Below, one piece after another: positions 1 through 64,000 of a DNA stretch of 64,000 nt (position 1 is its first letter; the number at the start of each line of letters is the position of its first letter). The notes below the pieces were generated by a model, which did not search any database, was not told the origin of the DNA, and was given only the letters and a program-made list of their open reading frames with translations. The stretch spans positions 62,001 through 126,000 of the forward strand of contig ML014115.1 of assembly GCA_003615045.1 (NCBI GenBank), written 5' to 3'. The stretch is from Caulochytrium protostelioides (taxonomy: Eukaryota; Chytridiomycota; Caulochytriomycetes; Caulochytriales; Caulochytriaceae). Both the position numbers and the translations under genes were made by a program.

Positions 1-1
1 G

Positions 2-1735
2 TTCCATATCCTCGAGAAAGTCGGCGAGGGCTCATATGGCCAGGTCGTGAAGGCCATGCATCTGCGCACGTCCACGGTGTGCGCTATAAAGATGATTCCG
101 ATTGAAAACGACTTAAACGAGTCCATCAAGGAGATTTCCATGATGATGGGCTGCGATTCAAACTATGTCGTCAACTTCTTCGGCTCGTATCTGAAGGACG
201 AACAGCTCTGGATCGTGATGGAGTACTGCGGCGCGGGCTCAGTCTCCGATATCATGAATCTGACGCGCCGGACGCTCTCGGAAGACCAGATCGCCACCAT
301 CTGCGTGATGGTGCTCCGCGGCCTTGTCTACTTGCACGAGCGCCGCAAGATCCACCGCGACATCAAGGCGGGCAACATCCTGCTGAACGTGCGCGGCGAG
401 GCCAAGCTGGCCGACTTTGGCGTCGCGGGCCAGCTCACCGACGCCATGTCCAAGCGCAACACGGTCATCGGCACGCCATTCTGGATGGCACCTGAAGTCA
501 TCCAGGAAGTCGGATATGGCACAGGCGCCGACATTTGGTCGCTGGGCATCACCTGCATCGAGATGGCCGAGGGCCGCCCGCCGTACTACAACATCCACCC
601 GATGCGGGCCATATTCATGATCCCCACGAAGCCGCCGCCCACGCTTGAGAACGCGGCCCGATTCTCGGGCCGTTTCCAGCAGTTCATTGCCCGGTGCCTC
701 ACCAAGAACCCGGCCGAGCGCCCGACCGCCGAGATGCTACTCTCGGACCCGTACATCGTCAACGCGCCGAATGCGTCGGTGCTGATGGAGACCGTGGCGA
801 TTGCGACGGACATGATCGCCAAGGGCGCGCTCGGTCGCAGCGACGAGGAGGACGAGGAGGACGACGAGGCCGACGACCGCGACGCGTCCGATGTCGACGA
901 GATGGGCGGAACGGGCACTATGCGTGTCGTGCCGTCGGCCGGCGGCGCCAGCGTCCCGAGCGGCAGCGGCGGCATCCGCGTGCGCAGCGCCAGCCCCCAT
1001 GCTGGCGCGCACGCCCTCGACGAGGAGCCCGTCCAGTATGACACGATGGTCCTGAACGGCGCGTCGGCCGGCAGCACGGTGCGCCGCGGCCACGGAACCG
1101 CCGTGGGCGGCGAGTTCGACACGATGCGCATCGTCGGCGACCACGGCGACGGCGAGCTTGTCGGCGACGAGGGCCCCGCCCTGCCGCGGAGCGACACGAT
1201 CATGGACACCCGCACGATCAGGCCGAGCCGGCCGTTCCGCCAGAATGTGAGCCAGCCCGAGATGGGCACGATCCGCGCGGTCCCGCACGGCAGCGGGACG
1301 GGCATGGGCGGCGCTGCCGGGAGCGGCGGCGTCGCTGGCAGCGGCGCCAGTCTGAACGGCTCGAACCCGGCGCTGAACCGTGCGGGCAGCAGCGGCAGCG
1401 TGATCGTCCACGGGTCGCCGTCGGGCACCGCGAAGCCGCGGATAGGGTCGTCGACGGGGCTGGCGGGCAGCGGCGTGCTGGCGCGCAAGCCGGGCGTCGT
1501 GCCGATCAAGTCAGATCGGTTTGCGCCGCCGGTCCGCGAAGATTTGGTGCACAACGCGGCGACGACCGTCGAAGAGCTCCAGCAGATCTTGCAGTCGATG
1601 GAGACTAATATGGAGCTCGAGCTGGAGCAGACGCGGCAGAAGTATGAGCGTAAGAAGGCGCCTGTGCTCTCGGCGCTGCGCGCCAAAGCTCGTGCGGGAT
1701 CCATGACGGCCATTGCTCAGGGCGGACGTGCTTAA
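2..1735 (+). CDS. MST/Hippo-type Ste20 kinase, 5'-truncated by window edge
   Basis: This is a serine/threonine kinase of the germinal-centre MST/Hippo (Krs) family, which phosphorylates NDR/LATS kinases together with MOB and SAV-type adaptors. The frame is already open at base 2 with FHILEKVGEGSYG, the glycine-rich loop, so the start codon and any N-terminal residues lie outside the window. The visible part is 577 residues. Motifs seen are CAIK (ATP lysine), IHRDIKAGN (catalytic Asp about residue 120), DFG at about 138, and the activation segment TVIGTPFWMAPE typical of Ste20 kinases. An acidic stretch follows (EEDEEDDEADD), then a linker with repeated DTM/GTM motifs. The C-terminus (from about 515) is a SARAH domain with TVEELQQIL and LEQTRQKYERKKAPVL. 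A SARAH domain plus TM motifs separates this gene from PAK and other Ste20 kinases. It is convergent with CAP, 286 bases away. Confidence 0.93.
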   Translation, partial: FHILEKVGEGSYGQVVKAMHLRTSTVCAIKMIPIENDLNESIKEISMMMGCDSNYVVNFFGSYLKDEQLWIVMEYCGAGSVSDIMNLTRRTLSEDQIATICVMVLRGLVYLHERRKIHRDIKAGNILLNVRGEAKLADFGVAGQLTDAMSKRNTVIGTPFWMAPEVIQEVGYGTGADIWSLGITCIEMAEGRPPYYNIHPMRAIFMIPTKPPPTLENAARFSGRFQQFIARCLTKNPAERPTAEMLLSDPYIVNAPNASVLMETVAIATDMIAKGALGRSDEEDEEDDEADDRDASDVDEMGGTGTMRVVPSAGGASVPSGSGGIRVRSASPHAGAHALDEEPVQYDTMVLNGASAGSTVRRGHGTAVGGEFDTMRIVGDHGDGELVGDEGPALPRSDTIMDTRTIRPSRPFRQNVSQPEMGTIRAVPHGSGTGMGGAAGSGGVAGSGASLNGSNPALNRAGSSGSVIVHGSPSGTAKPRIGSSTGLAGSGVLARKPGVVPIKSDRFAPPVREDLVHNAATTVEELQQILQSMETNMELELEQTRQKYERKKAPVLSALRAKARAGSMTAIAQGGRA

Positions 1736-2021
1736 ATGACAGCTGCGATGGCCCTCGCCGTCTGTTCGACGGTGTGTTTCCCACTTTTTGTTTTTTCTTT
1801 CTCATTCTAGATACGATGCCGCCCATACCCTTCACCCCCTTACGATAAGTCTTTCCCCTCACCATGGGAATCGCCGAATGATATTAATACTTGCAAACAA
1901 ACACACGTGCGCACACATGCATGCATGCTTCTGCGCCGATCATCCTGACTGGGATCAATCGCAATCATTCATTTAAGAAGCACTAGATCATGGAATAACA
2001 TCAGAAACACCGGGGAGATCA

Positions 2022-3446
2022 TCAGCCTTTGTGGACGACGGGCACGGTGAGGAGGTTGCCGTCGGCATCGATGGTGGTCTTGTACTGCTCGCAGACGGGC
2101 CGCTCGGCGTACTCGCCGTCGGCGCCCTGGATAAGCACGTTCATCTCGGAGCTCTTGGCGGTCAAGATCTGGACGTCCTTGTTGGCTTGGCTGATGTAGA
2201 GCTGGAGCCCGTCGGTCTTGTCGATGTTGACAGTCGGCGCGATGCCGTTGATCTGGATCTGGCACGACTTGCAGTTGATCGTCTCGACGGTGGAGAGCAC
2301 GTTCTCCACGACGAGGCCGACCTTGCGCGAGCCGTCGAGGATCACCGCGTTGACCTTGCCGCGGACCTGCACCGTCGAGTTCTGGCAGCCGAAGATGTAC
2401 ACGGTCTGGTTGATCTCGGCATTCTCGACGACAATGTCGTTATTGTTGACCTGGTGCTCGATCAGCCACTTGTTACCCTCCAGCCTGAACACGGGCGGCT
2501 TCTTGGCAGCCGCGGCCGCCGCGGCCGAGGGCGCGCTCGCCGTCACGCCGCCGGCCGACTCCTCGCGGGCCTTGACCACGCTCGAGCCGCGCAGCTCGGG
2601 GTTCTTGTGGGTCATCTGCTCGGGCGCGACCTTCTTGAGACCGGCGGTCACGTTGGCGCCGAGACCCGAGAGGAAGCCGGCGACCGCAGGCACGGCGGCG
2701 CCGACGGCGCTGGAAGCCGTCTGGGCGGCAGACGCGGCGGCGACCTGGGCAGCGTGCGCAGCCTGGGCCACGCCACCTGCGGGGTTCCACGTGAGCCCCG
2801 TCGTGTGCGTCTGCTTCACGTAGGCCTGCAGCTCCTCGAGGAACTCAACGTACGCATTGACCCACTCGACATGCTTGGGCTCCTTCTCCTTCTGCTCCTT
2901 GATGACGCGGTTCGCATAGAACTGCGCGGAGGACTTCATTTCGCCGACGTAGGGCGCGGGCGCGGGCTCGATGATGACCCAGCCGAGGGCGCCGATGCCG
3001 TCGGCGACCGCCGAGAGATGGAAGAAGTGCGGCGAGGCGCGGTTTTGGTCCTTCAGCGCGATCACGCGCTCGATGGCCGACTGGATCGGCTTCAGCAGCG
3101 TCGGCATCTCGGTCGGCCCCGGCTTCTTGCTGGCGCTCGCCGTCGCGATCAGGTGGCGCTGCGCCGTCACGCCCTGCGCCACGGCAGCCGCCTGCTCCGC
3201 CACGAGGCCGCCGATCTGTTGGCTCAGGGTCTGGTACGTCTGGTACGCGCCGGTCAGCAGCGCATCGAAGCCTGCAGCCGCGCTGCCGCTCGCAGGCGCC
3301 GCCTGCGCATGGGCGGCCGCGGAAACGCTGCCGCTGCCGCTGCTGCTCGCCGGGCCCGTCCCGACGGCGGCGACGCCGCCGCGGCGAGCGAGTTCTTCCA
3401 AGCGCGCCGTAGCGGCTTCCAGACGCTTCAGAATAGCGGCTTCCAT
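2022..3446 (-). CDS. Cyclase-associated protein (CAP/Srv2)
   Basis: CAP recycles actin monomers from cofilin and promotes nucleotide exchange; in fungi its N-terminus also binds adenylyl cyclase. The 474-residue protein starts at the ATG at 3446 (MEAAILKRLEAATARLEELA), which is the family's N-terminal RLE coiled coil. The open frame continues upstream to 3500, but that part is not family-like. Next come a helical folded domain, a WH2-like segment (GLKKVAPEQMTHKNPELR), and a C-terminal beta-helical CARP domain beginning near NKWLIEHQ with INCKSCQIQINGIAPTVNID and KSSEMNVLIQGADGEY. Length is close to the usual 450-550. The polyproline tract that normally precedes WH2 is absent and replaced by an Ala-rich linker. 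No intron is needed. Confidence 0.95.
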   Translation of the reverse strand: MEAAILKRLEAATARLEELARRGGVAAVGTGPASSSGSGSVSAAAHAQAAPASGSAAAGFDALLTGAYQTYQTLSQQIGGLVAEQAAAVAQGVTAQRHLIATASASKKPGPTEMPTLLKPIQSAIERVIALKDQNRASPHFFHLSAVADGIGALGWVIIEPAPAPYVGEMKSSAQFYANRVIKEQKEKEPKHVEWVNAYVEFLEELQAYVKQTHTTGLTWNPAGGVAQAAHAAQVAAASAAQTASSAVGAAVPAVAGFLSGLGANVTAGLKKVAPEQMTHKNPELRGSSVVKAREESAGGVTASAPSAAAAAAAKKPPVFRLEGNKWLIEHQVNNNDIVVENAEINQTVYIFGCQNSTVQVRGKVNAVILDGSRKVGLVVENVLSTVETINCKSCQIQINGIAPTVNIDKTDGLQLYISQANKDVQILTAKSSEMNVLIQGADGEYAERPVCEQYKTTIDADGNLLTVPVVHKG

Positions 3447-4329
3447 GGTCGTCGGTGGATGAGAGGATGAAGGTACGATCTGGAATGGGTGATCGAGCAA
3501 GAATAAAAAAAGAAGGTCAGAAGAGAGTCGAGAATCGAAACGAAGAGAGAGTCACGAGTTGTGCACGTAGCGGGCTAGCGATTTGGAATAAAGGTGAACG
3601 TCGAAAGCGGGGACATGCTTCAGGGTTCACGACGTCCTTCTCCTTGTGATGCAGCACCCATCGATCTAGATCAATGACAAGACCTGCGCCTCCATCGGAG
3701 GGCCGTCCTGTTATTGACCGAGCGTGACGCGAGCACGCGGTGTCATGACCCGTGGGTTGGCCCGTGGTCCCGGCGATGCGGCGACGAGTGGTGGGACGGC
3801 TCGCTAGGCACGCCCCCTGAACGGGCGATCGCAGTCGCTGGACACCACCCGCCAACAGAAAAAAAGGGACATGGGCGCCGCAGCGCGCCACGGACGTCAT
3901 TGGGGCGGCGCCAGTCAATGTGCGGGGCGGCGCCATCACTTTGCGGATTCGCATCTCTTAGCGTTCTTATTATCGTTTGGTTGTATTATGTCCATTGGCG
4001 TCTGATGCGCCCATGGCTTAGAATGACCTCGAACAATGCGGCAGTATTTTGGCATGGCTTGTGGCCAACCCGCGTGCTGATCGGACCTTCTCAATGACCT
4101 CGTGCAGGCCGCTTGCATGCGACAGCATGCTGTTTGCGCTTACTAGCGCGTTGTGAGTATGTCGGCCTGAGACAGTCTCCTTGCACGAATGATGTCCATC
4201 AGCAAGCCGTGGTTCTCGCGGCCAGCAGGCCTATCACACATGATTGTGGATATGCCAACGAAGTGGTTGATGGTCGACGTCAACACTTGCTTGTTTTCCT
4301 GTCTGCACCTCTTTGTTCGACGCTGTGGA

Positions 4330-4421
4330 TTCCGATTGCTTCGATGAGGCGCCCCCCGCCTCCGCAACTCCCTGCCGCGCCCCCCAGTTTCCATCCGATT
4401 CGACCCGACTCGGTGCCTTTC
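4330..4421 (+). promoter_or_regulatory. Candidate heat-shock elements (step/gap type)
   Basis: TTC units occur at 4330 and 4340, and again at 4389, 4399 and 4419, so they are spaced by 10 or 20 bases. This is the periodicity of gap- and step-type HSF sites (nTTCn repeated on one face of the helix). They lie about 100-190 bases upstream of the Hsp20 TATA box. A perfect nGAAnnTTCn array is not seen. The assignment rests on spacing plus the heat-shock gene downstream. Confidence 0.4.
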
Positions 4422-4517
4422 CGTGTGGAAGGGGATCGTGCGCCACAGACCCCTTCACGCTTCCACGTGTGATCGAGGCGCCGATCATAGTATGGATACG
4501 AAGCGGATGCGCTCAAG

Positions 4518-4525
4518 TATAAAAG
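4518..4525 (+). promoter_or_regulatory. TATA box of Hsp20
   Basis: TATAAAAG occurs 229 bases upstream of the Hsp20 ATG. Transcription would start about 30 bases downstream, giving a 5' leader near 200 bases that is rich in CT and CTCT runs. Confidence 0.6.
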
Positions 4526-4746
4526 CTCACCGGGTTGCGAAGTTGCTGGACGCGACGACGATCCTTGACCGACTCCGTCACCACCACCACTGATCATTGC
4601 TTCTTCGCTATCAGCTTTGCTTGCTCTCTCACTCTCTCACCACCGCTTTTTTTCAGCGCTCTCATCGATCACCGTCAACTTTGCTCCGCATCACACGCAC
4701 GCTTCACTTTCCGCAGCAAGTACCGCCATCAGTCAACGCTGTAGCC

Positions 4747-5313
4747 ATGTTCTACAACGCCATGACGCCCTTCAACCTGCTCGACGCTATGCTTGCGGCG
4801 TCGCAGGAGCACCCCCACCAGCAGCTGACTAAGTCGGCACGCTCGAACGGCCGCAACAACAAGCCAGAACATCGCCGGCTGGCTGACCAGCCGGCGGTCG
4901 ACGTCACCGAGACCAACGAACAGGTCACGCTGCTCATCAACCTGCCCGGCCTGACGCGCGACCAGGTCACTATCGACTTTGACTCGGCCCGCAACCACCT
5001 CAACGTGGGCTATGCCGGGTCCTCTGACACCTCGGTCAAGAACGATGACGACGAGGTCAACCACATTGAAGAAGATGACAAGCCTTCCGAGCAAGCCGTC
5101 TCGACCGATAGGAAGGGCAACGATGACGAGTCCAAGACATCGTGGACGCGGCTGTACCGCGAGCGTCCCGACTACACGGGCTTCTCGCGCACGTTTGCTT
5201 TCCAGGACCCGATGGACGTCGAGAAGGCCAGCGCGTCGATGGAGAACGGCGTGTTGACACTGACGATCCCCAAGCTGGTGGACAAGAAGACGGCTCGCAT
5301 CACCATTCGCTAA
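4747..5313 (+). CDS. Small heat shock protein (Hsp20/alpha-crystallin)
   Basis: This ATP-independent chaperone holds unfolding proteins in large oligomers in the cytosol. The 188-residue product starts at the first ATG (MFYNAMTPFNLLDAML), after a leader that is open in frame but lacks ATG. The alpha-crystallin domain begins near PAVDVTETNEQVTLLINLPG and ends with SASMENGVLTLTIPK. The C-terminal ITI tripeptide is the I-x-I motif used for oligomer contacts. A charged insertion of about 45 residues (around NDDDEVNHIEEDDKPSEQ) splits the domain before FSRTFAF, as in several fungal Hsp20 proteins. Upstream TATA and TTC repeats suggest heat induction. Confidence 0.93.
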   Translation: MFYNAMTPFNLLDAMLAASQEHPHQQLTKSARSNGRNNKPEHRRLADQPAVDVTETNEQVTLLINLPGLTRDQVTIDFDSARNHLNVGYAGSSDTSVKNDDDEVNHIEEDDKPSEQAVSTDRKGNDDESKTSWTRLYRERPDYTGFSRTFAFQDPMDVEKASASMENGVLTLTIPKLVDKKTARITIR

Positions 5314-7579
5314 GTCGGTACAGGGGTCGCCTCAAACCATCATTGATATCCACCCTCTTCCTATGGGCCTTCCATGATATGTAGTGTATATATATATTCT
5401 TTTGATTATTTTGATATTCAGTCTAACTTCATGGATCAGTCTGTTGCACTTTTGTAAAGCCTGCTTATATTATGGGTATATTGAGTCAAGGCGCTCACCA
5501 CGCCCTCGGTGGTGGACCCCAGGGGTTCCCCGCGAGGCAGACGCGCATTCGGTTCAGTGTCGGATGACTTTGCCGACCTTGGACTGCAATGGGGTTTGCA
5601 CGGGGTTGCGGCACAACGCCTCCGGCGCCGCCCGTGGAGGCCACGTCGCCAGATGTCAAGGTGGCGCGATGCTCAGCGGACGATCGCCCCGACGCTGGAC
5701 GGCAGCGGGTCGACGTGATCTCGCCGTCGAAAAGAACCGGGCGACGCGGCCGTATAGGCGAACCTGCCGTTGGGCGTCGCCGGGTCAGCACTGGAGCAGC
5801 GCAGCCTGCCCAAAGCTTTCTGAGTGGCCGCCGAGCAGGCGCGCAGGGCTCACCGCTCGCGGTCCCAGACGGCCGGCAGAGTGCTGCGTGACGGTCGGGG
5901 CCGTTGCTTTCACAGACCGGAATGACGGCTGCCTGGCGCCCATGGCCTCCAAACCCCCCCATGGCCTCCAAGGGTCGCTGGTGGTTCCCTCCCGCTAAAA
6001 GCTCTAATCGATCTATTTGATCGATCAGTGCGATACGTGTTCGAAAGAGAGAGAAAGAGTTGGACAGTGAGCGCTGAGATGTTCAGCATCGATGGGGGAC
6101 ACCTTCCTGGCCGGCAGCAAGGCTAACGCTGGATCGTACGTGCGGAGAACGCACGACGCGGAAAGCGACCATGGACGTCTGCAGATGCTACATGGACTGG
6201 GCGATGGGGCCCTTTTATGCGTACAGCGGTGCTGTCGAGCCAGGACGCGGTGCCTCTCGCGAATCCTGTTCTGAAGCAGCCTCACATCGCCAACCTCTAC
6301 CGTCATCCAGATTTCCACCGAAATGGACGGGCCAACCTCCGGATGTGCCGGTCAGTCCGGTCAGTCCGACTCGACTCATTCGAATCCGAAACCCGTTTCG
6401 CCACTGACCGCAAGGCCGGCCGCCTTGCCTGCCAGCAAGGCAAGGCCATTAAGGAAGGAAAGTTTCGGATACTTTGTGGAACGTGGCTTCCTGCCAGAAC
6501 TTGCCCCGAGCCTGAGCGCATCAAGCCAACAAGTTCAAAGAATGTTTGGACACCAATAATCATAGCTGCGGCCAAGTGGCTTCGTGCGGCCAAATCTCCA
6601 TCTCTCGACAATTTTTGGACACGGTGTATGCTCCATTCAAGCAGCGATTAAAGCAACACTCATTCAAAGATGACCAAGCCCCCGTCCCGCCCCTGGTTCT
6701 TCTACACATCGCGTTGAGCCAGTTCTGTACGTCACCCCTGAGTAATATCGTCAGCTTGTTCTAATACCAGAGGCTGCTTTCAGCCAATACTTCCCTCCAA
6801 ACATATGCCGAGAACACGAACAATCTGTACGGACATATGTGGACGTTGGTAGACCGTCGTTTGCGCATTGCAGATGTTATACATGACATGGCGGCCTTCT
6901 GGTGGCTTCTCTAGTTTTTCGTCTTGAAAGGCATCGATTACGTACCCATCAAAGCTTATTACAAGCGCTCAATTCCAAGCTGGCTCGCATCACGTTGAGC
7001 AATAGCGATATCGTATTCTGCCGTAGCTTGGGTCGTAACCCTCATCACGCTTATGTGTTCTCTCGACAGCGCTATGCCGCATCCCCGGCAAGCTCATCCG
7101 ACGATGGACCTAATGCGCTACTGTCTCCGTGGGGACACCTGGGGTACACCAAGGAGGGTACGGTGTTCGTGTTAGGTAAGGAGGGACCTATATATGTGAG
7201 CATATGTTTGTTCTCTGCCCCAAGTCACAACAGTTACATTCCCTGTTTTAATCACCCGCTCGGTTGTTACCCAGTCGGCAGGACCGATAACAGCGGCAAC
7301 GTCAGCGTTCCCGCGAAGCACCATCGATCAGCCCCTCAAAGACGCTGAAGCTGCGCAACTCACTGGATAGTCCGCGCGTGTGGTGTGAGGCGAGCTCGCT
7401 CCGAAAAGCTTCACACGGTGCCATCCATTTATAGGCATCACATGTCCCGCTTGTCGATGGCCTGCGATGCATCAGTGAATTGGCAAACGCTTCCCATCAT
7501 CTCGGAAAATAGCAGGGTATGAATGAGGAATCGAAAAAGCGAATGAGATAGGAGCGCAGCAAAGATCTAGAGAACAAAT
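5314..7579. other. Gene-poor spacer, partly lower GC
   Basis: No supported gene. The first 100 bases after Hsp20 are AT-rich (including tatatatatat-like sequence near 5390) and probably hold its polyadenylation region. From about 6450 to 7570 the sequence is visibly less GC-rich than the flanking genes. Open frames here, such as the one at 6902-7348, have no recognisable domain and codon use unlike the neighbours. A perfect 9-bp stem with a 7-base loop lies at 6422-6446. Confidence 0.5.
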
Positions 7580-10500
7580 CTAGCTCGCGCGGACTAGTTC
7601 GAGGACCTCCAGGATCAGACCGGTGCTCCAGGCCTGCGAAGGACAGCTCCCCGAGCAGAAAGTGCCGTCGCGGTTGGTCAGCTCCGGCAGGCCCGCATAC
7701 AGCGGGATCGTCGCAAAGAACTCGGCGTACGCCCGCAGACGCTCGCGCACGTAGGCCTGCGTCTCGGCACGGATGGCCGAGTCGGTCTGGCGCTCATAGC
7801 CGAAGCGCCAATACGCCCGCAAGAAGGCGCCCATCACCCAGACCCACTCAGGGCCCTGGTGGTAGTTCCAGCCCTGGGCGACGCTCATGTCGGTGCCGTC
7901 GTCGCTGTTGTTGTAGTAGCCGCGGTACTTGGGATGCAGGGGCGTGAGCGTGCGGGCGCCGAGGGGCCCGGCGAGCTGCGCGCGGCCCAGCTGCAGGCAC
8001 TGCCACGCGTGCTGCGGGTCGAACAGCTCGGGCGCGAGGTACATCGACACGAACAGGTTCGGCCGGAAGCAGAACTCCTGCTCGGGGTCGTCTTTGCACA
8101 TCACGACGTCCTTGTAGATGGTGCGCTGTCGAATCAGGTCTTCGCGGCCCGTGTGGTCGGGGCCGGAGGCCGGGATAAAGAAGTGTGGCTCGAAGTGCGA
8201 CTTGATCTGCTCGTACCACGCGGTCAGCGGCACCGTCGCACCGTCGGGCAGCACGACATCGGTCCACGGCCAGTGCGGGGTGTGCCCGATGACCTTGGTC
8301 GTGATCCAGCGGAGGGTGCTTGCGCTGAGGCCGACAATCTCGACGTCTGCGCCGTGGCGGCTCGTCGCGGGGATCCCGCGGTTGCCCGCCTTTTCGCTGC
8401 TGCCCATCTTGTCCATCCACGTGCCGCAGTTGTGGCGCGAGCCGCCGTAGACGAAGCCTGTTTCGGGGTCGGTGCCGATGTGCAGCTCGAAGCCCTCGTG
8501 GCTCATCGACGAATCGAGCTGCGGGCCCGCGCGGTACTCGCGGAAGTGGACGCCGCGGCGGTGGCGCTCGAGGATCTCGTACACAATCTCGGCGACGGTG
8601 TTGCGCGTCGTGAACGCCTGCGCGGGTTCAATGCCCGTGTCGGTGCGCACGCCGCCGTCTCCCTCGTCGTAGCCCGAGCCGTCATGGTACTGCGTGTCTT
8701 GCGCGGGCACGCGGCCGTCCTGACGGAACGTCTCCGAGCGGTAGCGGTGCATGACCGGGAACCGCCGCGGGACGGCGACACCGAGCAAGGCGAGGCCCTC
8801 GGGCGCGCGCTCACAGTACATCTGCAGGCACTGGAGCCACCACCACGCGGCGTCGCGCGCGTTGTAGCGACAGTTCCACCCGGAGTCGAGCAGATTCGGG
8901 ATCTGGCCGTGGCGCACGGTCGCGGCAAATGCGAGCAGGTGTGTGCGCGCCCGGTCATAGTAGCCCGGCACGAGAAAGAGGCCCGGAATCGCGATGAAGA
9001 TGTCGCGGCCCCAGCAGCGCATGAAAGAGCCGCTGAAGTGCGGCAGGCCCGCGGCGAGCGAGGCCTTCGTCAGCTCCGCCGGGATCGTGCCGGCCATGGC
9101 GGCCCAGAACTCGGGGCGCGCGAGCTGCGCCGACGCAGACGCGCCGCTCAGCTGGACCGCCGTCAACAGGCACGCGCGCACGAGCGTCGTATAGTCGCCG
9201 CCGCGCGCGACCGCAGCTGCTTGCTCGGTCAGGGCATACACGCGGCGGTGCAGCACGTGAGTGACCAGCATCACCAGGCGCGCGAGGCCCATAAAGCACA
9301 GATTGTGCGACATGGTCGTCTGCAGGCGCTGCGTCTCGCCTTTCAACCAGGCCATGTAGGGCCGGATCGTGGGCCAGCGCTCGGCGTAAGGTGTGAGACG
9401 GCCATGCATCCAGTCGAGAAGCCAGTGGCCGTTGCGCACGTTCCACACGAGCGGCGCGTGGCCGTCATCGTTGTACTTGACAATGCGGCGGATTGCGTCG
9501 TACAGACCCTGCATGCCGGCATACTCGAACCGGCCCGCGCCAGGCACGTCGTACGTCTCCATCCCAGTCGCGTCCCGCTCTTCGCCGTCGCCGCGGTACA
9601 GCGCGATATTGAGCTCCTCCAGCCCCAAGGCCGCCACTGCTTGCGCCAGCGGTGCGGCTGCACTGTCGGCGTCCGGAATCGCGTCATTCTCAAAATCGAG
9701 CGCTAGCAGCGGCAGGCTCGTCAGGACGGGTACAGCGGGGCGCGTGATGTGGAACAGCACGATGCCCGCCTTGTTGAACGTCTCGGTGATCTCGAGGCGG
9801 CCGTCCGAGAACGAGATCCAGTCGGGGCACTGGTCGGGGTACTCGGCGAACGCCATGGGCACGACGCCAAAGTAGCCCGTGGGCGCGCTGCCCGGCGGCG
9901 TCTGCGGGCCCGTCGCCGACGCTTGCTTCGTGTCGAGGCTCGCCGCATACATGAACTCGAGATGACCGTTCAACTCAGGCAGGTCCATGGCTGACAGTAC
10001 CGCCGGCTTGACGTGCATGGCGTCGGCGTCGGCGGCAACGGCGGTGGCGGCGGCCGAGGCCAAGGCGTTGACGCCCGCGGCCGACATGACGGCGAGCCCG
10101 GCGCGAGAGTACTGCGTACGCGCCACCAGGAGAAAGCTTGCGTTGGTGAGGAGATTGTGGCGCTCAATCAGCACAAAGCCGTTGCGCGCGTGGACAGAGA
10201 CGCGGGCATAGTTCTCACGGCACGCACGGGCATGGACCTGGTTCATCACGCGGCGCGCGGGGCCCATCGCCATCGCGTTGAGGGGGTACTTGCGCGTCTT
10301 TTCGTTAACTAGGTCCAGCAGCTTAGGAAAGACCTGGTCGTACCCGAGGACGCTGCCGACGGCGGCGGCGGTCATGCCGATCACGGCCGCGTGGGGCAGG
10401 CTGTGACCCGGGGTGAACTCTTCGGCGGGCATGTGGTTGTCGTGTGTGCAATCCATAAAGATGCAGTGCAGGTTGCGCGCCGTGGGCGTCACGACGGCGC

Positions 10501-12543
10501 CGCCCAGGCTCGCGGCGATGCGCGTCATGTAGTGCGCGTCCGTCGCGAGCACCACATCGTTCTCGGCGCTGTATTTGGAGACATGATCCGCCAGCGCCTC
10601 GGCCGACTTGGCATTCATGCCTTCGCGGATGAGTGAGTGGATCCCAAGCTCCTGGACAAACATCTGGTCACGCTCCGCGTTGCCCGTAAAGAGCTCCGCA
10701 AACACGTAGAGGTTCGGGTTGACGCGGCGCGCGGCATCCAACAGGTGGGCGCCGACGTGGAGCGGCGTGGTGTGGCAGTTGTCGATGCGGAACCCGTGGA
10801 AGAGCGACGCCATCTTTTGCGTGTAAGCGACTTGGTGCTGCCACAGCCACGGGTTGTCCTCAGGCCCGTTGCCGTAGCGGAGTTTCACGCAGTCGCCCCA
10901 CGCAATGACTTCGCGGCGCACATACGCCTTCGACGACGCGGACGCAAAGTTAATCAAGGGGTCGGCGTCCCAGATCCAGCCGTTGTTGGCGAGCATGCGC
11001 TGGCGCTCGGGCACGGCTGGGTCTGTGAGCAGGGTGAAATAGGTGTCGCTGATTGGCGCCGACGCCGACAGCGTGCCCAGCAGCGGACCGTGCGGCTCGA
11101 CGCGCAGGTACTTGGCGCGGTTGGCCGTGTTGACGAGGATCGTCTTGACGTCGTCGTCATACTCGCGGTAGTAAGCGACATTGACATCATTCAACAGCGC
11201 GGTGATGTCATCCTCGGACGCGATGTGGTGAAGCACGCAGAAGATGACGGCTTGGTCGAGGACGAGCTGGCGGCATCCGCGGCTCCACCCCTCTTTCTTG
11301 ACGCAGCTCGTGCGGAAGCGCTCGATGCTCTCGGCCTTGTTGAGACTAGCAATGGCGCCGCGCGCCGCGTCTAGCTGCGACGCGTCGACTGGTGTCGCCG
11401 AGGCCTGCAGCGCTTTCAGGAGCCGTGCACGCTCGGCAGCGACGTCTAGGGCATAGAACTCCCACAGCTTGATTGTGGGCAGCACCTGTTTTTCAAACTG
11501 CGCGACTGCGTACTGGACCTCCTGCTCCGAGCGGATCATCCCGGGCACGCCATACCGGGCGTGGTCTTCCGAGAACCGGATGAGGGCTCGGTCGACCACG
11601 TAAGCGCTCTCGAGATGCGGTGCGGTCTCGAGGTTGTAGCCGGCTTCCGGGTGCTGGTTGAGCCAGGGCGAGTCGGACGCGGTGTGGTTCCACACGACGT
11701 CGACGAACCCATAGATGCCATACTGCGCCTGGAGGCGGTCGAGCGTCTGTTTGGCGAAGGCCTCGCGCTCGCTGTCAGACGGACCCACGTGCGGCGGGAA
11801 CAGATCAGGCGCAAGACGCAGCTGGTCGCGCAGCGAGTATGGCGAGTCGGAGGCGCCGCGCTCCGAGACGGGCGCGAGGTGGACCGCGTTGTACCCGGCG
11901 CTCTGAAACTCCGCCCAGTACGCGTCCCAGCCGTCCATCGTCGGCAGCCATTTCGGGATGACCGTGAGGATCGAGAGCGCGTCGAGGTCGGTGACGGGCG
12001 CTTCCGCTGCATGGCGCAGCGCCGGATCGAAGAGCACCATGCCCGTGACACGGTGCGTGCCCTCGTTGCGGTACTGGTAGACGCCGCTCGTCGTGATGGT
12101 CACGCTGCCCACGAGACGGCGGTCACCCTCGGCGTCTGGGTCCACGGCGAAGGGCAGCACGCGGAACGTCGTGCGGTCGAAGGCCGCGCCGTCCGCGGGC
12201 ACGTTCACGCCGATCGTCGCTACATCCTCGGCCTCGAGGTTCGGCGGGAACCGGAACTCCAGCACGTGGGGCGCTTGCGCCGTCGGCGCCGGCAGCCGCA
12301 AGAACTGCGATCGTCAGCAGCGATCATCATCAGCAGCGATCGTCCGCAGTGATCATCAGCAGCAACGGCGGAGCCGGATCATTGAACAGAGATCACCGTG
12401 ATGAAGCTATGGGAGATGAGAATGGGGGTGCCGAGCGTCGCAGTGCGATGGGGCCAGCCACGGCGATCCTGGAAGATCCCGGGTCTTACCTTCTGCTTTG
12501 TGGAGGCCGAGCCATCACGGCCCAGTTCGATGCGGAACCGCAT
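7580..12543 (-). CDS. Glycogen debranching enzyme, two exons: join(7580..12304, 12490..12543)
   Basis: This bifunctional enzyme (4-alpha-glucanotransferase plus amylo-alpha-1,6-glucosidase) removes branch points during glycogen breakdown. Exon 2 alone has no initiating ATG before an in-frame stop at 12314-12316. An 18-codon first exon (12543 to 12490, MRFRIELGRDGSASTKQK) restores a start in phase and gives 1592 residues, the usual family length. The GH13-like half shows DVVWNHTA, HPEAGYNLETAPHL, FRIDNCHTTP (nucleophile Asp526) and VFAELF (acid/base Glu555), then THDNHMPAE. The GH133 glucosidase half shows MRCWGRDIFIAIPGLF, LLDSGWNCRYNARDAAWW and YNNSDDGTDMSVAQGWNYH. All key residues seen are intact. 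The protein is cytosolic and acts with glycogen phosphorylase. A TATA-like site lies about 290 bases upstream. Confidence 0.95.
12305..12489 (-). other. Spliceosomal intron in the debranching enzyme gene
   Basis: On the minus strand AAG is followed by GTAAGA (12489 to 12484), a strong 5' splice site. The intron ends with CTGACGATCGCAG, a branch-point-like CTGAC only a few bases before the AG (acceptor ends at 12305). Removing these 185 bases joins the 18-codon first exon to exon 2 in phase 0. The very short branch-to-acceptor distance may be a property of this genome. Confidence 0.8.
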
Positions 12544-14589
12544 GGCGCGGACAAGATAGCACAGTGATGTCCAGACGAGGCGCAGGAATTGACTAATGTC
12601 AGAGAGGCGAGCGCAATGAATCACGGGTAATAAGGATAATACGGGCAATTGGCACTTTAGAATACGGTGATCAACCAATCACCAGATCAGCGCGTCGTGT
12701 GTATGAAAAAAAAAGAAATGCGGCGGATCACCGTTGTGGCCGACCAATGCAGAAGCCTATCAGGGGCCGTCGGAAGACGGATCGAGCCAGTCTGCGGCCG
12801 CTGTTGAACGGGCCGAAGGCGGTCGGTCCTTTATATAGACCGTCGGCAAGGCCCTGTCATGCCTGACCGCGACGACCGGTGGTCCCTGGACCCAGATCAG
12901 GTCCGATCGCCCTGTCCACGGTGCCGCCAGCCGTTCATATCGTCGCGGATCGGCTCGCGCCGGCGCCGGCGCACCCGCCCGGCCCGCGCCGTGAGCCTGC
13001 GGTGAACCGCCGCGGCTGGCGACTCCGGAACCGCGGGAACCGTGCCGCTCACGGTACAGTCATGACCAGGCCGCGGCGGCCTTCGGGGGTCCCATAGCCG
13101 TGGCGGCGGTGGCGACGGCGACGGGCGCCCGGGTGGGGCCGCAGCGGCGGCTCGCGGGCCGTGGCGCGCACAGCTCTTCTCGGCTTCACCTTCGAGAGGC
13201 GCGCGCTTCACCCTCACCGTCCAGGAAGAACCCGCCCGCGGCCGCTCTTCCACGGCCGTGCCGAAGGGTGGGCTCGTACGGCAGAGTGAGGACCATGACG
13301 CCAATAGGCAAGGAGACGCGTGCAAACTCGTCTAGTAGATGCGTGACGACGCGCCACCATCCTAACAAGGCGCCATCCACGAGAGCCGGTCAGATCGCTG
13401 TGTTCGAGGGCGAAAGCACGTCGCTGCCACGTGCCGCTGCTTCCATGATGAGGCCGATGGTCATGAGGATCTCCTCATGGAGGGATCGTTGGATGGAGGC
13501 CGTGGGGGCGGTGCTGTTAGGCCACTCACCCAGGCGTCGGTGTGTGATACGGGGCTGCGGATCATCTTTGTGGGGCTTCTTGAATGCTCCTTAAGTGCTC
13601 AGCGGCTGCCACCGGCATGCGGCGGTATACTCTGCTCGGCAGAGAAGGCTCGGGGCCTGGCGCGGACGGATGAAGGATCGCGAAGGATTCGCGAAGAACC
13701 CGATTGACCCACGAGCACGCTCCCCGCATGTGTCGATGGTGAATGACCCCTCTTCCATGTTGCAGGCATCCATCCGTCTCGAACGCCGAGAACGCGCGGA
13801 CCCGATGGGCACAGCGTGATGCATCGCTCGACCATTATTCAAGATTCTTCTCGCCGCCGATCGAGATCGAGCGATCAGCGACTCAGTATGATTGCTGAAA
13901 AGCACGATGGCACCACCGAGGGAGCCCAGTCGCCGACATTGATCGTGAAGTGAACTTGCCGCGGACCGGATCGCGATGGGATGCTGAGCCGGGGTCGATG
14001 CGACAAAAGGGAAAAGGGCCCTGTCGGGCCGATGGGCGCTGGGGGGCGGCGCTCGGTTCCATCGTGACGACCGCCGCCGCCGCCGCCGCCGCCGCCGCAG
14101 GTCCACGCAGGTCCAAACAGGTCCACGTCGGCGCGAGCTGCCTACGCAGGGCACAAGATCGCCATCCTTCTGTCAGCGGCACGATGCTGATCCATCGCAA
14201 GCAGCCCGTCGAGTATCGCCGATCCACGGAGTTGCATCCAAAAGCCGGCCGCCGCGATTCCGATCGAGCCCGTCGGAGTCGTCGTGGCCTGCCCTCGCCG
14301 ACCCGCATGCCCCAGCGCCGGCGCCGATGTCTCCCATGGCCGCGCCATCCACTCCTCCGCGCGTGCGATCGGACGCTGAACCGCCTGACCGGTGCCGCCT
14401 CGGCTCTCTGACGTCGGTGACGCCGTCGGACCCCGTGGCATCGTCGCGACACCGACGCCGTCGGACGGTGTGACCGCGGCTCGGTCTCCGCGCCGCGCGC
14501 GGTCGATCGCCGACGGCCTCGCCACGTGGACGACGCCGCCGCCGCCTTCCCGCGCAAACTCCGACGCATCATCGCCAGACCGGATCGGC
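12544..14589. other. Upstream spacer between debranching enzyme and STRIP
   Basis: No supported gene. Open frames on both strands are Arg/Pro/Ala-rich and mirror one another, as expected of high-GC non-coding DNA. A (CCG)n run lies at about 14070-14098. The first 300 bases belong to the debranching enzyme leader and promoter, and the last part to the STRIP promoter. Confidence 0.5.
12830..12837 (-). promoter_or_regulatory. TATA box, debranching enzyme
   Basis: TATATAAA on the minus strand sits 287 bases upstream of the predicted ATG at 12543. It would give a leader of roughly 255 bases. Confidence 0.45.
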
Positions 14590-17500
14590 ATGATCGAGTT
14601 CAAGCCGCTGCGCCTACCGGCGCCGCGGATCTTTTCGCCCGCCCCGCGGTACACGACCCTCGAAGCGGCACATCCGCTGTACGATCTGCCGCCGACGCCG
14701 CCGCCGCCGCCGTACGTCGAGGGCAAAGACCCCGGCGCGCCCCTCGAGCCCGCGCCGCGGCCCGCCGCGGCCGCGGCCGCGTCGGCGCCACCCGGCCCGG
14801 CCCGCCCCTTGAGCCAGGACGAGCAGCGGCGGCTCTATGAGGAAGCGTTCCGCGCGGGCGCCGTCGCGGAGAACGCCAGCGAGAGCGCCTCGTCGTCCTC
14901 GTCGACGCTGGCCGGCGACAACAACACCAGCCGACCCCAATTCGCCGGCAAGCCCGGCGTCTTCTACGGCGCGCCGCTGCCCGAGTCGAAGTTCGAGGCC
15001 GCGCGCCAAGCCGCCGCGGCCGTTGCGCCCATCGATACGCCGATACCGGGAGTGGGCCGGCTCGCGTTCCAGTATGCTGACGAGCAAGCATGGCCGATCG
15101 AGGTCGACGATTTTTACGATTTGCACGACCGCGCGCTCGTGGCGCAGTGTCGCCACGATTTCCTCGAGTGCTTCCATGACGGCGACGAGGAGCGTGCCAC
15201 CGCCACGTGGTGGGATGTGAGCGCCGCGACCCGGAGCGATGTCATCGTGGAGCTGATGGACCTGCTGGAGCGGCAGGACCAGGACGAGCAGGACCGCGCG
15301 GTCCGCGGGTTGCTGTACGTGGCGCAGGGCTGCTATGCGCTGTATGACGACCGCGTCGACGCCTTGATGGACCAGATGCAGACCAACGCCGCGTTACTGC
15401 TGGAGAACAACGTGCTCCCGGCCGTCTCGACGTATCTCCAGGTCGCAGCCGATCAGCTGCGCACCCATCTGGAAGCCGCGCCGCCGGTGTCAACGGCCGC
15501 GACATCGCCCGATCCGAGTCTTGATCGTGGGGCCGCCTCCGCGACCGTGACGGCGGCCGCGACGCCGCCGTCGGGGGATCGTGACTTGCATCGCCATCGT
15601 CCGATGTCGCCCGACGGGACGACCGACACGGATACGTCCACGATCACCACCACGACCAGCGCCACCGATGACGATGACGATGGCGATGGCACCGGCGGTG
15701 CCGAGCGGGCCGCGGCAGCTGAGCAGGCCGCCGCCGAGCATGCCGTGTATCACGCCGTCAAGGAACACATGATGGAGCGGATCACGGTCGCGCTCGGTGT
15801 GCTGTTTCATCTGCTGCTCGACCTGGTTCGGACCAATGCCTGCGAAGCCATGCCGCTCTCAGACGACCTCGTGGCTGTGTCGCCGCTCGTGGCGGTCCTG
15901 TTCCATCTGCTGGGGCACCTCTCGGACGGGTATAAGCGCTCGTCACCGCTCAAGAAGCTCCTGATGGTGATCTGGAAGGCCTTGCTGGCCATCACGGGCG
16001 GCACCCCGCGGCTCACGCGCCTCAAGCGGACGAGCCGCGCGCTCGCCGGACTGGGTGACTTGCCGCCCGGCGAAGCGCTCTACGTGAAAGCTTCACCCGC
16101 CGACTACCAGTACTTTGCATCCATGATCCTGATCCGCTATCCTGCCGTGATCCTGCCCACGCTGGGCGAGCTCCTGCGCCGTTCGGACCCCTTCTTTGCC
16201 CAATTCGATCTGATTACCGTCAGCGGTATGGGCGGCAGCCACGGCGACTCGCAGGGCAGCGGCGGCGACGGCGCTCACGGCGCCGCGGGCGGATCTCACG
16301 CCGATCACGCCGCTGCGCTCGTGCCGGTCGCGCCGCTCGGCGATGCCCACGTCACGGCCGCCATCCAGCGCTCCCTGTCGACGCTGGCCCAGGAAGTCGG
16401 CGAGCCCGTGCACGCGACGCCCGAGTTTATCCAGGACGCGCTGCGCATCTACACGGAGTCGATCTACGTGAGTCTCGGGCGCGTGCAGCTGTTTGAGTCC
16501 CGGCGGGCGCAGCAGCACCAAGCCGCCGCCGCGGCCATCGACGGCCGCCCCGTCTCGTCCGCCGCGGCCGCGGCGGCGTCCGCATCGCCGGCGGCGCCCG
16601 CACACGCGATGCTGCACGACGCGCTGCCGTCGCCGGACGACGCGGACGCGACGCCCGAGACGAATACGCTCTGGTTGATGGACGACCTGTGGGCGCGGCT
16701 CCTGGACGGGTGGCCATCGCACATCGGCCTGCTCGTGCGCTGGCTGTATTACATCAACCTGGGCACGGCGTTGCAGCCGCCGCCTGAGCCCACGGCGCCG
16801 AGCAGCGGCCCAGCCTCCGGCTCTTCCCGGGAGACGTCGTCGGGCGAGGGCGGCTCCGTGTCGGATGAGCAGGCAGCCGCCTTGCTGGAAGCTTACGAGA
16901 TCAAGCGTCACCGCCAAATCGTGACGCGGGTGATCGCGACGATCAGTATGCTGCTACTCAAGATGGCCAAGCGCATGCATGTTTTGCGCTTCGAGTACCT
17001 GTGTCAGCTCTTGATCGACAACAACGGCGCGATCCTGCTGCTGAAGATGCTGAGCATCTGGTTCCAGCCGCTCAATTCTAAGAGCAGCGGGGGCCCCACC
17101 ACGGCCCCGTCTCAGCCTGACGACGTCTACCAGAAGGACAAAGAAATCCTTTTTCGGCAACCGCCGCTGCCACAGTCGCAGTTCACCTTCTACTGCCGGC
17201 GGCCGCCCTATGACCGCCTGGACCTCGATGTGGCGCGTGCGCAAGCCCAGGCCGACGGGTCGCATTCGCCGCTCGTCTCGCCGTCGGCATCGTCGCCGCC
17301 AGCGGCATCATCGAAAGCGCCCGCCGTGGACTTCAACAATATCTGCACGATGATTCATTTGCTGCAGATTCTGCAGAAGCTTACGAAAGGCAAATGCCAC
17401 CGCATTCTCGCGCTGGTTCAGTGGAAGTGCACGACCGTGCTCAAACGCATTCTCCGCGTCGACCAGCCCAGCGTCCAGATCTATGCGCTCAAGCTGCTCA

Positions 17501-18387
17501 AGAGCCAGACCCCGTACCTGGGGCGCAAGTGGCGCATGAACAGTATGCGGGCCATCACGGGCATCTACATCCATCTGCGGCCGCTGCTCGTGGACCGCTA
17601 CCTCTCGGGCGACGCGCAGGCCGTGGCCGAGCTCGCGCTGCGGGAAGAGCAGGCGCTCCGCGCCGTCACGGCCCACTACCACGACACGCTGCGTGCCTAC
17701 CTCGAGGAAGAGCGCGGCCTCGAACGCGCAGCCGCCACCGCCCCGCCGGACCGCACGACCCCAGGCATGGTGGACCCGGGCTCTGACTTGGAAACGGCGC
17801 TCAATGCCGGCGACCACGACGATTTGCTCGCGCTGCTGCCGGACTCACCGTCGCTGGAACGGCCGCGGCCGCGGCCTCGTCGGCCCTCGTTTCATGCTGC
17901 GAGCCCGCGCGATGCGGGCCAGCCGTCGGCCTCGTCCCCGACCTCCTTCGCGTCGTCGGTGTCGTCCTCGTCACTCCATCACCCCAGTATGGCAGACGCC
18001 ATGTCGACCGCCGCCGCGTTCAAGACGAACAAGGCCTGGGTGAATGAGCTCGATGAGCACTTCCAGGAAAACTACGAGACCTGGCTGCAGCAGGAAGTGT
18101 TTGCCGACAGCGGCCTCGGGGATACCTTCCAAGCGGACCACGTGGTCGATGCGCCGTGGCTGGGCGCCGCGCTGGGCCACCCCCCAGCCGGCGGCGCGGA
18201 GGCGGCCGCCGTCGCCCATCCGGCGGACGACGATACGGACTCCATGCGCAGCTGGGACGGCATCATGGCCGACGAGCTCAACTGGTATGCCGCGCAGAAC
18301 CGGCCCGACACGGGCCATGAGCGCGAAGTGCTGGATCCGGACGGCGCTGACGCCGCGTCCGAGCTGATCCCTGCCGAAACAGTCTAA
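14590..18387 (+). CDS. STRIP/Far11 homologue, STRIPAK scaffold
   Basis: STRIP (FAM40; Far11 in yeast) is a scaffold of the STRIPAK PP2A-kinase complex, which dephosphorylates MST-type kinases and controls cell polarity and fusion. The 1265-residue product begins at the ATG at 14590; the upstream open frame has no ATG. Diagnostic segments are FYDLHDRALVAQCRHDFLEC and LLYVAQGCYALYD (N1221 domain, from about 165), DDLWARLLDGWPSHIGLLVR (about 697), LRFEYLCQLLIDNNGAILLL (about 800), and the highly conserved HLLQILQKLTKGKCHRIL then VQIYALKLLKSQTPYLGRKW (about 920-980). It ends in LDEHFQENYETWLQQEVF plus an acidic tail. Ala/Ser-rich insertions make it longer than animal STRIP (about 830). Intron-free as read. 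Confidence 0.93.
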   Translation: MIEFKPLRLPAPRIFSPAPRYTTLEAAHPLYDLPPTPPPPPYVEGKDPGAPLEPAPRPAAAAAASAPPGPARPLSQDEQRRLYEEAFRAGAVAENASESASSSSSTLAGDNNTSRPQFAGKPGVFYGAPLPESKFEAARQAAAAVAPIDTPIPGVGRLAFQYADEQAWPIEVDDFYDLHDRALVAQCRHDFLECFHDGDEERATATWWDVSAATRSDVIVELMDLLERQDQDEQDRAVRGLLYVAQGCYALYDDRVDALMDQMQTNAALLLENNVLPAVSTYLQVAADQLRTHLEAAPPVSTAATSPDPSLDRGAASATVTAAATPPSGDRDLHRHRPMSPDGTTDTDTSTITTTTSATDDDDDGDGTGGAERAAAAEQAAAEHAVYHAVKEHMMERITVALGVLFHLLLDLVRTNACEAMPLSDDLVAVSPLVAVLFHLLGHLSDGYKRSSPLKKLLMVIWKALLAITGGTPRLTRLKRTSRALAGLGDLPPGEALYVKASPADYQYFASMILIRYPAVILPTLGELLRRSDPFFAQFDLITVSGMGGSHGDSQGSGGDGAHGAAGGSHADHAAALVPVAPLGDAHVTAAIQRSLSTLAQEVGEPVHATPEFIQDALRIYTESIYVSLGRVQLFESRRAQQHQAAAAAIDGRPVSSAAAAAASASPAAPAHAMLHDALPSPDDADATPETNTLWLMDDLWARLLDGWPSHIGLLVRWLYYINLGTALQPPPEPTAPSSGPASGSSRETSSGEGGSVSDEQAAALLEAYEIKRHRQIVTRVIATISMLLLKMAKRMHVLRFEYLCQLLIDNNGAILLLKMLSIWFQPLNSKSSGGPTTAPSQPDDVYQKDKEILFRQPPLPQSQFTFYCRRPPYDRLDLDVARAQAQADGSHSPLVSPSASSPPAASSKAPAVDFNNICTMIHLLQILQKLTKGKCHRILALVQWKCTTVLKRILRVDQPSVQIYALKLLKSQTPYLGRKWRMNSMRAITGIYIHLRPLLVDRYLSGDAQAVAELALREEQALRAVTAHYHDTLRAYLEEERGLERAAATAPPDRTTPGMVDPGSDLETALNAGDHDDLLALLPDSPSLERPRPRPRRPSFHAASPRDAGQPSASSPTSFASSVSSSSLHHPSMADAMSTAAAFKTNKAWVNELDEHFQENYETWLQQEVFADSGLGDTFQADHVVDAPWLGAALGHPPAGGAEAAAVAHPADDDTDSMRSWDGIMADELNWYAAQNRPDTGHEREVLDPDGADAASELIPAETV

Positions 18388-19202
18388 CATCGATATGATG
18401 CATGTGAGGGATGCACGGACGCGTGACTCGAGAACCGCATCGGAGAGCCGTCGGAGCGCTCGGGCTCGGCTGGCTTGGCGTGGTATCGCTGGATCTTGAC
18501 ACTGGCGTAGCGCCGCCTCCGTGCCGTTGGGGGCGACGGAGCGAGCGGCGCGGCGCGGCGGGGGGGCGCATTGGGACCCTTTGCGAACGAAGCGGCTGCG
18601 CCGCGCTTTCGCCGGGTTGACAAGCCCTCGGTCGCGGTCTGCGAGACCACTCAATCAGGGTCGCGTGAGGCGACAATGATCGGCGTCGCACCAGCGCTCG
18701 CTGCGGTCTCAGGCGCGATCAGCGGCAGCACCGGTGACGTCTGCCACGTGGCACTCGTGGCTTCGAGCGCGTTGCATGAGGACCCCGTCTCGCTGATCAT
18801 TTGGCTCGCCATACCCCTTTCTTTTGATTTCGGTCTCGCCCGATCTCCTCGTTGCGTGACGAGGCTGCCACGTCGACACGGATCACACGGCGTAGCGGAC
18901 TAGGACAGGCCTTCTCGTTGACGGTGACGCTCACGCATAGGCAGACCTTCCGTCCTTGACCTCGGCGACACTTCTTCGCTCATCCTCACCCGCCGCAGCG
19001 CACCCGCGGACGATACGCGGACCCAGCCACCGGAGACCGGGCCCCCGGCCTCCAAAGGATCCCGACCTCTGGCCTCGAGTCGCTTCTCCAGCAAAAGACG
19101 GCGACGACACACGGCAGCGACCTTGGATTTCGGTGCTCGGTGGTGCAGATCGCGGCTTCCCTGGCCGCCACGTGGCCCGTGGGCCCTGACGCCGCCGCCG
19201 CC
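18388..19202. other. Spacer between STRIP and RNF10
   Basis: No supported gene. It holds the STRIP 3' end and RNF10 promoter and leader. The RNF10 frame is open back to 19140 but without an ATG. Confidence 0.5.
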
Positions 19203-21968
19203 ATGAGCTCTCCGACCGCCGACGCCGCCGACGTCACCAACGCCACGGCCGATGCCATGATCCCTTCCAATGCTGGCGCGGCAGCGTCAGCCTCGGCGTC
19301 GTCGGTCTCCGACGACTCTGACGGTCCTGAGGCGCCTATGCCCGTCCGTCCTGCCGCCGCCGCCGCCGCCGCCGTCGCCGCGCACCTGGGCGCACGCCTG
19401 ACGCCGGCGGCTGGTGCCAGCTCGACCTCGGCGTCCTCGGCATCGCCCGCGCCGTCGACCGTATCCTCGACCTCGGCGTCCTCGGCGCCCACCGGCGGCG
19501 GCACGACGGCCGAGACGGCCGAGACTACCGGCACCGCTGCGACGACCGCGGGCGCCTCGGCGGCCGACAAGGAAACGAGCGTCCGTGCCCTGAACCCGAT
19601 GTCGGCGGCGGCCCGCACGAACGCCGCTGAGAGCGCGAGCAGCAGCAGCGCCCGCGGCGCGCCGTCGCGGCCGTCGCATTCGCATGCGCGGCGCCACGGC
19701 CGCAAGGCCGCGTCCAAGGCGCACGGCCGGCACGGCGGCCACGCGGGAGCCTCGCGCCCCCACGCCGGTGGCTGGAGCCCCGCGCAGCTCGGCCTCGGCG
19801 ACGACGCCAGCGACGAGTTCTACGACGAGCTCGAGTCCCACCTGACTGGCGAGGGCTCGGTCGGTCGGCTCCGCGTGCGTGCCAACCGCCGCGGCGAGAC
19901 GAGCATCACGCATCTGCTGCAGTTCCAGCTGCCGGCGTTTCAGCGCGCCGAGCCGGGGGCCAAGCCGGGGGCCGCCGCCGCGGCATCGGGGTCGTGCGGC
20001 GCCCACGCGGCCGCTTCTGGGGCTGCGTCGCAGGCCACGGGCGCTGCCCGCCGCCGCGTGCCGGGCAGCCATGGCGACCGCCGCGGGCCACTGCCGAACG
20101 GGCCGCCGGGCGCCGGCGGCGGCCGCCACGGCAGTCACCACGCGCGCCGGCCGCTGTCGGCGTCCGACAAGCCCGGCTTCGTCGACGCCAACTACCAGTT
20201 TGTTCTGCGCGACAGCGGCGACTACGGCGCGTACCTCAGCGACCCCGACCTCGCCGTCATCTGGAGCGATGTCGTGCAGGTGCAGGTCCCGAATCTGGAC
20301 AATGCAATCCACTGCCCGATCTGTCTGGACGAGCCGAAGGCGCCGAAGGTCGGCCGCTGCGGACACGTGTTCTGCTGGTCCTGCATCCTGCACTACCTGA
20401 GCCACGCCGACGGCAAGGCCATCGACTGTCCCGTGTGCCACGCCAAGATCCGGTCGGACGAGCTGAAAAGCGTGCGGCTGCAGAACCGCTTCTCGAAGCA
20501 AAGTGTCATGGCCACGGGCCCCGACCCGAGCCCCATCGAAATGACCCTCATGAAGCGGTCGACGGGCTCGACGGTCGCGGTCCCCGTGGCGCAGCACGCG
20601 CGCGAGGCCGCCAAGCAGGCGTACTGCCGGCTGCGGCACCTGCCCGAGCACCCGCCCGCGATCCAGGAAGCGTTGGCGCCCTTCTGCCGGCTGCTGGTCT
20701 GCGACCCGGGATACCACTTAACCGAGATCCTCGACAAGGAAGCCCGCGAGCTGGCGCAGCTGCTCGCAGCGGAGCAGCAGACCGCGAAGCAGTATGACGA
20801 TGCGATCCAGCAGCACATGGCGACGGAGCGGCGCAAGATGCAGGCGCACACCCCGGCGGTCGCGGCGCGGCTCGCCAACGAGCTGTTTGGCTCGATTGCC
20901 AAGGACGAGCCGTTCATCGAGCATGCCATCGCGCTGCTGGAGGCGCAGCGCGAGCAGGTGGCGCAGCAGTGCGCGGCGCGGCAGGCCGCCCTCGCGGCGC
21001 AGCGCGACGCCGTGCTGAGCGTGCCCGAGGCCGCGCAGGACTGGGAAGCCGTGCTGGCCGCCCACGTGGCGGCGCTGCCGCCGTCGGCGCCGCGGCCCAA
21101 AGTCCCCGGCGCGAGCTACTTCTACCGCGCGGCGGACGGCCAAGCCCTGTTTCTGCATCCGCTGGACCTGAAGCTGCTGCGGGAGCAGTTCGGCGTGCCG
21201 GACAACTGGCCGCCGACGCTCTTTGTGCCGGCGCTCACCGTCACGGACGCGTCGTGCGACGCCGCGCTGCGCCGCACGTCCGCGGCCCTCGCGACGATCC
21301 CGCTGGGCTGCGATGTGAGCGTCGTCGAGGCCGACTGGCGCGGCATCCTCGACGACTCGCTGCTCGACCAGTACGCCGAGGCCCTGCAGGAGCGCCACGA
21401 CCGCGTCCGGCAGCACCAGGCGGAGGCGCAGCAGGCCCAGGCCGCTGTGGCGCAGCAGGCGGCGGCGGCCGCCGCCGCCGCCGCGCTTAAGGCCGCGACG
21501 CGCCCGCCCCTGATGCCGCTCGACGGCTCGGCCATGAACGCATTCGACCAGGATCTGGAGCGCGCGCGGCTGCTCAGCCTCGACGAAACGCCGGCCCTGC
21601 CGACGGCGTCCGGTCGGGAGGCGCCCGCGCCGGGCGCTGCGGGCGGCGGCGGCGGCGGTGGTGGCAGCAGCGTGGCGGCCCCTGGCGCCGCCGCCGGCAG
21701 CGCTACGGGCAGCTCGTTTGCCGCAGTCGCCGCGGCGCGGCGCGAGGGCGGCGGCGGCGGCCACCCGTTGTGGTCCGCTGCGGCTACGTCGTCCTCGGCC
21801 GCGGCCGCTCGGTCGCCGCCGCCCGCGGCCGGCGCCGACGGGCCCGCGCTCGACGAGGAGGGCGGCCTCGCCGTGCCCGAACACCTCCACTGGGTCCTCA
21901 ATCTGGACGATCTGCCGGTCCGCGGCAAGCGCAGCCAGCGTCGCGCGAACGCCAAGCGCCGCGTCTGA
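19203..21968 (+). CDS. RING E3 ubiquitin ligase, RNF10/Mag2 family
   Basis: RNF10 and yeast Mag2 are ribosome-associated E3 ligases that monoubiquitinate 40S proteins such as uS3 during quality control of stalled initiation or decoding. The 921-residue protein starts at the ATG at 19203 (GCCGCCATGAG context). Residues 1-330 are low complexity with Arg/Gly and Ser/Ala segments. The family block before the RING, FVDANYQFVLRDSGDYGAYL, is present, followed by a C3HC4 RING starting at Cys371: CPICLDEPKAPKVGRCGHVF then CWSCILHYL and CPVCHAKI. The post-RING block PIEMTLMKRSTGS is also family-specific. Later come a Gln/Ala-rich coiled coil (about 700-760) and a basic C-terminus (KRSQRRANAKRRV). All zinc ligands are intact. 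Confidence 0.92.
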   Translation: MSSPTADAADVTNATADAMIPSNAGAAASASASSVSDDSDGPEAPMPVRPAAAAAAAVAAHLGARLTPAAGASSTSASSASPAPSTVSSTSASSAPTGGGTTAETAETTGTAATTAGASAADKETSVRALNPMSAAARTNAAESASSSSARGAPSRPSHSHARRHGRKAASKAHGRHGGHAGASRPHAGGWSPAQLGLGDDASDEFYDELESHLTGEGSVGRLRVRANRRGETSITHLLQFQLPAFQRAEPGAKPGAAAAASGSCGAHAAASGAASQATGAARRRVPGSHGDRRGPLPNGPPGAGGGRHGSHHARRPLSASDKPGFVDANYQFVLRDSGDYGAYLSDPDLAVIWSDVVQVQVPNLDNAIHCPICLDEPKAPKVGRCGHVFCWSCILHYLSHADGKAIDCPVCHAKIRSDELKSVRLQNRFSKQSVMATGPDPSPIEMTLMKRSTGSTVAVPVAQHAREAAKQAYCRLRHLPEHPPAIQEALAPFCRLLVCDPGYHLTEILDKEARELAQLLAAEQQTAKQYDDAIQQHMATERRKMQAHTPAVAARLANELFGSIAKDEPFIEHAIALLEAQREQVAQQCAARQAALAAQRDAVLSVPEAAQDWEAVLAAHVAALPPSAPRPKVPGASYFYRAADGQALFLHPLDLKLLREQFGVPDNWPPTLFVPALTVTDASCDAALRRTSAALATIPLGCDVSVVEADWRGILDDSLLDQYAEALQERHDRVRQHQAEAQQAQAAVAQQAAAAAAAAALKAATRPPLMPLDGSAMNAFDQDLERARLLSLDETPALPTASGREAPAPGAAGGGGGGGGSSVAAPGAAAGSATGSSFAAVAAARREGGGGGHPLWSAAATSSSAAAARSPPPAAGADGPALDEEGGLAVPEHLHWVLNLDDLPVRGKRSQRRANAKRRV

Positions 21969-23273
21969 GGCGGCGGCGCCGGCCTCCTGCATCGGGGATT
22001 CGGGAGGCAGGACTGAGGCTCGGCATCGTCGGCGCGAACTCCCGATCGGTATCACCTCTCCACGGCCTGCCGGTGGCTTGGCCCTGCGGCATAGAGGTGG
22101 CCATCACCTGGCCAGGCTGAGCGTGGCCGCGGGCCGACCGAGACGCCAAGCGCCGTGGTGGTGTGGCGCAGGTGTGGCGTTTTTCACGATGGCCGACCGC
22201 TACGTGGCCGTCGACGACGGCTCCCGTCTTTCGGGGGGAAGGCCCGGACGGCGCGGAGCATGTCAACGCTGCGGGTATCCTGTCAATGCGCGGTCGGGCT
22301 CCTTTGACAGCGGCGGCTGTCAACGGCCGCGGCCTTTTCAGGCCACGGCCACCACGTGCCAGCCCGGGTACGAAGGGCCTTCGTGGTCGCAGTCCGCGTG
22401 GCGTCTTTAATTGGCTTGTCCTGCCGGGACCTGGTGATGGCGTTGGCATGAGCGATGGCGATATCTCGTGGACCTTGATGGCCAGGGCCATGGGCGAAGA
22501 TACAGCCCCATGTCATCGCTGTCGAGAATGAGACGTGTGATTCTGTCGATGTTTGGCCGCGCCACATCGCCCTCCGAGCGCGCTCTGCAGGCCGGGCACG
22601 GCATTGTAGAGTCCATCTCTGGCCCACTCTAGGACCCCGCTTTTCTGCGGCTTGCGCTTGCCGGCATCGCGCTGTCTCTCCTGGGGTGCGCGACCCACGC
22701 GGCGGATGCCAACGGCTCACCCAAGCGGTTCAAGGTCGGCTTCTAGCGTGGGCACCGCCCTCCTATCGACAGTCGAAATGCATCGATGGTCCCACTCGTC
22801 CGCGTTGCGCGTTCGCCGTCGCTTCGCGATGCGCGATGCCCTGGCAGCCCATGGAGCGATGCTCAGGACGCTCAGGACGCTCGGGGTTGCGCTGGCCCTG
22901 ACGCCGCAGACGATTGCTGCCTGGCGCGAACTGTAGCGGGCGGATGCGCGTCCATGCGTCTCGCCACGAAGCTCGAAAACTAATGATGGTCGCTCGGACA
23001 AAGCGATATCCTGGTTCAATGGACTATGCCGTTCGAGACGACGACGACGACGACGACGCCGACGCGATCCCGGGTAGTGGGTCATCCTCGAGCGAAGGCA
23101 CGCAGGTCCCCTCGCCAACCTCGCGCTTCCTGACCTCCCCAAGCTCGTCTGCCGCTGTTCCTCTTGGTTTTGCTGGACCCGTCGAGACCGTTGCGGCTTG
23201 CCTGATTGGACGAGAGCGCGCGGCTCGGCAGCACACGTGTCAGTGACGATCGCCGCGGCTGCTCTTCGGCATC
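21969..23273. other. Spacer before the membrane protein gene
   Basis: No supported gene; short frames on both strands lack any domain. A (GAC)n run occurs at 23036-23058. Confidence 0.5.
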
Positions 23274-25514
23274 ATGGACCCTCAGACAAGCGGCGCGGTG
23301 GTCGCTCCCCCGCCCGCGACGGCACCTGCGCCCGGCACCGCGACAGCACCGGCCCCGGCGACGCCTCGACCGCCCTCGCCGACGGCACTCGCTCCCGCCC
23401 CGACCACGCTCCCGCTGGCCGCCGCTTTGCCGTCGCCCCTCGTCGCGCCGACTCAGACGTCGCCGCTCCCGCCCGCGCTGCCCGTTGCGCCTGCGGCCAC
23501 CGCATTGACCGCGGCAACGTCTGCCCGGATGCCGGCGCCGACGTCGTCGCCGGGCCCGCACGCCCCGACGCGTCTCGCGGCGCCGACGGGAGTGCCGCCC
23601 CCGGGGTTCCAGTTCAGCCAGGGTCTGTTCATTGCGATCGTGTGCGTGATCGCCGTGCTCGGCGCCGCGATTGTGCTGGTCTTTTTACGGATGGTGCTGC
23701 TGCAGAAGCGCAAGGAGGACGACGGGGCGATCAGCCCGTTGCCGCCAGGCCCGCCCGCCGAGGAGCGACGCCCACGGGACCACCGCCGCCGCCGCGGCCG
23801 CGACGGCATGAAGCCGGTTGGCGCATGGCGCATGAAAGCCTTCTGGAGGACGTCGCCACCGCCGTCACCGTCGTTCCTGACCGCGGATCCTACCGATGAG
23901 GTGATCCGCATCGACGACGACGGGATCCTCGCGGTCCCGAGCCAGTCCGACCGCTACGTGGCGAACGCAGCGGACATAGCGTCGACAGATGCGAGCCTGC
24001 AGCATGCCCGTCACCTCGCGCCGGGACCCCCGTGGTCGGTGGCGTCCTACGCGTCGACCTCGTCCACTCTGCCGTGGAAGCGGCTCGAGGCGAAACGCAC
24101 GGCCGACGACGGACCCCCTTCGGCGGCGTCTGCTCGCGGATTGGCGTCGGGCCATGCGGCTTCCTGCACGTCGTCCTCGTCATCGTCGTCGACTTCATCG
24201 TCGTCGACATGCACCACCGACTCGCAGCCGTGCTCGCAGTCGGCGGCATCGAACGCCACTTCCGCGTCGCCGACTTCGAGCGGCGGCTCCGCGCCGTCCC
24301 GCAATCCCTCCTTCCTGAGCCACGGGATTAGTATCATGGCACGCGTCGTCGGCTACAACGAGGCCATCACGGTCGTCGGGCCGCAGCGCGCTGTTGATCG
24401 CGCGATGTCTGTCACGACGATGCCCGCCGCCATGGCCGTCGATGTGGCCGACGCCACGGCCGATGCCGAGGCCGAGGCCGCCATCACGGATGCCGCGGCG
24501 GGCAGGGGGCGCTTCTACGACGCCCCCCAGGCGCGCAGGAAACCGGGCGGGTTCTGGGCGCGGCTGCGCGGCCGCATGAATCCGCCCGCGGCCCCGTCGG
24601 CAGCTGGCATGACGCTCCCGACCCACCAGGACCACTCGCTCTCGCGCGCGGCGGGCTCTCCGCAAGACCCTCGCGGCGGTGGCGGCCGCTCGCCCGTGAT
24701 CAGCCAGCTGTTTCCGGGGCAGTCCGAGTTCGGCGACGGCCGGCTGATATGCGCGAACGAGACGATGGTCCGCTACGGATGGCCCTCTCCAGGCGATCTC
24801 GGCGATCCGGGCGCCGTCGCCGCGTATGCTGGCGCCGCGTCTCCCGGCGTCGGCTTCCGCACGACCGGATCCGGTCCCTCCGGCAGGATGCGCGGGCCCG
24901 GCGACGGCGACGGGCCGCTGGAGGACATGACGCTCGAGGCCATCGCGCGCTCCCTCTCGTCGACGCACTCCGTGTCGTCGATGGTGTCGTCGTGCGGGCC
25001 GCCGAGTCCCGAGGACGCGGACGCCGCGCAGCCGCTCTCGGACGCAAGTCGGACGCTCGCGCCGGCGCGCCAACGCTCGGCCGACCGCTCGCACATTTCC
25101 TTGGAGGACGGATACTTCGAGGAGAGCCGGAACCCCGACGACAGCCGGGACCGCAGCCACGAGGCCCGCTTGAGCCGCGGCACGCCGTCCGTCTCGGGAT
25201 CCGTCGCGCTCTCGGCACTGCCGCGGCTGGCATCGGCGTCGGCCGCGGGACCCCCGCTGCCCCCCATGCCGCCCAATGAGGCGCTGCCGATCCAGGGCCA
25301 CCCGATGCCGCTGCGCGTGCTCAGCCAGCCGGGGGTCATGCGCTACCATCCGCCACCGCAGGAATTTGGGCCGTCCGGGACACACGCGGACGGCTCCGCT
25401 TCTTTCTTCGCGGCTCAAGCGAGTCCCCTCCATCAGGCCAGCGGAAGCGTCATTGCCAACAACCAGAAGCCGCTGCATCCGCGGATTCATTCCCTGCTCT
25501 TGGATGATATCTAG
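23274..25514 (+). CDS. Hypothetical single-pass membrane protein with Pro/Ala/Thr-rich N-terminus
   Basis: I do not recognise this 746-residue protein. Residues 1-115 are almost entirely Pro, Ala, Thr and Ser, like a short mucin-type stalk, with no cleavable signal peptide. One strongly hydrophobic helix follows at about 117-142 (FIAIVCVIAVLGAAIVLVFL), directly followed by basic residues (LLQKRKED), which predicts an outside N-terminus and a cytoplasmic tail of about 600 residues. The tail is Ser-rich and disordered, with a run of Ser/Thr around 290-330. Its last residues (HPRIHSLLLDDI) look ordered. The layout resembles fungal sensor or mucin-like proteins, but no Cys-rich WSC domain is present. 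GC3-rich codons support coding. It is convergent with the next gene, 114 bases away. Confidence 0.75.
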   Translation: MDPQTSGAVVAPPPATAPAPGTATAPAPATPRPPSPTALAPAPTTLPLAAALPSPLVAPTQTSPLPPALPVAPAATALTAATSARMPAPTSSPGPHAPTRLAAPTGVPPPGFQFSQGLFIAIVCVIAVLGAAIVLVFLRMVLLQKRKEDDGAISPLPPGPPAEERRPRDHRRRRGRDGMKPVGAWRMKAFWRTSPPPSPSFLTADPTDEVIRIDDDGILAVPSQSDRYVANAADIASTDASLQHARHLAPGPPWSVASYASTSSTLPWKRLEAKRTADDGPPSAASARGLASGHAASCTSSSSSSSTSSSSTCTTDSQPCSQSAASNATSASPTSSGGSAPSRNPSFLSHGISIMARVVGYNEAITVVGPQRAVDRAMSVTTMPAAMAVDVADATADAEAEAAITDAAAGRGRFYDAPQARRKPGGFWARLRGRMNPPAAPSAAGMTLPTHQDHSLSRAAGSPQDPRGGGGRSPVISQLFPGQSEFGDGRLICANETMVRYGWPSPGDLGDPGAVAAYAGAASPGVGFRTTGSGPSGRMRGPGDGDGPLEDMTLEAIARSLSSTHSVSSMVSSCGPPSPEDADAAQPLSDASRTLAPARQRSADRSHISLEDGYFEESRNPDDSRDRSHEARLSRGTPSVSGSVALSALPRLASASAAGPPLPPMPPNEALPIQGHPMPLRVLSQPGVMRYHPPPQEFGPSGTHADGSASFFAAQASPLHQASGSVIANNQKPLHPRIHSLLLDDI

Positions 25515-25587
25515 CTTGCGCCGCGTCGCCCGCTTTGTCCTGCAGATGGATTGATGTCACTTTTTTAAGTCGATAATAACGGGCCGT

Positions 25588-25597
25588 TTTATTTATT
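25588..25597 (-). terminator. AATAAA polyadenylation signals
   Basis: Two overlapping AATAAA hexamers (AATAAATAAA on the minus strand) lie about 30 bases past the stop of the minus-strand gene ending at 25629. They sit in the 114-base gap shared with the convergent plus-strand gene. Confidence 0.5.
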
Positions 25598-25628
25598 TTT
25601 TTTTTCGATTGTAAAAGGCCGCGATTGC

Positions 25629-26393
25629 CTAGGACAGCATATTCCGGACAATGCCGAGGACCATGGCGGCGCCGACCGTCGAGGCGAGCAAGACCTTGCC
25701 ATGCTCCTCGCTGCCCGGCGAGAAGCTGAGGGTGCGCTGCAGCGTGGCCGGCATGAGGTCCAGCACGAGCCCGCTCGAGCGGCGCAGCAGCGCACGACTC
25801 GAGTCGAGCGCGACCTGCGACATGGACTGTGAGCGGCGCGACAAGGCCTTGGACGACGGCGGCGCCGCGGCGGCCATGGCGGCGAGCGCGGCCGCGGCCG
25901 TCGGCGACGTCGTCATCGTGGTCTGCGCGAGCGCCGCCGACGCCGCGAAGCTGGCGTGCAACCCGACCGTCGACAGGAACGGCGAGCCGACCGCGGAGGC
26001 AAACGAGGCGCCGAAGGAGGCGCCGAACGCGGGGCCGCCGTGCGAGGCGTGCAGCGAGCGGCAGAGCGCGAGCGACGGCGTGCTCGGGTAGTCGAAGGAC
26101 GCGGTGGACGCGCGCGGCGACAGCAGGCTCGGGACGCGGAGCGTCGAGACGCTGAGCCGGGCCTGGTCAGCCGCGAGGCCGAAGTCCCCCTCCGAGAAGC
26201 GGTGGTGCGCGGCGCCGACCGTCATGCCGCGGCGGCGCAGCAGGGTGCTGGCGGAGGTCATGAGGTGGGCGGGCGACGCGGGGGGTGCGGGCGACGCGGG
26301 CTGCGGCATCTGTGCCATCGGAGGCTTCTCGGCCACGGGGCTCTGCACCAGCTCGGCAAAGACGTCCGAGCCGGCGCGCATCGTGAGGACCAT
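25629..26393 (-). CDS. Hypothetical protein with C-terminal hydrophobic tail
   Basis: Unrecognised, 254 residues from the ATG at 26393, which has a strong context (AACATGG). A second in-frame ATG at 26468 has a weaker context, and the frame is open to 26504. The body is Ala/Ser/Pro-rich with several basic-serine patches (SRRSQSMSQ, RALLRRSSG). The C-terminus ends in a moderately hydrophobic stretch VLLASTVGAAMVLGIV followed by RNMLS, which could be a tail anchor. It is convergent with the single-pass membrane protein; whether the two are functionally linked is unknown. A TATATAAT-like site lies at 26681, about 290 bases upstream. Confidence 0.6.
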   Translation of the reverse strand: MVLTMRAGSDVFAELVQSPVAEKPPMAQMPQPASPAPPASPAHLMTSASTLLRRRGMTVGAAHHRFSEGDFGLAADQARLSVSTLRVPSLLSPRASTASFDYPSTPSLALCRSLHASHGGPAFGASFGASFASAVGSPFLSTVGLHASFAASAALAQTTMTTSPTAAAALAAMAAAAPPSSKALSRRSQSMSQVALDSSRALLRRSSGLVLDLMPATLQRTLSFSPGSEEHGKVLLASTVGAAMVLGIVRNMLS

Positions 26394-27704
26394 GTTGACG
26401 GGACAGTCGATCGGATGTGAGGGGATGCGAGCAGTGGCAGGAATATGGGTCAATCGTGCTGACAGCATAGGCTGGCCACGTGGGCGTCTGCGGCGGCTGG
26501 TCACGACGTCGTCCGTGATTTTCTATGGGAAATCTCTAAGGTTTGGACAAGGGCGGTGCGTTGCAGCAAAAGAAGTGTTGCCGTCTTGATCAACGAGCCC
26601 GTGTTCCACAGCGTGAATGGGCACGATGCCAGCATCTGGCCGGATCCATCGCCGATGCCTGGTGCCGGGTCGTGGCGTCGTATATAATACCAGCAAGCGC
26701 CTCCCATATCCTATTCCCCGTCCGGCAGGACCCTCAAACGCTCGATCATCACTGGCTCAATGCCTGCGAACGACAGCGGAGAAGGCGTTGGCAAGCGCGA
26801 TGGCGCGAAGGTTGGATGCGGGTGCAGGTGCAGGTGCAGCAGGTGAGCCTGCCACCGGCGGGCGTTGCCACCTGCGACACCCGCCGGCAGGGCCATGGGG
26901 ATCGGCGGCGCGGGTGCCGCCTTCATTCGCCGCTCGGGCGGTCGGAGTTTCAGCAGGGATCGGCGGCCCCCTAGCGCCCCGAGCGGAGCGGAGCAGAGGC
27001 GATCTGCGCGATCCGCCCTCGAAGCCGTGGGCATCCGCCCTTTTCACCTCGCTACGCCGCCATCCCGACGGGCGGAATGGCGGCAGTCAGTCCGCCTGCA
27101 AACCCCCCGCAGCGACGACATCACCGGGGGAAGCCCATCGGCATGTCAGCGAGGAAGTGGAGCTGCGCTCCCTGACCGCCAGCGTCTGATGGGATGGGAC
27201 GCCCATGACGGTGATGATGAGCATGACCGTGACGGACCGCTGGCATCGCGGCATCGCGGCGCGCCGTGCCGTGCGGCGGGCGCTGATCCTGCAAGCGTGG
27301 ATGGAACCCCGTGAGGACGTCGACAGCCAGCTGCTCGGCCTGGTCCGATCCATGGGAGCAGCCGATTGCAGCACGCCGTCTACCGCGGTGATCGGGGTCC
27401 GACCCGCTCGGGCTCGCGACGGACGGACACCCGTCATGGAGCTCCGTGGTGGCCATCGACTTCGCGTCCCTCCTCGGTGGTGGCCATCGCTGATCGCTGG
27501 ATAAACTCGCGCCCCAGCGTCGTCCGTTTTATACTTCGTGGCATGTGTAGTCGTCGCGTCAAACCCCTCGGCGTCTCGTTGGATTGCTTACACCGAACCA
27601 AAAGAAAGCAGGATGGCGCGGTTCATGTCCGATCGCCACAAAGAAAAAAAAAAGACAAGACGGGACGCCGATCCCGCTGGTCCCCGGGGGAAGGGGGCGA
27701 TCCC
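26394..27704. other. Spacer between tail-anchor gene and SPO11 3' end
   Basis: No supported gene. Frames on both strands are short and compositionally biased. A TATATAATA element at 26681-26689 may serve the leftward gene. Confidence 0.5.
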
Positions 27705-30700
27705 TCAGGGGCCACACGGCCGGAGACCGAGATCAAGACGCCGCACCAGCCACTGCACGAGCGCCTCGTCCTCAAAAAGCTGGATCTCGCACTTGCGCTG
27801 CAGAAACAGCATTCGCGACAGATCCCGACGGCACACGGCCAGGTCCGGGTCCTGCCGCAACCCCACTTGCGCCAGGCACGACACAGCTTTCCGCCGGTCC
27901 TGCGGCGTCAATGGCAGACTCCGTGCCTGACGGACCCCGTCGGGCTCCCAGTCGCCTTCCGTGACCCCGCGGGACAACTGGCCCGAGGGGTGGGGTGACC
28001 ACGAGGCGGCGATGGGTCCGTACCACGCATCGGTCCGAAGACCCAGCCACTGCACGTCCGGGCAGGCTAACGAGGCGGCGTCGAATGCCATGCTGCGTGA
28101 CCCGCGCGAGTAGCACAAAAAAATGTCGATCCCGTGGGGATCGTTATCCGTCAGCACGTACAGCGGCAGCCGGGACGCCGGGCTGGCGTTGGGCAAGGGT
28201 GCGGACGAAGGCGGAAGCGCTGCGATACTATCGTCACTCCCATCCTTCGCCAGGTAAGGGCCGAGTTTGGGTTCGATCGTCTGTCGTCGCATGACTCCGG
28301 CCAAGCGCTTGACAAACGCGCGCGTTGCCACGTCCGGATAGCCGCGGCCTGTCATCAGGATACATGGCCCAAACCGGTGGTGGAACCCAAGCTTTAGCAG
28401 CGAACGGAACGTGGCCTCCTTCTCGACAATCAGCACGAAAGTCTCCAGAGGCGGCGGCAGAATCTCAGCAATCGTCTCTGGCGGGGGCAGCATCGCGCCT
28501 TGCTCGCTATCATGCTCCGATACCGTAACGCGCTCACCACTGCGCAGCACGTACACCACGGCGCCCGCAATCAGCCCACGTGACGCAGCGACCACATGGA
28601 GACACCCGCGACGCACGCCCAGGCTAGCGGCGATATCCTCCAGGGCGTTATCGACGGTGGCCTGGTTTCGAAAGAGGCCGACGTCACGGTAGTAAAGATC
28701 GCGCTTGGTCGCAATGGTTCGATGTGTCACGAGATGGAGACATTTGCGTAGCAAGGTCGTGTATACGCGGAAAGGCCGGTGCGTATCCAGCAGCATCCTT
28801 GACGTCGTGACCGGCATGCGATCGCCGACTCGATGTTTGGGTCCGATTGCAAGCCGTTTCACAACTTCGAGACGCAGGCGTAGCGACTGAGACTGCGCCG
28901 CATCGAGTTCACGGATCACATCCGTCAGCAGCGCCTTGGTCGCCTCCGGATCAAGATCGCGCGCCATAAGAGCATCTTGCGGTGAGCGGTCGTCTTTAGC
29001 GACGCTCTCTATATCTGCCATCGCCGTCAATTGCGTCTTGAACGTTCGAGCAGCGATCGCGCGTAACGAGATGGTAGTCCACGCCTCTGCAGCACGGGCG
29101 CGCTTCGTGGTGGGATTCGCATTACTAGAGCCGTCCGCTTGAGACGCTGACGCCGTCTTGTCCCATTCCGGAAGATGCTGGCGCTTGTTCATGCGGGCTA
29201 ACTTGTGCGCCGTCAGGGCGACGGAGGCCAGCTGCCGTGTGGTCGAGCTCGTGCCGGTCGACGAGTACGACGTGGTCGAAGAAGCATCATCGTGCTCTTC
29301 GTCTAGGGGTTCTCTACCCATGACATTCTCTGTGGGGCATACAGGGTCCTGTATGGATCCGGAACTCGGAAGTGGAGAAAGAGGAATCCATGGTGATGAC
29401 GATGTCACAGCGGGAGTAGAAGATTCAGGTGCCGTTGGGGTCACATTCGCATTCGTCTTAGGTGCCTCCAGCTCCTCCCAGGACGGGAAGTGCCGCGTTC
29501 CAACGGGGCCGATTTGTGGGCCGGTTGGCGGCGGACCAGCGGACACGGGCCGTCCATCGCTCGGTGGGCGGGACAGAGTCGCGGATCGCGGAGGGGTCGG
29601 GATGGAAGTCTGCCGCTGGGTAGGGTGATCGCGGTGAGGAATCCCGGTTTCGAGCGGATCCCGGCTTCCATCCCCAAACCCAGAGCCAGTAACGTGGTCG
29701 TGAACCGGCGCGAATGCGTGGCAGACGCGGTCGCTGACCTTGTACAGAGTCGAATGCTTCGGCAGACCGGCTCGATCGGGTGACAGGGGACATCGAGGCG
29801 TGACGGGGGGTGCCTGCCCCGATAGTGGCTGCACGCCATGCGGACCGAAGACCGCGGGCTGCGGAGATGGGACGCGTGAGGAGGCTGTACACAGGACGGA
29901 GCATGTGCGCGCAGGCGTGGACATGCGAGAAGGGGGCGAGCCGGGGTCGGACCGCGCGAGGACGATTGCGGGGGCGTGGCCGGAGTCGGAAGCGCGATGC
30001 AAGGCGGGACTGGATAAGGGATCGGGGCGCGGCGTGGTGCGTGGGGCCGTGGGTACTGCGCAGCCCATGCAGAGCCCAAGGGACTCGGGGGGGCAGAGGG
30101 GACGAAGGTGTGGAGGCGGATGCAACGGCGGCGGTGGCGGCGACCGCAGCGGCGGACATATAGCCGATCGGTTGGAGGACGGATCCGCGACGACGCGGTG
30201 AGCGTCGGACGGCGGCGCCGGCAACGGCAGTGGCGACTGGGATACCAGCCATTGCGAAGATGCGGAGCCAGCAGAATGCGAGGTTGAAACCGAGGTCGAC
30301 GTTGATGATGAAGGTAGAAGGAGGGCGCTTTCCGAGAGCGCGGCGTGAACGAGGCGAGGACTTTGGGGCTGCGTGGACGGAAAATGATGATCCGGCCAAG
30401 CGGCATCGACAACGGAACCAGGAACGTCGGAGATACACTGAGATACGGATGAGCTGGAGGGAAGCCAGATGCTCGAAGGCGGGGACCGAGCAACGCCATG
30501 GGATGTCGTACGTTCCGCTGGGAACTCTATAATATCGCTTGAGGATGAGTCAGAGGGGAGCCAGGGCGTGGGTGCGGAGATCGGCATGGACCCGGCTGAG
30601 CGCGTGCCTGGTCCAATCGGGACGGCTGTCGAAGCCTCCAGCCACGAGTCAATGCTGTCGATGTCGCCGTCGGACGAGGAAGGCCATGCGGATGGCTCGC

Positions 30701-31295
30701 ACGCCAACGATGACCAAGCGGCTCGTGATGCTGACGGACATGGAGTCTGGCTCTTCCTCGCCTCCACCGCTTCGTTCCCCGGCAAGACTGACAGAGTCGA
30801 CGTCTGGCCCAGCGGGACCCGGCCTGTGCGGACGGCATCCGGCGGCACCCAGGCCGCTGCCGCCGACGCCGCACCCGTCGGAGACTGCTGCACGGGTGAC
30901 AATGACGCTTCCTGTCTTCCCAAGACAACCAATGGAACGATCTGGTCCAACGCGTCGCTCGCTGGATGCTGCCTTCCACTCTGCCGTGACATGGCCTTGC
31001 GGATCGGATGCACGCTGTGCGCAGCGCCGGCCGTCTTGAGCAGCGACGCCATCGACCCGGCCGATCGTGCGCCCGGTGAAGGCCATGGGGGCGCATCGGC
31101 ATCGGCCTTTGACGGGGACCCGCGTGTGGATCCCACCGGTGGGAACGGCGACGCCGACGCGGCCGCCTGCGGGGGTTGTGGCTTCGCACGCCCTACGGTG
31201 GCGATTACCCGAGACGGCTCGATCCCGAGGGACAAGGCAGGAAACCATGAGACATCGCCCGTGGATGGGTGCGCCATCGCCGGCCGGCCACCCAT
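27705..31295 (-). CDS. SPO11/topoisomerase VI A-like meiotic DNA cleavage protein
   Basis: SPO11 makes the double-strand breaks that start meiotic recombination, using a tyrosine transesterification like topoisomerase VI subunit A. The catalytic core occupies only the last 375 or so residues of 1196. Seen there are the winged-helix active site TKRDLYYRDVGLFRNQ (Tyr868/Tyr869, the second aligning with the usual nucleophile), SLGVRRGCLHVVAASRGLIAG, the Toprim glutamate in LIVEKEATF (about 959), TGRGYPDVATR, and the acidic motif TDNDPHGIDIF (about 1050). All catalytic positions are intact. About 780-800 residues of Ser/Pro/Thr-rich sequence precede the core, against a normal total length near 400. 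Internal ATGs (for example at MARDLDPEATK) could start a shorter form. No introns interrupt the core. Confidence 0.9.
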   Translation of the reverse strand: MGGRPAMAHPSTGDVSWFPALSLGIEPSRVIATVGRAKPQPPQAAASASPFPPVGSTRGSPSKADADAPPWPSPGARSAGSMASLLKTAGAAHSVHPIRKAMSRQSGRQHPASDALDQIVPLVVLGRQEASLSPVQQSPTGAASAAAAWVPPDAVRTGRVPLGQTSTLSVLPGNEAVEARKSQTPCPSASRAAWSSLACEPSAWPSSSDGDIDSIDSWLEASTAVPIGPGTRSAGSMPISAPTPWLPSDSSSSDIIEFPAERTTSHGVARSPPSSIWLPSSSSVSQCISDVPGSVVDAAWPDHHFPSTQPQSPRLVHAALSESALLLPSSSTSTSVSTSHSAGSASSQWLVSQSPLPLPAPPSDAHRVVADPSSNRSAICPPLRSPPPPPLHPPPHLRPLCPPESLGLCMGCAVPTAPRTTPRPDPLSSPALHRASDSGHAPAIVLARSDPGSPPSRMSTPARTCSVLCTASSRVPSPQPAVFGPHGVQPLSGQAPPVTPRCPLSPDRAGLPKHSTLYKVSDRVCHAFAPVHDHVTGSGFGDGSRDPLETGIPHRDHPTQRQTSIPTPPRSATLSRPPSDGRPVSAGPPPTGPQIGPVGTRHFPSWEELEAPKTNANVTPTAPESSTPAVTSSSPWIPLSPLPSSGSIQDPVCPTENVMGREPLDEEHDDASSTTSYSSTGTSSTTRQLASVALTAHKLARMNKRQHLPEWDKTASASQADGSSNANPTTKRARAAEAWTTISLRAIAARTFKTQLTAMADIESVAKDDRSPQDALMARDLDPEATKALLTDVIRELDAAQSQSLRLRLEVVKRLAIGPKHRVGDRMPVTTSRMLLDTHRPFRVYTTLLRKCLHLVTHRTIATKRDLYYRDVGLFRNQATVDNALEDIAASLGVRRGCLHVVAASRGLIAGAVVYVLRSGERVTVSEHDSEQGAMLPPPETIAEILPPPLETFVLIVEKEATFRSLLKLGFHHRFGPCILMTGRGYPDVATRAFVKRLAGVMRRQTIEPKLGPYLAKDGSDDSIAALPPSSAPLPNASPASRLPLYVLTDNDPHGIDIFLCYSRGSRSMAFDAASLACPDVQWLGLRTDAWYGPIAASWSPHPSGQLSRGVTEGDWEPDGVRQARSLPLTPQDRRKAVSCLAQVGLRQDPDLAVCRRDLSRMLFLQRKCEIQLFEDEALVQWLVRRLDLGLRPCGP

Positions 31296-32939
31296 GGATC
31301 ATTCGCCCTCTTGGCGAGAGGGGCCTCACGACGCCTGGTGGATTCCGGATCGACGTCGTTGGCGCGAGAAGCGCGGGCGGGAATCTCCGAGTTGCGGCGC
31401 CCTCCGCCAAGAGCCGTTGAAGGGGTGGCAGGCGCCCCACCTGACCCGTCTGTGGTAGTCAGAAAGGCCAGTCAGAAGGTAACCCCAAGAAGGGATGTTT
31501 TGTTGTGTTTTTGGGCTGAGTTGAGCGTGCAGCAGGATTCACCTCTCGTTGCTTCCCGTTTCAAATCCGCTTGCGCCCACCGGGGCCAAACAAAATAGAA
31601 GGCCGACACTTCCTTCAGAACGACATGTAATGCGAATGATCCGACGATACGTCGTGCGCGCTCCGCCGCGGTCTCCACGGTCGGTAGGGCAGGGGCCAGC
31701 GCGAGCCGGGCTGAGGATTCGTTCGACGCTCGAGGAAAGGGCGGTTGTTATGAAGGGCCACGTCGGCCCGGTCGAGAGAGGCGTGGTGGGGGCGATCCGG
31801 AAAGGAGAAGGGCCGATTTGAGCGGAATGGGCGATCCTAGATCACACCTGAGGACGCGGAGTACGAACACACAGGGACTCGGCTGAATCGAATCAAACAC
31901 GGGGATGCGGGGAAACACGGCGATGTTTTCCCGGAAACACATGACATCACCTCATTGCATATCATTGTCACGCCTCGGTGGAGCGCAGAAAGAAGTGCTG
32001 TTGCTCGAGCGCGAATGTCCGCTGGCTGAGAAGGGGCGACTGCTTTCGCCGAGCGTGCTGGCGTATGGTATCTCCCCCCAAAATGGATCGACCGAGCTGA
32101 TTGACCGACGTCGCGACCGGAAGCCCGGAAAGACGCTCGAGGCGGGCTTATAACACGGCCGCCGATGCTTGCTTTGAGGTGAAAGTTGACGAAAGAAGGC
32201 GATGAGTGAAGACGACCATCGCTGCTCAGCGCTTGACTACGACCAGATCACGCGCTGACCAGACTCGGTCGTTTCTGCTTCCGCTTTGTCGACGCGGGGT
32301 CGTGCCTAGCGCGTGCAGCTAGCGTGCAGCTAGCGCGTGCGAGCAGATGCAGATGTGAAGTGTGGGCAGATGTGAATGGGGCCAAGCGGTCTTTGATTAG
32401 CGTGGGACGGTGCCCCTCGGAAACACGGAAAGGTGTAGTGATGTGGACAGGAGCGCCCCATATCTATGAAAGGATGACTTCCCGGTATGACAAAGCCGCG
32501 CTCAATAGTCTCTTGACCCTGATCCGCGTTTGACTCGTCGTCGCCAGCCCATCGCTTCTATGAGCCGGGCGGAAACGCCTCGACGGATGCTGGTCTAACA
32601 TGACACCGCTCAGTCCTTTATGTGGATGGCCGTAAGTGATTTTTTCGAAAATAAGCTTTTTTTTTTGGCTGATATGATATTTCAATGATGGTCAATTAAT
32701 GGTTGCCGGCAGAGTTCGTTCATCGCTTGCGCCTCCTTTCCTCGGACTCCTCAGAAACAGACCCTGGCGCGACCACTCCTTCAACTGCAAGAAGGAGGGA
32801 TGGGAGATCGTGGGAGATCCTCCAGTCGAGGGATTCAGTAGCCTCCTGTGGATGCGCCATGGGATGGGATGGGATGGGTCGACGAGAGCGGCGATGCGGG
32901 AGCCGCTGGGATGACGCCGATGAGGGTGATATGGTGCGG
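31296..32939. other. Spacer between SPO11 and a hypothetical gene
   Basis: No supported gene. It includes a short direct repeat (GCGTGCAGCTA units at about 32311-32340) and a GGGAT tandem at about 32861-32877. The 31450-32700 part is somewhat lower in GC. Confidence 0.45.
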
Positions 32940-34607
32940 TCAGGCGGCCGCCCACGAGCCGGCGTTGTCGTGGTCGGTGTCGGTGTCGGTGTCGGTGTCG
33001 AAGCCCCAGAGCAGGGCCGATGCCGAGAGCGACGGCACCCCGTGGGCCGATGTGAGGGCGGTCACGCCGCGGGCCCAGGTGCGGCGGGCGGCCGCCGCGC
33101 GGCGTGCCTCGCGGCGCTCGGTGCCGGGGGCGGCCTCCCAGACGAGGCCAGCGGACACGCTCGGGTCGTGCGGCACCGCACCGGCATGGAGCGCCGCGGG
33201 GCCCAGCGGCTGCCACTCGGGCTCCGTGACGGACGCGGTCGTGGCCGACGGCGCGGCGGCGACGGCCTGGGCCTCGCGCGGCGAGCCCGCGAACGGCGAG
33301 ACGAGGCGGGGCTGCGACGCGGCGAGGGGCCGCCCGGCGCTGCCGGGGGCGGCGCGGCCGGGGGCGGCACTGAGGGTGGCGGCGCCGCGGCGCACGCGGG
33401 TCATGAGGGGCGGCGGCAGGTGGCAGCCGTGCTGGGAAAAGGTCTGCTCGGCGTGGCGCGCGGCCTGCCACGCGGCGTGGTCGGCGCGGGCGATGGCGGC
33501 GGGGTCGACATGGCGGGGCACGCGGAGCGCGAGCCGGCGCGGCGGCCCTGCGCCGCGCAGCAGCGCCTGCGCCGCTCGCTGGCGCGCGACGCGGGCCGTC
33601 TCGGCGGCCTGCTGCGCCGCCTCGGACTCGGCGTCCTCCGCGGGCTCGTCGTGCGCGCCGCCGGACTCATCGTCCGTGGCGCCGCTCGAGACGGAGGCGT
33701 CGGTCAGGTCGGGCGTCGTGCTGCGCGCCATCGCCGGCGTCACGGGCGCCGATGGGGTGGCCGACCGCGGGCGGCGCGGCGGGCGGGTCAGCGGCAGACC
33801 GCGGCGCGGCGCGGCGGCGGCCGCCAGCACGGGGACCGGGAACGCGCGGACGCCGCCCGGCGAGGCCGGCGAGGCGGCGACGACCGCGGCGGCCTTGGCG
33901 GGATGCGGCGTCGTCGGCAGCGGGAAGACGAAGGCCGCCGTGCCGGTCGCGGCGGGGCTGGCGGTCGGCGTCGTGAACCCCGCGGGGCTCTTGCCGTCGT
34001 CGCGGGCGACTTTCGCCGGGAGCGCGAACGTCTGGATGCGCAAGTGCTGCGCGCGGCCGCGACGGGCTTCCGCCATCGTCTTGGCGGCCGGCGCGTCGGC
34101 GACCGCGGGCTTGGCGGCGACGAGCTTCGCCGCGGGCTCGGCGGGAGCGACGGCCAGCGACGCGCGCACGGGCAGCGGCCTCTGCGGCTTCGCGGGAAGC
34201 GACGCCGTCAGTTCAAGCGGCAACGGCTTGCCGACGCGCGGCGGCGGGGCCATGTAGGCCTTGGCGGCGGCCGTCGCCGCGCCGTGCTGGCCGAGCATCC
34301 GCTGGAGGGTGGCGGCCGCCGGGCGCTGGGTAGCGGTGGCGGCCGACGGCGCCCAGTGGGAGCTGAGCACGCCGTCGTGGCGGGCGCGGCCACGCGAGCC
34401 AACCGTGCCGTCATGGTAGAACAGCGACGACGGCGATGCGGCGGACGCCGAGCCAGCGGCCGTCTGGGCGTAGCGCTGCCATCCGCGCTGGACCGTGCGG
34501 ACCGACGATGACGACGGCGTCGGGTGAGGCCCCGGGCTAGGCAGGCTGCGCGGCGTCGGCAGCGGGAACATGGCCTCGCTGCGCGGGGCGACGGTGCCCA
34601 CAGCCAT
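32940..34607 (-). CDS. Hypothetical disordered Ala/Pro-rich protein
   Basis: Unrecognised, 555 residues from the ATG at 34607 (GCCATGGC context). The frame is open further to 34784, but that part is very Pro-rich and starts weakly. Codons on this strand end almost always in G or C with sensible amino-acid content, whereas the overlapping plus-strand frames give Arg/Gly-rich translations typical of shadows. Visible features are FYHDGTVGSRGRARHDGVLS, many Lys-Pro segments (KPLPLELTASLPAKPQRPLP), an acidic patch (DESGGAHDEPAEDAESEAAQ) and basic helices (RREARRAAAARR). It ends with a DT-repeat encoded by a (GTGTCG)n tract near 32970-33000. No domain is assignable. Confidence 0.55.
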   Translation of the reverse strand: MAVGTVAPRSEAMFPLPTPRSLPSPGPHPTPSSSSVRTVQRGWQRYAQTAAGSASAASPSSLFYHDGTVGSRGRARHDGVLSSHWAPSAATATQRPAAATLQRMLGQHGAATAAAKAYMAPPPRVGKPLPLELTASLPAKPQRPLPVRASLAVAPAEPAAKLVAAKPAVADAPAAKTMAEARRGRAQHLRIQTFALPAKVARDDGKSPAGFTTPTASPAATGTAAFVFPLPTTPHPAKAAAVVAASPASPGGVRAFPVPVLAAAAAPRRGLPLTRPPRRPRSATPSAPVTPAMARSTTPDLTDASVSSGATDDESGGAHDEPAEDAESEAAQQAAETARVARQRAAQALLRGAGPPRRLALRVPRHVDPAAIARADHAAWQAARHAEQTFSQHGCHLPPPLMTRVRRGAATLSAAPGRAAPGSAGRPLAASQPRLVSPFAGSPREAQAVAAAPSATTASVTEPEWQPLGPAALHAGAVPHDPSVSAGLVWEAAPGTERREARRAAAARRTWARGVTALTSAHGVPSLSASALLWGFDTDTDTDTDHDNAGSWAAA

Positions 34608-37600
34608 GGCGATAGAGCAAGGGGGATGGGGCAAATACCGGGAACGGAGAGGGGATCGGGTCTCCGTGATGCTAGGATAAGGCGCGGGAGGAGTGGACCA
34701 GACCGAGTCCGGCTCGGCGGGGGAAGGGGTGTGTGGCGTGGTGGGGGGAGCAAGGAAAGGAAGAGGAAAAGGATCGGCATACACGCAGATCGACAGCGAG
34801 CGCGGGGCTTAGCGGGAGGGCCACCCGCGGATAGAGAGTCTAGCGAGGACACGGGGGGAGGCCGGGAAGGGAGCGGCGGTCACCACAGTCGTCCGATGAC
34901 GCAGTCTAGAGTAAGGAGTGGATCATGCAGATGGGTTTGTGCACGCTACACACCGTATGATCTCTCTACCAGGAGGTTCCACGGGTGATGCGGAGGTCTA
35001 GGTATCCGTGGTATGGGAAGGGGGTGGCAATGGCGATGAGGGTATCGGGGTGAGGAGTCACCGCGTCAGGTCCAGACGCACGCCAGCGGATGCTCGGCAG
35101 GTACCAAATCAGCGAGCAGCAGGCGACAGGCGATAGAGAGGACCCAATCGGGGGGGGAGCGTCACACGTTCCACTGCTCTGGGTCTTGTCGGTCCTGGAG
35201 TGAGAAGACCGATGCGACTCCTGGATCGGGCCTCGACGTCAGAAACGATGGTATGAAGGCTGACCCATCACGTTCAGCTTTATATATCTCTTGGTTCACT
35301 ACATATCGAGAAAACAGGTTTTTATCTTCTGATCATGCTGACTTGCATGATCGTGCTCGTGACTATGGCGATGGCGGCGCTCGCGCCGTCACGGCATATT
35401 GAGAGTCCAGCACGTCGGGCACCTCGACAACGGCAGCTCTCAGCACCCCTGGCGTCCCGCCGCCCTGCTCTTGCCCTGTCTGGAGCTGTCTAGAGCTGTT
35501 TCACGGTCAGAGGCCCGCATCTCAAACTTTGTATGTGCCATTCATATTTTATTCCTATTTGATCGAGCGGCCGCGCCGATCCCACAATTTGATCGACCCT
35601 TGAGCGGCGACCATCGCCCAGTGAAACGACGGCGTTAAGGTTGGCCCCAGGCCTTCAGGGGTCCGCGGGGGGCCGGCCGGCCTGCCGCAGCGGGCGAGAC
35701 GTCGCTCGCGACCTGTCGTGGGCCAGGGCCACGGGGGATGCAAGAGGCCCAGCGCGAGCCACACGGTCCATGACCGGCGCTGGCCCCCGCCGTCGGCCGT
35801 CGGCCGTGGCATGGGTGCTTCGCCGCCGCTCAGGGCCCCCCCACGCATCCTGGTAGGCCCTGCGCACAGACCCCGGCCCGACGGTCCCGCTCAAGCGTCG
35901 CTCCGGGCGGCGATGGGAGCGGCTGGATGAGCGGCGATGGAAGCGGCGGCCGAGGCGGCAGAGGCGGCCCGCCCACCGGCATCGGCCGGGCCCCCAGCCA
36001 GCAGGCCCCGACGTGCCAGGCGGCCAACGGCGTTGCGTCGGGCCGCCGACGCCGGCGGCGCGACGCACATGCGTGCCGTTCGCGGTGGCACTCGCTTGCC
36101 TGGCCGACCGTCGCTCTCGACGCTCTCCCGTACGGCGCGGCGAGTGCGACGGCACGTGCAGGACCTCGGTCCCTCTTGTCGCCTTTGCTTTTTCTCGCTC
36201 TCCCGCATCCGCCAACGAGACCGCCACGGGTAACTCGGTGCATCTCGATGTCCCTGCCGTCCCTGCCGTCATGATGTCGTGGGCAGACGCCGCGTCAGGA
36301 CCGTTCGGTGAGTTTGGCGTTGGCACGTGCCGAACCCCCCAGTGCGGTGACCCGCGGGGATCTTTCCGGGTCGGGATGCGACGCTCGCGGGGCCGAGGGG
36401 TGCAAGCGTCGGCGCCCGGCGCCGGCCCCATCGAACGCGGCACAAGAAAGCGGCGAGGCTGGCATGATGGCCCCGATGGCCTCCCTGCGGGGTGGTGGCC
36501 TGTTGACGGCTGATGCGGGCGGCCTCCCCCACGCGTGCTGCCGCCATTCCTGTTCGCGATCCCGCTGGACCGGAGCACGCTGTCCCGTGCGCTCGAAAAC
36601 GTCACGCTGCGGCAGCGAATGGCCGGCGCCCGGATGGGGGGCCGGTGCGCGTGTCACTGCTCGCGGCGGCGGGACAGACGCGCCGCGTGCAGCGTCCGCG
36701 AGCCGGGCCTGATCTGCCCGGCGGGGTCGTTTGCGATGCCTGCGGGCCCACCCCGCGCCCGCCAAAAGCCAAAAGAAATGATGGTCCGGCACCCGCATAC
36801 CAGGGGTAGCGGTGTCGGTGAGCGCGGCCATCGGTGGCGGTCCTCATCACCCTGTGAAGGCCGGCGGCGGCGATGCGGCCGGGCGCACCGAGCAGCGCAG
36901 CGACGCGTGCGATCGCATCGCATCGTCTCGTCGACACATGCCGACGGGCTGGCCCCGGGTCCGCGCCGTCGCCATGACCCGGCCCCGGCGAGGCGGAGCT
37001 CGGACTCGGAAGTTGCTCGGACGGGACCTCCCTTGTCGGTGCCGCATGCATCCATGCGTCTGTGCATCGCCCCAACGATAGGGAACGATCTGAATGGAAG
37101 TATCAGGCCACTCCTCTGTTTGAGGCGGCGGGCACATGTCGCATGCCGCCGCTGCCGCCGTTGCCGCAGGAAAGCGTGTGGAGGTCCAAGGAGTCGGGGC
37201 CCTCTTTTCTGTTGTCGTTTTTCTTTTTTTCTTTTTTATCGTTTGCTCGGAAAGGGGTGCGGCCCAATGACGTGGAGTGAGCCGACCACGCGCGGCGACG
37301 CGCGTGCGGCCGCCTCGTTTCCGCGAATCGAAAGGCCCCGTGTGCTTCATCTCGCCGGATCGCATGACTCCGCGTCTCGACGACGAGGCCGAGTATACTC
37401 GCTGTGATGGGCCATGCCATCCGGCCGCGGTCGAGCCGTGGCCACGCGAGGCGGGTTTCGAAGCCCCTCGCCGACCACGGGCGGCAGGCTGGCCGCGAGC
37501 CGGTCGCGAGCGGTCATGGACCCGTGACGGGTCGCTTGACGGCGCGGTCGCACGCCCCCTTTCCTAGGATTGAGGACACGGCGCCCGGCGGAAACATGGG

Positions 37601-38441
37601 CGTGGTCTTCGGGCCATTGGGCGGCTGGAGGCGGGCGCGCCTGCACGAGGCCACGAGCGGCGGCAGTCACGCGAGACGTCATCGGCGCCGCTGGGCATTC
37701 GGTGCGTCGTTTGTCTCATGTCGGAGGCCGCCGCGGATGAGCCGAGCCCGTCGCATCCAAGAGGCCGTGTATGGAAGAGGGCCTTGCGCCTGCGGTTGCG
37801 CATGAGCATGTCCACGACCAGGACCGCGGCTTCTCGCCGTCTGCGCGTGGGCGTGCGAGCTCCTGAAGGGGTAGGCCGCCCCCCCTTCTCGCTCGCGATG
37901 CACCCTGGCATGAGCGGCGGCGGCAGTGACGGCACCAGGGCGCGTGTCATTGCGTCGTTCCGACATCTTGTTTGGCCCCCATGAAGCCGTAGTTTCGCTT
38001 TGCTCAATTTCTTTTTCACGGATTCAAGTGGCGCGTCGCCATCTTGCGTTGCATCACACGAGCCATCCATCGCGCTGGATGGTGCAATCGTTTGATGCTT
38101 TACTCTCGCCGCTCTCCTCGTCTGTACATTCTATCAATGCTTCTGCCCCACCTACCGTCCTTGTTGTTCATACCACCCTCCTGTCTCGCGCCTCCATCAC
38201 GGCTGTATCCTTCGCGCCTCTCGTCCATCACCGATTCGACCACGCCAACTCCCGCTTAAAACCCATCCGCGTTGCGGCACGACCGGTGGTCTCTCCCATT
38301 GTCAGCCGACGCAGCAACATCGAAGGATAGCAAAACGCATCGCTGCCACTGCGACTGCTGCGAGCTGCTGCTTCCGTTGGCTCCGCCCGTCACACGACTG
38401 ACACGCGCCGTTTCTCTCGCCGTCGGTCGCAGGTTTCTCTT
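34608..38441. other. Long spacer without a supported gene
   Basis: In 3.8 kb I see no family-level coding signal. Frames on both strands between 35650 and 37800 are Arg/Pro/Gly/Ala-rich mirror images. A TATATAAAG on the minus strand near 35280 is about 670 bases upstream of the preceding leftward gene, far for a promoter. A pyrimidine-rich stretch at about 38100-38440 probably is the leader of the next gene. Confidence 0.45.
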
Positions 38442-39245
38442 ATGCTTCGAAAGCGCACGATGCCGCAACAGCTGGCCCTGAAGGCCGCCGCCCGTGTCGC
38501 CCGGCCGCTGAGCGAAGCCACGCGCTCAGTGGCCTATGTCGCCGGCTATGTCGCGGGCTCGGCGGCGCAGATGGCGGCGCTCGCCCTGGCGACTCTGATC
38601 GCGCTGTATGCCGTCATGCAGACGGTGGTGCACACGGTCCAGACCCGCGCCCGCGAGACCGTCTGCCAGACGCGCTCGCGGATCGTCCACCAAGCCGAGA
38701 CCCTTCAAGCGCGCGCTACCGACCTCGGCGCGTCGCTGCAGGCCGCCGTGCCCGCTGCGCCGTCGGTCGTCCACCGCGCCGCGACCGCGTATGCGTCGGG
38801 CCAGTCTGCCTCGGCGTCTGTGACCCGCGAGGTCGCCATCCGCGCCGAGGCCGCGCAGCATTCGCTCGCGTCGGCGCAGCAGACCGTCAAGAGGAAGACC
38901 CGCGCCGCGGGCGACGAAGCCGTCGAGCGCGCCCGCGCCTCCTGGACGTGGGTCCGCGAGACCCTCGCCGTGCCCGCGCAGGCCGTCGCGCAGGCCGACC
39001 CCGCGCAGGCCGTCCACGTCGTCACCTCGACCGCGTCCGCCGCCGTCGCCACCGCCGCCGAGGCCGTCCAGGCCTACTCGGCGGCCGCCGTCCACTCGGC
39101 GGCCACGACCGCCAGTCAGGCGGCGTCGTCGGCGGCCGCCGTCGTCACCGGCGACAAGTCTGCTGTCAAAGCGCGCGAGTCGGTGCGATTGCACCCGGCG
39201 GACGCGGCCCATGGCGAGCAGCCCATGGCGGCGCCCTCGGCCTAG
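38442..39245 (+). CDS. Hypothetical Ala-rich protein with N-terminal membrane helix
   Basis: Unrecognised, 267 residues. A hydrophobic helix at about 30-62 (AQMAALALATLIALYAVMQT) follows a basic N-terminus (MLRKRTMPQQLALKAAARVA), predicting a signal-anchor or an organelle membrane anchor. The rest is long amphipathic helix rich in Ala, Val, Gln, Thr and Arg (ETVCQTRSRIVHQAETLQ, VTREVAIRAEAAQHSLASAQ), reminiscent in composition of LEA, perilipin or apolipoprotein-type helices, though no signature is present. The start could also be the second ATG six codons later. Codon use matches neighbouring genes. Confidence 0.65.
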   Translation: MLRKRTMPQQLALKAAARVARPLSEATRSVAYVAGYVAGSAAQMAALALATLIALYAVMQTVVHTVQTRARETVCQTRSRIVHQAETLQARATDLGASLQAAVPAAPSVVHRAATAYASGQSASASVTREVAIRAEAAQHSLASAQQTVKRKTRAAGDEAVERARASWTWVRETLAVPAQAVAQADPAQAVHVVTSTASAAVATAAEAVQAYSAAAVHSAATTASQAASSAAAVVTGDKSAVKARESVRLHPADAAHGEQPMAAPSA

Positions 39246-40300
39246 CCTAGCCTCGCGCAAGGCCTCATCATCCTGGCCGAGACCTGCGACGTGGCGCCCT
39301 CTTCGCGTTGCAGACGCATGGGGCGGATCTCCGATACGGGGTGGGTCCTATCGGGCCCGGCCGGCGGCGATCGCGTGCATCCCTCGTTGCCACCGCGCCC
39401 TCTTTCCTGTTCTCCCTTCTTCATGGCCTTCTCCCTCCTCCGGCGGTTCCTTTCCTGCTTTCACGATGTATTGCGATACCCGTTCATGCTTCTGTGGCTG
39501 CTCACGAAAAGACGGGACGACGGCACGGCCGGACGACGCCGAGCCAAACACCCGTGCGTACGGCTCTCTGTCTCTCTCTCTCCCGCCTGTTTTTCAGAGC
39601 GTGCTGGCGTTCTCGTTCTGAGCCGAGGTGGGCGATGAGGCGTCAGGGCACTCGTCACCGTCATGATACTTTTGCCAACGTGACCGCCACGTGACTCTGT
39701 CGACGCCGTCAACGGGAGTCAACGGGGGTGCTCATGCAGGTTGAGCGCGGCGGAGACCGGATGATCCACTGCGATGGTTGGAGTTGGACTCAGATGTCCG
39801 CAGATTTAATTTTGCGGCTGAGTCGACCGGAGCCGGTGAACCGGTCAGCTGGGGCCCGATGGGTGGCTCAGACGTTTTGTACGCCACACGGAGCCCCGCC
39901 GCGATGTGGCGCTCGGGGGTGAGCGGGGCCAGACGCAATCTCCGACAGAGGCCGAGTCGACGAGGAAAACGGCCGCGCGCCGCTTGGAGGACCAGGGAAC
40001 ACGGCCGAGCACGCGGGAGACCGGAACCTCCCTCTCGGCCATCCGACGACGCTCATAACGTGGCCATACCTCTGCGATGGTGGCTCTGCATGGCTCACCC
40101 CGATGCTGGAACGCTTGCAAGTCCGCTTCGGGCGTGGTATGGCCCACGTGAACACTCGGAGTCGTCGATGGTGGTGGGCGAGGGGCATGTTGCCGTCTTT
40201 CTGCTACGACGAGCAGGCCGGTCCCTGAAGTCCCTTGTCCCCGATTGGGTCATCCCTCACCCTCCCTTTCCCGACCACGACCGTGATTCCGCGACGCAGG
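39246..40300. other. Spacer before the DDX56 gene
   Basis: No supported gene. The helicase frame is open back to 40235 but without an ATG. Confidence 0.5.
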
Positions 40301-42538
40301 ATGCCCGCGCCCGTCGCCACCACCACGGCGGACGCCGAGATGCCGGTGGCCGCCGCCGCCGCCCAGGCCACCACCAAGGCCGCCACCCCCGCCGCCGTCA
40401 AGGCCGCTGACGTTCCGGCAACGACGCCTGAAGCGCCGTCCTCCGGCGACGAAGCCTCGGACGTCGAGCATGCCGACGACAACACCGATGACGCGGGCGA
40501 CGCCGACGACGACGCCACAGCGGACGAGACGGAAGAGCCGTCGGCGGAGGCGCGCACCGACGCGCCCGAGGAGGCGACGTTTGCGTCGCTGTGCCTCGAC
40601 GCGCGACTGGTGCGCGCTGCCACGCAGCTCGGCTGGGTCGCGCCGACGCTCGTGCAGAGCGAGGCCATTCCGCTCGCCCTCGGCGGCAAGGACCTGCTCG
40701 TGCGCGCGCGCACGGGATCCGGCAAGACCGCCGCATACCTCCTGCCGCTCCTGCAGAAGCTGCTCGTCGCCGACGGCGACGCCAAGGTCCACGGCCAGAC
40801 CGCCGCGCTCATGCGCCGCCATGCCGTCGTCCTCGTGCCCTACAAGGACCTCGCTGCCCAGGCCGCCACGATGGCCCGCCAACTCACGCGCTACTGCTCC
40901 GACCGGCTGATCGTGCTCAACCTGAACGCGGGCCACGAGATCGACGTGGAGACGGCCGAGCACGCGCACCTGTGGATCGGCACGCCTAAGGCCGTCCATG
41001 ACGCCCTCATGCTGCGCCACGCGGCTCGCGCTGCCGCCCGCGCCGCGACCGCGCGTCTCGCCACCGACGGTGCCGCTTCGGGCGCCGTGACGGACACCGG
41101 CGTGGACGGCGACGCCATCGGCGACGACGACCGGCTCGCCGTGGACACGTTCGTCATTGACGAGGCCGATCTGATTCTGCAGCTCGGCCACAAGGCCAAC
41201 CTGACCGGCGTGGTGCGGTTCCTTCCGTCGCATGTGCACACGATTCTGCTGTCGGCGACGCTGGACCCGACGGTGCAGGAGCTGAAGCATCTGCTGCTGC
41301 ACGCCCCCGCCGTGCTGACCCTCGATGACCGCCACGACGACGTGGATATGCTGACGCAGTATGTGGTCGCCCGGGAGAACACAACCGACAAGTTCCTCCT
41401 GCTGTACTTCCTCTTGCGGATGCAGGTGGACCCCTTCGCGTCCGGCAAGACGCTGATCTTTGTCAACTCGACGGCGTCCTGCTACCGCGTGAAGCTGTTC
41501 CTCGAGCAGTTCGGCATCCGCACTTGCTGCCTCAACCCGGAGCTGCCGCTCGCGTCCCGCACCGACGTGCTCAAGCAGTTCAACCGCGGCCTCTACCGCA
41601 TCATCATCGCGACCGACGCCTCCAATGCCGCCCGCATCGCGGCGCTAAAGGCGTCCAAGAAGCGCAAGGCCGCCGAGGATGCCGAGGCCAGGATACCCGA
41701 GACCGAGCCCGAGGCGGGTGCCGATGCCGACGCCGAAGCGGCGGCGGCGGACGCGCCGAAGTCGGATGCGGCCATTGAGGCCGAGGAGGCCGACGAAGAG
41801 CGCCGCCTCGCTGAGGAGGAAGCGGCGTATGCGGCGGCGCTTGCGGCCAAGTCGGTCAAGACGTCGACGAAATCGTCGTCGGCGGCGGCGGCGGCGGCCG
41901 CCACGCCGACCGAGGACCCCGAGTACTCGGCCGCCCGCGGCATCGACTTTGCCAATGTGCAGACGGTCATTAACTTCGAGGTCCCCGAGACCTCGCGCGC
42001 GTACGCCCACCGCGTGGGCCGCACGGCCCGCGGCGTCAACCGCCCCGGGTACGCGCTGACGTTCGTGACGGCGACGGCGCCCACGGACGCGGCGCTGCTG
42101 GCGCGTATCCGCGTGAAGCAGGCCCGCCTCGGCCGCGAGCTCAAGCCGTTCGAGCCGGACGCCGCGCCGCTCGAGGCCTTCCGGTACCGCGTGGAGGACG
42201 CCGTCCGCGCCGTCGGCCGCACGACCGTCCGCGAGGCGCGACTGGCCGACATCAAGGCCGAGGCGCTGGCGAGCGAGCGGCTCAAGGCGCACTTCGAAGA
42301 CAACCCGCTCGACCGCAACGCGCTGCGCCACGACCGCGTGCTGCGCCCCGTGGCCGTCAAGGAGCACATGAAGCACGTACCGACGTACCTGCTGCCGAAC
42401 GGCAAGACGGCGCCGGAGCTGACGCCGGGCATGCGGCCCGCCGCGAAGAAACGCCGCAAGGGCGGCGCTGCGGCGGGCAAGCCCGGGAAGGCTACCAAGA
42501 AGAAGAACGATCCGCTTAAATCGTTCCGTTTCAAGTAG
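40301..42538 (+). CDS. DEAD-box RNA helicase, DDX56/Dbp9 family
   Basis: DDX56/Dbp9 is a nucleolar ATP-dependent helicase needed for 60S ribosomal subunit assembly. The 745-residue protein starts at the first ATG, 40301. An acidic, Ala-rich N-terminus precedes FASLCLDARLVRAATQLGW and the Q motif PTLVQSEAIPLA. Motifs seen are RARTGSGKTAAYLLP (Walker A, about 138), VLVPYKDLAAQ, GTPKAVHD, DEADLI (Asp287), SATLD, LIFVNSTASCYRVKLFLEQF, ARGIDFANV and HRVGRTARG (about 570). The FLEQF...ELPLASR block and an insertion before ARGIDF are family hallmarks. Here the insertion is about 100 residues, Ala/Glu-rich, longer than in animal DDX56. The C-terminus is basic (PAAKKRRKGGAAAGKPGKAT), fitting nucleolar localisation. 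Confidence 0.94.
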   Translation: MPAPVATTTADAEMPVAAAAAQATTKAATPAAVKAADVPATTPEAPSSGDEASDVEHADDNTDDAGDADDDATADETEEPSAEARTDAPEEATFASLCLDARLVRAATQLGWVAPTLVQSEAIPLALGGKDLLVRARTGSGKTAAYLLPLLQKLLVADGDAKVHGQTAALMRRHAVVLVPYKDLAAQAATMARQLTRYCSDRLIVLNLNAGHEIDVETAEHAHLWIGTPKAVHDALMLRHAARAAARAATARLATDGAASGAVTDTGVDGDAIGDDDRLAVDTFVIDEADLILQLGHKANLTGVVRFLPSHVHTILLSATLDPTVQELKHLLLHAPAVLTLDDRHDDVDMLTQYVVARENTTDKFLLLYFLLRMQVDPFASGKTLIFVNSTASCYRVKLFLEQFGIRTCCLNPELPLASRTDVLKQFNRGLYRIIIATDASNAARIAALKASKKRKAAEDAEARIPETEPEAGADADAEAAAADAPKSDAAIEAEEADEERRLAEEEAAYAAALAAKSVKTSTKSSSAAAAAAATPTEDPEYSAARGIDFANVQTVINFEVPETSRAYAHRVGRTARGVNRPGYALTFVTATAPTDAALLARIRVKQARLGRELKPFEPDAAPLEAFRYRVEDAVRAVGRTTVREARLADIKAEALASERLKAHFEDNPLDRNALRHDRVLRPVAVKEHMKHVPTYLLPNGKTAPELTPGMRPAAKKRRKGGAAAGKPGKATKKKNDPLKSFRFK

Positions 42539-44828
42539 ATGCCTCGGCAGATTTCCGCCCTCCCTCCTTCCACCCATAATTTAACGTGACTTCTCATTCT
42601 TTTTTTGTTGTTGTTGTTGAGAGCTCGCGGATGCGATGCGGTTCTTTCCACGTGAAGGCGGCGATCGCGTCGACGTTCTGGGGCAAGGAGTGCCAGCGAG
42701 GGATCGATTGAGGCCGTCCTTGGGCCTGTGGGAGATGCACACAACGTTAATGGCGATGACGGAATCTGGAAGCCCGCTTATCCGTCATGCCGGCGGCCAT
42801 CACCAGCGATTGCATCGGACTCTTTTCCATGCCCCTGTGGAAGGACTCCACGTTCGGCGAACATACCGTATCCTGGGACCACCCTGGGACGGCATCCGGA
42901 CAGGCTGGTGTGCGAATAGAGGGGTCACCCGACCTGCCTCGTCGCGCTGTGCATGTTGCGTATGATCCCCCTGAGCCTGCATCCGTGTTCGCTCACGGCG
43001 ACGCGGTGACCCCGCCGCACGCGCCGCCTTCTTTTCCGCGCGTGGGCGCCCCACCGCAGCGGCCCGGCTCGTCGCCGCGGCAGCAACGCGCGGACACGAT
43101 TGACCGCATCAATCGCGAGTCTCTGTATGCGCCTCCGCATCGGCATCGGCACCGGCATCGGGAGCCGCATCTGGAGTCGCCAGAACCACCAGAACCAACC
43201 CCAGCCGATGTGACACGGCCCTGGCGGCTGGGCCGTCCGCGCTCTCCACTTGACGCGCAGCGTCGTTCGGCAAAGCCTCCCCAACTCGGCCTCCATCCAC
43301 GGAAGCCGCGGCCGCGGCGGCGTGCGCGTGATGGCCGGCGCCGACCGTCGCGGAGGCCGATCGGCGGCAAGGTCGCCACCGGTCGCCATCATCGCGGTCT
43401 TCTCGCCTTTCCTCGTGGGGCCGCGCGGCAGAGGGATGGATGTGGCGCGGCCTGGGCACGGCGCACGCTCCCGAGCGGCTCGGCCTGCGCGATGGCCGCT
43501 GCATGCGTGATGGGACGCGACGCGCCGGCGCTGCGGATCACTGGGCGGCCGTCGTGCCGCCGCCACCGTGAGCGCGACCGGAGGCCGATCGAGCGCCGGT
43601 GAAGCAGCCTTCAACGCGCCGATGGGCTTTGTGTTGACGGCCGCTCACGCGGTTGCGAGGACAACGCTCACTGGGCCGCGGGGGCCTGGCCCTGGGCGGC
43701 AGCCGCGAGGACGCCTCGAGTATGGAGCGGCCTCACGTTGTCAACTCCGCAGGCGCGGTGGACGCCAGCGACGGGGCGCGAGAAGCGGTCTGGAGCAGCG
43801 ACCGCTTCGGGGGCCGGCACGACCTCTCGTTATGGCGATGCCGGCCTGATCGCCTGATACGGGCTGGCCGGCTCACGGCCCGAGCGCGCGGATAGCGCCG
43901 ATGCCCGCCGCGCTGCCGGCCATGCCCGCCACATGCAGCGCTTCCATCGGCCCGGTCGCCGACGACAGGGGTGGGTATGGCCCGCGAAAGGGCGTGATCA
44001 CGGCCATCCGTGACGGCATCCGTCGAGGATCGCGTGCCCAGCGACCGGAGGCGTGGCCCGCTCGGCGTTCACCGCTTCCGCGCATGGGAACGGCGATCCT
44101 CGCCGCGAACGAAACGGAAGCGCGCAGGACGACCCGTCGTGGCGCGGCAGCTCGCCAGCGCGCTTGCGGCAAGCCGCACCCGCCGCCGCGCGCTCGCGCA
44201 GGCTTGCCTTCGGTGTCAACGCGCCAGGACCGACGCGTGGCCGGCCACCGCTGGCTAAGGAGCCCCCCCTGATGGGGCCAGCATGCCGTGGTGGTAGCGG
44301 CGACGACGACGACGACGACGACGACAACGACGCTGCGGGATCGCCGTCCCAAGACGGAAAGGGCATCGACGTGGACTGACGGTCATATCGAAGCATCGAG
44401 GACGGCCCCGCCGCCGCTGCCGCCGCCGCTGCCGCCGCCGCTGCCGCCGCCACGGCCATCGCCGCGGGCCCACGCCGCCACGGGTGCCGCGGCGCGGGAC
44501 GGCCCTTCACAGCTCGGGCGCCCTGAGCCGTCAATGATCCACCCGCAGGCGGTCGCCATACCCCCTGTGAGCGTCGGCTCGCTTCATGTGGTTCTGGAAG
44601 GACCAGCGCTGCGGAAGGGCGGCGCGGGGTGGATGCCGGAGCCGCCCGATGGGGTGGGACCATGCAAAGATCGGCAAAGAAGAAAAAGAAAAGAAAAGAA
44701 AGGCCAAGAGACGGGCCCACGCAGCCACGTGCGGGTATGGCCTTGTGCTACGTGCCACGTGTTGGCCTCGACGGCATGACACTCCTGCCGCCACAGCTCC
44801 GATCGACCTGGCTGAACCCGTCCGCGAT

Positions 44829-44908
44829 CCGTCCGTCCGTCGGTCCGTCCGTCGGTCCGTCCGTCCATCCGTCCGTCCATCCGTCCGTCCGTCCGTCCGC
44901 CCGTCCAC
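44829..44908. repeat. (GTCC)n tetranucleotide repeat
   Basis: About 80 bases of CCGT/GTCC units with a few GTCG and CCAT variants. It is non-coding as far as can be seen and lies 650 bases upstream of the kinase ATG. Confidence 0.85.
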
Positions 44909-45073
44909 GTCCTTCCGGAGCCGCGCGTGCCTGACGGTGACCGGTCTGCCGGTGCCTGCCGCTCCCGTCGATCTCCGTCTGCGGGGCCCACGGACCGCCG
45001 TGCCGAGCGCTATGGCCGCCGCTGCCGCCCGCTCGAGCCCCGCCGCCGCTTCGTGATCGCTCCCATCCTTGTT

Positions 45074-45109
<36 letters not shown>

Positions 45110-45293
45110 CATCGCCGCTGCCGCCGCCGCCGCCGTGGGCTCCCGTCGATCCGACTGCCGCGCGCCGCCGTCCCCACGCGCGCCCAGCGGCGCCGCCGCC
45201 CACGGCCACGAGTCCGACGATCCCCTGCGAGACGGTTCGACACGCCGGCCGGCCGTCCAACGCTCCGACGGCCGCGGCGGTCGCCCTCGCAGC

Positions 45294-45297
<4 letters not shown>

Positions 45298-45342
<45 letters not shown>

Positions 45343-45355
45343 TCGGCGTCGGTGG
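45298..45355. repeat. (GGCGTC)n hexanucleotide repeat
   Basis: Roughly nine tandem GGCGTC units with one GGCATC variant, upstream of the kinase start. Confidence 0.85.
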
Positions 45356-45556
45356 TCACGGGCGCCGGCCGCCGCCTCGGCCGCCGCTGCCGTCTCGGGT
45401 GTCCACTCCCCATCGGTCAGTGCTGTCATTGGCGCCACGGCGCTCGGCGGTCACTCAAGATCACGAGCGCCGCCGATCGATTGCAGGGCCGCTTCCCCAC
45501 GTGCGCGGCATCGGCAGCGCGCGGCCTCGGTGCGGCGCCGTCGTGCCAGTCGTGCC

Positions 45557-48500
45557 ATGACGGGTCCGCTGCAAGCGCCGCTGGCCGTGCCTCACGCCGG
45601 CCCTGCCGACGCCCCCGCGCACGACGTCTCGTTAGCTGCTGATCCTGCTGCTGATCCTGCGGCTCCTGCGGCTGCTCCTGCGGCTGTCGACGCCGACGCC
45701 GCTCTCGCGGCCTCGCCGGATACCTCGGCGCCACTGCCGACGGCGGGCCCGCCACGGGCGCCACCGACCCAGACGCGTCCCGCCCCGCCGTCGTCCCGAT
45801 CCCACCGTCAGCGCCTCCCGTCGCGGACCGCTGCGTTCGGCGGGAGCAGCCGGGATCCGGCCGCCATGGCCGCTGCCACCGCTGCCGCCGCCGCCGCCGC
45901 CGCCGTGGCCGCCGTCTACGTCGACCGCACGCCCGGGCGCCATCCACGCGCCCAGACGCCGGTCGCCGCCACGCATGCGGCCGCCGCCGCGACCGCCGTC
46001 GCCATGATGGCATCGATGGCGCTCCCGTCGTCACTGCACCGGCCGCTCGACCGGCCAGGGCACGTCCCAAGCAATGCCCAAGGGCCATCGTCGTCGGCCG
46101 TCGCCGCCGCCGCCGCTGCTGCCGCCGCCGCCGCCGCCGCCGCCGGTGCCCATGACCCCGTCCGCCGGGATTACCTCCAGACGCCGCCCGACCACCACGA
46201 TCTCGCATGGACGTCCTCCGGTGCGCTGCTCCCGTCTTCGGCGCCGCCCACGGCCGGCGCCGGCGCCAGCGCCGGAATCGCCGCGTCCCCACGACCCGCG
46301 AGCGTCCGCCACGGCCACGGCCAAGGCTATGCTGCCGTCGGCGCCGGCGGCCGCGGTCAGCACGCGCACCCGGCCCCACCCAACCCGCCGCCGCCGCCGT
46401 ACCCCAGCGTCCGGGCACCGCCCGGCTGGCCCGACGCCGATCGTCCGGTGATCGACGAGCACGGCGGCGCCTTCAGTCCGAGCAGCAGCAGCTTCCCCTC
46501 GACCGGCGGGCCACGCTCGAGCCTCGGCGGCGCCGACGCCCCCACCGCGTGGCCTCCGACCCCCTCGCTGCACGGGTCCGCCGCGTACGGCGCCGCGGGC
46601 GGCGGCCACGGCGAGCGTCCTCTCGGCGGCACGCGGGTCGGCAGCCAGCCGCATCCGTCAGCGCCCGTCACGGTCCTCTCGCCCGCGACTTTGCCGCCCT
46701 ACCACGGCCCCTCGTGCCCGACGGGCTCGCCGACGGCGCTCACGCTCTACGATGCCCCCTGGATGCGCGGCCCAGCCGCGGGCACCGGCATCACGGTCGG
46801 CGCGGCCGCGTACCCGCTCGGATCCGACCGCCCGCCCGCCACGCCGAGCCACCACGGGCTCGACGACTCGCCGTGGTTCGCGTCCTACCACCACGCCTCC
46901 CCCGCGTCCATCGTCGCGTATAGCGCACCGAGCGCCGCCGCCAGCGCCGCCCACTACGGCCTGATGCTGACGCCCTACGGCGGCCCCATGGCCGATCCCA
47001 TGCTGGCGCTGGCCGGCGCCTCTGGCCCTGCCGTCGCGTCGCTCGGCCTCTCGTCTCCCGTCATGGACGGCATGCCGCGCCACGCGCCCGCCGCCTATGC
47101 CGCGCCTCCGGGCGTCCCGGCGTTCGGCTCGCCGTACCTGCCCACTGCCGGCGCCCAAATGGCGGCGACGCCGATGCGACTACCCAGCGATGCGACGCCC
47201 CACCGCAAGCCCGAGCTCGCCACTCGGTCCGCACGCACGTCGACAGGGATGGTGCCCTCGTCGCTGTACCGCCCGTCCGAGCCCCTGGCCGCCGTCGCGG
47301 GGACCCTCGTGGACGTCGGGCGGATGCTCGCGATGCCGTCGCCGGACGGGTTCGTCGGACGCGGACAGAGCCCCGTCCTCGGTCCGGCCGGCGGCGGCGC
47401 GCTCGCATCGCCGGGGCCCACCCCGAGACTGGCGCCGCCCCGCCCGCCGTACGGCTACCCGCACGGCTCGCCGGGCGACACGGGGTACTGGGACCGCGGG
47501 CGCTCCGCTCGGCGGCGGCCGCCGCCCGCGGTCGCTATGGCGACCGCGACGCTGATGCTTGACGACGCCGACGACGTCGCCGGTAACGGTGAGATGGAGG
47601 CGCGGCCGGACCCGGCGGCTCTGCTGGACTCGCCGGTCGGGCCAGGATCGCACGGCCGCACCTGGTATCCGGGGCACCGTCCGTATGCCTCCTATGCGGC
47701 GGGATCCGGCAGCGGCACGAGCTTCGGCATGATGGGCGGGCCCGTGTCGACCCCCATCATGGCGCAGCCCCTCTCCTGCCCCTCCACGCCCGGCGGCAGC
47801 ATGCGCTATGTCCGCCGCCCCATGCCGCCGCCGCCGCTGTCCGCCCACGACGACGCACTCGTGTCCCCCGGGTTCTCGTACGTCTGGCAGGGCGCGCCCA
47901 TGTATGCGGCGCCGCCGGGCCAGACGCCGTCGATGACGACGGCGTTCGGCACCCCAATGGCGACGGCGCCGCCCGCGTTCCCGCCGCTGTTCCCGCCGCG
48001 GCTCGCGATGCCGGACGCGCGGCAGCGCTTGCTGCATCACACGCTCTCGCCCGAGCTCGAGTTTGGCTTCGGTCTGCACACGGGCAAGCCCCTCGCCGAT
48101 CCGGGAGGAGGCTCCGTCTTCTGGCCCGTGTCGGCGGGCGCCGCGGGGGTCTCCTTGGCGTCGCTTCGGCCCGAGGCGACGACGCCACGTGGGTGGTTTA
48201 TGCCGCCGCCGCCGCCACCGCCGGCCCCCGGGGCGGCAGCCGTCGATACGCGGGCATGGCCGCCGCTCGACCCGTATGGGGGCCACCACCCGGCGTCGGA
48301 CCCGATCTTGGGATCGACGGCGTTCCCGCCGTTGCCGGCGCCGCCGGACCACGGCGGGGTCGTTGACTCTCGCACCGGCGCTCTCTCCGCAGCGCATCAT
48401 GCGCCACCGACGACGGCGGCGGCGCCGCCGCGTCCGCAGGCGCCGCCGGCGTCGTCGTCGTCGTCGTCGACGCAAGTGCCGCTGCTGCCGATGCATCACT

Positions 48501-51211
48501 CGCTTGCCTCGCGCCCGTCGCACCATCACCACGGCCACCACGGCCACCCCCTGCACGCGCACCCTCCGCACCACGACTCGCCACTCGCCACGCCGCTCGT
48601 CTTCCCGCCGCCGCAGACGTATCTCGGAACGGGCTCGGCCGGCCATGCGCTCAGCTCCTGCACGTCGTCGGTGTTCGACTCGGACGCGTCCTATGAGCTG
48701 TCAGCGCCGCGCACGCCGGTGCTGACGACGCTCGGCAAGCGGCCCTACGACGCTGTCCGCGGTGGCGGCGGCGGCGACGAGCACGATCGAATGGCGACCA
48801 TGTCAGCGTCGGCGCCGTCGTTGCCGTCCGCCGGCCCGCTCAGCCACACGGGTCTGTCGTCGCTCGGGACGAAGCGGTCGCGGTACCCCTCCGCCAGTGA
48901 GACGTCACATGCGCCGTCCTCGCGTGCAGGCGCCGACCGGTCGCCCCTAGGCGGGCCCGCCCGCGCCTCGCGGCTGAAGCCCGCCTCGCCGAGCGTGGTC
49001 GAGATCTCGGACGAGGACGACGCTGCGCCACCCGCCCAGCGCGCCCGCCATGACGGCCACGGCGGCGGACGGCCGCCGGTACATCGCGACCACGCGGCCG
49101 CCGCCATCTCGCCGCAAGACCCCAAGCGGGGTGCCGCCGCCGCCTCGTCGTTGCAGCTCCCGCCGCCGCCGCCGCTGCACCCGTCCTCCTCGGCGCCCGC
49201 GGCCTCGTCCGCGGGACAGCCGTGGAGCTTGACGGACGCCGATGGGCATATGCGCGTCCGCGACAAGATGATCCTGCGCGAGCCTGCGTTAAGCGCCGTC
49301 AAGCCGCGCAGCGACCTGCGCCGTCCGGCACACGGCGCCGCTGCCGCTGCCGCCGCCACCGATCTCCTCGGCAGCGACCCGATCGTGCGGCACGGCACAG
49401 GCGCGGTGTACCGACTAAGTATCGTGCTAGGCCAGGGCACGTTCGGCAAGGTGGTCCGCGCTTACCGCATCGACCGCACCGCCGCGTGGCAGGCCGCCGC
49501 GTCGCGCCGCAGCCAGCGTGCCAGGCGCCTGCGCTGGCCGCCAGGCGACCACGAGCTCACCGGGCATGAGCAGATCAGCCCGACGCACTCCTTGACGCCG
49601 GAGCGTGGTGACGACGTGCCGCTCCGCCCCGACCTGCCGTACTTGCGCATTAAGGGGCAGCTCGTCCCGTACGATGAACCTGTGCCGTCCTCAGGGGGCG
49701 GGTCGTCAGGCCTCGAGCTGGTGGCCATCAAGATCGTTCGCAACATCCCGAAGTACCGGGAGGCCGCGGCGCAGGAGATCCGGCTGCTGATGCATATGCA
49801 GCAGCAGCAGCGTCCCGGCACGAAAGCCCTCAACATTCCGCTGCTGTCGTGGTTCGACTACCAAGGCCATATCTGCATGGTGTTCCCGCTCTTGGCCACG
49901 TCGCTCTTTGATTTCGTCAAGAGCAACCACTTCACGCCGCTGCCGCTTGCGCATATCCAGTCGCTGGCCCATCAGATGTTTACCAGCGTCGCGCTCCTCC
50001 ACGATTTGCAGATCATCCATACTGACCTCAAGCCCGAGAACATGATGCTCACCTCCTACGTGGGCCACCCCTATGTGCTGCCGCAGCGCCCAGCGCCCTC
50101 ACGACGTGCCGGCAGTGGTGGGAGCGCGAGCGGAAATGGGAGCCGCCATCGTCACAGCCAGGGTCATCACCCCGGCGCCGATCAAAGTCATGGCGGCGGC
50201 AGCGCCAGTCGTCCGAGCAGCGCCACGCAGAGCGGGATGGCGGCATACCGCGAGGCCATGCGATGTGCTGGATTCGAGGCGTATGATGAGCACATGTATA
50301 CGGAGCTGCTGCTGCTCAAGAAGCACCGCGTGAACCCTGCGGAAGTGCCGACGATGCTGGCGCATACGGATCTGACGGTGATCGACTTTGGATCGGCCAT
50401 CTTTGAATCGCAGTACCACGCGTCGGTCGTCAGCACGCGCCACTACCGCGCGCCTGAGATCATTCTCAACCTCGGGTGGTCCTTCCCGTGCGACATTTGG
50501 TCCCTCGGCTGTATCCTCGTCGAGCTGTTCACGGGCGAGACGCTGTTCCCCTCCCACAACAACATCCACCATCTGCACCTCATGCAGAACGAGTGTGGGC
50601 CGCTGCCCTACCGCATGGGCCAAGCGCACCACCGCTTTGTCCAGCGCACCCAGGAGGCTCAGCGCCAGAACGCGCGGACGACCACGGGCACCACGGCAGC
50701 CTCGGCGACCACGAGCACCGGTATCACGACGACGACGACGACCACCTCCACGGCCGTGGCGACGGCTACGGCTGCCAACGCGGCTCGACCCGGCGTCGCC
50801 CCGAGCGACGCGGCCGCCGACCCGTGGCCGCTCACGCAGTGGGACGGCACGCTGTGCCCGGTGCCGCGGCCGGCGCCGTCGGACCCGCGGCGCGGCAAGT
50901 CGGCGTGGGACGGCCGCCCGCCGGCGCGCGAGATGCTCCGCGTCAGCCGGACCGAGGAGGCCGCCCAGCTCGCCGATCTCGTGCGCCACTGCCTCATGAT
51001 GGACCCGGCGCGGCGGTGCACGGCGAAACAGGCGCTAGCGCATCCCTTCTTCCGGTGCGTGCTGCGGCCGCCGCTCGCGGGCGCCGGTCTGGGTCCTAGT
51101 GGCGAGATGGCGGGGCCCGGCCACGCCATGCCGCCGCCGCCGCAGGTGCCCTTTGCGCGGATGGCCGAGATTCTGGAGGACGGCGACCATCTGGGCCCAT
51201 GGACCGTCTAA
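45557..51211 (+). CDS. CLK/LAMMER-like dual-specificity kinase with 1280-residue disordered N-terminus
   Basis: CLK/LAMMER kinases phosphorylate SR splicing factors in the nucleus. The 1884-residue product starts at the first ATG, 45557. Residues 1 to about 1280 are Pro/Ala/Ser/Gly/His-rich with Tyr-Gly patches and no domain. The kinase domain (about 1285-1835) shows YRLSIVLGQGTFGKVV, VAIKIVRN, IIHTDLKPEN (Thr before catalytic Asp1490, as in CLKs), VIDFGSAIFE, VVSTRHYRAPEIILNLGWSF and PCDIWSLGCILVELF, all CLK-type. The LAMMER signature EHLAMMERILG is replaced by HHLHLMQNECG at 1671-1681. Insertions occur between beta-2 and beta-3, before the DFG segment, and after CGPLP. DYRK or PRP4 kinases are less likely, because STRHYRAPE-ILNLGWS with a Thr in HTD is the CLK pattern. 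Confidence 0.88.
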   Translation: MTGPLQAPLAVPHAGPADAPAHDVSLAADPAADPAAPAAAPAAVDADAALAASPDTSAPLPTAGPPRAPPTQTRPAPPSSRSHRQRLPSRTAAFGGSSRDPAAMAAATAAAAAAAAVAAVYVDRTPGRHPRAQTPVAATHAAAAATAVAMMASMALPSSLHRPLDRPGHVPSNAQGPSSSAVAAAAAAAAAAAAAAGAHDPVRRDYLQTPPDHHDLAWTSSGALLPSSAPPTAGAGASAGIAASPRPASVRHGHGQGYAAVGAGGRGQHAHPAPPNPPPPPYPSVRAPPGWPDADRPVIDEHGGAFSPSSSSFPSTGGPRSSLGGADAPTAWPPTPSLHGSAAYGAAGGGHGERPLGGTRVGSQPHPSAPVTVLSPATLPPYHGPSCPTGSPTALTLYDAPWMRGPAAGTGITVGAAAYPLGSDRPPATPSHHGLDDSPWFASYHHASPASIVAYSAPSAAASAAHYGLMLTPYGGPMADPMLALAGASGPAVASLGLSSPVMDGMPRHAPAAYAAPPGVPAFGSPYLPTAGAQMAATPMRLPSDATPHRKPELATRSARTSTGMVPSSLYRPSEPLAAVAGTLVDVGRMLAMPSPDGFVGRGQSPVLGPAGGGALASPGPTPRLAPPRPPYGYPHGSPGDTGYWDRGRSARRRPPPAVAMATATLMLDDADDVAGNGEMEARPDPAALLDSPVGPGSHGRTWYPGHRPYASYAAGSGSGTSFGMMGGPVSTPIMAQPLSCPSTPGGSMRYVRRPMPPPPLSAHDDALVSPGFSYVWQGAPMYAAPPGQTPSMTTAFGTPMATAPPAFPPLFPPRLAMPDARQRLLHHTLSPELEFGFGLHTGKPLADPGGGSVFWPVSAGAAGVSLASLRPEATTPRGWFMPPPPPPPAPGAAAVDTRAWPPLDPYGGHHPASDPILGSTAFPPLPAPPDHGGVVDSRTGALSAAHHAPPTTAAAPPRPQAPPASSSSSSTQVPLLPMHHSLASRPSHHHHGHHGHPLHAHPPHHDSPLATPLVFPPPQTYLGTGSAGHALSSCTSSVFDSDASYELSAPRTPVLTTLGKRPYDAVRGGGGGDEHDRMATMSASAPSLPSAGPLSHTGLSSLGTKRSRYPSASETSHAPSSRAGADRSPLGGPARASRLKPASPSVVEISDEDDAAPPAQRARHDGHGGGRPPVHRDHAAAAISPQDPKRGAAAASSLQLPPPPPLHPSSSAPAASSAGQPWSLTDADGHMRVRDKMILREPALSAVKPRSDLRRPAHGAAAAAAATDLLGSDPIVRHGTGAVYRLSIVLGQGTFGKVVRAYRIDRTAAWQAAASRRSQRARRLRWPPGDHELTGHEQISPTHSLTPERGDDVPLRPDLPYLRIKGQLVPYDEPVPSSGGGSSGLELVAIKIVRNIPKYREAAAQEIRLLMHMQQQQRPGTKALNIPLLSWFDYQGHICMVFPLLATSLFDFVKSNHFTPLPLAHIQSLAHQMFTSVALLHDLQIIHTDLKPENMMLTSYVGHPYVLPQRPAPSRRAGSGGSASGNGSRHRHSQGHHPGADQSHGGGSASRPSSATQSGMAAYREAMRCAGFEAYDEHMYTELLLLKKHRVNPAEVPTMLAHTDLTVIDFGSAIFESQYHASVVSTRHYRAPEIILNLGWSFPCDIWSLGCILVELFTGETLFPSHNNIHHLHLMQNECGPLPYRMGQAHHRFVQRTQEAQRQNARTTTGTTAASATTSTGITTTTTTTSTAVATATAANAARPGVAPSDAAADPWPLTQWDGTLCPVPRPAPSDPRRGKSAWDGRPPAREMLRVSRTEEAAQLADLVRHCLMMDPARRCTAKQALAHPFFRCVLRPPLAGAGLGPSGEMAGPGHAMPPPPQVPFARMAEILEDGDHLGPWTV

Positions 51212-51685
51212 GCCTCCTCCGCTTCTTGCCACGCCCGCCAGGGTCAGGACGCTGATGAGTGCGAAATCAATACGGGAATGCCGATTTCTTTTTTCTTCTT
51301 TCTGTCAGGCCTCATACCGGCACCCCCTCCCTCGTTCGCACTTGCTTCCTCTCGGTGTGCCTCCAGCGCTCTCACCTTGTTGGCTTTGACTGACCCGTCC
51401 CTTCTCGCCTGCTTTCTTTTGGGCTCGCTTTTAGTGTGGTTGCGGGAACTATAGTAGTAACCATGAATTCATGTTTCTGTTTCTGTTTCTAAAAGATCCA
51501 TTGTTTACCCACACGATCGTGCCATGGTGCGCTCCTCACCGACTCCTCGCAGAGACTCCCAAGGCGGTTGATAAGGCGGTCGAGTCGCCATCGCTCGAAG
51601 AGACTGTCTCTCGTATAATTTCAGATATTCTAGGTTATCCAAAATGATGGGCAGACGGGAACACCGGCATCCAGGCAGACGAGGC
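51212..51685. other. Convergent 3' region between kinase and globin
   Basis: No gene. It contains pyrimidine-rich sequence, a repeated TTTCTG motif near 51472-51491, and AT-rich sequence near 51615 that probably ends the globin transcript. Confidence 0.5.
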
Positions 51686-52561
51686 TCAGAGGATCGTGCA
51701 TTTTTCCTTCTTGACGCCCTCATTGGACTCGTCGCCGGTCATGTAGTAGCCTTCCTTCATCCACGTGGCGAGGATGTTGTAGACAGCCTCCCAGGCCCAG
51801 TCGATCTCGGGGCTCCACGTGCCGTCGGCGAGCATCCACTCGCGGACGGTGGCCGTCAGGCTGCGCCCGACGGCATTGTACATGGGCGGCGTCACGCCGT
51901 ACACGGCGTGGTGCTTGTACCCGAGCCGCCGCACGACAGGCCGCAGCTTCATGAGCTTGTCCACGTCCTTCACCACCTTCTCGAGCAGCCCCGATAGCGC
52001 CGAGCTCTGCTTGCCGATGTCGCTGAACATCGGGCGCAGGTACGGGCTCTGGTCCAGCAGATGCGTGTAAAACGCATACGTGAACAGCATCGCGGGGCTC
52101 AGCGCGGCGTCCGCGGCCGTGACGGCGATGCTGGCCTCCGCGACCGACACGCCCTCGGCGGCACCCGGGCCGCCGCTCACGACACTGGCGGCATCGGTGG
52201 GCCCGCCGGCTCCGGCGCCCGGCATGGCCAGGCCGAACGGCGCGCCGTGCGCGGCGGCGGCGGCGGCGGCGGCCCCCGCGGCGGGCGTGCCGACGGCGGG
52301 CGGCGGGACCGTCACACCCACGGGCCCGCCCGACGTCGGGTAGTACGGGACGACGGGCCGCCGCGAGCGGTTCGGGTCGGTGATGATGCGCCACGACTCG
52401 CGGATCACCATGCAGTCCTTCTCGGTCGGGAAGACGTAGCCCTCGTTGCCCTTCTTCTTGTGGCTGCGCAGGACGCGGCCGAACGAGCCGAGCGCGCCCG
52501 ACGAGCGCGAAAAGGAGGCGCCGGACGCCGGCGGCGGCGGCGCGCCTATGCCGGAGTCCAT
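51686..52561 (-). CDS. Globin with predicted C-terminal CAAX prenylation site
   Basis: A 291-residue single-domain globin without a reductase module. The A helix contains RESWRII (Trp57). An insertion of about 90 residues, Pro/Gly/Ala-rich, separates it from the B helix. Then come FTYAFYTHLL (Tyr165 at B10), YLRPMF (Phe179 at CD1), KQSSALSGLL (Gln185 at E7), and RRLGYKHHAVYGVTPPMYNA, where His218 lies four residues before Gly-Val, the position of the proximal F8 histidine. The H helix contains WAWEAVYNILATWM. Tyr-B10/Gln-E7 is the flavohaemoglobin-type pocket associated with O2 and NO chemistry. The C-terminus is KKEKCTIL, a CAAX box ending in Leu (geranylgeranylation type) with basic residues upstream, suggesting membrane attachment. 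Residue assignments come from eye alignment with bacterial globins. Confidence 0.87.
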   Translation of the reverse strand: MDSGIGAPPPPASGASFSRSSGALGSFGRVLRSHKKKGNEGYVFPTEKDCMVIRESWRIITDPNRSRRPVVPYYPTSGGPVGVTVPPPAVGTPAAGAAAAAAAAHGAPFGLAMPGAGAGGPTDAASVVSGGPGAAEGVSVAEASIAVTAADAALSPAMLFTYAFYTHLLDQSPYLRPMFSDIGKQSSALSGLLEKVVKDVDKLMKLRPVVRRLGYKHHAVYGVTPPMYNAVGRSLTATVREWMLADGTWSPEIDWAWEAVYNILATWMKEGYYMTGDESNEGVKKEKCTIL

Positions 52562-52620
52562 CGGATGCGTGATGGCGGCGGGATGAGGTTCTTCCGTTCA
52601 GAGAGCGGCCAGGGCGGACC

Positions 52621-52658
52621 GCGGCAGCAGCGGCGGCAGCAGCGGCGGCAGCAGCGGC

Positions 52659-52694
<36 letters not shown>
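52621..52694. repeat. (CAG)n/(CGG-CAG)n triplet tract
   Basis: About 74 bases of GCGGCAGCAGCG units passing into pure CAG, located 60-133 bases upstream of the globin ATG, so probably in its leader or promoter. Confidence 0.85.
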
Positions 52695-52696
<2 letters not shown>

Positions 52697-53304
52697 TATC
52701 TTAGAGAGCCCGAGGTGGCCGTGACGACCGATGAGGAGATACCAGGAGATAGGAAAGGGGGAAGGCGCCGTTCGGTCACGTGCGAGACTGCCTTTCAGAT
52801 CGGACGTTTTTGCCACGGGCAAGGGTCACACAGGCCGGGTATCAAGGGATCGCGAAATCCACGTCACGGAGGAAGGGTCGGACGAGGGTCAACGGGGGAG
52901 AATCGAGAATCGACCCAGTGGCACCAACGGTGGCGGCTATGACCGTCACACGCAACGTGGTCTGGCTGCGAGAAGCGAGAAGCGAGAAGGGATGCGGACG
53001 CCTCGCCATCCTGGCTTCCGTTCCTCGCTCATACGAGGATCTCGTAGGCCCCTCCCGGATGACGTGCCGATGGCGCTCATGAGCCGATTTTTTTCTTTGC
53101 GGCGTGGGAGCCACGTGCGGTGCGATGGGCGGTGACTACGCCCGTGGCCAAGGGCTCGAGAGCGCACGTCAGGCGTGCCGTTCCTCGCGGCGGCGGGCGG
53201 CGGGACCGCGCGCGTGCCGAGGCCCTGGCCACGCGGTCCCGACCGCCCGGGCATACCTTGTCGCCACCGGAGCGTCGCGGGGATCATCGCGACGGCGGCG
53301 TCGG

Positions 53305-53405
53305 CACCCGCACCCGCACCCGCACCCGCAGCAGCAGCAGCAGCAGCAGCAGCCGCAGCAGCAGCAGCAGCAGCTCTCCAGCAGCAGCAGCTCTCCAGCA
53401 GCAGC
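53305..53405. repeat. (CACCCG)n followed by (CAG)n
   Basis: Four CACCCG-like units run directly into about 75 bases of interrupted CAG repeat. No supported reading frame uses it. Confidence 0.8.
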
Positions 53406-54368
53406 GACGCTTCGGCGGTCCCCGGCGTCAGCAGGACGCCCACGCGCAAGCCGCGGCCCCGCCGGCAACGCCTTCGGAGGGCGCGCCTGCAAGGGGCCGT
53501 GATCTCTGCGCCCGCGGGCCGCCGTGCTGCGCCGATCACTTGTGCAGGCGCAGGGGATGCTTGGGGCCGCGCGACGGCCGGCGGAGATCACCATCTGGCA
53601 AGCGTGCGCGCCGCTTGATGTCGGAATATTTAGTTTTCTATTTGATTTATTTGGATGTTGTGTCGGCGGTCGCGCCTCGGGGGGCGAGCCGCGACTCATC
53701 CTGGGCCCGCGCAGGGTCGCGCGGCGGCGATGGACCGGATCGAGCAATGCCAGGACCTCGGCGAGGCGCGCGAAGCTGCAATCGTCCTCTCGCGGCGCGT
53801 GTCCAACGCGTGCTCCCAACGCCTTCGGCCGTCGGAGAGGGAACCCGGGATCGCCCGTTGGGTCGTGGTGACGCGCGTCGCGAGCGTCGGGAGAGGCATC
53901 GCCGGGCACTCATCACGCCATCGCCCGTCGGCATCCGTGACTGCGCCACGGCATGATCCGGCATGGGGTCGGTTCGCCCATCCAGGCGTGGAAGGCGAAG
54001 GGCCTCAGTCACGCGTAGGGTATCACACAAACATAGCAAGTCTTGCATCGATGGCAAGGCTCGACAACGGCCCACCGTGCGTCATCGCGCATCAGGCAGA
54101 AGCTTCGATGACGGCGTGCCGCCCACAGGTTACACGGGTCCCATGCCTCGACACCGACCTCCAACACCACGCCATGAACTCGGGCCATCCGTGGTTCTGC
54201 TCACGGGTCTCACGAGAGGCCGTGAGCACGCGCCACCTCGCGAAGGGGACGATATCACGCCGCCAGGATACGGCGTATCAAAGATAAAAATCATAGAGCG
54301 CATGCATGGCGAAGTGGGGGGCAGAAACATCGCTCAGCCAGCAACGACGGCGGCGCCGATGTGGAGCG

Positions 54369-57300
54369 CTACGGCTCTTCGGCATAGAGCGTCCGCGACG
54401 GGACGCCCTCCACGCGGTCCGGATAGAGCGCCGACGGCATTGGTCCAATGGTCGCATGCTTGACGGCGCCGACGCCGCTCAAACCCATGGCGGCGCCGCC
54501 CCCCGCGGTCCGCGGAGCGGCCGGCGCTACCCCCTTCGGCGACCGCCGCGGGTTCAGCGACGACGTCCACGGGAGCCGGCTCACCGCGTCCGAGGACCAC
54601 GCGCGGCGCACGTGGTGCATGGCGGCCGCATGGCCGCCCGCGCCGCCGGGCGACGCGGGGCCGTCGCCCGCGTCCCGGCCGTCGTCCGAGCGCTCGGCCG
54701 CGCCGTCCAGCGTCAGGGACGTGATGCTGTCGCAGGACTGGCTCGCGCCGCGCCGCCCGAGCGGGCTGCCCGCGTCGCTGCCGTCGTCGGCGCCGAGCCG
54801 CGCCGGACCCAGGCTGCCCGGCGGCCGCTGCGCGGGGTGACGCCCGAGGGACGCGCCGTCGTCTGCGTTCGCGTCCACCCCCGGCGGCACATGGTGTCCG
54901 TGGTGGTGGTGACGGTGGTGGTGGTGGTGGTGGTGGTGACGCGGGGCGACGGGCGCGGGCCCCTTCTTGTGGGGCGACGCCGACGCCGTGGCGAAAGGCG
55001 CATGGTAGGCGGGCGGCGGCGGCGGCGGCGCGTGGCTGCGGTGGTGCCCGCGCAGGGCGCTGCCGTCGCGGCGCAGCGCGGACATCGGCACCCGCGTGCC
55101 TGGGAGCCAGAAGGGGCCGTCGTCCTCGTCGTCCGTCACGTTGCCGCCTATCATCCGAGACGGCCGCGCATGCCCATGACTGTGACCTTGGCTAAGGCCG
55201 CCGTGCGGCGACGGCGGGTTCGCATGCGCCAGGTGGCCATGGACACGAAGGCCTGGCGGCGCGCTCTGCGGGCCGCCGCCATGCGGACCCGAGCCGCTGC
55301 TGCCGCTGCCGCTGCCGCTGCCGCCCATCCGGAACTCCTTGGTGACGCCGTACTCGGACTCGCTACCGCTGCTGTCGGCGCTGTCGTAGCCGAGCGTCAT
55401 GCTGAACGGCCGGTGGGGCATGCTCAAGTGCGGCGGGAGGACCGCCGGCGCGCGATGTGGCGACGTCCGCAGCAGCGGGAGATAGACAGCGACGCCGACA
55501 CCCATCGTGTTCGGCCGGTCCTGGCCGCCATGGCCGCCGTGGCCGCCGTGGGCATGGCTCGCGTGGTCGCGGCTCGCCGACTCGAAGCCGAGCCCCAGGG
55601 TCGGCCCCGAGAGGGCGGCCGCTTGGTTGGCGGCCGCGATGGCGGCGATGCGCGGTGGCGTCGTGAGGCCCGGACGGATAAAGCACGCGCGCGCGGCGCG
55701 CGCGCACTCGATGGCGTAGTTGGCGCCGCCTAGGCTGTCCCAGTGGGACTGGCCATCGACGTCGTAGCGGACCGCGAACTGCAGAAAGATGCTCGGCGCC
55801 GTCGGCGGCAGCGGCAGCGGCGCGACCGCCGACCGCAGCCGCGACGTCCGCAACGCCAGCGCGTCGAACTGAGGCTTCAGGTCCAGGTGGAACATGAAGC
55901 GGTCGATATCGGGCGCGGAGTTCAAGGCCGCGTCCGACGCGTAGACGCTCCCGACGCCGCCGTTGATCGAGCCCGCGGACGACGCGACCACGGGCGCGCT
56001 GTCCCCGCCTGTGCCCGGTGACGCATAGGGCAGCGACGAAGTGATCCCGCCGTTGAACGCCAGACTGCCCATGGGGGGCGCCGGCGCAGTCGACGTGGGC
56101 GTCGCGTGGCCGTGATACTGCGCGTCGATATCCTCGTGCGTGGCCCAGTCGTCCCAGGTATACCGCACGGTGACGTGTTTGTTGTACGCAACGTTGCGGA
56201 CATCGACCCAGCCGAGCAGGGTCGTGCCGTGGTCGAGCTGCAGCCGCGACACCTGGAGCATGCCCGGGAAGTCGCGGGCGACCTGCGGCGCCGCGAGGTC
56301 GTCCGTGGCCAGCGCCTCCAGCACGGCGGGCGCGCGATGAATCACTAAGCACGGCTCGAGCGGTGCCGGCTCGAGCAGATCCTGGCCCAAGTCCTGCAGC
56401 ACGAACGTCGGGCTCTCCAGCACGTCGCTCGGCTGCGAGCCGCGCTCAAACAAACAGACTTTGCTGAAGGCGTCGGCCGAGAACCGCACCGACTTCTTGG
56501 CCGTCAGCGGCGCACTGGAAGCGGCTGCTGCGGCCGCGGCTGTCGCCGCCCCCGTCGACGGCGTCTCCAGGGCCGCCGCCGCCGCGAGTGCGATACTGTC
56601 GTTGAAGGCGTCGTCGGCGGTCGCCAAGCGAACGCTCACATGGGTCGGCTCGTCCGAGCCCAACACGAGCGCGGCGGCGGCGGCGGCGTTGGGCCCCAAC
56701 GGCAACAGCGGCGGCGTCTCGACGTCCAGCACGAGCTCGGCCACCAGGGCCGGCACGGGCGACAACGCCACGGCGGCCGCCACCGCGGGCGAGAGCGCGG
56801 GCCCCGGCGCCGCCGCCGCGGGCGGCAGCGGCACATCGGTCACCACCCCGTGCTCGGGCACGACCGACGGCACGGCCGGCATCCACGCTTTGTCGCGGGC
56901 CGGGTCCAGGCCGGGCAGCGGGCTCCCGTCCGGCGCGGAGGCCGGCGCGAGGGTCGCCGAGGATGCGGCGGACTCGGTGCCGGTCGTTGTGACCGGCGGC
57001 CCGTCGGCGGGCGCGCCGTCCGTCGCCGCCGCGATGTGGAGCCGCGGCGGCGCGGCGTCGGCCAGAGGCGCGTCCCCGGCCGCATCGAGGCTCGCCGCGT
57101 GCTCATGATCGGCCGACGCCGGCACGGACGCCGGCGTTGCCGACGCCGGGCCCTCGGCCGCTGCATGGTCCGCCAGCGTCGTCAGCTCGTGGTCGGCCGG
57201 GACGAGAGTGACGGAGGACAGCGGGTCGAGGGCGCTCATCGCCTCGGGCGCGAGTCCCGTCGTGACAAGCGGCGCCGTCTGGAGAGGGTGTCGGGCGCTG

Positions 57301-59753
57301 ACGGCGGCCGCCGCGGCCGCGGCGCCGTCGGTCGTCGGAACGACGGTCGGGTCCGCCTCGCGGCGCGACTCGCTGCCAGCCTGCTGGCAGCGAGTGTCGC
57401 TGCCCGAAAGCGCCGCCTCCGCGTCCACGGTGGCCTCCGCATCGGCGTCGTGGTCGCCGGCAGCGTCGTCGGGGACCACGGCGGCCGCGGCGGCAGTGGC
57501 GGCGTCCGCGCCGGCGGGGCGCGCGTACATCACGACGTCGACGGCCACGGCGACGCGGTCGTCACGGACGGCATCGCCAAGGGCGGAGTCGGAGTCGGAG
57601 TCGGAGTCGGAGTCGGAGTCGGATCCGGCGGACGAGGACGAGGACGACGGCGGCGACGCGGTCACGTCGCCGTCAACGTCACCATCGCCATCGGCGCTGT
57701 CGGACGCCGCCGCCGCGCGGCCAAAGGCGCCGGTCGCCACCGCGAGCCCGTCGTCGTCCTGAACGTGGTGGGCGAGCTCCATGTCGCCAAGAAGGATCCC
57801 GTTGACGCCCAAATCGGTGAGATCATCGCCCGTCTCGGCCGCATCATCGTCCTCGTCCTCTTCGTCACGGCCATCGTCGGTCCCCGCCGCCGCGTCGCCA
57901 TCGGCCTCGTCGTCCAAGCTGTCAGGGGCGTCGTTGGCGAGCGGCGTGGCGGACGCCCGACGACACGCCATGTGATGAGCGTCGGCGGTCCGGTGGCCGA
58001 GGTTGAGATCGATCTCGTGGGAGATGAGCTGCATGTCGGTGCCCTTTTCAAAGATGAGCGTGATGGACGGCCGACGGAGGCTGGACGTGGACGCCACCGC
58101 GTCCGTGGCGCCCGCGCCGGCGCCCGCGCCATGCATCCCGTCGCCCGCCCGCCCGAGGTCGAGGGTGTTGCCGCCGCCGCCGCGCCCGTCGTGGCCGTCG
58201 TCGGCGTGGCGCACCTCGTACATCGCATCATAGAGGGCGCTCAGGTCGGGCGCGGGCTTGGCGGACGGCTTGACCGTCTTGGGCGACGACGGCGACGACG
58301 TGGTCATGGCGGCGACGGCGCCGAGGGCCTCGAGCATCTGGGACTGCGCCGACGGCGTTGGCCGAAGCAGCGCAAAGTCGCGGAACGCGTGCGGCGGGAG
58401 CGACGAGGAGAGCGGGCCGCCTGGCGGGTCGTGGGCGCCCTCGCTGCCAACGCGGGAGGCCCAGGGCCGCTCAGCGCGCTCGCCACGGTCGCCGCGCTCG
58501 CCGCCGGCCATCGGAATGGCGGGCGACGGCGCATGCGTGCCTTGCAGCCGCCGCGCCGTCGCCGGGGGCAGCTCGATCTCGGAGAGCGAGTGGCGGTGCC
58601 GGCGAAGCTTGGAGAGCGAGGCTTCGTCGCACTCGTTCAAGTGATACGTGACGGGCACCACGGGCCCGTCCTCGGGCTGGCTGGCGCGCGGGTGATGGTG
58701 GTGGTGATGATGATGGTGGTTCGAGTGGGCCAAGCGGCCGTCCATGTCATCGTCGCCGCGGATCCGCGCAGGCACGCGGTCATGGCCTTCGTAGGCCTCG
58801 TCCGCGTCGCCATCATCCTCGTCGTCGCCGTCGTCGTCGTCATGGAGGAGGCTACGGCCGTCCAGATCGCCGACGGCGCCGTGCAGCGGCGGCGGCAGCG
58901 TCACGCTAGCCAGCAGCGGCGATCCGCCGCCCGTGAGGGAGCCCGCATGGCTCACTTCTGAGGACGGCAGCGAGCTGGCGTGGCTATAGCCGTGACCGTG
59001 GGTCGCATAGGCTCCCTCGAGCGTCTCCGACGACGACGCCGACGGCGGCAGCGCGCGGACCGCCGTCGGACTCATCGGCAGCCGCAGCGGCACAATGAAC
59101 CGGAGCAGCGTCGATGCAACCGACGGCGACGCGGTCCCAGCGCCGCCCCCACCGCTCGTCGGGGCCGCTGAGGCCGAGCGCGCGGCCGAGCCGGGAGGGG
59201 CAGCGGCGCCCGAGGGCGGCGAGCGCGTGCCGCCCGACCGGCTGGCGCGCGCATCGCGGGCACGGCGGTGGGCGGGCGGCTTGGCGCGCGCGTCGTGCAG
59301 CGCCATCGTGTCACTCGCCCGGCGCGCCGACCGCAGGCCTGCGCCCGCGACGGGTGCCGCCAGCGCGGCCGTCACGGGCGCCGTCGGCAGCGCGGACGCC
59401 GAGGAGGCGAGGAGGCCGGCGCGCTTCCCGCCGCGCCGAGAAGACGGCAGCGGCGTCTCGTCGGCCGTGGAGGAGGTCGAGGGCGGTGAGGGCGGCGGCT
59501 GGCCGTGCCAGCGGCCTGCCCGGTCGGCGGCGGCGTGGCCAGCGGCGCTGCCGTTGGTGAGGCCGTTCGCGACCCCGATCGCCGCGGGACCGCCGCAGCC
59601 GTTGGACTTGAGGGCGCGGGACAGGGCCGAGACGGGCGGTGGCGGATCGCCATGGAGGGCGTTTGGCGGCGGCGCCGCCGCGGGGGCGGCTGCGACGGCG
59701 ACGGCGACGGGGTCGCTGTGGCCGGAGCCGTCCTCGTTAGCCATGGCGGGCAT
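54369..59753 (-). CDS. PP1 glycogen-targeting regulatory subunit (RVxF + CBM21), very large
   Basis: Proteins of the PPP1R3/Gac1 type bring protein phosphatase 1 to glycogen, activating glycogen synthase. The 1794-residue protein starts at the ATG at 59753 (MPAMANEDGSG), with a second ATG three codons on. A canonical RVxF docking motif, KKSVRFSADAFSKVCLF, sits at 1086-1102. A CBM21 carbohydrate-binding domain follows at about 1155-1350: PGMLQVSRLQLDHGTTLLGW, VAYNKHVTVRYTWDDWATHE and FAVRYDVDGQSHWDSLGGAN, with a roughly 75-residue insertion in the middle. The rest is low complexity: a Ser-Asp repeat, two poly-His tracts near 58700 and 54910, and Ala-rich segments. Its enzyme partner in the pathway, debranching enzyme, is also in this window but 42 kb away. 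Confidence 0.88.
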   Translation of the reverse strand: MPAMANEDGSGHSDPVAVAVAAAPAAAPPPNALHGDPPPPVSALSRALKSNGCGGPAAIGVANGLTNGSAAGHAAADRAGRWHGQPPPSPPSTSSTADETPLPSSRRGGKRAGLLASSASALPTAPVTAALAAPVAGAGLRSARRASDTMALHDARAKPPAHRRARDARASRSGGTRSPPSGAAAPPGSAARSASAAPTSGGGGAGTASPSVASTLLRFIVPLRLPMSPTAVRALPPSASSSETLEGAYATHGHGYSHASSLPSSEVSHAGSLTGGGSPLLASVTLPPPLHGAVGDLDGRSLLHDDDDGDDEDDGDADEAYEGHDRVPARIRGDDDMDGRLAHSNHHHHHHHHHPRASQPEDGPVVPVTYHLNECDEASLSKLRRHRHSLSEIELPPATARRLQGTHAPSPAIPMAGGERGDRGERAERPWASRVGSEGAHDPPGGPLSSSLPPHAFRDFALLRPTPSAQSQMLEALGAVAAMTTSSPSSPKTVKPSAKPAPDLSALYDAMYEVRHADDGHDGRGGGGNTLDLGRAGDGMHGAGAGAGATDAVASTSSLRRPSITLIFEKGTDMQLISHEIDLNLGHRTADAHHMACRRASATPLANDAPDSLDDEADGDAAAGTDDGRDEEDEDDDAAETGDDLTDLGVNGILLGDMELAHHVQDDDGLAVATGAFGRAAAASDSADGDGDVDGDVTASPPSSSSSSAGSDSDSDSDSDSDSALGDAVRDDRVAVAVDVVMYARPAGADAATAAAAAVVPDDAAGDHDADAEATVDAEAALSGSDTRCQQAGSESRREADPTVVPTTDGAAAAAAAVSARHPLQTAPLVTTGLAPEAMSALDPLSSVTLVPADHELTTLADHAAAEGPASATPASVPASADHEHAASLDAAGDAPLADAAPPRLHIAAATDGAPADGPPVTTTGTESAASSATLAPASAPDGSPLPGLDPARDKAWMPAVPSVVPEHGVVTDVPLPPAAAAPGPALSPAVAAAVALSPVPALVAELVLDVETPPLLPLGPNAAAAAALVLGSDEPTHVSVRLATADDAFNDSIALAAAAALETPSTGAATAAAAAAASSAPLTAKKSVRFSADAFSKVCLFERGSQPSDVLESPTFVLQDLGQDLLEPAPLEPCLVIHRAPAVLEALATDDLAAPQVARDFPGMLQVSRLQLDHGTTLLGWVDVRNVAYNKHVTVRYTWDDWATHEDIDAQYHGHATPTSTAPAPPMGSLAFNGGITSSLPYASPGTGGDSAPVVASSAGSINGGVGSVYASDAALNSAPDIDRFMFHLDLKPQFDALALRTSRLRSAVAPLPLPPTAPSIFLQFAVRYDVDGQSHWDSLGGANYAIECARAARACFIRPGLTTPPRIAAIAAANQAAALSGPTLGLGFESASRDHASHAHGGHGGHGGQDRPNTMGVGVAVYLPLLRTSPHRAPAVLPPHLSMPHRPFSMTLGYDSADSSGSESEYGVTKEFRMGGSGSGSGSSGSGPHGGGPQSAPPGLRVHGHLAHANPPSPHGGLSQGHSHGHARPSRMIGGNVTDDEDDGPFWLPGTRVPMSALRRDGSALRGHHRSHAPPPPPPAYHAPFATASASPHKKGPAPVAPRHHHHHHHHRHHHHGHHVPPGVDANADDGASLGRHPAQRPPGSLGPARLGADDGSDAGSPLGRRGASQSCDSITSLTLDGAAERSDDGRDAGDGPASPGGAGGHAAAMHHVRRAWSSDAVSRLPWTSSLNPRRSPKGVAPAAPRTAGGGAAMGLSGVGAVKHATIGPMPSALYPDRVEGVPSRTLYAEEP

Positions 59754-60654
59754 GAGGCGAGGACCGAGCGCCGTCGACCGTCCGTCACCGCCGTGAATGG
59801 CGTTGTGGCGAGGCTCCGAAGGCGGCGTCGCCGCGACGACGAGGACGACGACGGCAGCGGCAGCGGCAGCGGCAGTCGTGGCGATAGCGACGGCGACGGC
59901 GGTGGCGGCAGCAAAGGGATCAGATCAGGCAGCAGTAGTCGGCGGCACAACGGTCCGTGGGGCCCGCCGCAGAGGGCGCACCGAGCCCCGGTAAGGCCCG
60001 GGCCTGCCGCGCCTGCCGGTCGTCGCGGACACGCGCGTCTCGGGTCGTTGGGTCGCAGCCGCCACGGCCGGTGGGCTGCTGATGCGTGCGATGACGGTCG
60101 CCAGGACTCTAAACGGGGGGCGCTGCACGGCTCGATGCGTTGCCACGGTTCGAGCTGCAAGCCGTTGATCTTCGAGCCGTTGATCCTGGCTCGGCGAGAA
60201 ACCAGTGATCAGAAGCGCGATCACAGGCAGCCCTCGTCGACAGCAACCGCCAGATCGTTCAGCGATCGTCCATACGCTGGGGAGGGGATGGAGGCGGAAC
60301 GCGGAAAATCGGTCGATCGCTCCTGGCGCGTCGGAAGGGGTGCACGGTATCGCTGGAATTGCTGGAAATCGCCGGAAATCGCTGGGATCACGGCCCAACC
60401 CGCGTCGTCTACGACCGGCACTCGATCGCCCGATCGTGGTCTACTTTCAGAGCATACGGAGGCCACGCCCAGACAATCCGATGTGACGTCGCCTGCGGAT
60501 CGACGGAACCGAACAGCAAGATCGCGGGCGATCCCAACCGCTGCCGAACAAAGGGCGCCCTCTGGCAGATCGCCTGTCAATGAGGATGGGTCGGAAGGTT
60601 GCGCTGGGCCCAAGACCGCATCAGCGATCAGGATCGACGGATGCCCGTGGCGAC

Positions 60655-60685
60655 GGAGACGACGACGACGACGACGACGACGACG
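60655..60685. repeat. (GAC)n triplet repeat
   Basis: About ten GAC units. Similar short GAC tracts occur at 23036-23058, 44299-44330 and 61123-61140. Confidence 0.8.
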
Positions 60686-61074
60686 GCAGCAATGGCGATG
60701 GCGACGGCGGGAGCGAGCGCGGCAAGGAGATGAGCGCCGGCGGCATCCGAGAGGGCGCGCGCAGCATGCCACCCATCTCTGACGAGCGGAGCCACGAGCA
60801 CGTCCGACCGCGACGCATCCCTGCCTGCGGACCCACCCGGCGCCATGCGAAGATGCCACTTATGGCCTTGCTGGACCTCGGGCGGATACCCTTCGTCAGG
60901 ATTGTCCGGCCCATGGCCCACGGCGCGGCCGCGGCGTTGGGGTCGCCCATCGACGGATGGGCGCGCGTCGCCGGGGCGCTGAGTCATGGGCGGCGGCCGC
61001 TCCGGCACCTCACGCCGCCACCACCGGGTCCTCCCTTCCGCCACGACGGCCCACCACTGGTGCTGCGACAAGAC

Positions 61075-61140
61075 CACACCCACGGCCACGGCCACGGCCA
61101 CGGCCACGGCCACGGCCACGGCGACGACGACGACGACGAC
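61075..61140. repeat. (CACGGC)n then (GAC)n
   Basis: Eight CACGGC hexamers followed by six GAC units in the spacer. Confidence 0.85.
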
Positions 61141-61586
61141 CGCCGGCGACCCTGCCCGTGGCGGCGCCCGTGGCGAGTCACCTCGTGCACCCGCCCCCGC
61201 GGAGGGCATACCCCTTCTCGCATGATCGCGCCAGAGTCCCACTCGCCCGGTCACCGGCGCGGCGGCCTTGTCATCCCGTCCTCGCCCGCGACCGGCGGCG
61301 GCGCATGCTGCCGTCGCTGTCGCTCGGCCATCATCGCTTCCACGCGTTCGTGACGGGACCGCTGGATGGCGTTCCCGGGTCGCACGCCCCTGGGCCCGCC
61401 GGGCGTCGCCTCGGCCGGGCGTCGGTCGCGCGCGCTCAGTCCTCTCGATCCCAAACGCCATCGAGCGAAGGCGCCGCCGCTGCCGCCGCCGCCACGGGCG
61501 TCAAACGCATGCACGCTCGGGCACGATCCGGCGGCGCCGCCTTCGGACCAGGACCGGCGCCCACGGCCAATGCCCACGGCCCACGC

Positions 61587-61649
61587 CGATGCCGATGCTG
61601 ATGCCGATGCCGATGCTGATGCCGATGCCGATGCCCATGCCCATGCCCC

Positions 61650-61684
<35 letters not shown>
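61587..61684. repeat. (GATGCC)n / (CATGCC)n hexanucleotide array
   Basis: About 98 bases in which GATGCC/GATGCT units change to CATGCC units part way along. Both strands are open through it, which explains the long artefact frames here. Confidence 0.85.
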
Positions 61685-61685
<1 letters not shown>

Positions 61686-61990
61686 GCGCGCCCGCCAGCG
61701 CTCCGCAGGGACCAGGAAAGCACGCGGAAGGGGCGAACAGCGGCGGCCCCATGCATGAAGCACTCGATGCGGCGAGTGGAGCCGAGTGGAGGGGCCACGC
61801 AAGAGAACGAAGCGGAAGGGGCGTGCAGGCCGCGGCCCGGCAGGCCCACCTGTCGCCCGGGTCGCAGCGGTCGCTTGCTTGCTCGTCGCCGTCGACCGGC
61901 GTCCGCGGCGGTCGCTTGGCTTGCTTGCTGTGGTGCACCACCGTCGTCCACAGCCTTTCCGTTGCCGGAAAGAGCAGCCGGAATGGCAAT

Positions 61991-62038
61991 GACGACGACG
62001 ACCATTACCACTACCACCACCACCACCACCACCACCAC
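61991..62038. repeat. (GAC)n and (CCA)n tracts
   Basis: Short GAC run followed by about ten CCA units with CTA and TTA variants. Confidence 0.75.
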
Positions 62039-62200
62039 GATCCATCACAGCTCGGCCGTACGCTGGGGGCGAACCACGCGTCGCTCGACGCCCACCACCG
62101 ACCAGCGCAGGCATCGTCATCGCCCGAGCGCGGCTGCAAAGGGAATCGAAGCACGGGGCCCGAACCGGCGTGGCGACGCCGTGTTGGCAAGAGCCTGTTC

Positions 62201-64000
62201 CATCATCGTGTTTGGACAACGCCTTTAGAGTTTTCCGGGACATTGCCCATCTTAAAGCCGCAGTTGACTTGCTGTTGGTAGAATTTTTTTGCGCCAAATC
62301 TGCACTTGCAGTCTGGATACATGGTCCACGGCGACTCGCAGGCGTCCAGCGGAAGCCACACCGTTAGGCCCCGGGCGGGCTCCCAGCCCCCTCCAACTCT
62401 TGGAGCTGACCTGCGAGAGCCGCTACGACGGATCGGGCAGATCGCGCTGCCATGTCTCGGTCTACTTTTGGCCGCCGTAATGCCGCTTTCCACATCGTAT
62501 GGTTTTCGGGTCGGCTTCCAGGTATTGACCGTTGGACCGCTGCATGGCCATGAAGAAAAATTAATCATGTCCGGGTCGTCTCATATAAATGTCGTACTCA
62601 TCCAAGTCGTCTGCCCAGGGGCTTTGGGTCGCCAAGATAGCCGCTAGGGTAGACATGGCGTCGGCAATCTTGTTGTGCACACGGCAGATGCCGTCGCTGT
62701 CCATAGAGTGAGTGGGTGCATGGTCATTGCCTTCCTTGCGGAACGTCAGGGCGGCCGCGGCCATGGCCACGAGGCTCTTGGCGTTGCAGATCGCCACCTT
62801 GCAGCAGGCCGTACAGCAAGTGACGGAGGCGTCGATGGCGATGAACATGGGTCTCTGGGCCACCGGTTTTACGTTAGAGACCGACAGTTTCGCTGCCTCC
62901 AGGTTCCGTCAGACGAGGAAAGCGCGGCGCACCCGATGGTGCACGGCTGCTTTGCCGTACAGGCAAATGGACGAGAGGTCTATGCCAGCTGTCAGGCCCA
63001 GCGCGCGGCGGTGCGCAGCCACCGTCTGTTACAAGGACCCCAAATCTGAACGAGGCACCCACGTGCAGGTCCGGAACAGCATCCCGGTGCACTGCGGGTC
63101 GGTCAGGTCGTTGGCACTCTGGAAGGCGCTCAGAAACGTCTCTACCTGCCTCGGACAAACGGAGCCCAGCGTGTTCGTGGTTCCTCACGTTGGCCAAATA
63201 CTTCACAGTGCCGTGCCTGTATTTATATTGATGAGACGCCCTTGACGGCATGCATGCATGCATGTACGCATGCTGTATGGAAAGGCCGTCAAATGGCAAA
63301 TCGGTCACGTGAGAGAACATCCATCATGACGATTTTGTTCGGAGAATATGCATGGGTGATATGCAAGAATAATAACGACAAAGACGGCGTATTGACGACA
63401 TGATGACCATCCTCATCCCAGTAGGTATATATCCCGACGACACGTGCATAGAAAAGATGCAACGGGTCCTTCACGGAAGGACTATCGGCGCAACGCGCCG
63501 ATTTTTTTATCCCCGCGGACCACCCTTAGGTCATTCGAGAAAAGCGCGCCCGGCGAGTCTTTCGCAGACGTCGTCCTGCGAAGGTGCACGGCGTGCAGGT
63601 TCCGGAACGCGGGTATACTAGTGCGGGTTTTCCATGCCGGGAATGAAGGGGGACAGGGTGGAGGACGAAAAAATTGCAAAATGGAGCCAGGCTCCTCCCG
63701 GAGGCGTGCGTTGACAGTCAACCCATACGAAATTTTTCCAAGAGTCACAACAGTGCTGACAATGGAGGATTTCAAGTTTCACATCATCCCCGCGAGAGTA
63801 TACTTTCAACCCGGACGCGTTATACTCGACTACGCGCTTGAGGTTTTTTTCTTTGATCGTGCGGCACCGCGCCTAAAACGTGACGGCAATCTGTGTGGGC
63901 TGGTGCCGCGCCCCCCTCAAGCATCGCACCCGCATCCGATCGGCAGGACTTTTTCGGCCTTGGCGGGTGTGTTCGCTGACACACCTCAGGAATGAGCCAT
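62201..64000. other. Lower-GC right end with broken reading frames
   Basis: GC content falls visibly and codon bias no longer matches the upstream genes. The longest protein-like frame is on the minus strand at 62561-62908 and is covered separately. A TGCATGCA run lies at 63248-63266. Plus-strand frame 63444-63995 and minus-strand frames at 63289-63474 and 63482-63775 have no recognisable domain. Confidence 0.4.
62561..62908 (-). pseudogene. Possible decayed gene or exon, unrecognised
   Basis: A 115-codon open stretch without an early ATG reads RNLEAAKLSVSNVKPVAQRP then MFIAIDASVTCCTACC and ends DEYDIYMRRPGHD. The same frame has protein-like sequence on both sides but is interrupted: TGA at 62911-62909 with VAAHRRALGLTAGIDLSS beyond it, a TAA further upstream before which VETFLSAFQSANDLTDPQ is read, and a TAA at 62563-62561 with MAMQRSNGQYLEADPKT after it. 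This fits a pseudogene, or exons of a gene with short introns (a CTGAC followed by GGAACCTGGAG precedes one segment). Function unknown. Confidence 0.25.

Follow-up and report, generated by a model that had tools for sequence, protein, structure and literature searches.

The chytrid Caulochytrium protostelioides encodes a globin (P0001) that we read, with slightly more confidence than doubt, as a prenyl-anchored single-domain member of the F family that acts as a membrane NO dioxygenase and relies on a separate reductase, for example cytochrome b5/b5 reductase. The gene was found in a window of 64,000 nucleotides (G000:C5:62001-126000), the whole stretch of DNA that was analysed, within an assembly of 20.9 Mb in 337 contigs. 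It forms one uninterrupted 291-residue frame on the minus strand (Table 1); an earlier sequence-only reading had given its coordinates exactly and left the strand unstated, and the plus-strand reading of the same stretch is not the globin. The Pfam Globin domain PF00042 matched residues 164-265 with 34.8 bits against a curated cut-off of 22, which together with the modelled globin fold confirms the globin identity. The hallmark residues His-F8 and Phe-CD1 are present as His217 and Phe179, both kept in the homologue described below. PF00042 was the sole Pfam domain in the frame, which ends 16 residues past the globin part, and the proposed lack of a reductase domain was thereby borne out.

Table 1. 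Features of the globin gene P0001 and its surroundings, in positions of the window.
Feature	Position	Strand	Evidence or remark
Globin frame P0001	51686..52561	-	ATG 52561, TGA 51688-51686; PF00042 E 2.6e-8
Helix A, residues 47-61	52379..52423	-	model helix; aligned with P0002; conserved Cys50 and Ser-Trp
A-B insert, residues 64-153 (90 residues), low-complexity	52103..52372	-	pLDDT < 50 over 66-152
Helices B-H, residues 155-275	51737..52099	-	model helices; 62/122 residues (154-275) identical to P0002
Tyr165, B10	52067..52069	-	alignment with Hmp and other globins
Gln185, E7	52007..52009	-	alignment with Hmp and other globins
His217, F8, proximal ligand	51911..51913	-	kept in P0002; aligned to F8 of Hmp, Yhb1 and HGbI
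Tyr228, G5	51878..51880	-	alignment with Hmp and other globins
CAAX box, Cys288-Thr-Ile-Leu	51689..51700	-	C-terminus KKEKCTIL; P0002 ends KEKC-SVM
GCA/CTG repeat	52621..52695	.	60 bp upstream of the globin ATG
Large open frame, kinase domain matched in two stretches	44927-51211	+	neighbour of the globin
CBM21 protein	54372-59924	-	neighbour of the globin

The GC content by codon position was 0.64/0.55/0.94 over the whole frame; the A-B insert taken alone (residues 65-154) gave 0.82/0.74/0.94, compared with about 0.67/0.60/0.67 in the 600 bases upstream and 0.58/0.56/0.58 downstream, so that the entire frame, insert included, looks coding. A scan for introns covered GTRNGY donors and CTRAY branch points. 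Three donor-like matches occur in the frame (nt 241, 382 and 483), the first two within the insert, and the only branch-like match (nt 703) lies far downstream of it. Given the coding-type GC, the lack of CTRAY near the end of the insert and the insert that the homologue carries at this position, a retained intron is an unlikely account of this segment at the sequence level. The leader or promoter of the gene would include approximately 24 CTG-like units from the upstream repeat, and a second GCA/CTG repeat lies at 53328-53391 of the window.

Homologs were sought in three protein searches, and a protein of the chytrid Polychytrium aggregatum (P0002) was the only one found besides P0001 itself. 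The first search, over the best 7990 candidates (most shared words) of a longer list, returned P0001 and P0002; the second, with residues 86-222 of P0002 as the query, returned only P0002 from 10 candidates; and the third, with an alignment (A2), returned both from 686 candidates. Only two globins of this type are known from these searches, which rely on shared 5-residue words that distant orthologues can escape. The two proteins are 36% identical over the BLASTP alignment, and the identities are distributed as 62/122 in helices B-H, 10/23 around helix A, 8/53 in the insert, 7/11 in the tail and 1/4 (the Cys) in the box. They also have the same layout, comprising a short N-terminus with R-x-HK, a Y-V-x-P-T motif, helix A, the insert, helices B-H and a KEKC-aaX tail, in which P0002 keeps KEKC and has SVM in place of TIL. 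The search for CAAX globins in relatives therefore found the motif kept in the one homologue recovered (1/1). A bacterial scan with HGbI and HGbRL gave 592 pattern matches and no relative, and a scan with the core gave 51 pattern matches with two relatives; the chytrid globin profile matched both genomes behind these relatives (2/2). In an alignment with the two bacterial relatives, their A helix fell on the insert, and this alignment was therefore left out of structure modelling.

The structure model of P0001 contains helices at residues 47-61, 156-171, 173-178, 182-198, 200-221, 225-246 and 251-272, consistent with a 3/3 helical globin fold A-H. The confidence was middling, with a mean pLDDT of 53.7 for the best of five models and 45.3 to 32.5 for the other four; in the best model, the B-H part reached 59-81 in blocks of ten residues. 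The A-B insert is probably disordered, judging from the model. Its length had been given as 90 residues, which is right, and a prenylated globin combining this pocket with such an insert had been called unusual; P0002 also carries a long insert at the same A/B position, of unrelated sequence, so the insert is not confined to P0001. Foldseek with the P0001 model ranked Hell's Gate globin I (HGbI, 3s1i) first, and the sequence-profile ranking ran from HGbRL through HGbI and yeast flavohaemoglobin to Vitreoscilla Hb. Structure prediction and alignment with flavohaemoglobins, which had been proposed as a check, thus upheld Gln185 at E7 and His217 at F8 but placed Hell's Gate globin I above the flavohaemoglobins.

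The haem pocket was aligned with E. coli Hmp and with aligned pieces of HGbI, HGbRL, Yhb1 and VHb. Position names in Hmp beyond E11, G8, E2, E7, B10 and F7 are those we take to apply. The six listed are named in the part of PMC7948479 consulted, which also covers the role of E2 in flavohaemoglobin. P0001 is identical to Hmp at B9, B10, CD1, E7, E10, E11, F7, F8, G5 and G8, with Phe164 at B9, Phe179 at CD1, Ala188 at E10, Leu189 at E11, Lys216 at F7 and Val231 at G8 in addition to the residues of Table 1, and P0002 agrees at all ten positions save F7 (Arg). The sequence-only reading had assigned Tyr to B10 (in FYTHLL, which is present), Gln to E7 and His to F8, and all three assignments held, the last with an FG corner one residue longer than that of Hmp. 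The neighbouring His218 is canonically spaced from Tyr-G5, and single-sequence alignments place a gap directly beside it; it was rejected as F8, being Ala in P0002, and profile alignments set F8 on His217. The CE loop of P0001 is four residues shorter than that of Hmp, with the gap at E2, and for this reason E2 has no partner. In the alignment against Hmp, neither the E2 Gln nor the H23 Glu of flavohaemoglobins has a counterpart in P0001: H23 is Tyr272 in P0001, Ala (Ala204) in P0002 and Glu in Hmp. The H23 Glu is a member of the triad in flavohaemoglobins.

The earlier description of a flavohaemoglobin-type pocket proved too narrow, since Tyr-B10 and Gln-E7 are common to the reductase-free Hell's Gate globin I and Vitreoscilla Hb and occur also in the globin domain of HGbRL. 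Bacterial globins without helix D conserve both residues, according to the part of PMC4476040 consulted. On sequence, the pair characterises the pocket of a broader F family, reductase-free globins among them, and does not single out flavohaemoglobins. P0001 carries the flavohaemoglobin set Tyr-B10, Gln-E7, Leu-E11 and Lys-F7, so that its distal pocket residues, including Lys-F7, resemble those of Hmp and Yhb1; unlike these proteins, it is without the FAD/NAD reductase domain, the E2 Gln and an Hmp-type H23 Glu, and adds the CAAX tail and the A-B insert. Like P0001, HGbI is a reductase-free single domain with a short CE loop, and the two share Tyr-B10, Gln-E7, Leu-E11, His-F8 and Tyr-G5. By contrast, the solved HGbI chain has neither a CAAX tail nor an A-B insert, its FG corner is one residue shorter, and it has Lys at E10 in place of Ala188.

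The C-terminal KKEKCTIL with Cys288 is present as had been described. CaaX boxes permit Ile or Val at a2 and Leu or Met at X (PMC10320760, in part), and both CTIL in P0001 and CSVM in P0002 are permitted endings, so that the predicted anchor signal stands in P0001 and recurs in the sole homologue found. In the same source, a yeast Ras reporter favours Ile at a2 and Met at X, and others cited there regard endings in L/F/M/I as likelier targets of GGTase-I. Judged by the amino-acid composition of seven coding frames of the window (5294 residues), one protein would end in a CaaX by chance with a frequency of 0.2% under a broad and 0.03% under a strict definition. With this low chance and its recurrence in P0002, the box looks real on the sequence evidence, and we consider it very probable that the anchor is. 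P0001 contains only two Cys residues (50 and 288), both conserved in P0002. The basic residues that had been noted upstream of the box amount to a charge of +2 in the six residues before the Cys but to 0 in the ten before it; in P0002, the corresponding charges are 0 and -3. This weak tail charge means that the membrane hold may be weak or transient and that a second membrane signal, if any, would lie outside the tail. The membrane hold may be aided by a basic N-terminal patch (RSHKKK, or RNHKR in P0002). No N-terminal Met-Gly myristoylation site is present, as P0001 starts Met-Asp and P0002 Met-Ser.

The prenylation machinery was searched for beta subunits and for Rce1-like and ICMT-family genes. 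Three prenyltransferase beta genes were identified in the genome, namely a farnesyltransferase beta (L002, best solved match E 1.1e-110), a GGTase-I beta (L004, E 6.7e-41) and, by exclusion, presumably a Rab-type beta (L003); an ICMT-family gene and an Rce1-like gene are also present. Geranylgeranylation, as suggested by the sequence-only reading, agrees with Leu at X and with the GGTase-I beta gene, but P0002 ends in Met, and the lipid may therefore be farnesyl or geranylgeranyl. The farnesyltransferase beta gene (G000:C1:163677-164753) lies approximately 15 kb from the ICMT-family methyltransferase gene (C1:180156-180425).

Six-frame searches of the genome returned a single PF00042 match, P0001 itself, and no matches to PF01152 or PF11563, although an intron-split globin could be missed; hence no flavohaemoglobin was seen that could do the job. 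The NAD-binding reductase domain had eight matches, and none of the eight scanned reductase open frames contained a globin domain. One of them (L005) was identified by its best solved match (2eix, E 1.9e-69) as an NADH-cytochrome b5 reductase, two others (L006 and L007) share its two main domains, and L008 resembles NADPH-cytochrome P450 reductase. The cytochrome-b5 domain matched 15 times, some matches perhaps being exons of one gene. The HNOB domain of haem-NO-binding guanylate cyclases had no match in the genome, which leaves no evident route for NO signalling. An NO synthase-like frame of 1454 aa (L018/L019, G000:C326:6187-10548) is full-length and comprises NOS (oxygenase), flavodoxin, FAD and NAD domains. 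Its contig has 55% GC and its GC3 is 0.56, compared with 0.77-0.92 in nine Pfam-matched window frames, a biased set limited to GC3-excess frames, outside which the Pfam-matched kinase frame (44927-51208) fell. On larger contigs, GC3 values of 0.65-0.70 occur in some long open frames. Among eight small contigs sampled from C305-C333 by their first 4-6 kb, five had 55-60% GC and three exceeded 70%; these two classes may reflect a mixed assembly or a mosaic genome, and the NO synthase-like contig may, by its composition, represent foreign DNA or belong to a low-GC portion of the genome.

The neighbours of the globin gene, the kinase frame and the CBM21 protein, have no evident link to it. CBM21 is a glycogen/starch-binding module, and the window also codes for a glycogen debranching enzyme (7583-12313, minus strand). 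Elsewhere in the window, a kinase with an Mst1 SARAH domain (2-1732, plus strand) lies within 13 kb of an N1221 and DUF3402 protein (14389-18384, plus strand), which we take to be of the Far11/STRIP type. SARAH kinases and Far11/STRIP-type proteins cooperate in STRIPAK/Hippo signalling in other organisms.

In the proposed mechanism, P0001 would be translated and bind haem, as the fold and His217 suggest, and Cys288 would be prenylated, probably with geranylgeranyl, with TIL removed and the terminus methylated, consistent with the CAAX box and the enzymes present. The prenylated globin would then reside on the cytosolic face of a membrane; since P0002 keeps the lipid-attachment signal, P0001 probably works at a membrane. 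Tyr165 and Gln185 would bind O2 tightly, by analogy with HGbI, which is described in the part of PMC4476040 consulted as having a very high affinity for O2 and autoxidising little. NO would be converted to nitrate as in Hmp (PMC7948479, in part), and the pocket is compatible by its residues with NO dioxygenase activity. Re-reduction would depend on a separate membrane reductase, for example NADH-cytochrome b5 reductase with cytochrome b5, a donor preferred here because single-domain cytoglobin is re-reduced mainly by this system in smooth muscle cells, according to the excerpt of PMC7948950 consulted. If the anchor is real, the chances for and against NO dioxygenase as the main function are about equal; if the protein is an anchored NO dioxygenase, much the same balance applies to b5/b5 reductase as the electron donor.

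The main rival to the NO dioxygenase reading is a membrane-anchored sensor of O2, redox state or NO, in which a partner protein or lipid would read the haem state and the disordered insert or the anchored tail would relay the signal. We regard such a sensor as possible but doubtful: P0001 has no output domain, there is no linked signalling gene, the kinase and CBM21 neighbours included, and the sequence of the putative relay is not conserved in the insert. A different proposal, that the CTIL terminus is coincidental and the globin soluble and cytosolic, can draw on the weak basic region and on there being only two sequences; it seems unlikely when P0002 also ends in CaaX with KEKC kept and the chance for one protein is 0.03-0.2%. 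An anchored haem could also reduce lipid hydroperoxides or protect the bilayer, roles that have been suggested for globin X and cytoglobin. The related HGb-I does bind lipids, but in the same source (PMC11203436, in part) this protein, with the same distal pair, has no lipid peroxidase activity, and the pocket of P0001 appears better suited to O2/NO chemistry, making the lipid-peroxide role quite improbable.

Lipid-anchored globins are known from animals, where the attachment is through N-terminal acylation in the parts of PMC3176823, PMC7457136 and PMC3520999 consulted, and a cryptomonad globin has a predicted myristoylation site (PMC4101818, in part). P0001 resembles globin X and the other N-acylated animal globins as a lipid-anchored single-domain protein (PMC3176823, PMC7457136), with the qualification that its own anchor is predicted; the globin X type uses N-terminal myristoyl/palmitoyl, whereas P0001 has a C-terminal prenyl signal. 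Globin X is also hexacoordinate (PMC3176823, in part). Among fungi, a 2012 census of 165 genomes reported, in the excerpt consulted, single-domain F globins in Mucoromycotina only and gave chytrids S and T globins without single-domain F (PMC3287990); the Mucoromycotina proteins likewise have N- and C-terminal extensions, a comparison that follows the description in that paper, not C-terminal sequences. No prenylated globin was found among the papers listed by searches of open-access literature, judged by titles and abstract openings and with subscription literature mostly absent, and words beginning 'prenyl' or 'farnesyl' ('isoprenyl' uncounted) did not occur in the consulted text of PMC3176823, PMC7457136, PMC3520999, PMC4101818 and PMC7771090. 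As far as could be found, the novelty of P0001 is thus a predicted globin anchor formed by another lipid, at the other terminus and in another kingdom.

In animals, a case for membrane-anchored globins as the ancestral state has been made from N-terminal acylation (PMC7457136 and PMC7771090, in part). A prenylated globin in a zoosporic fungus, if true, would represent a solution reached independently in another kingdom, and such an independent anchor would support a general need for a membrane globin. More tentatively, chytrids may possess a family of prenylated globins that represents a third kind of lipid anchoring besides myristoyl and palmitoyl, free of a reductase and with a variable disordered A-B loop, in which the only globin of the cell would be a membrane NO sink beside a b5-type reductase, possibly shaping the NO made by the cell's own NO synthase-like protein.
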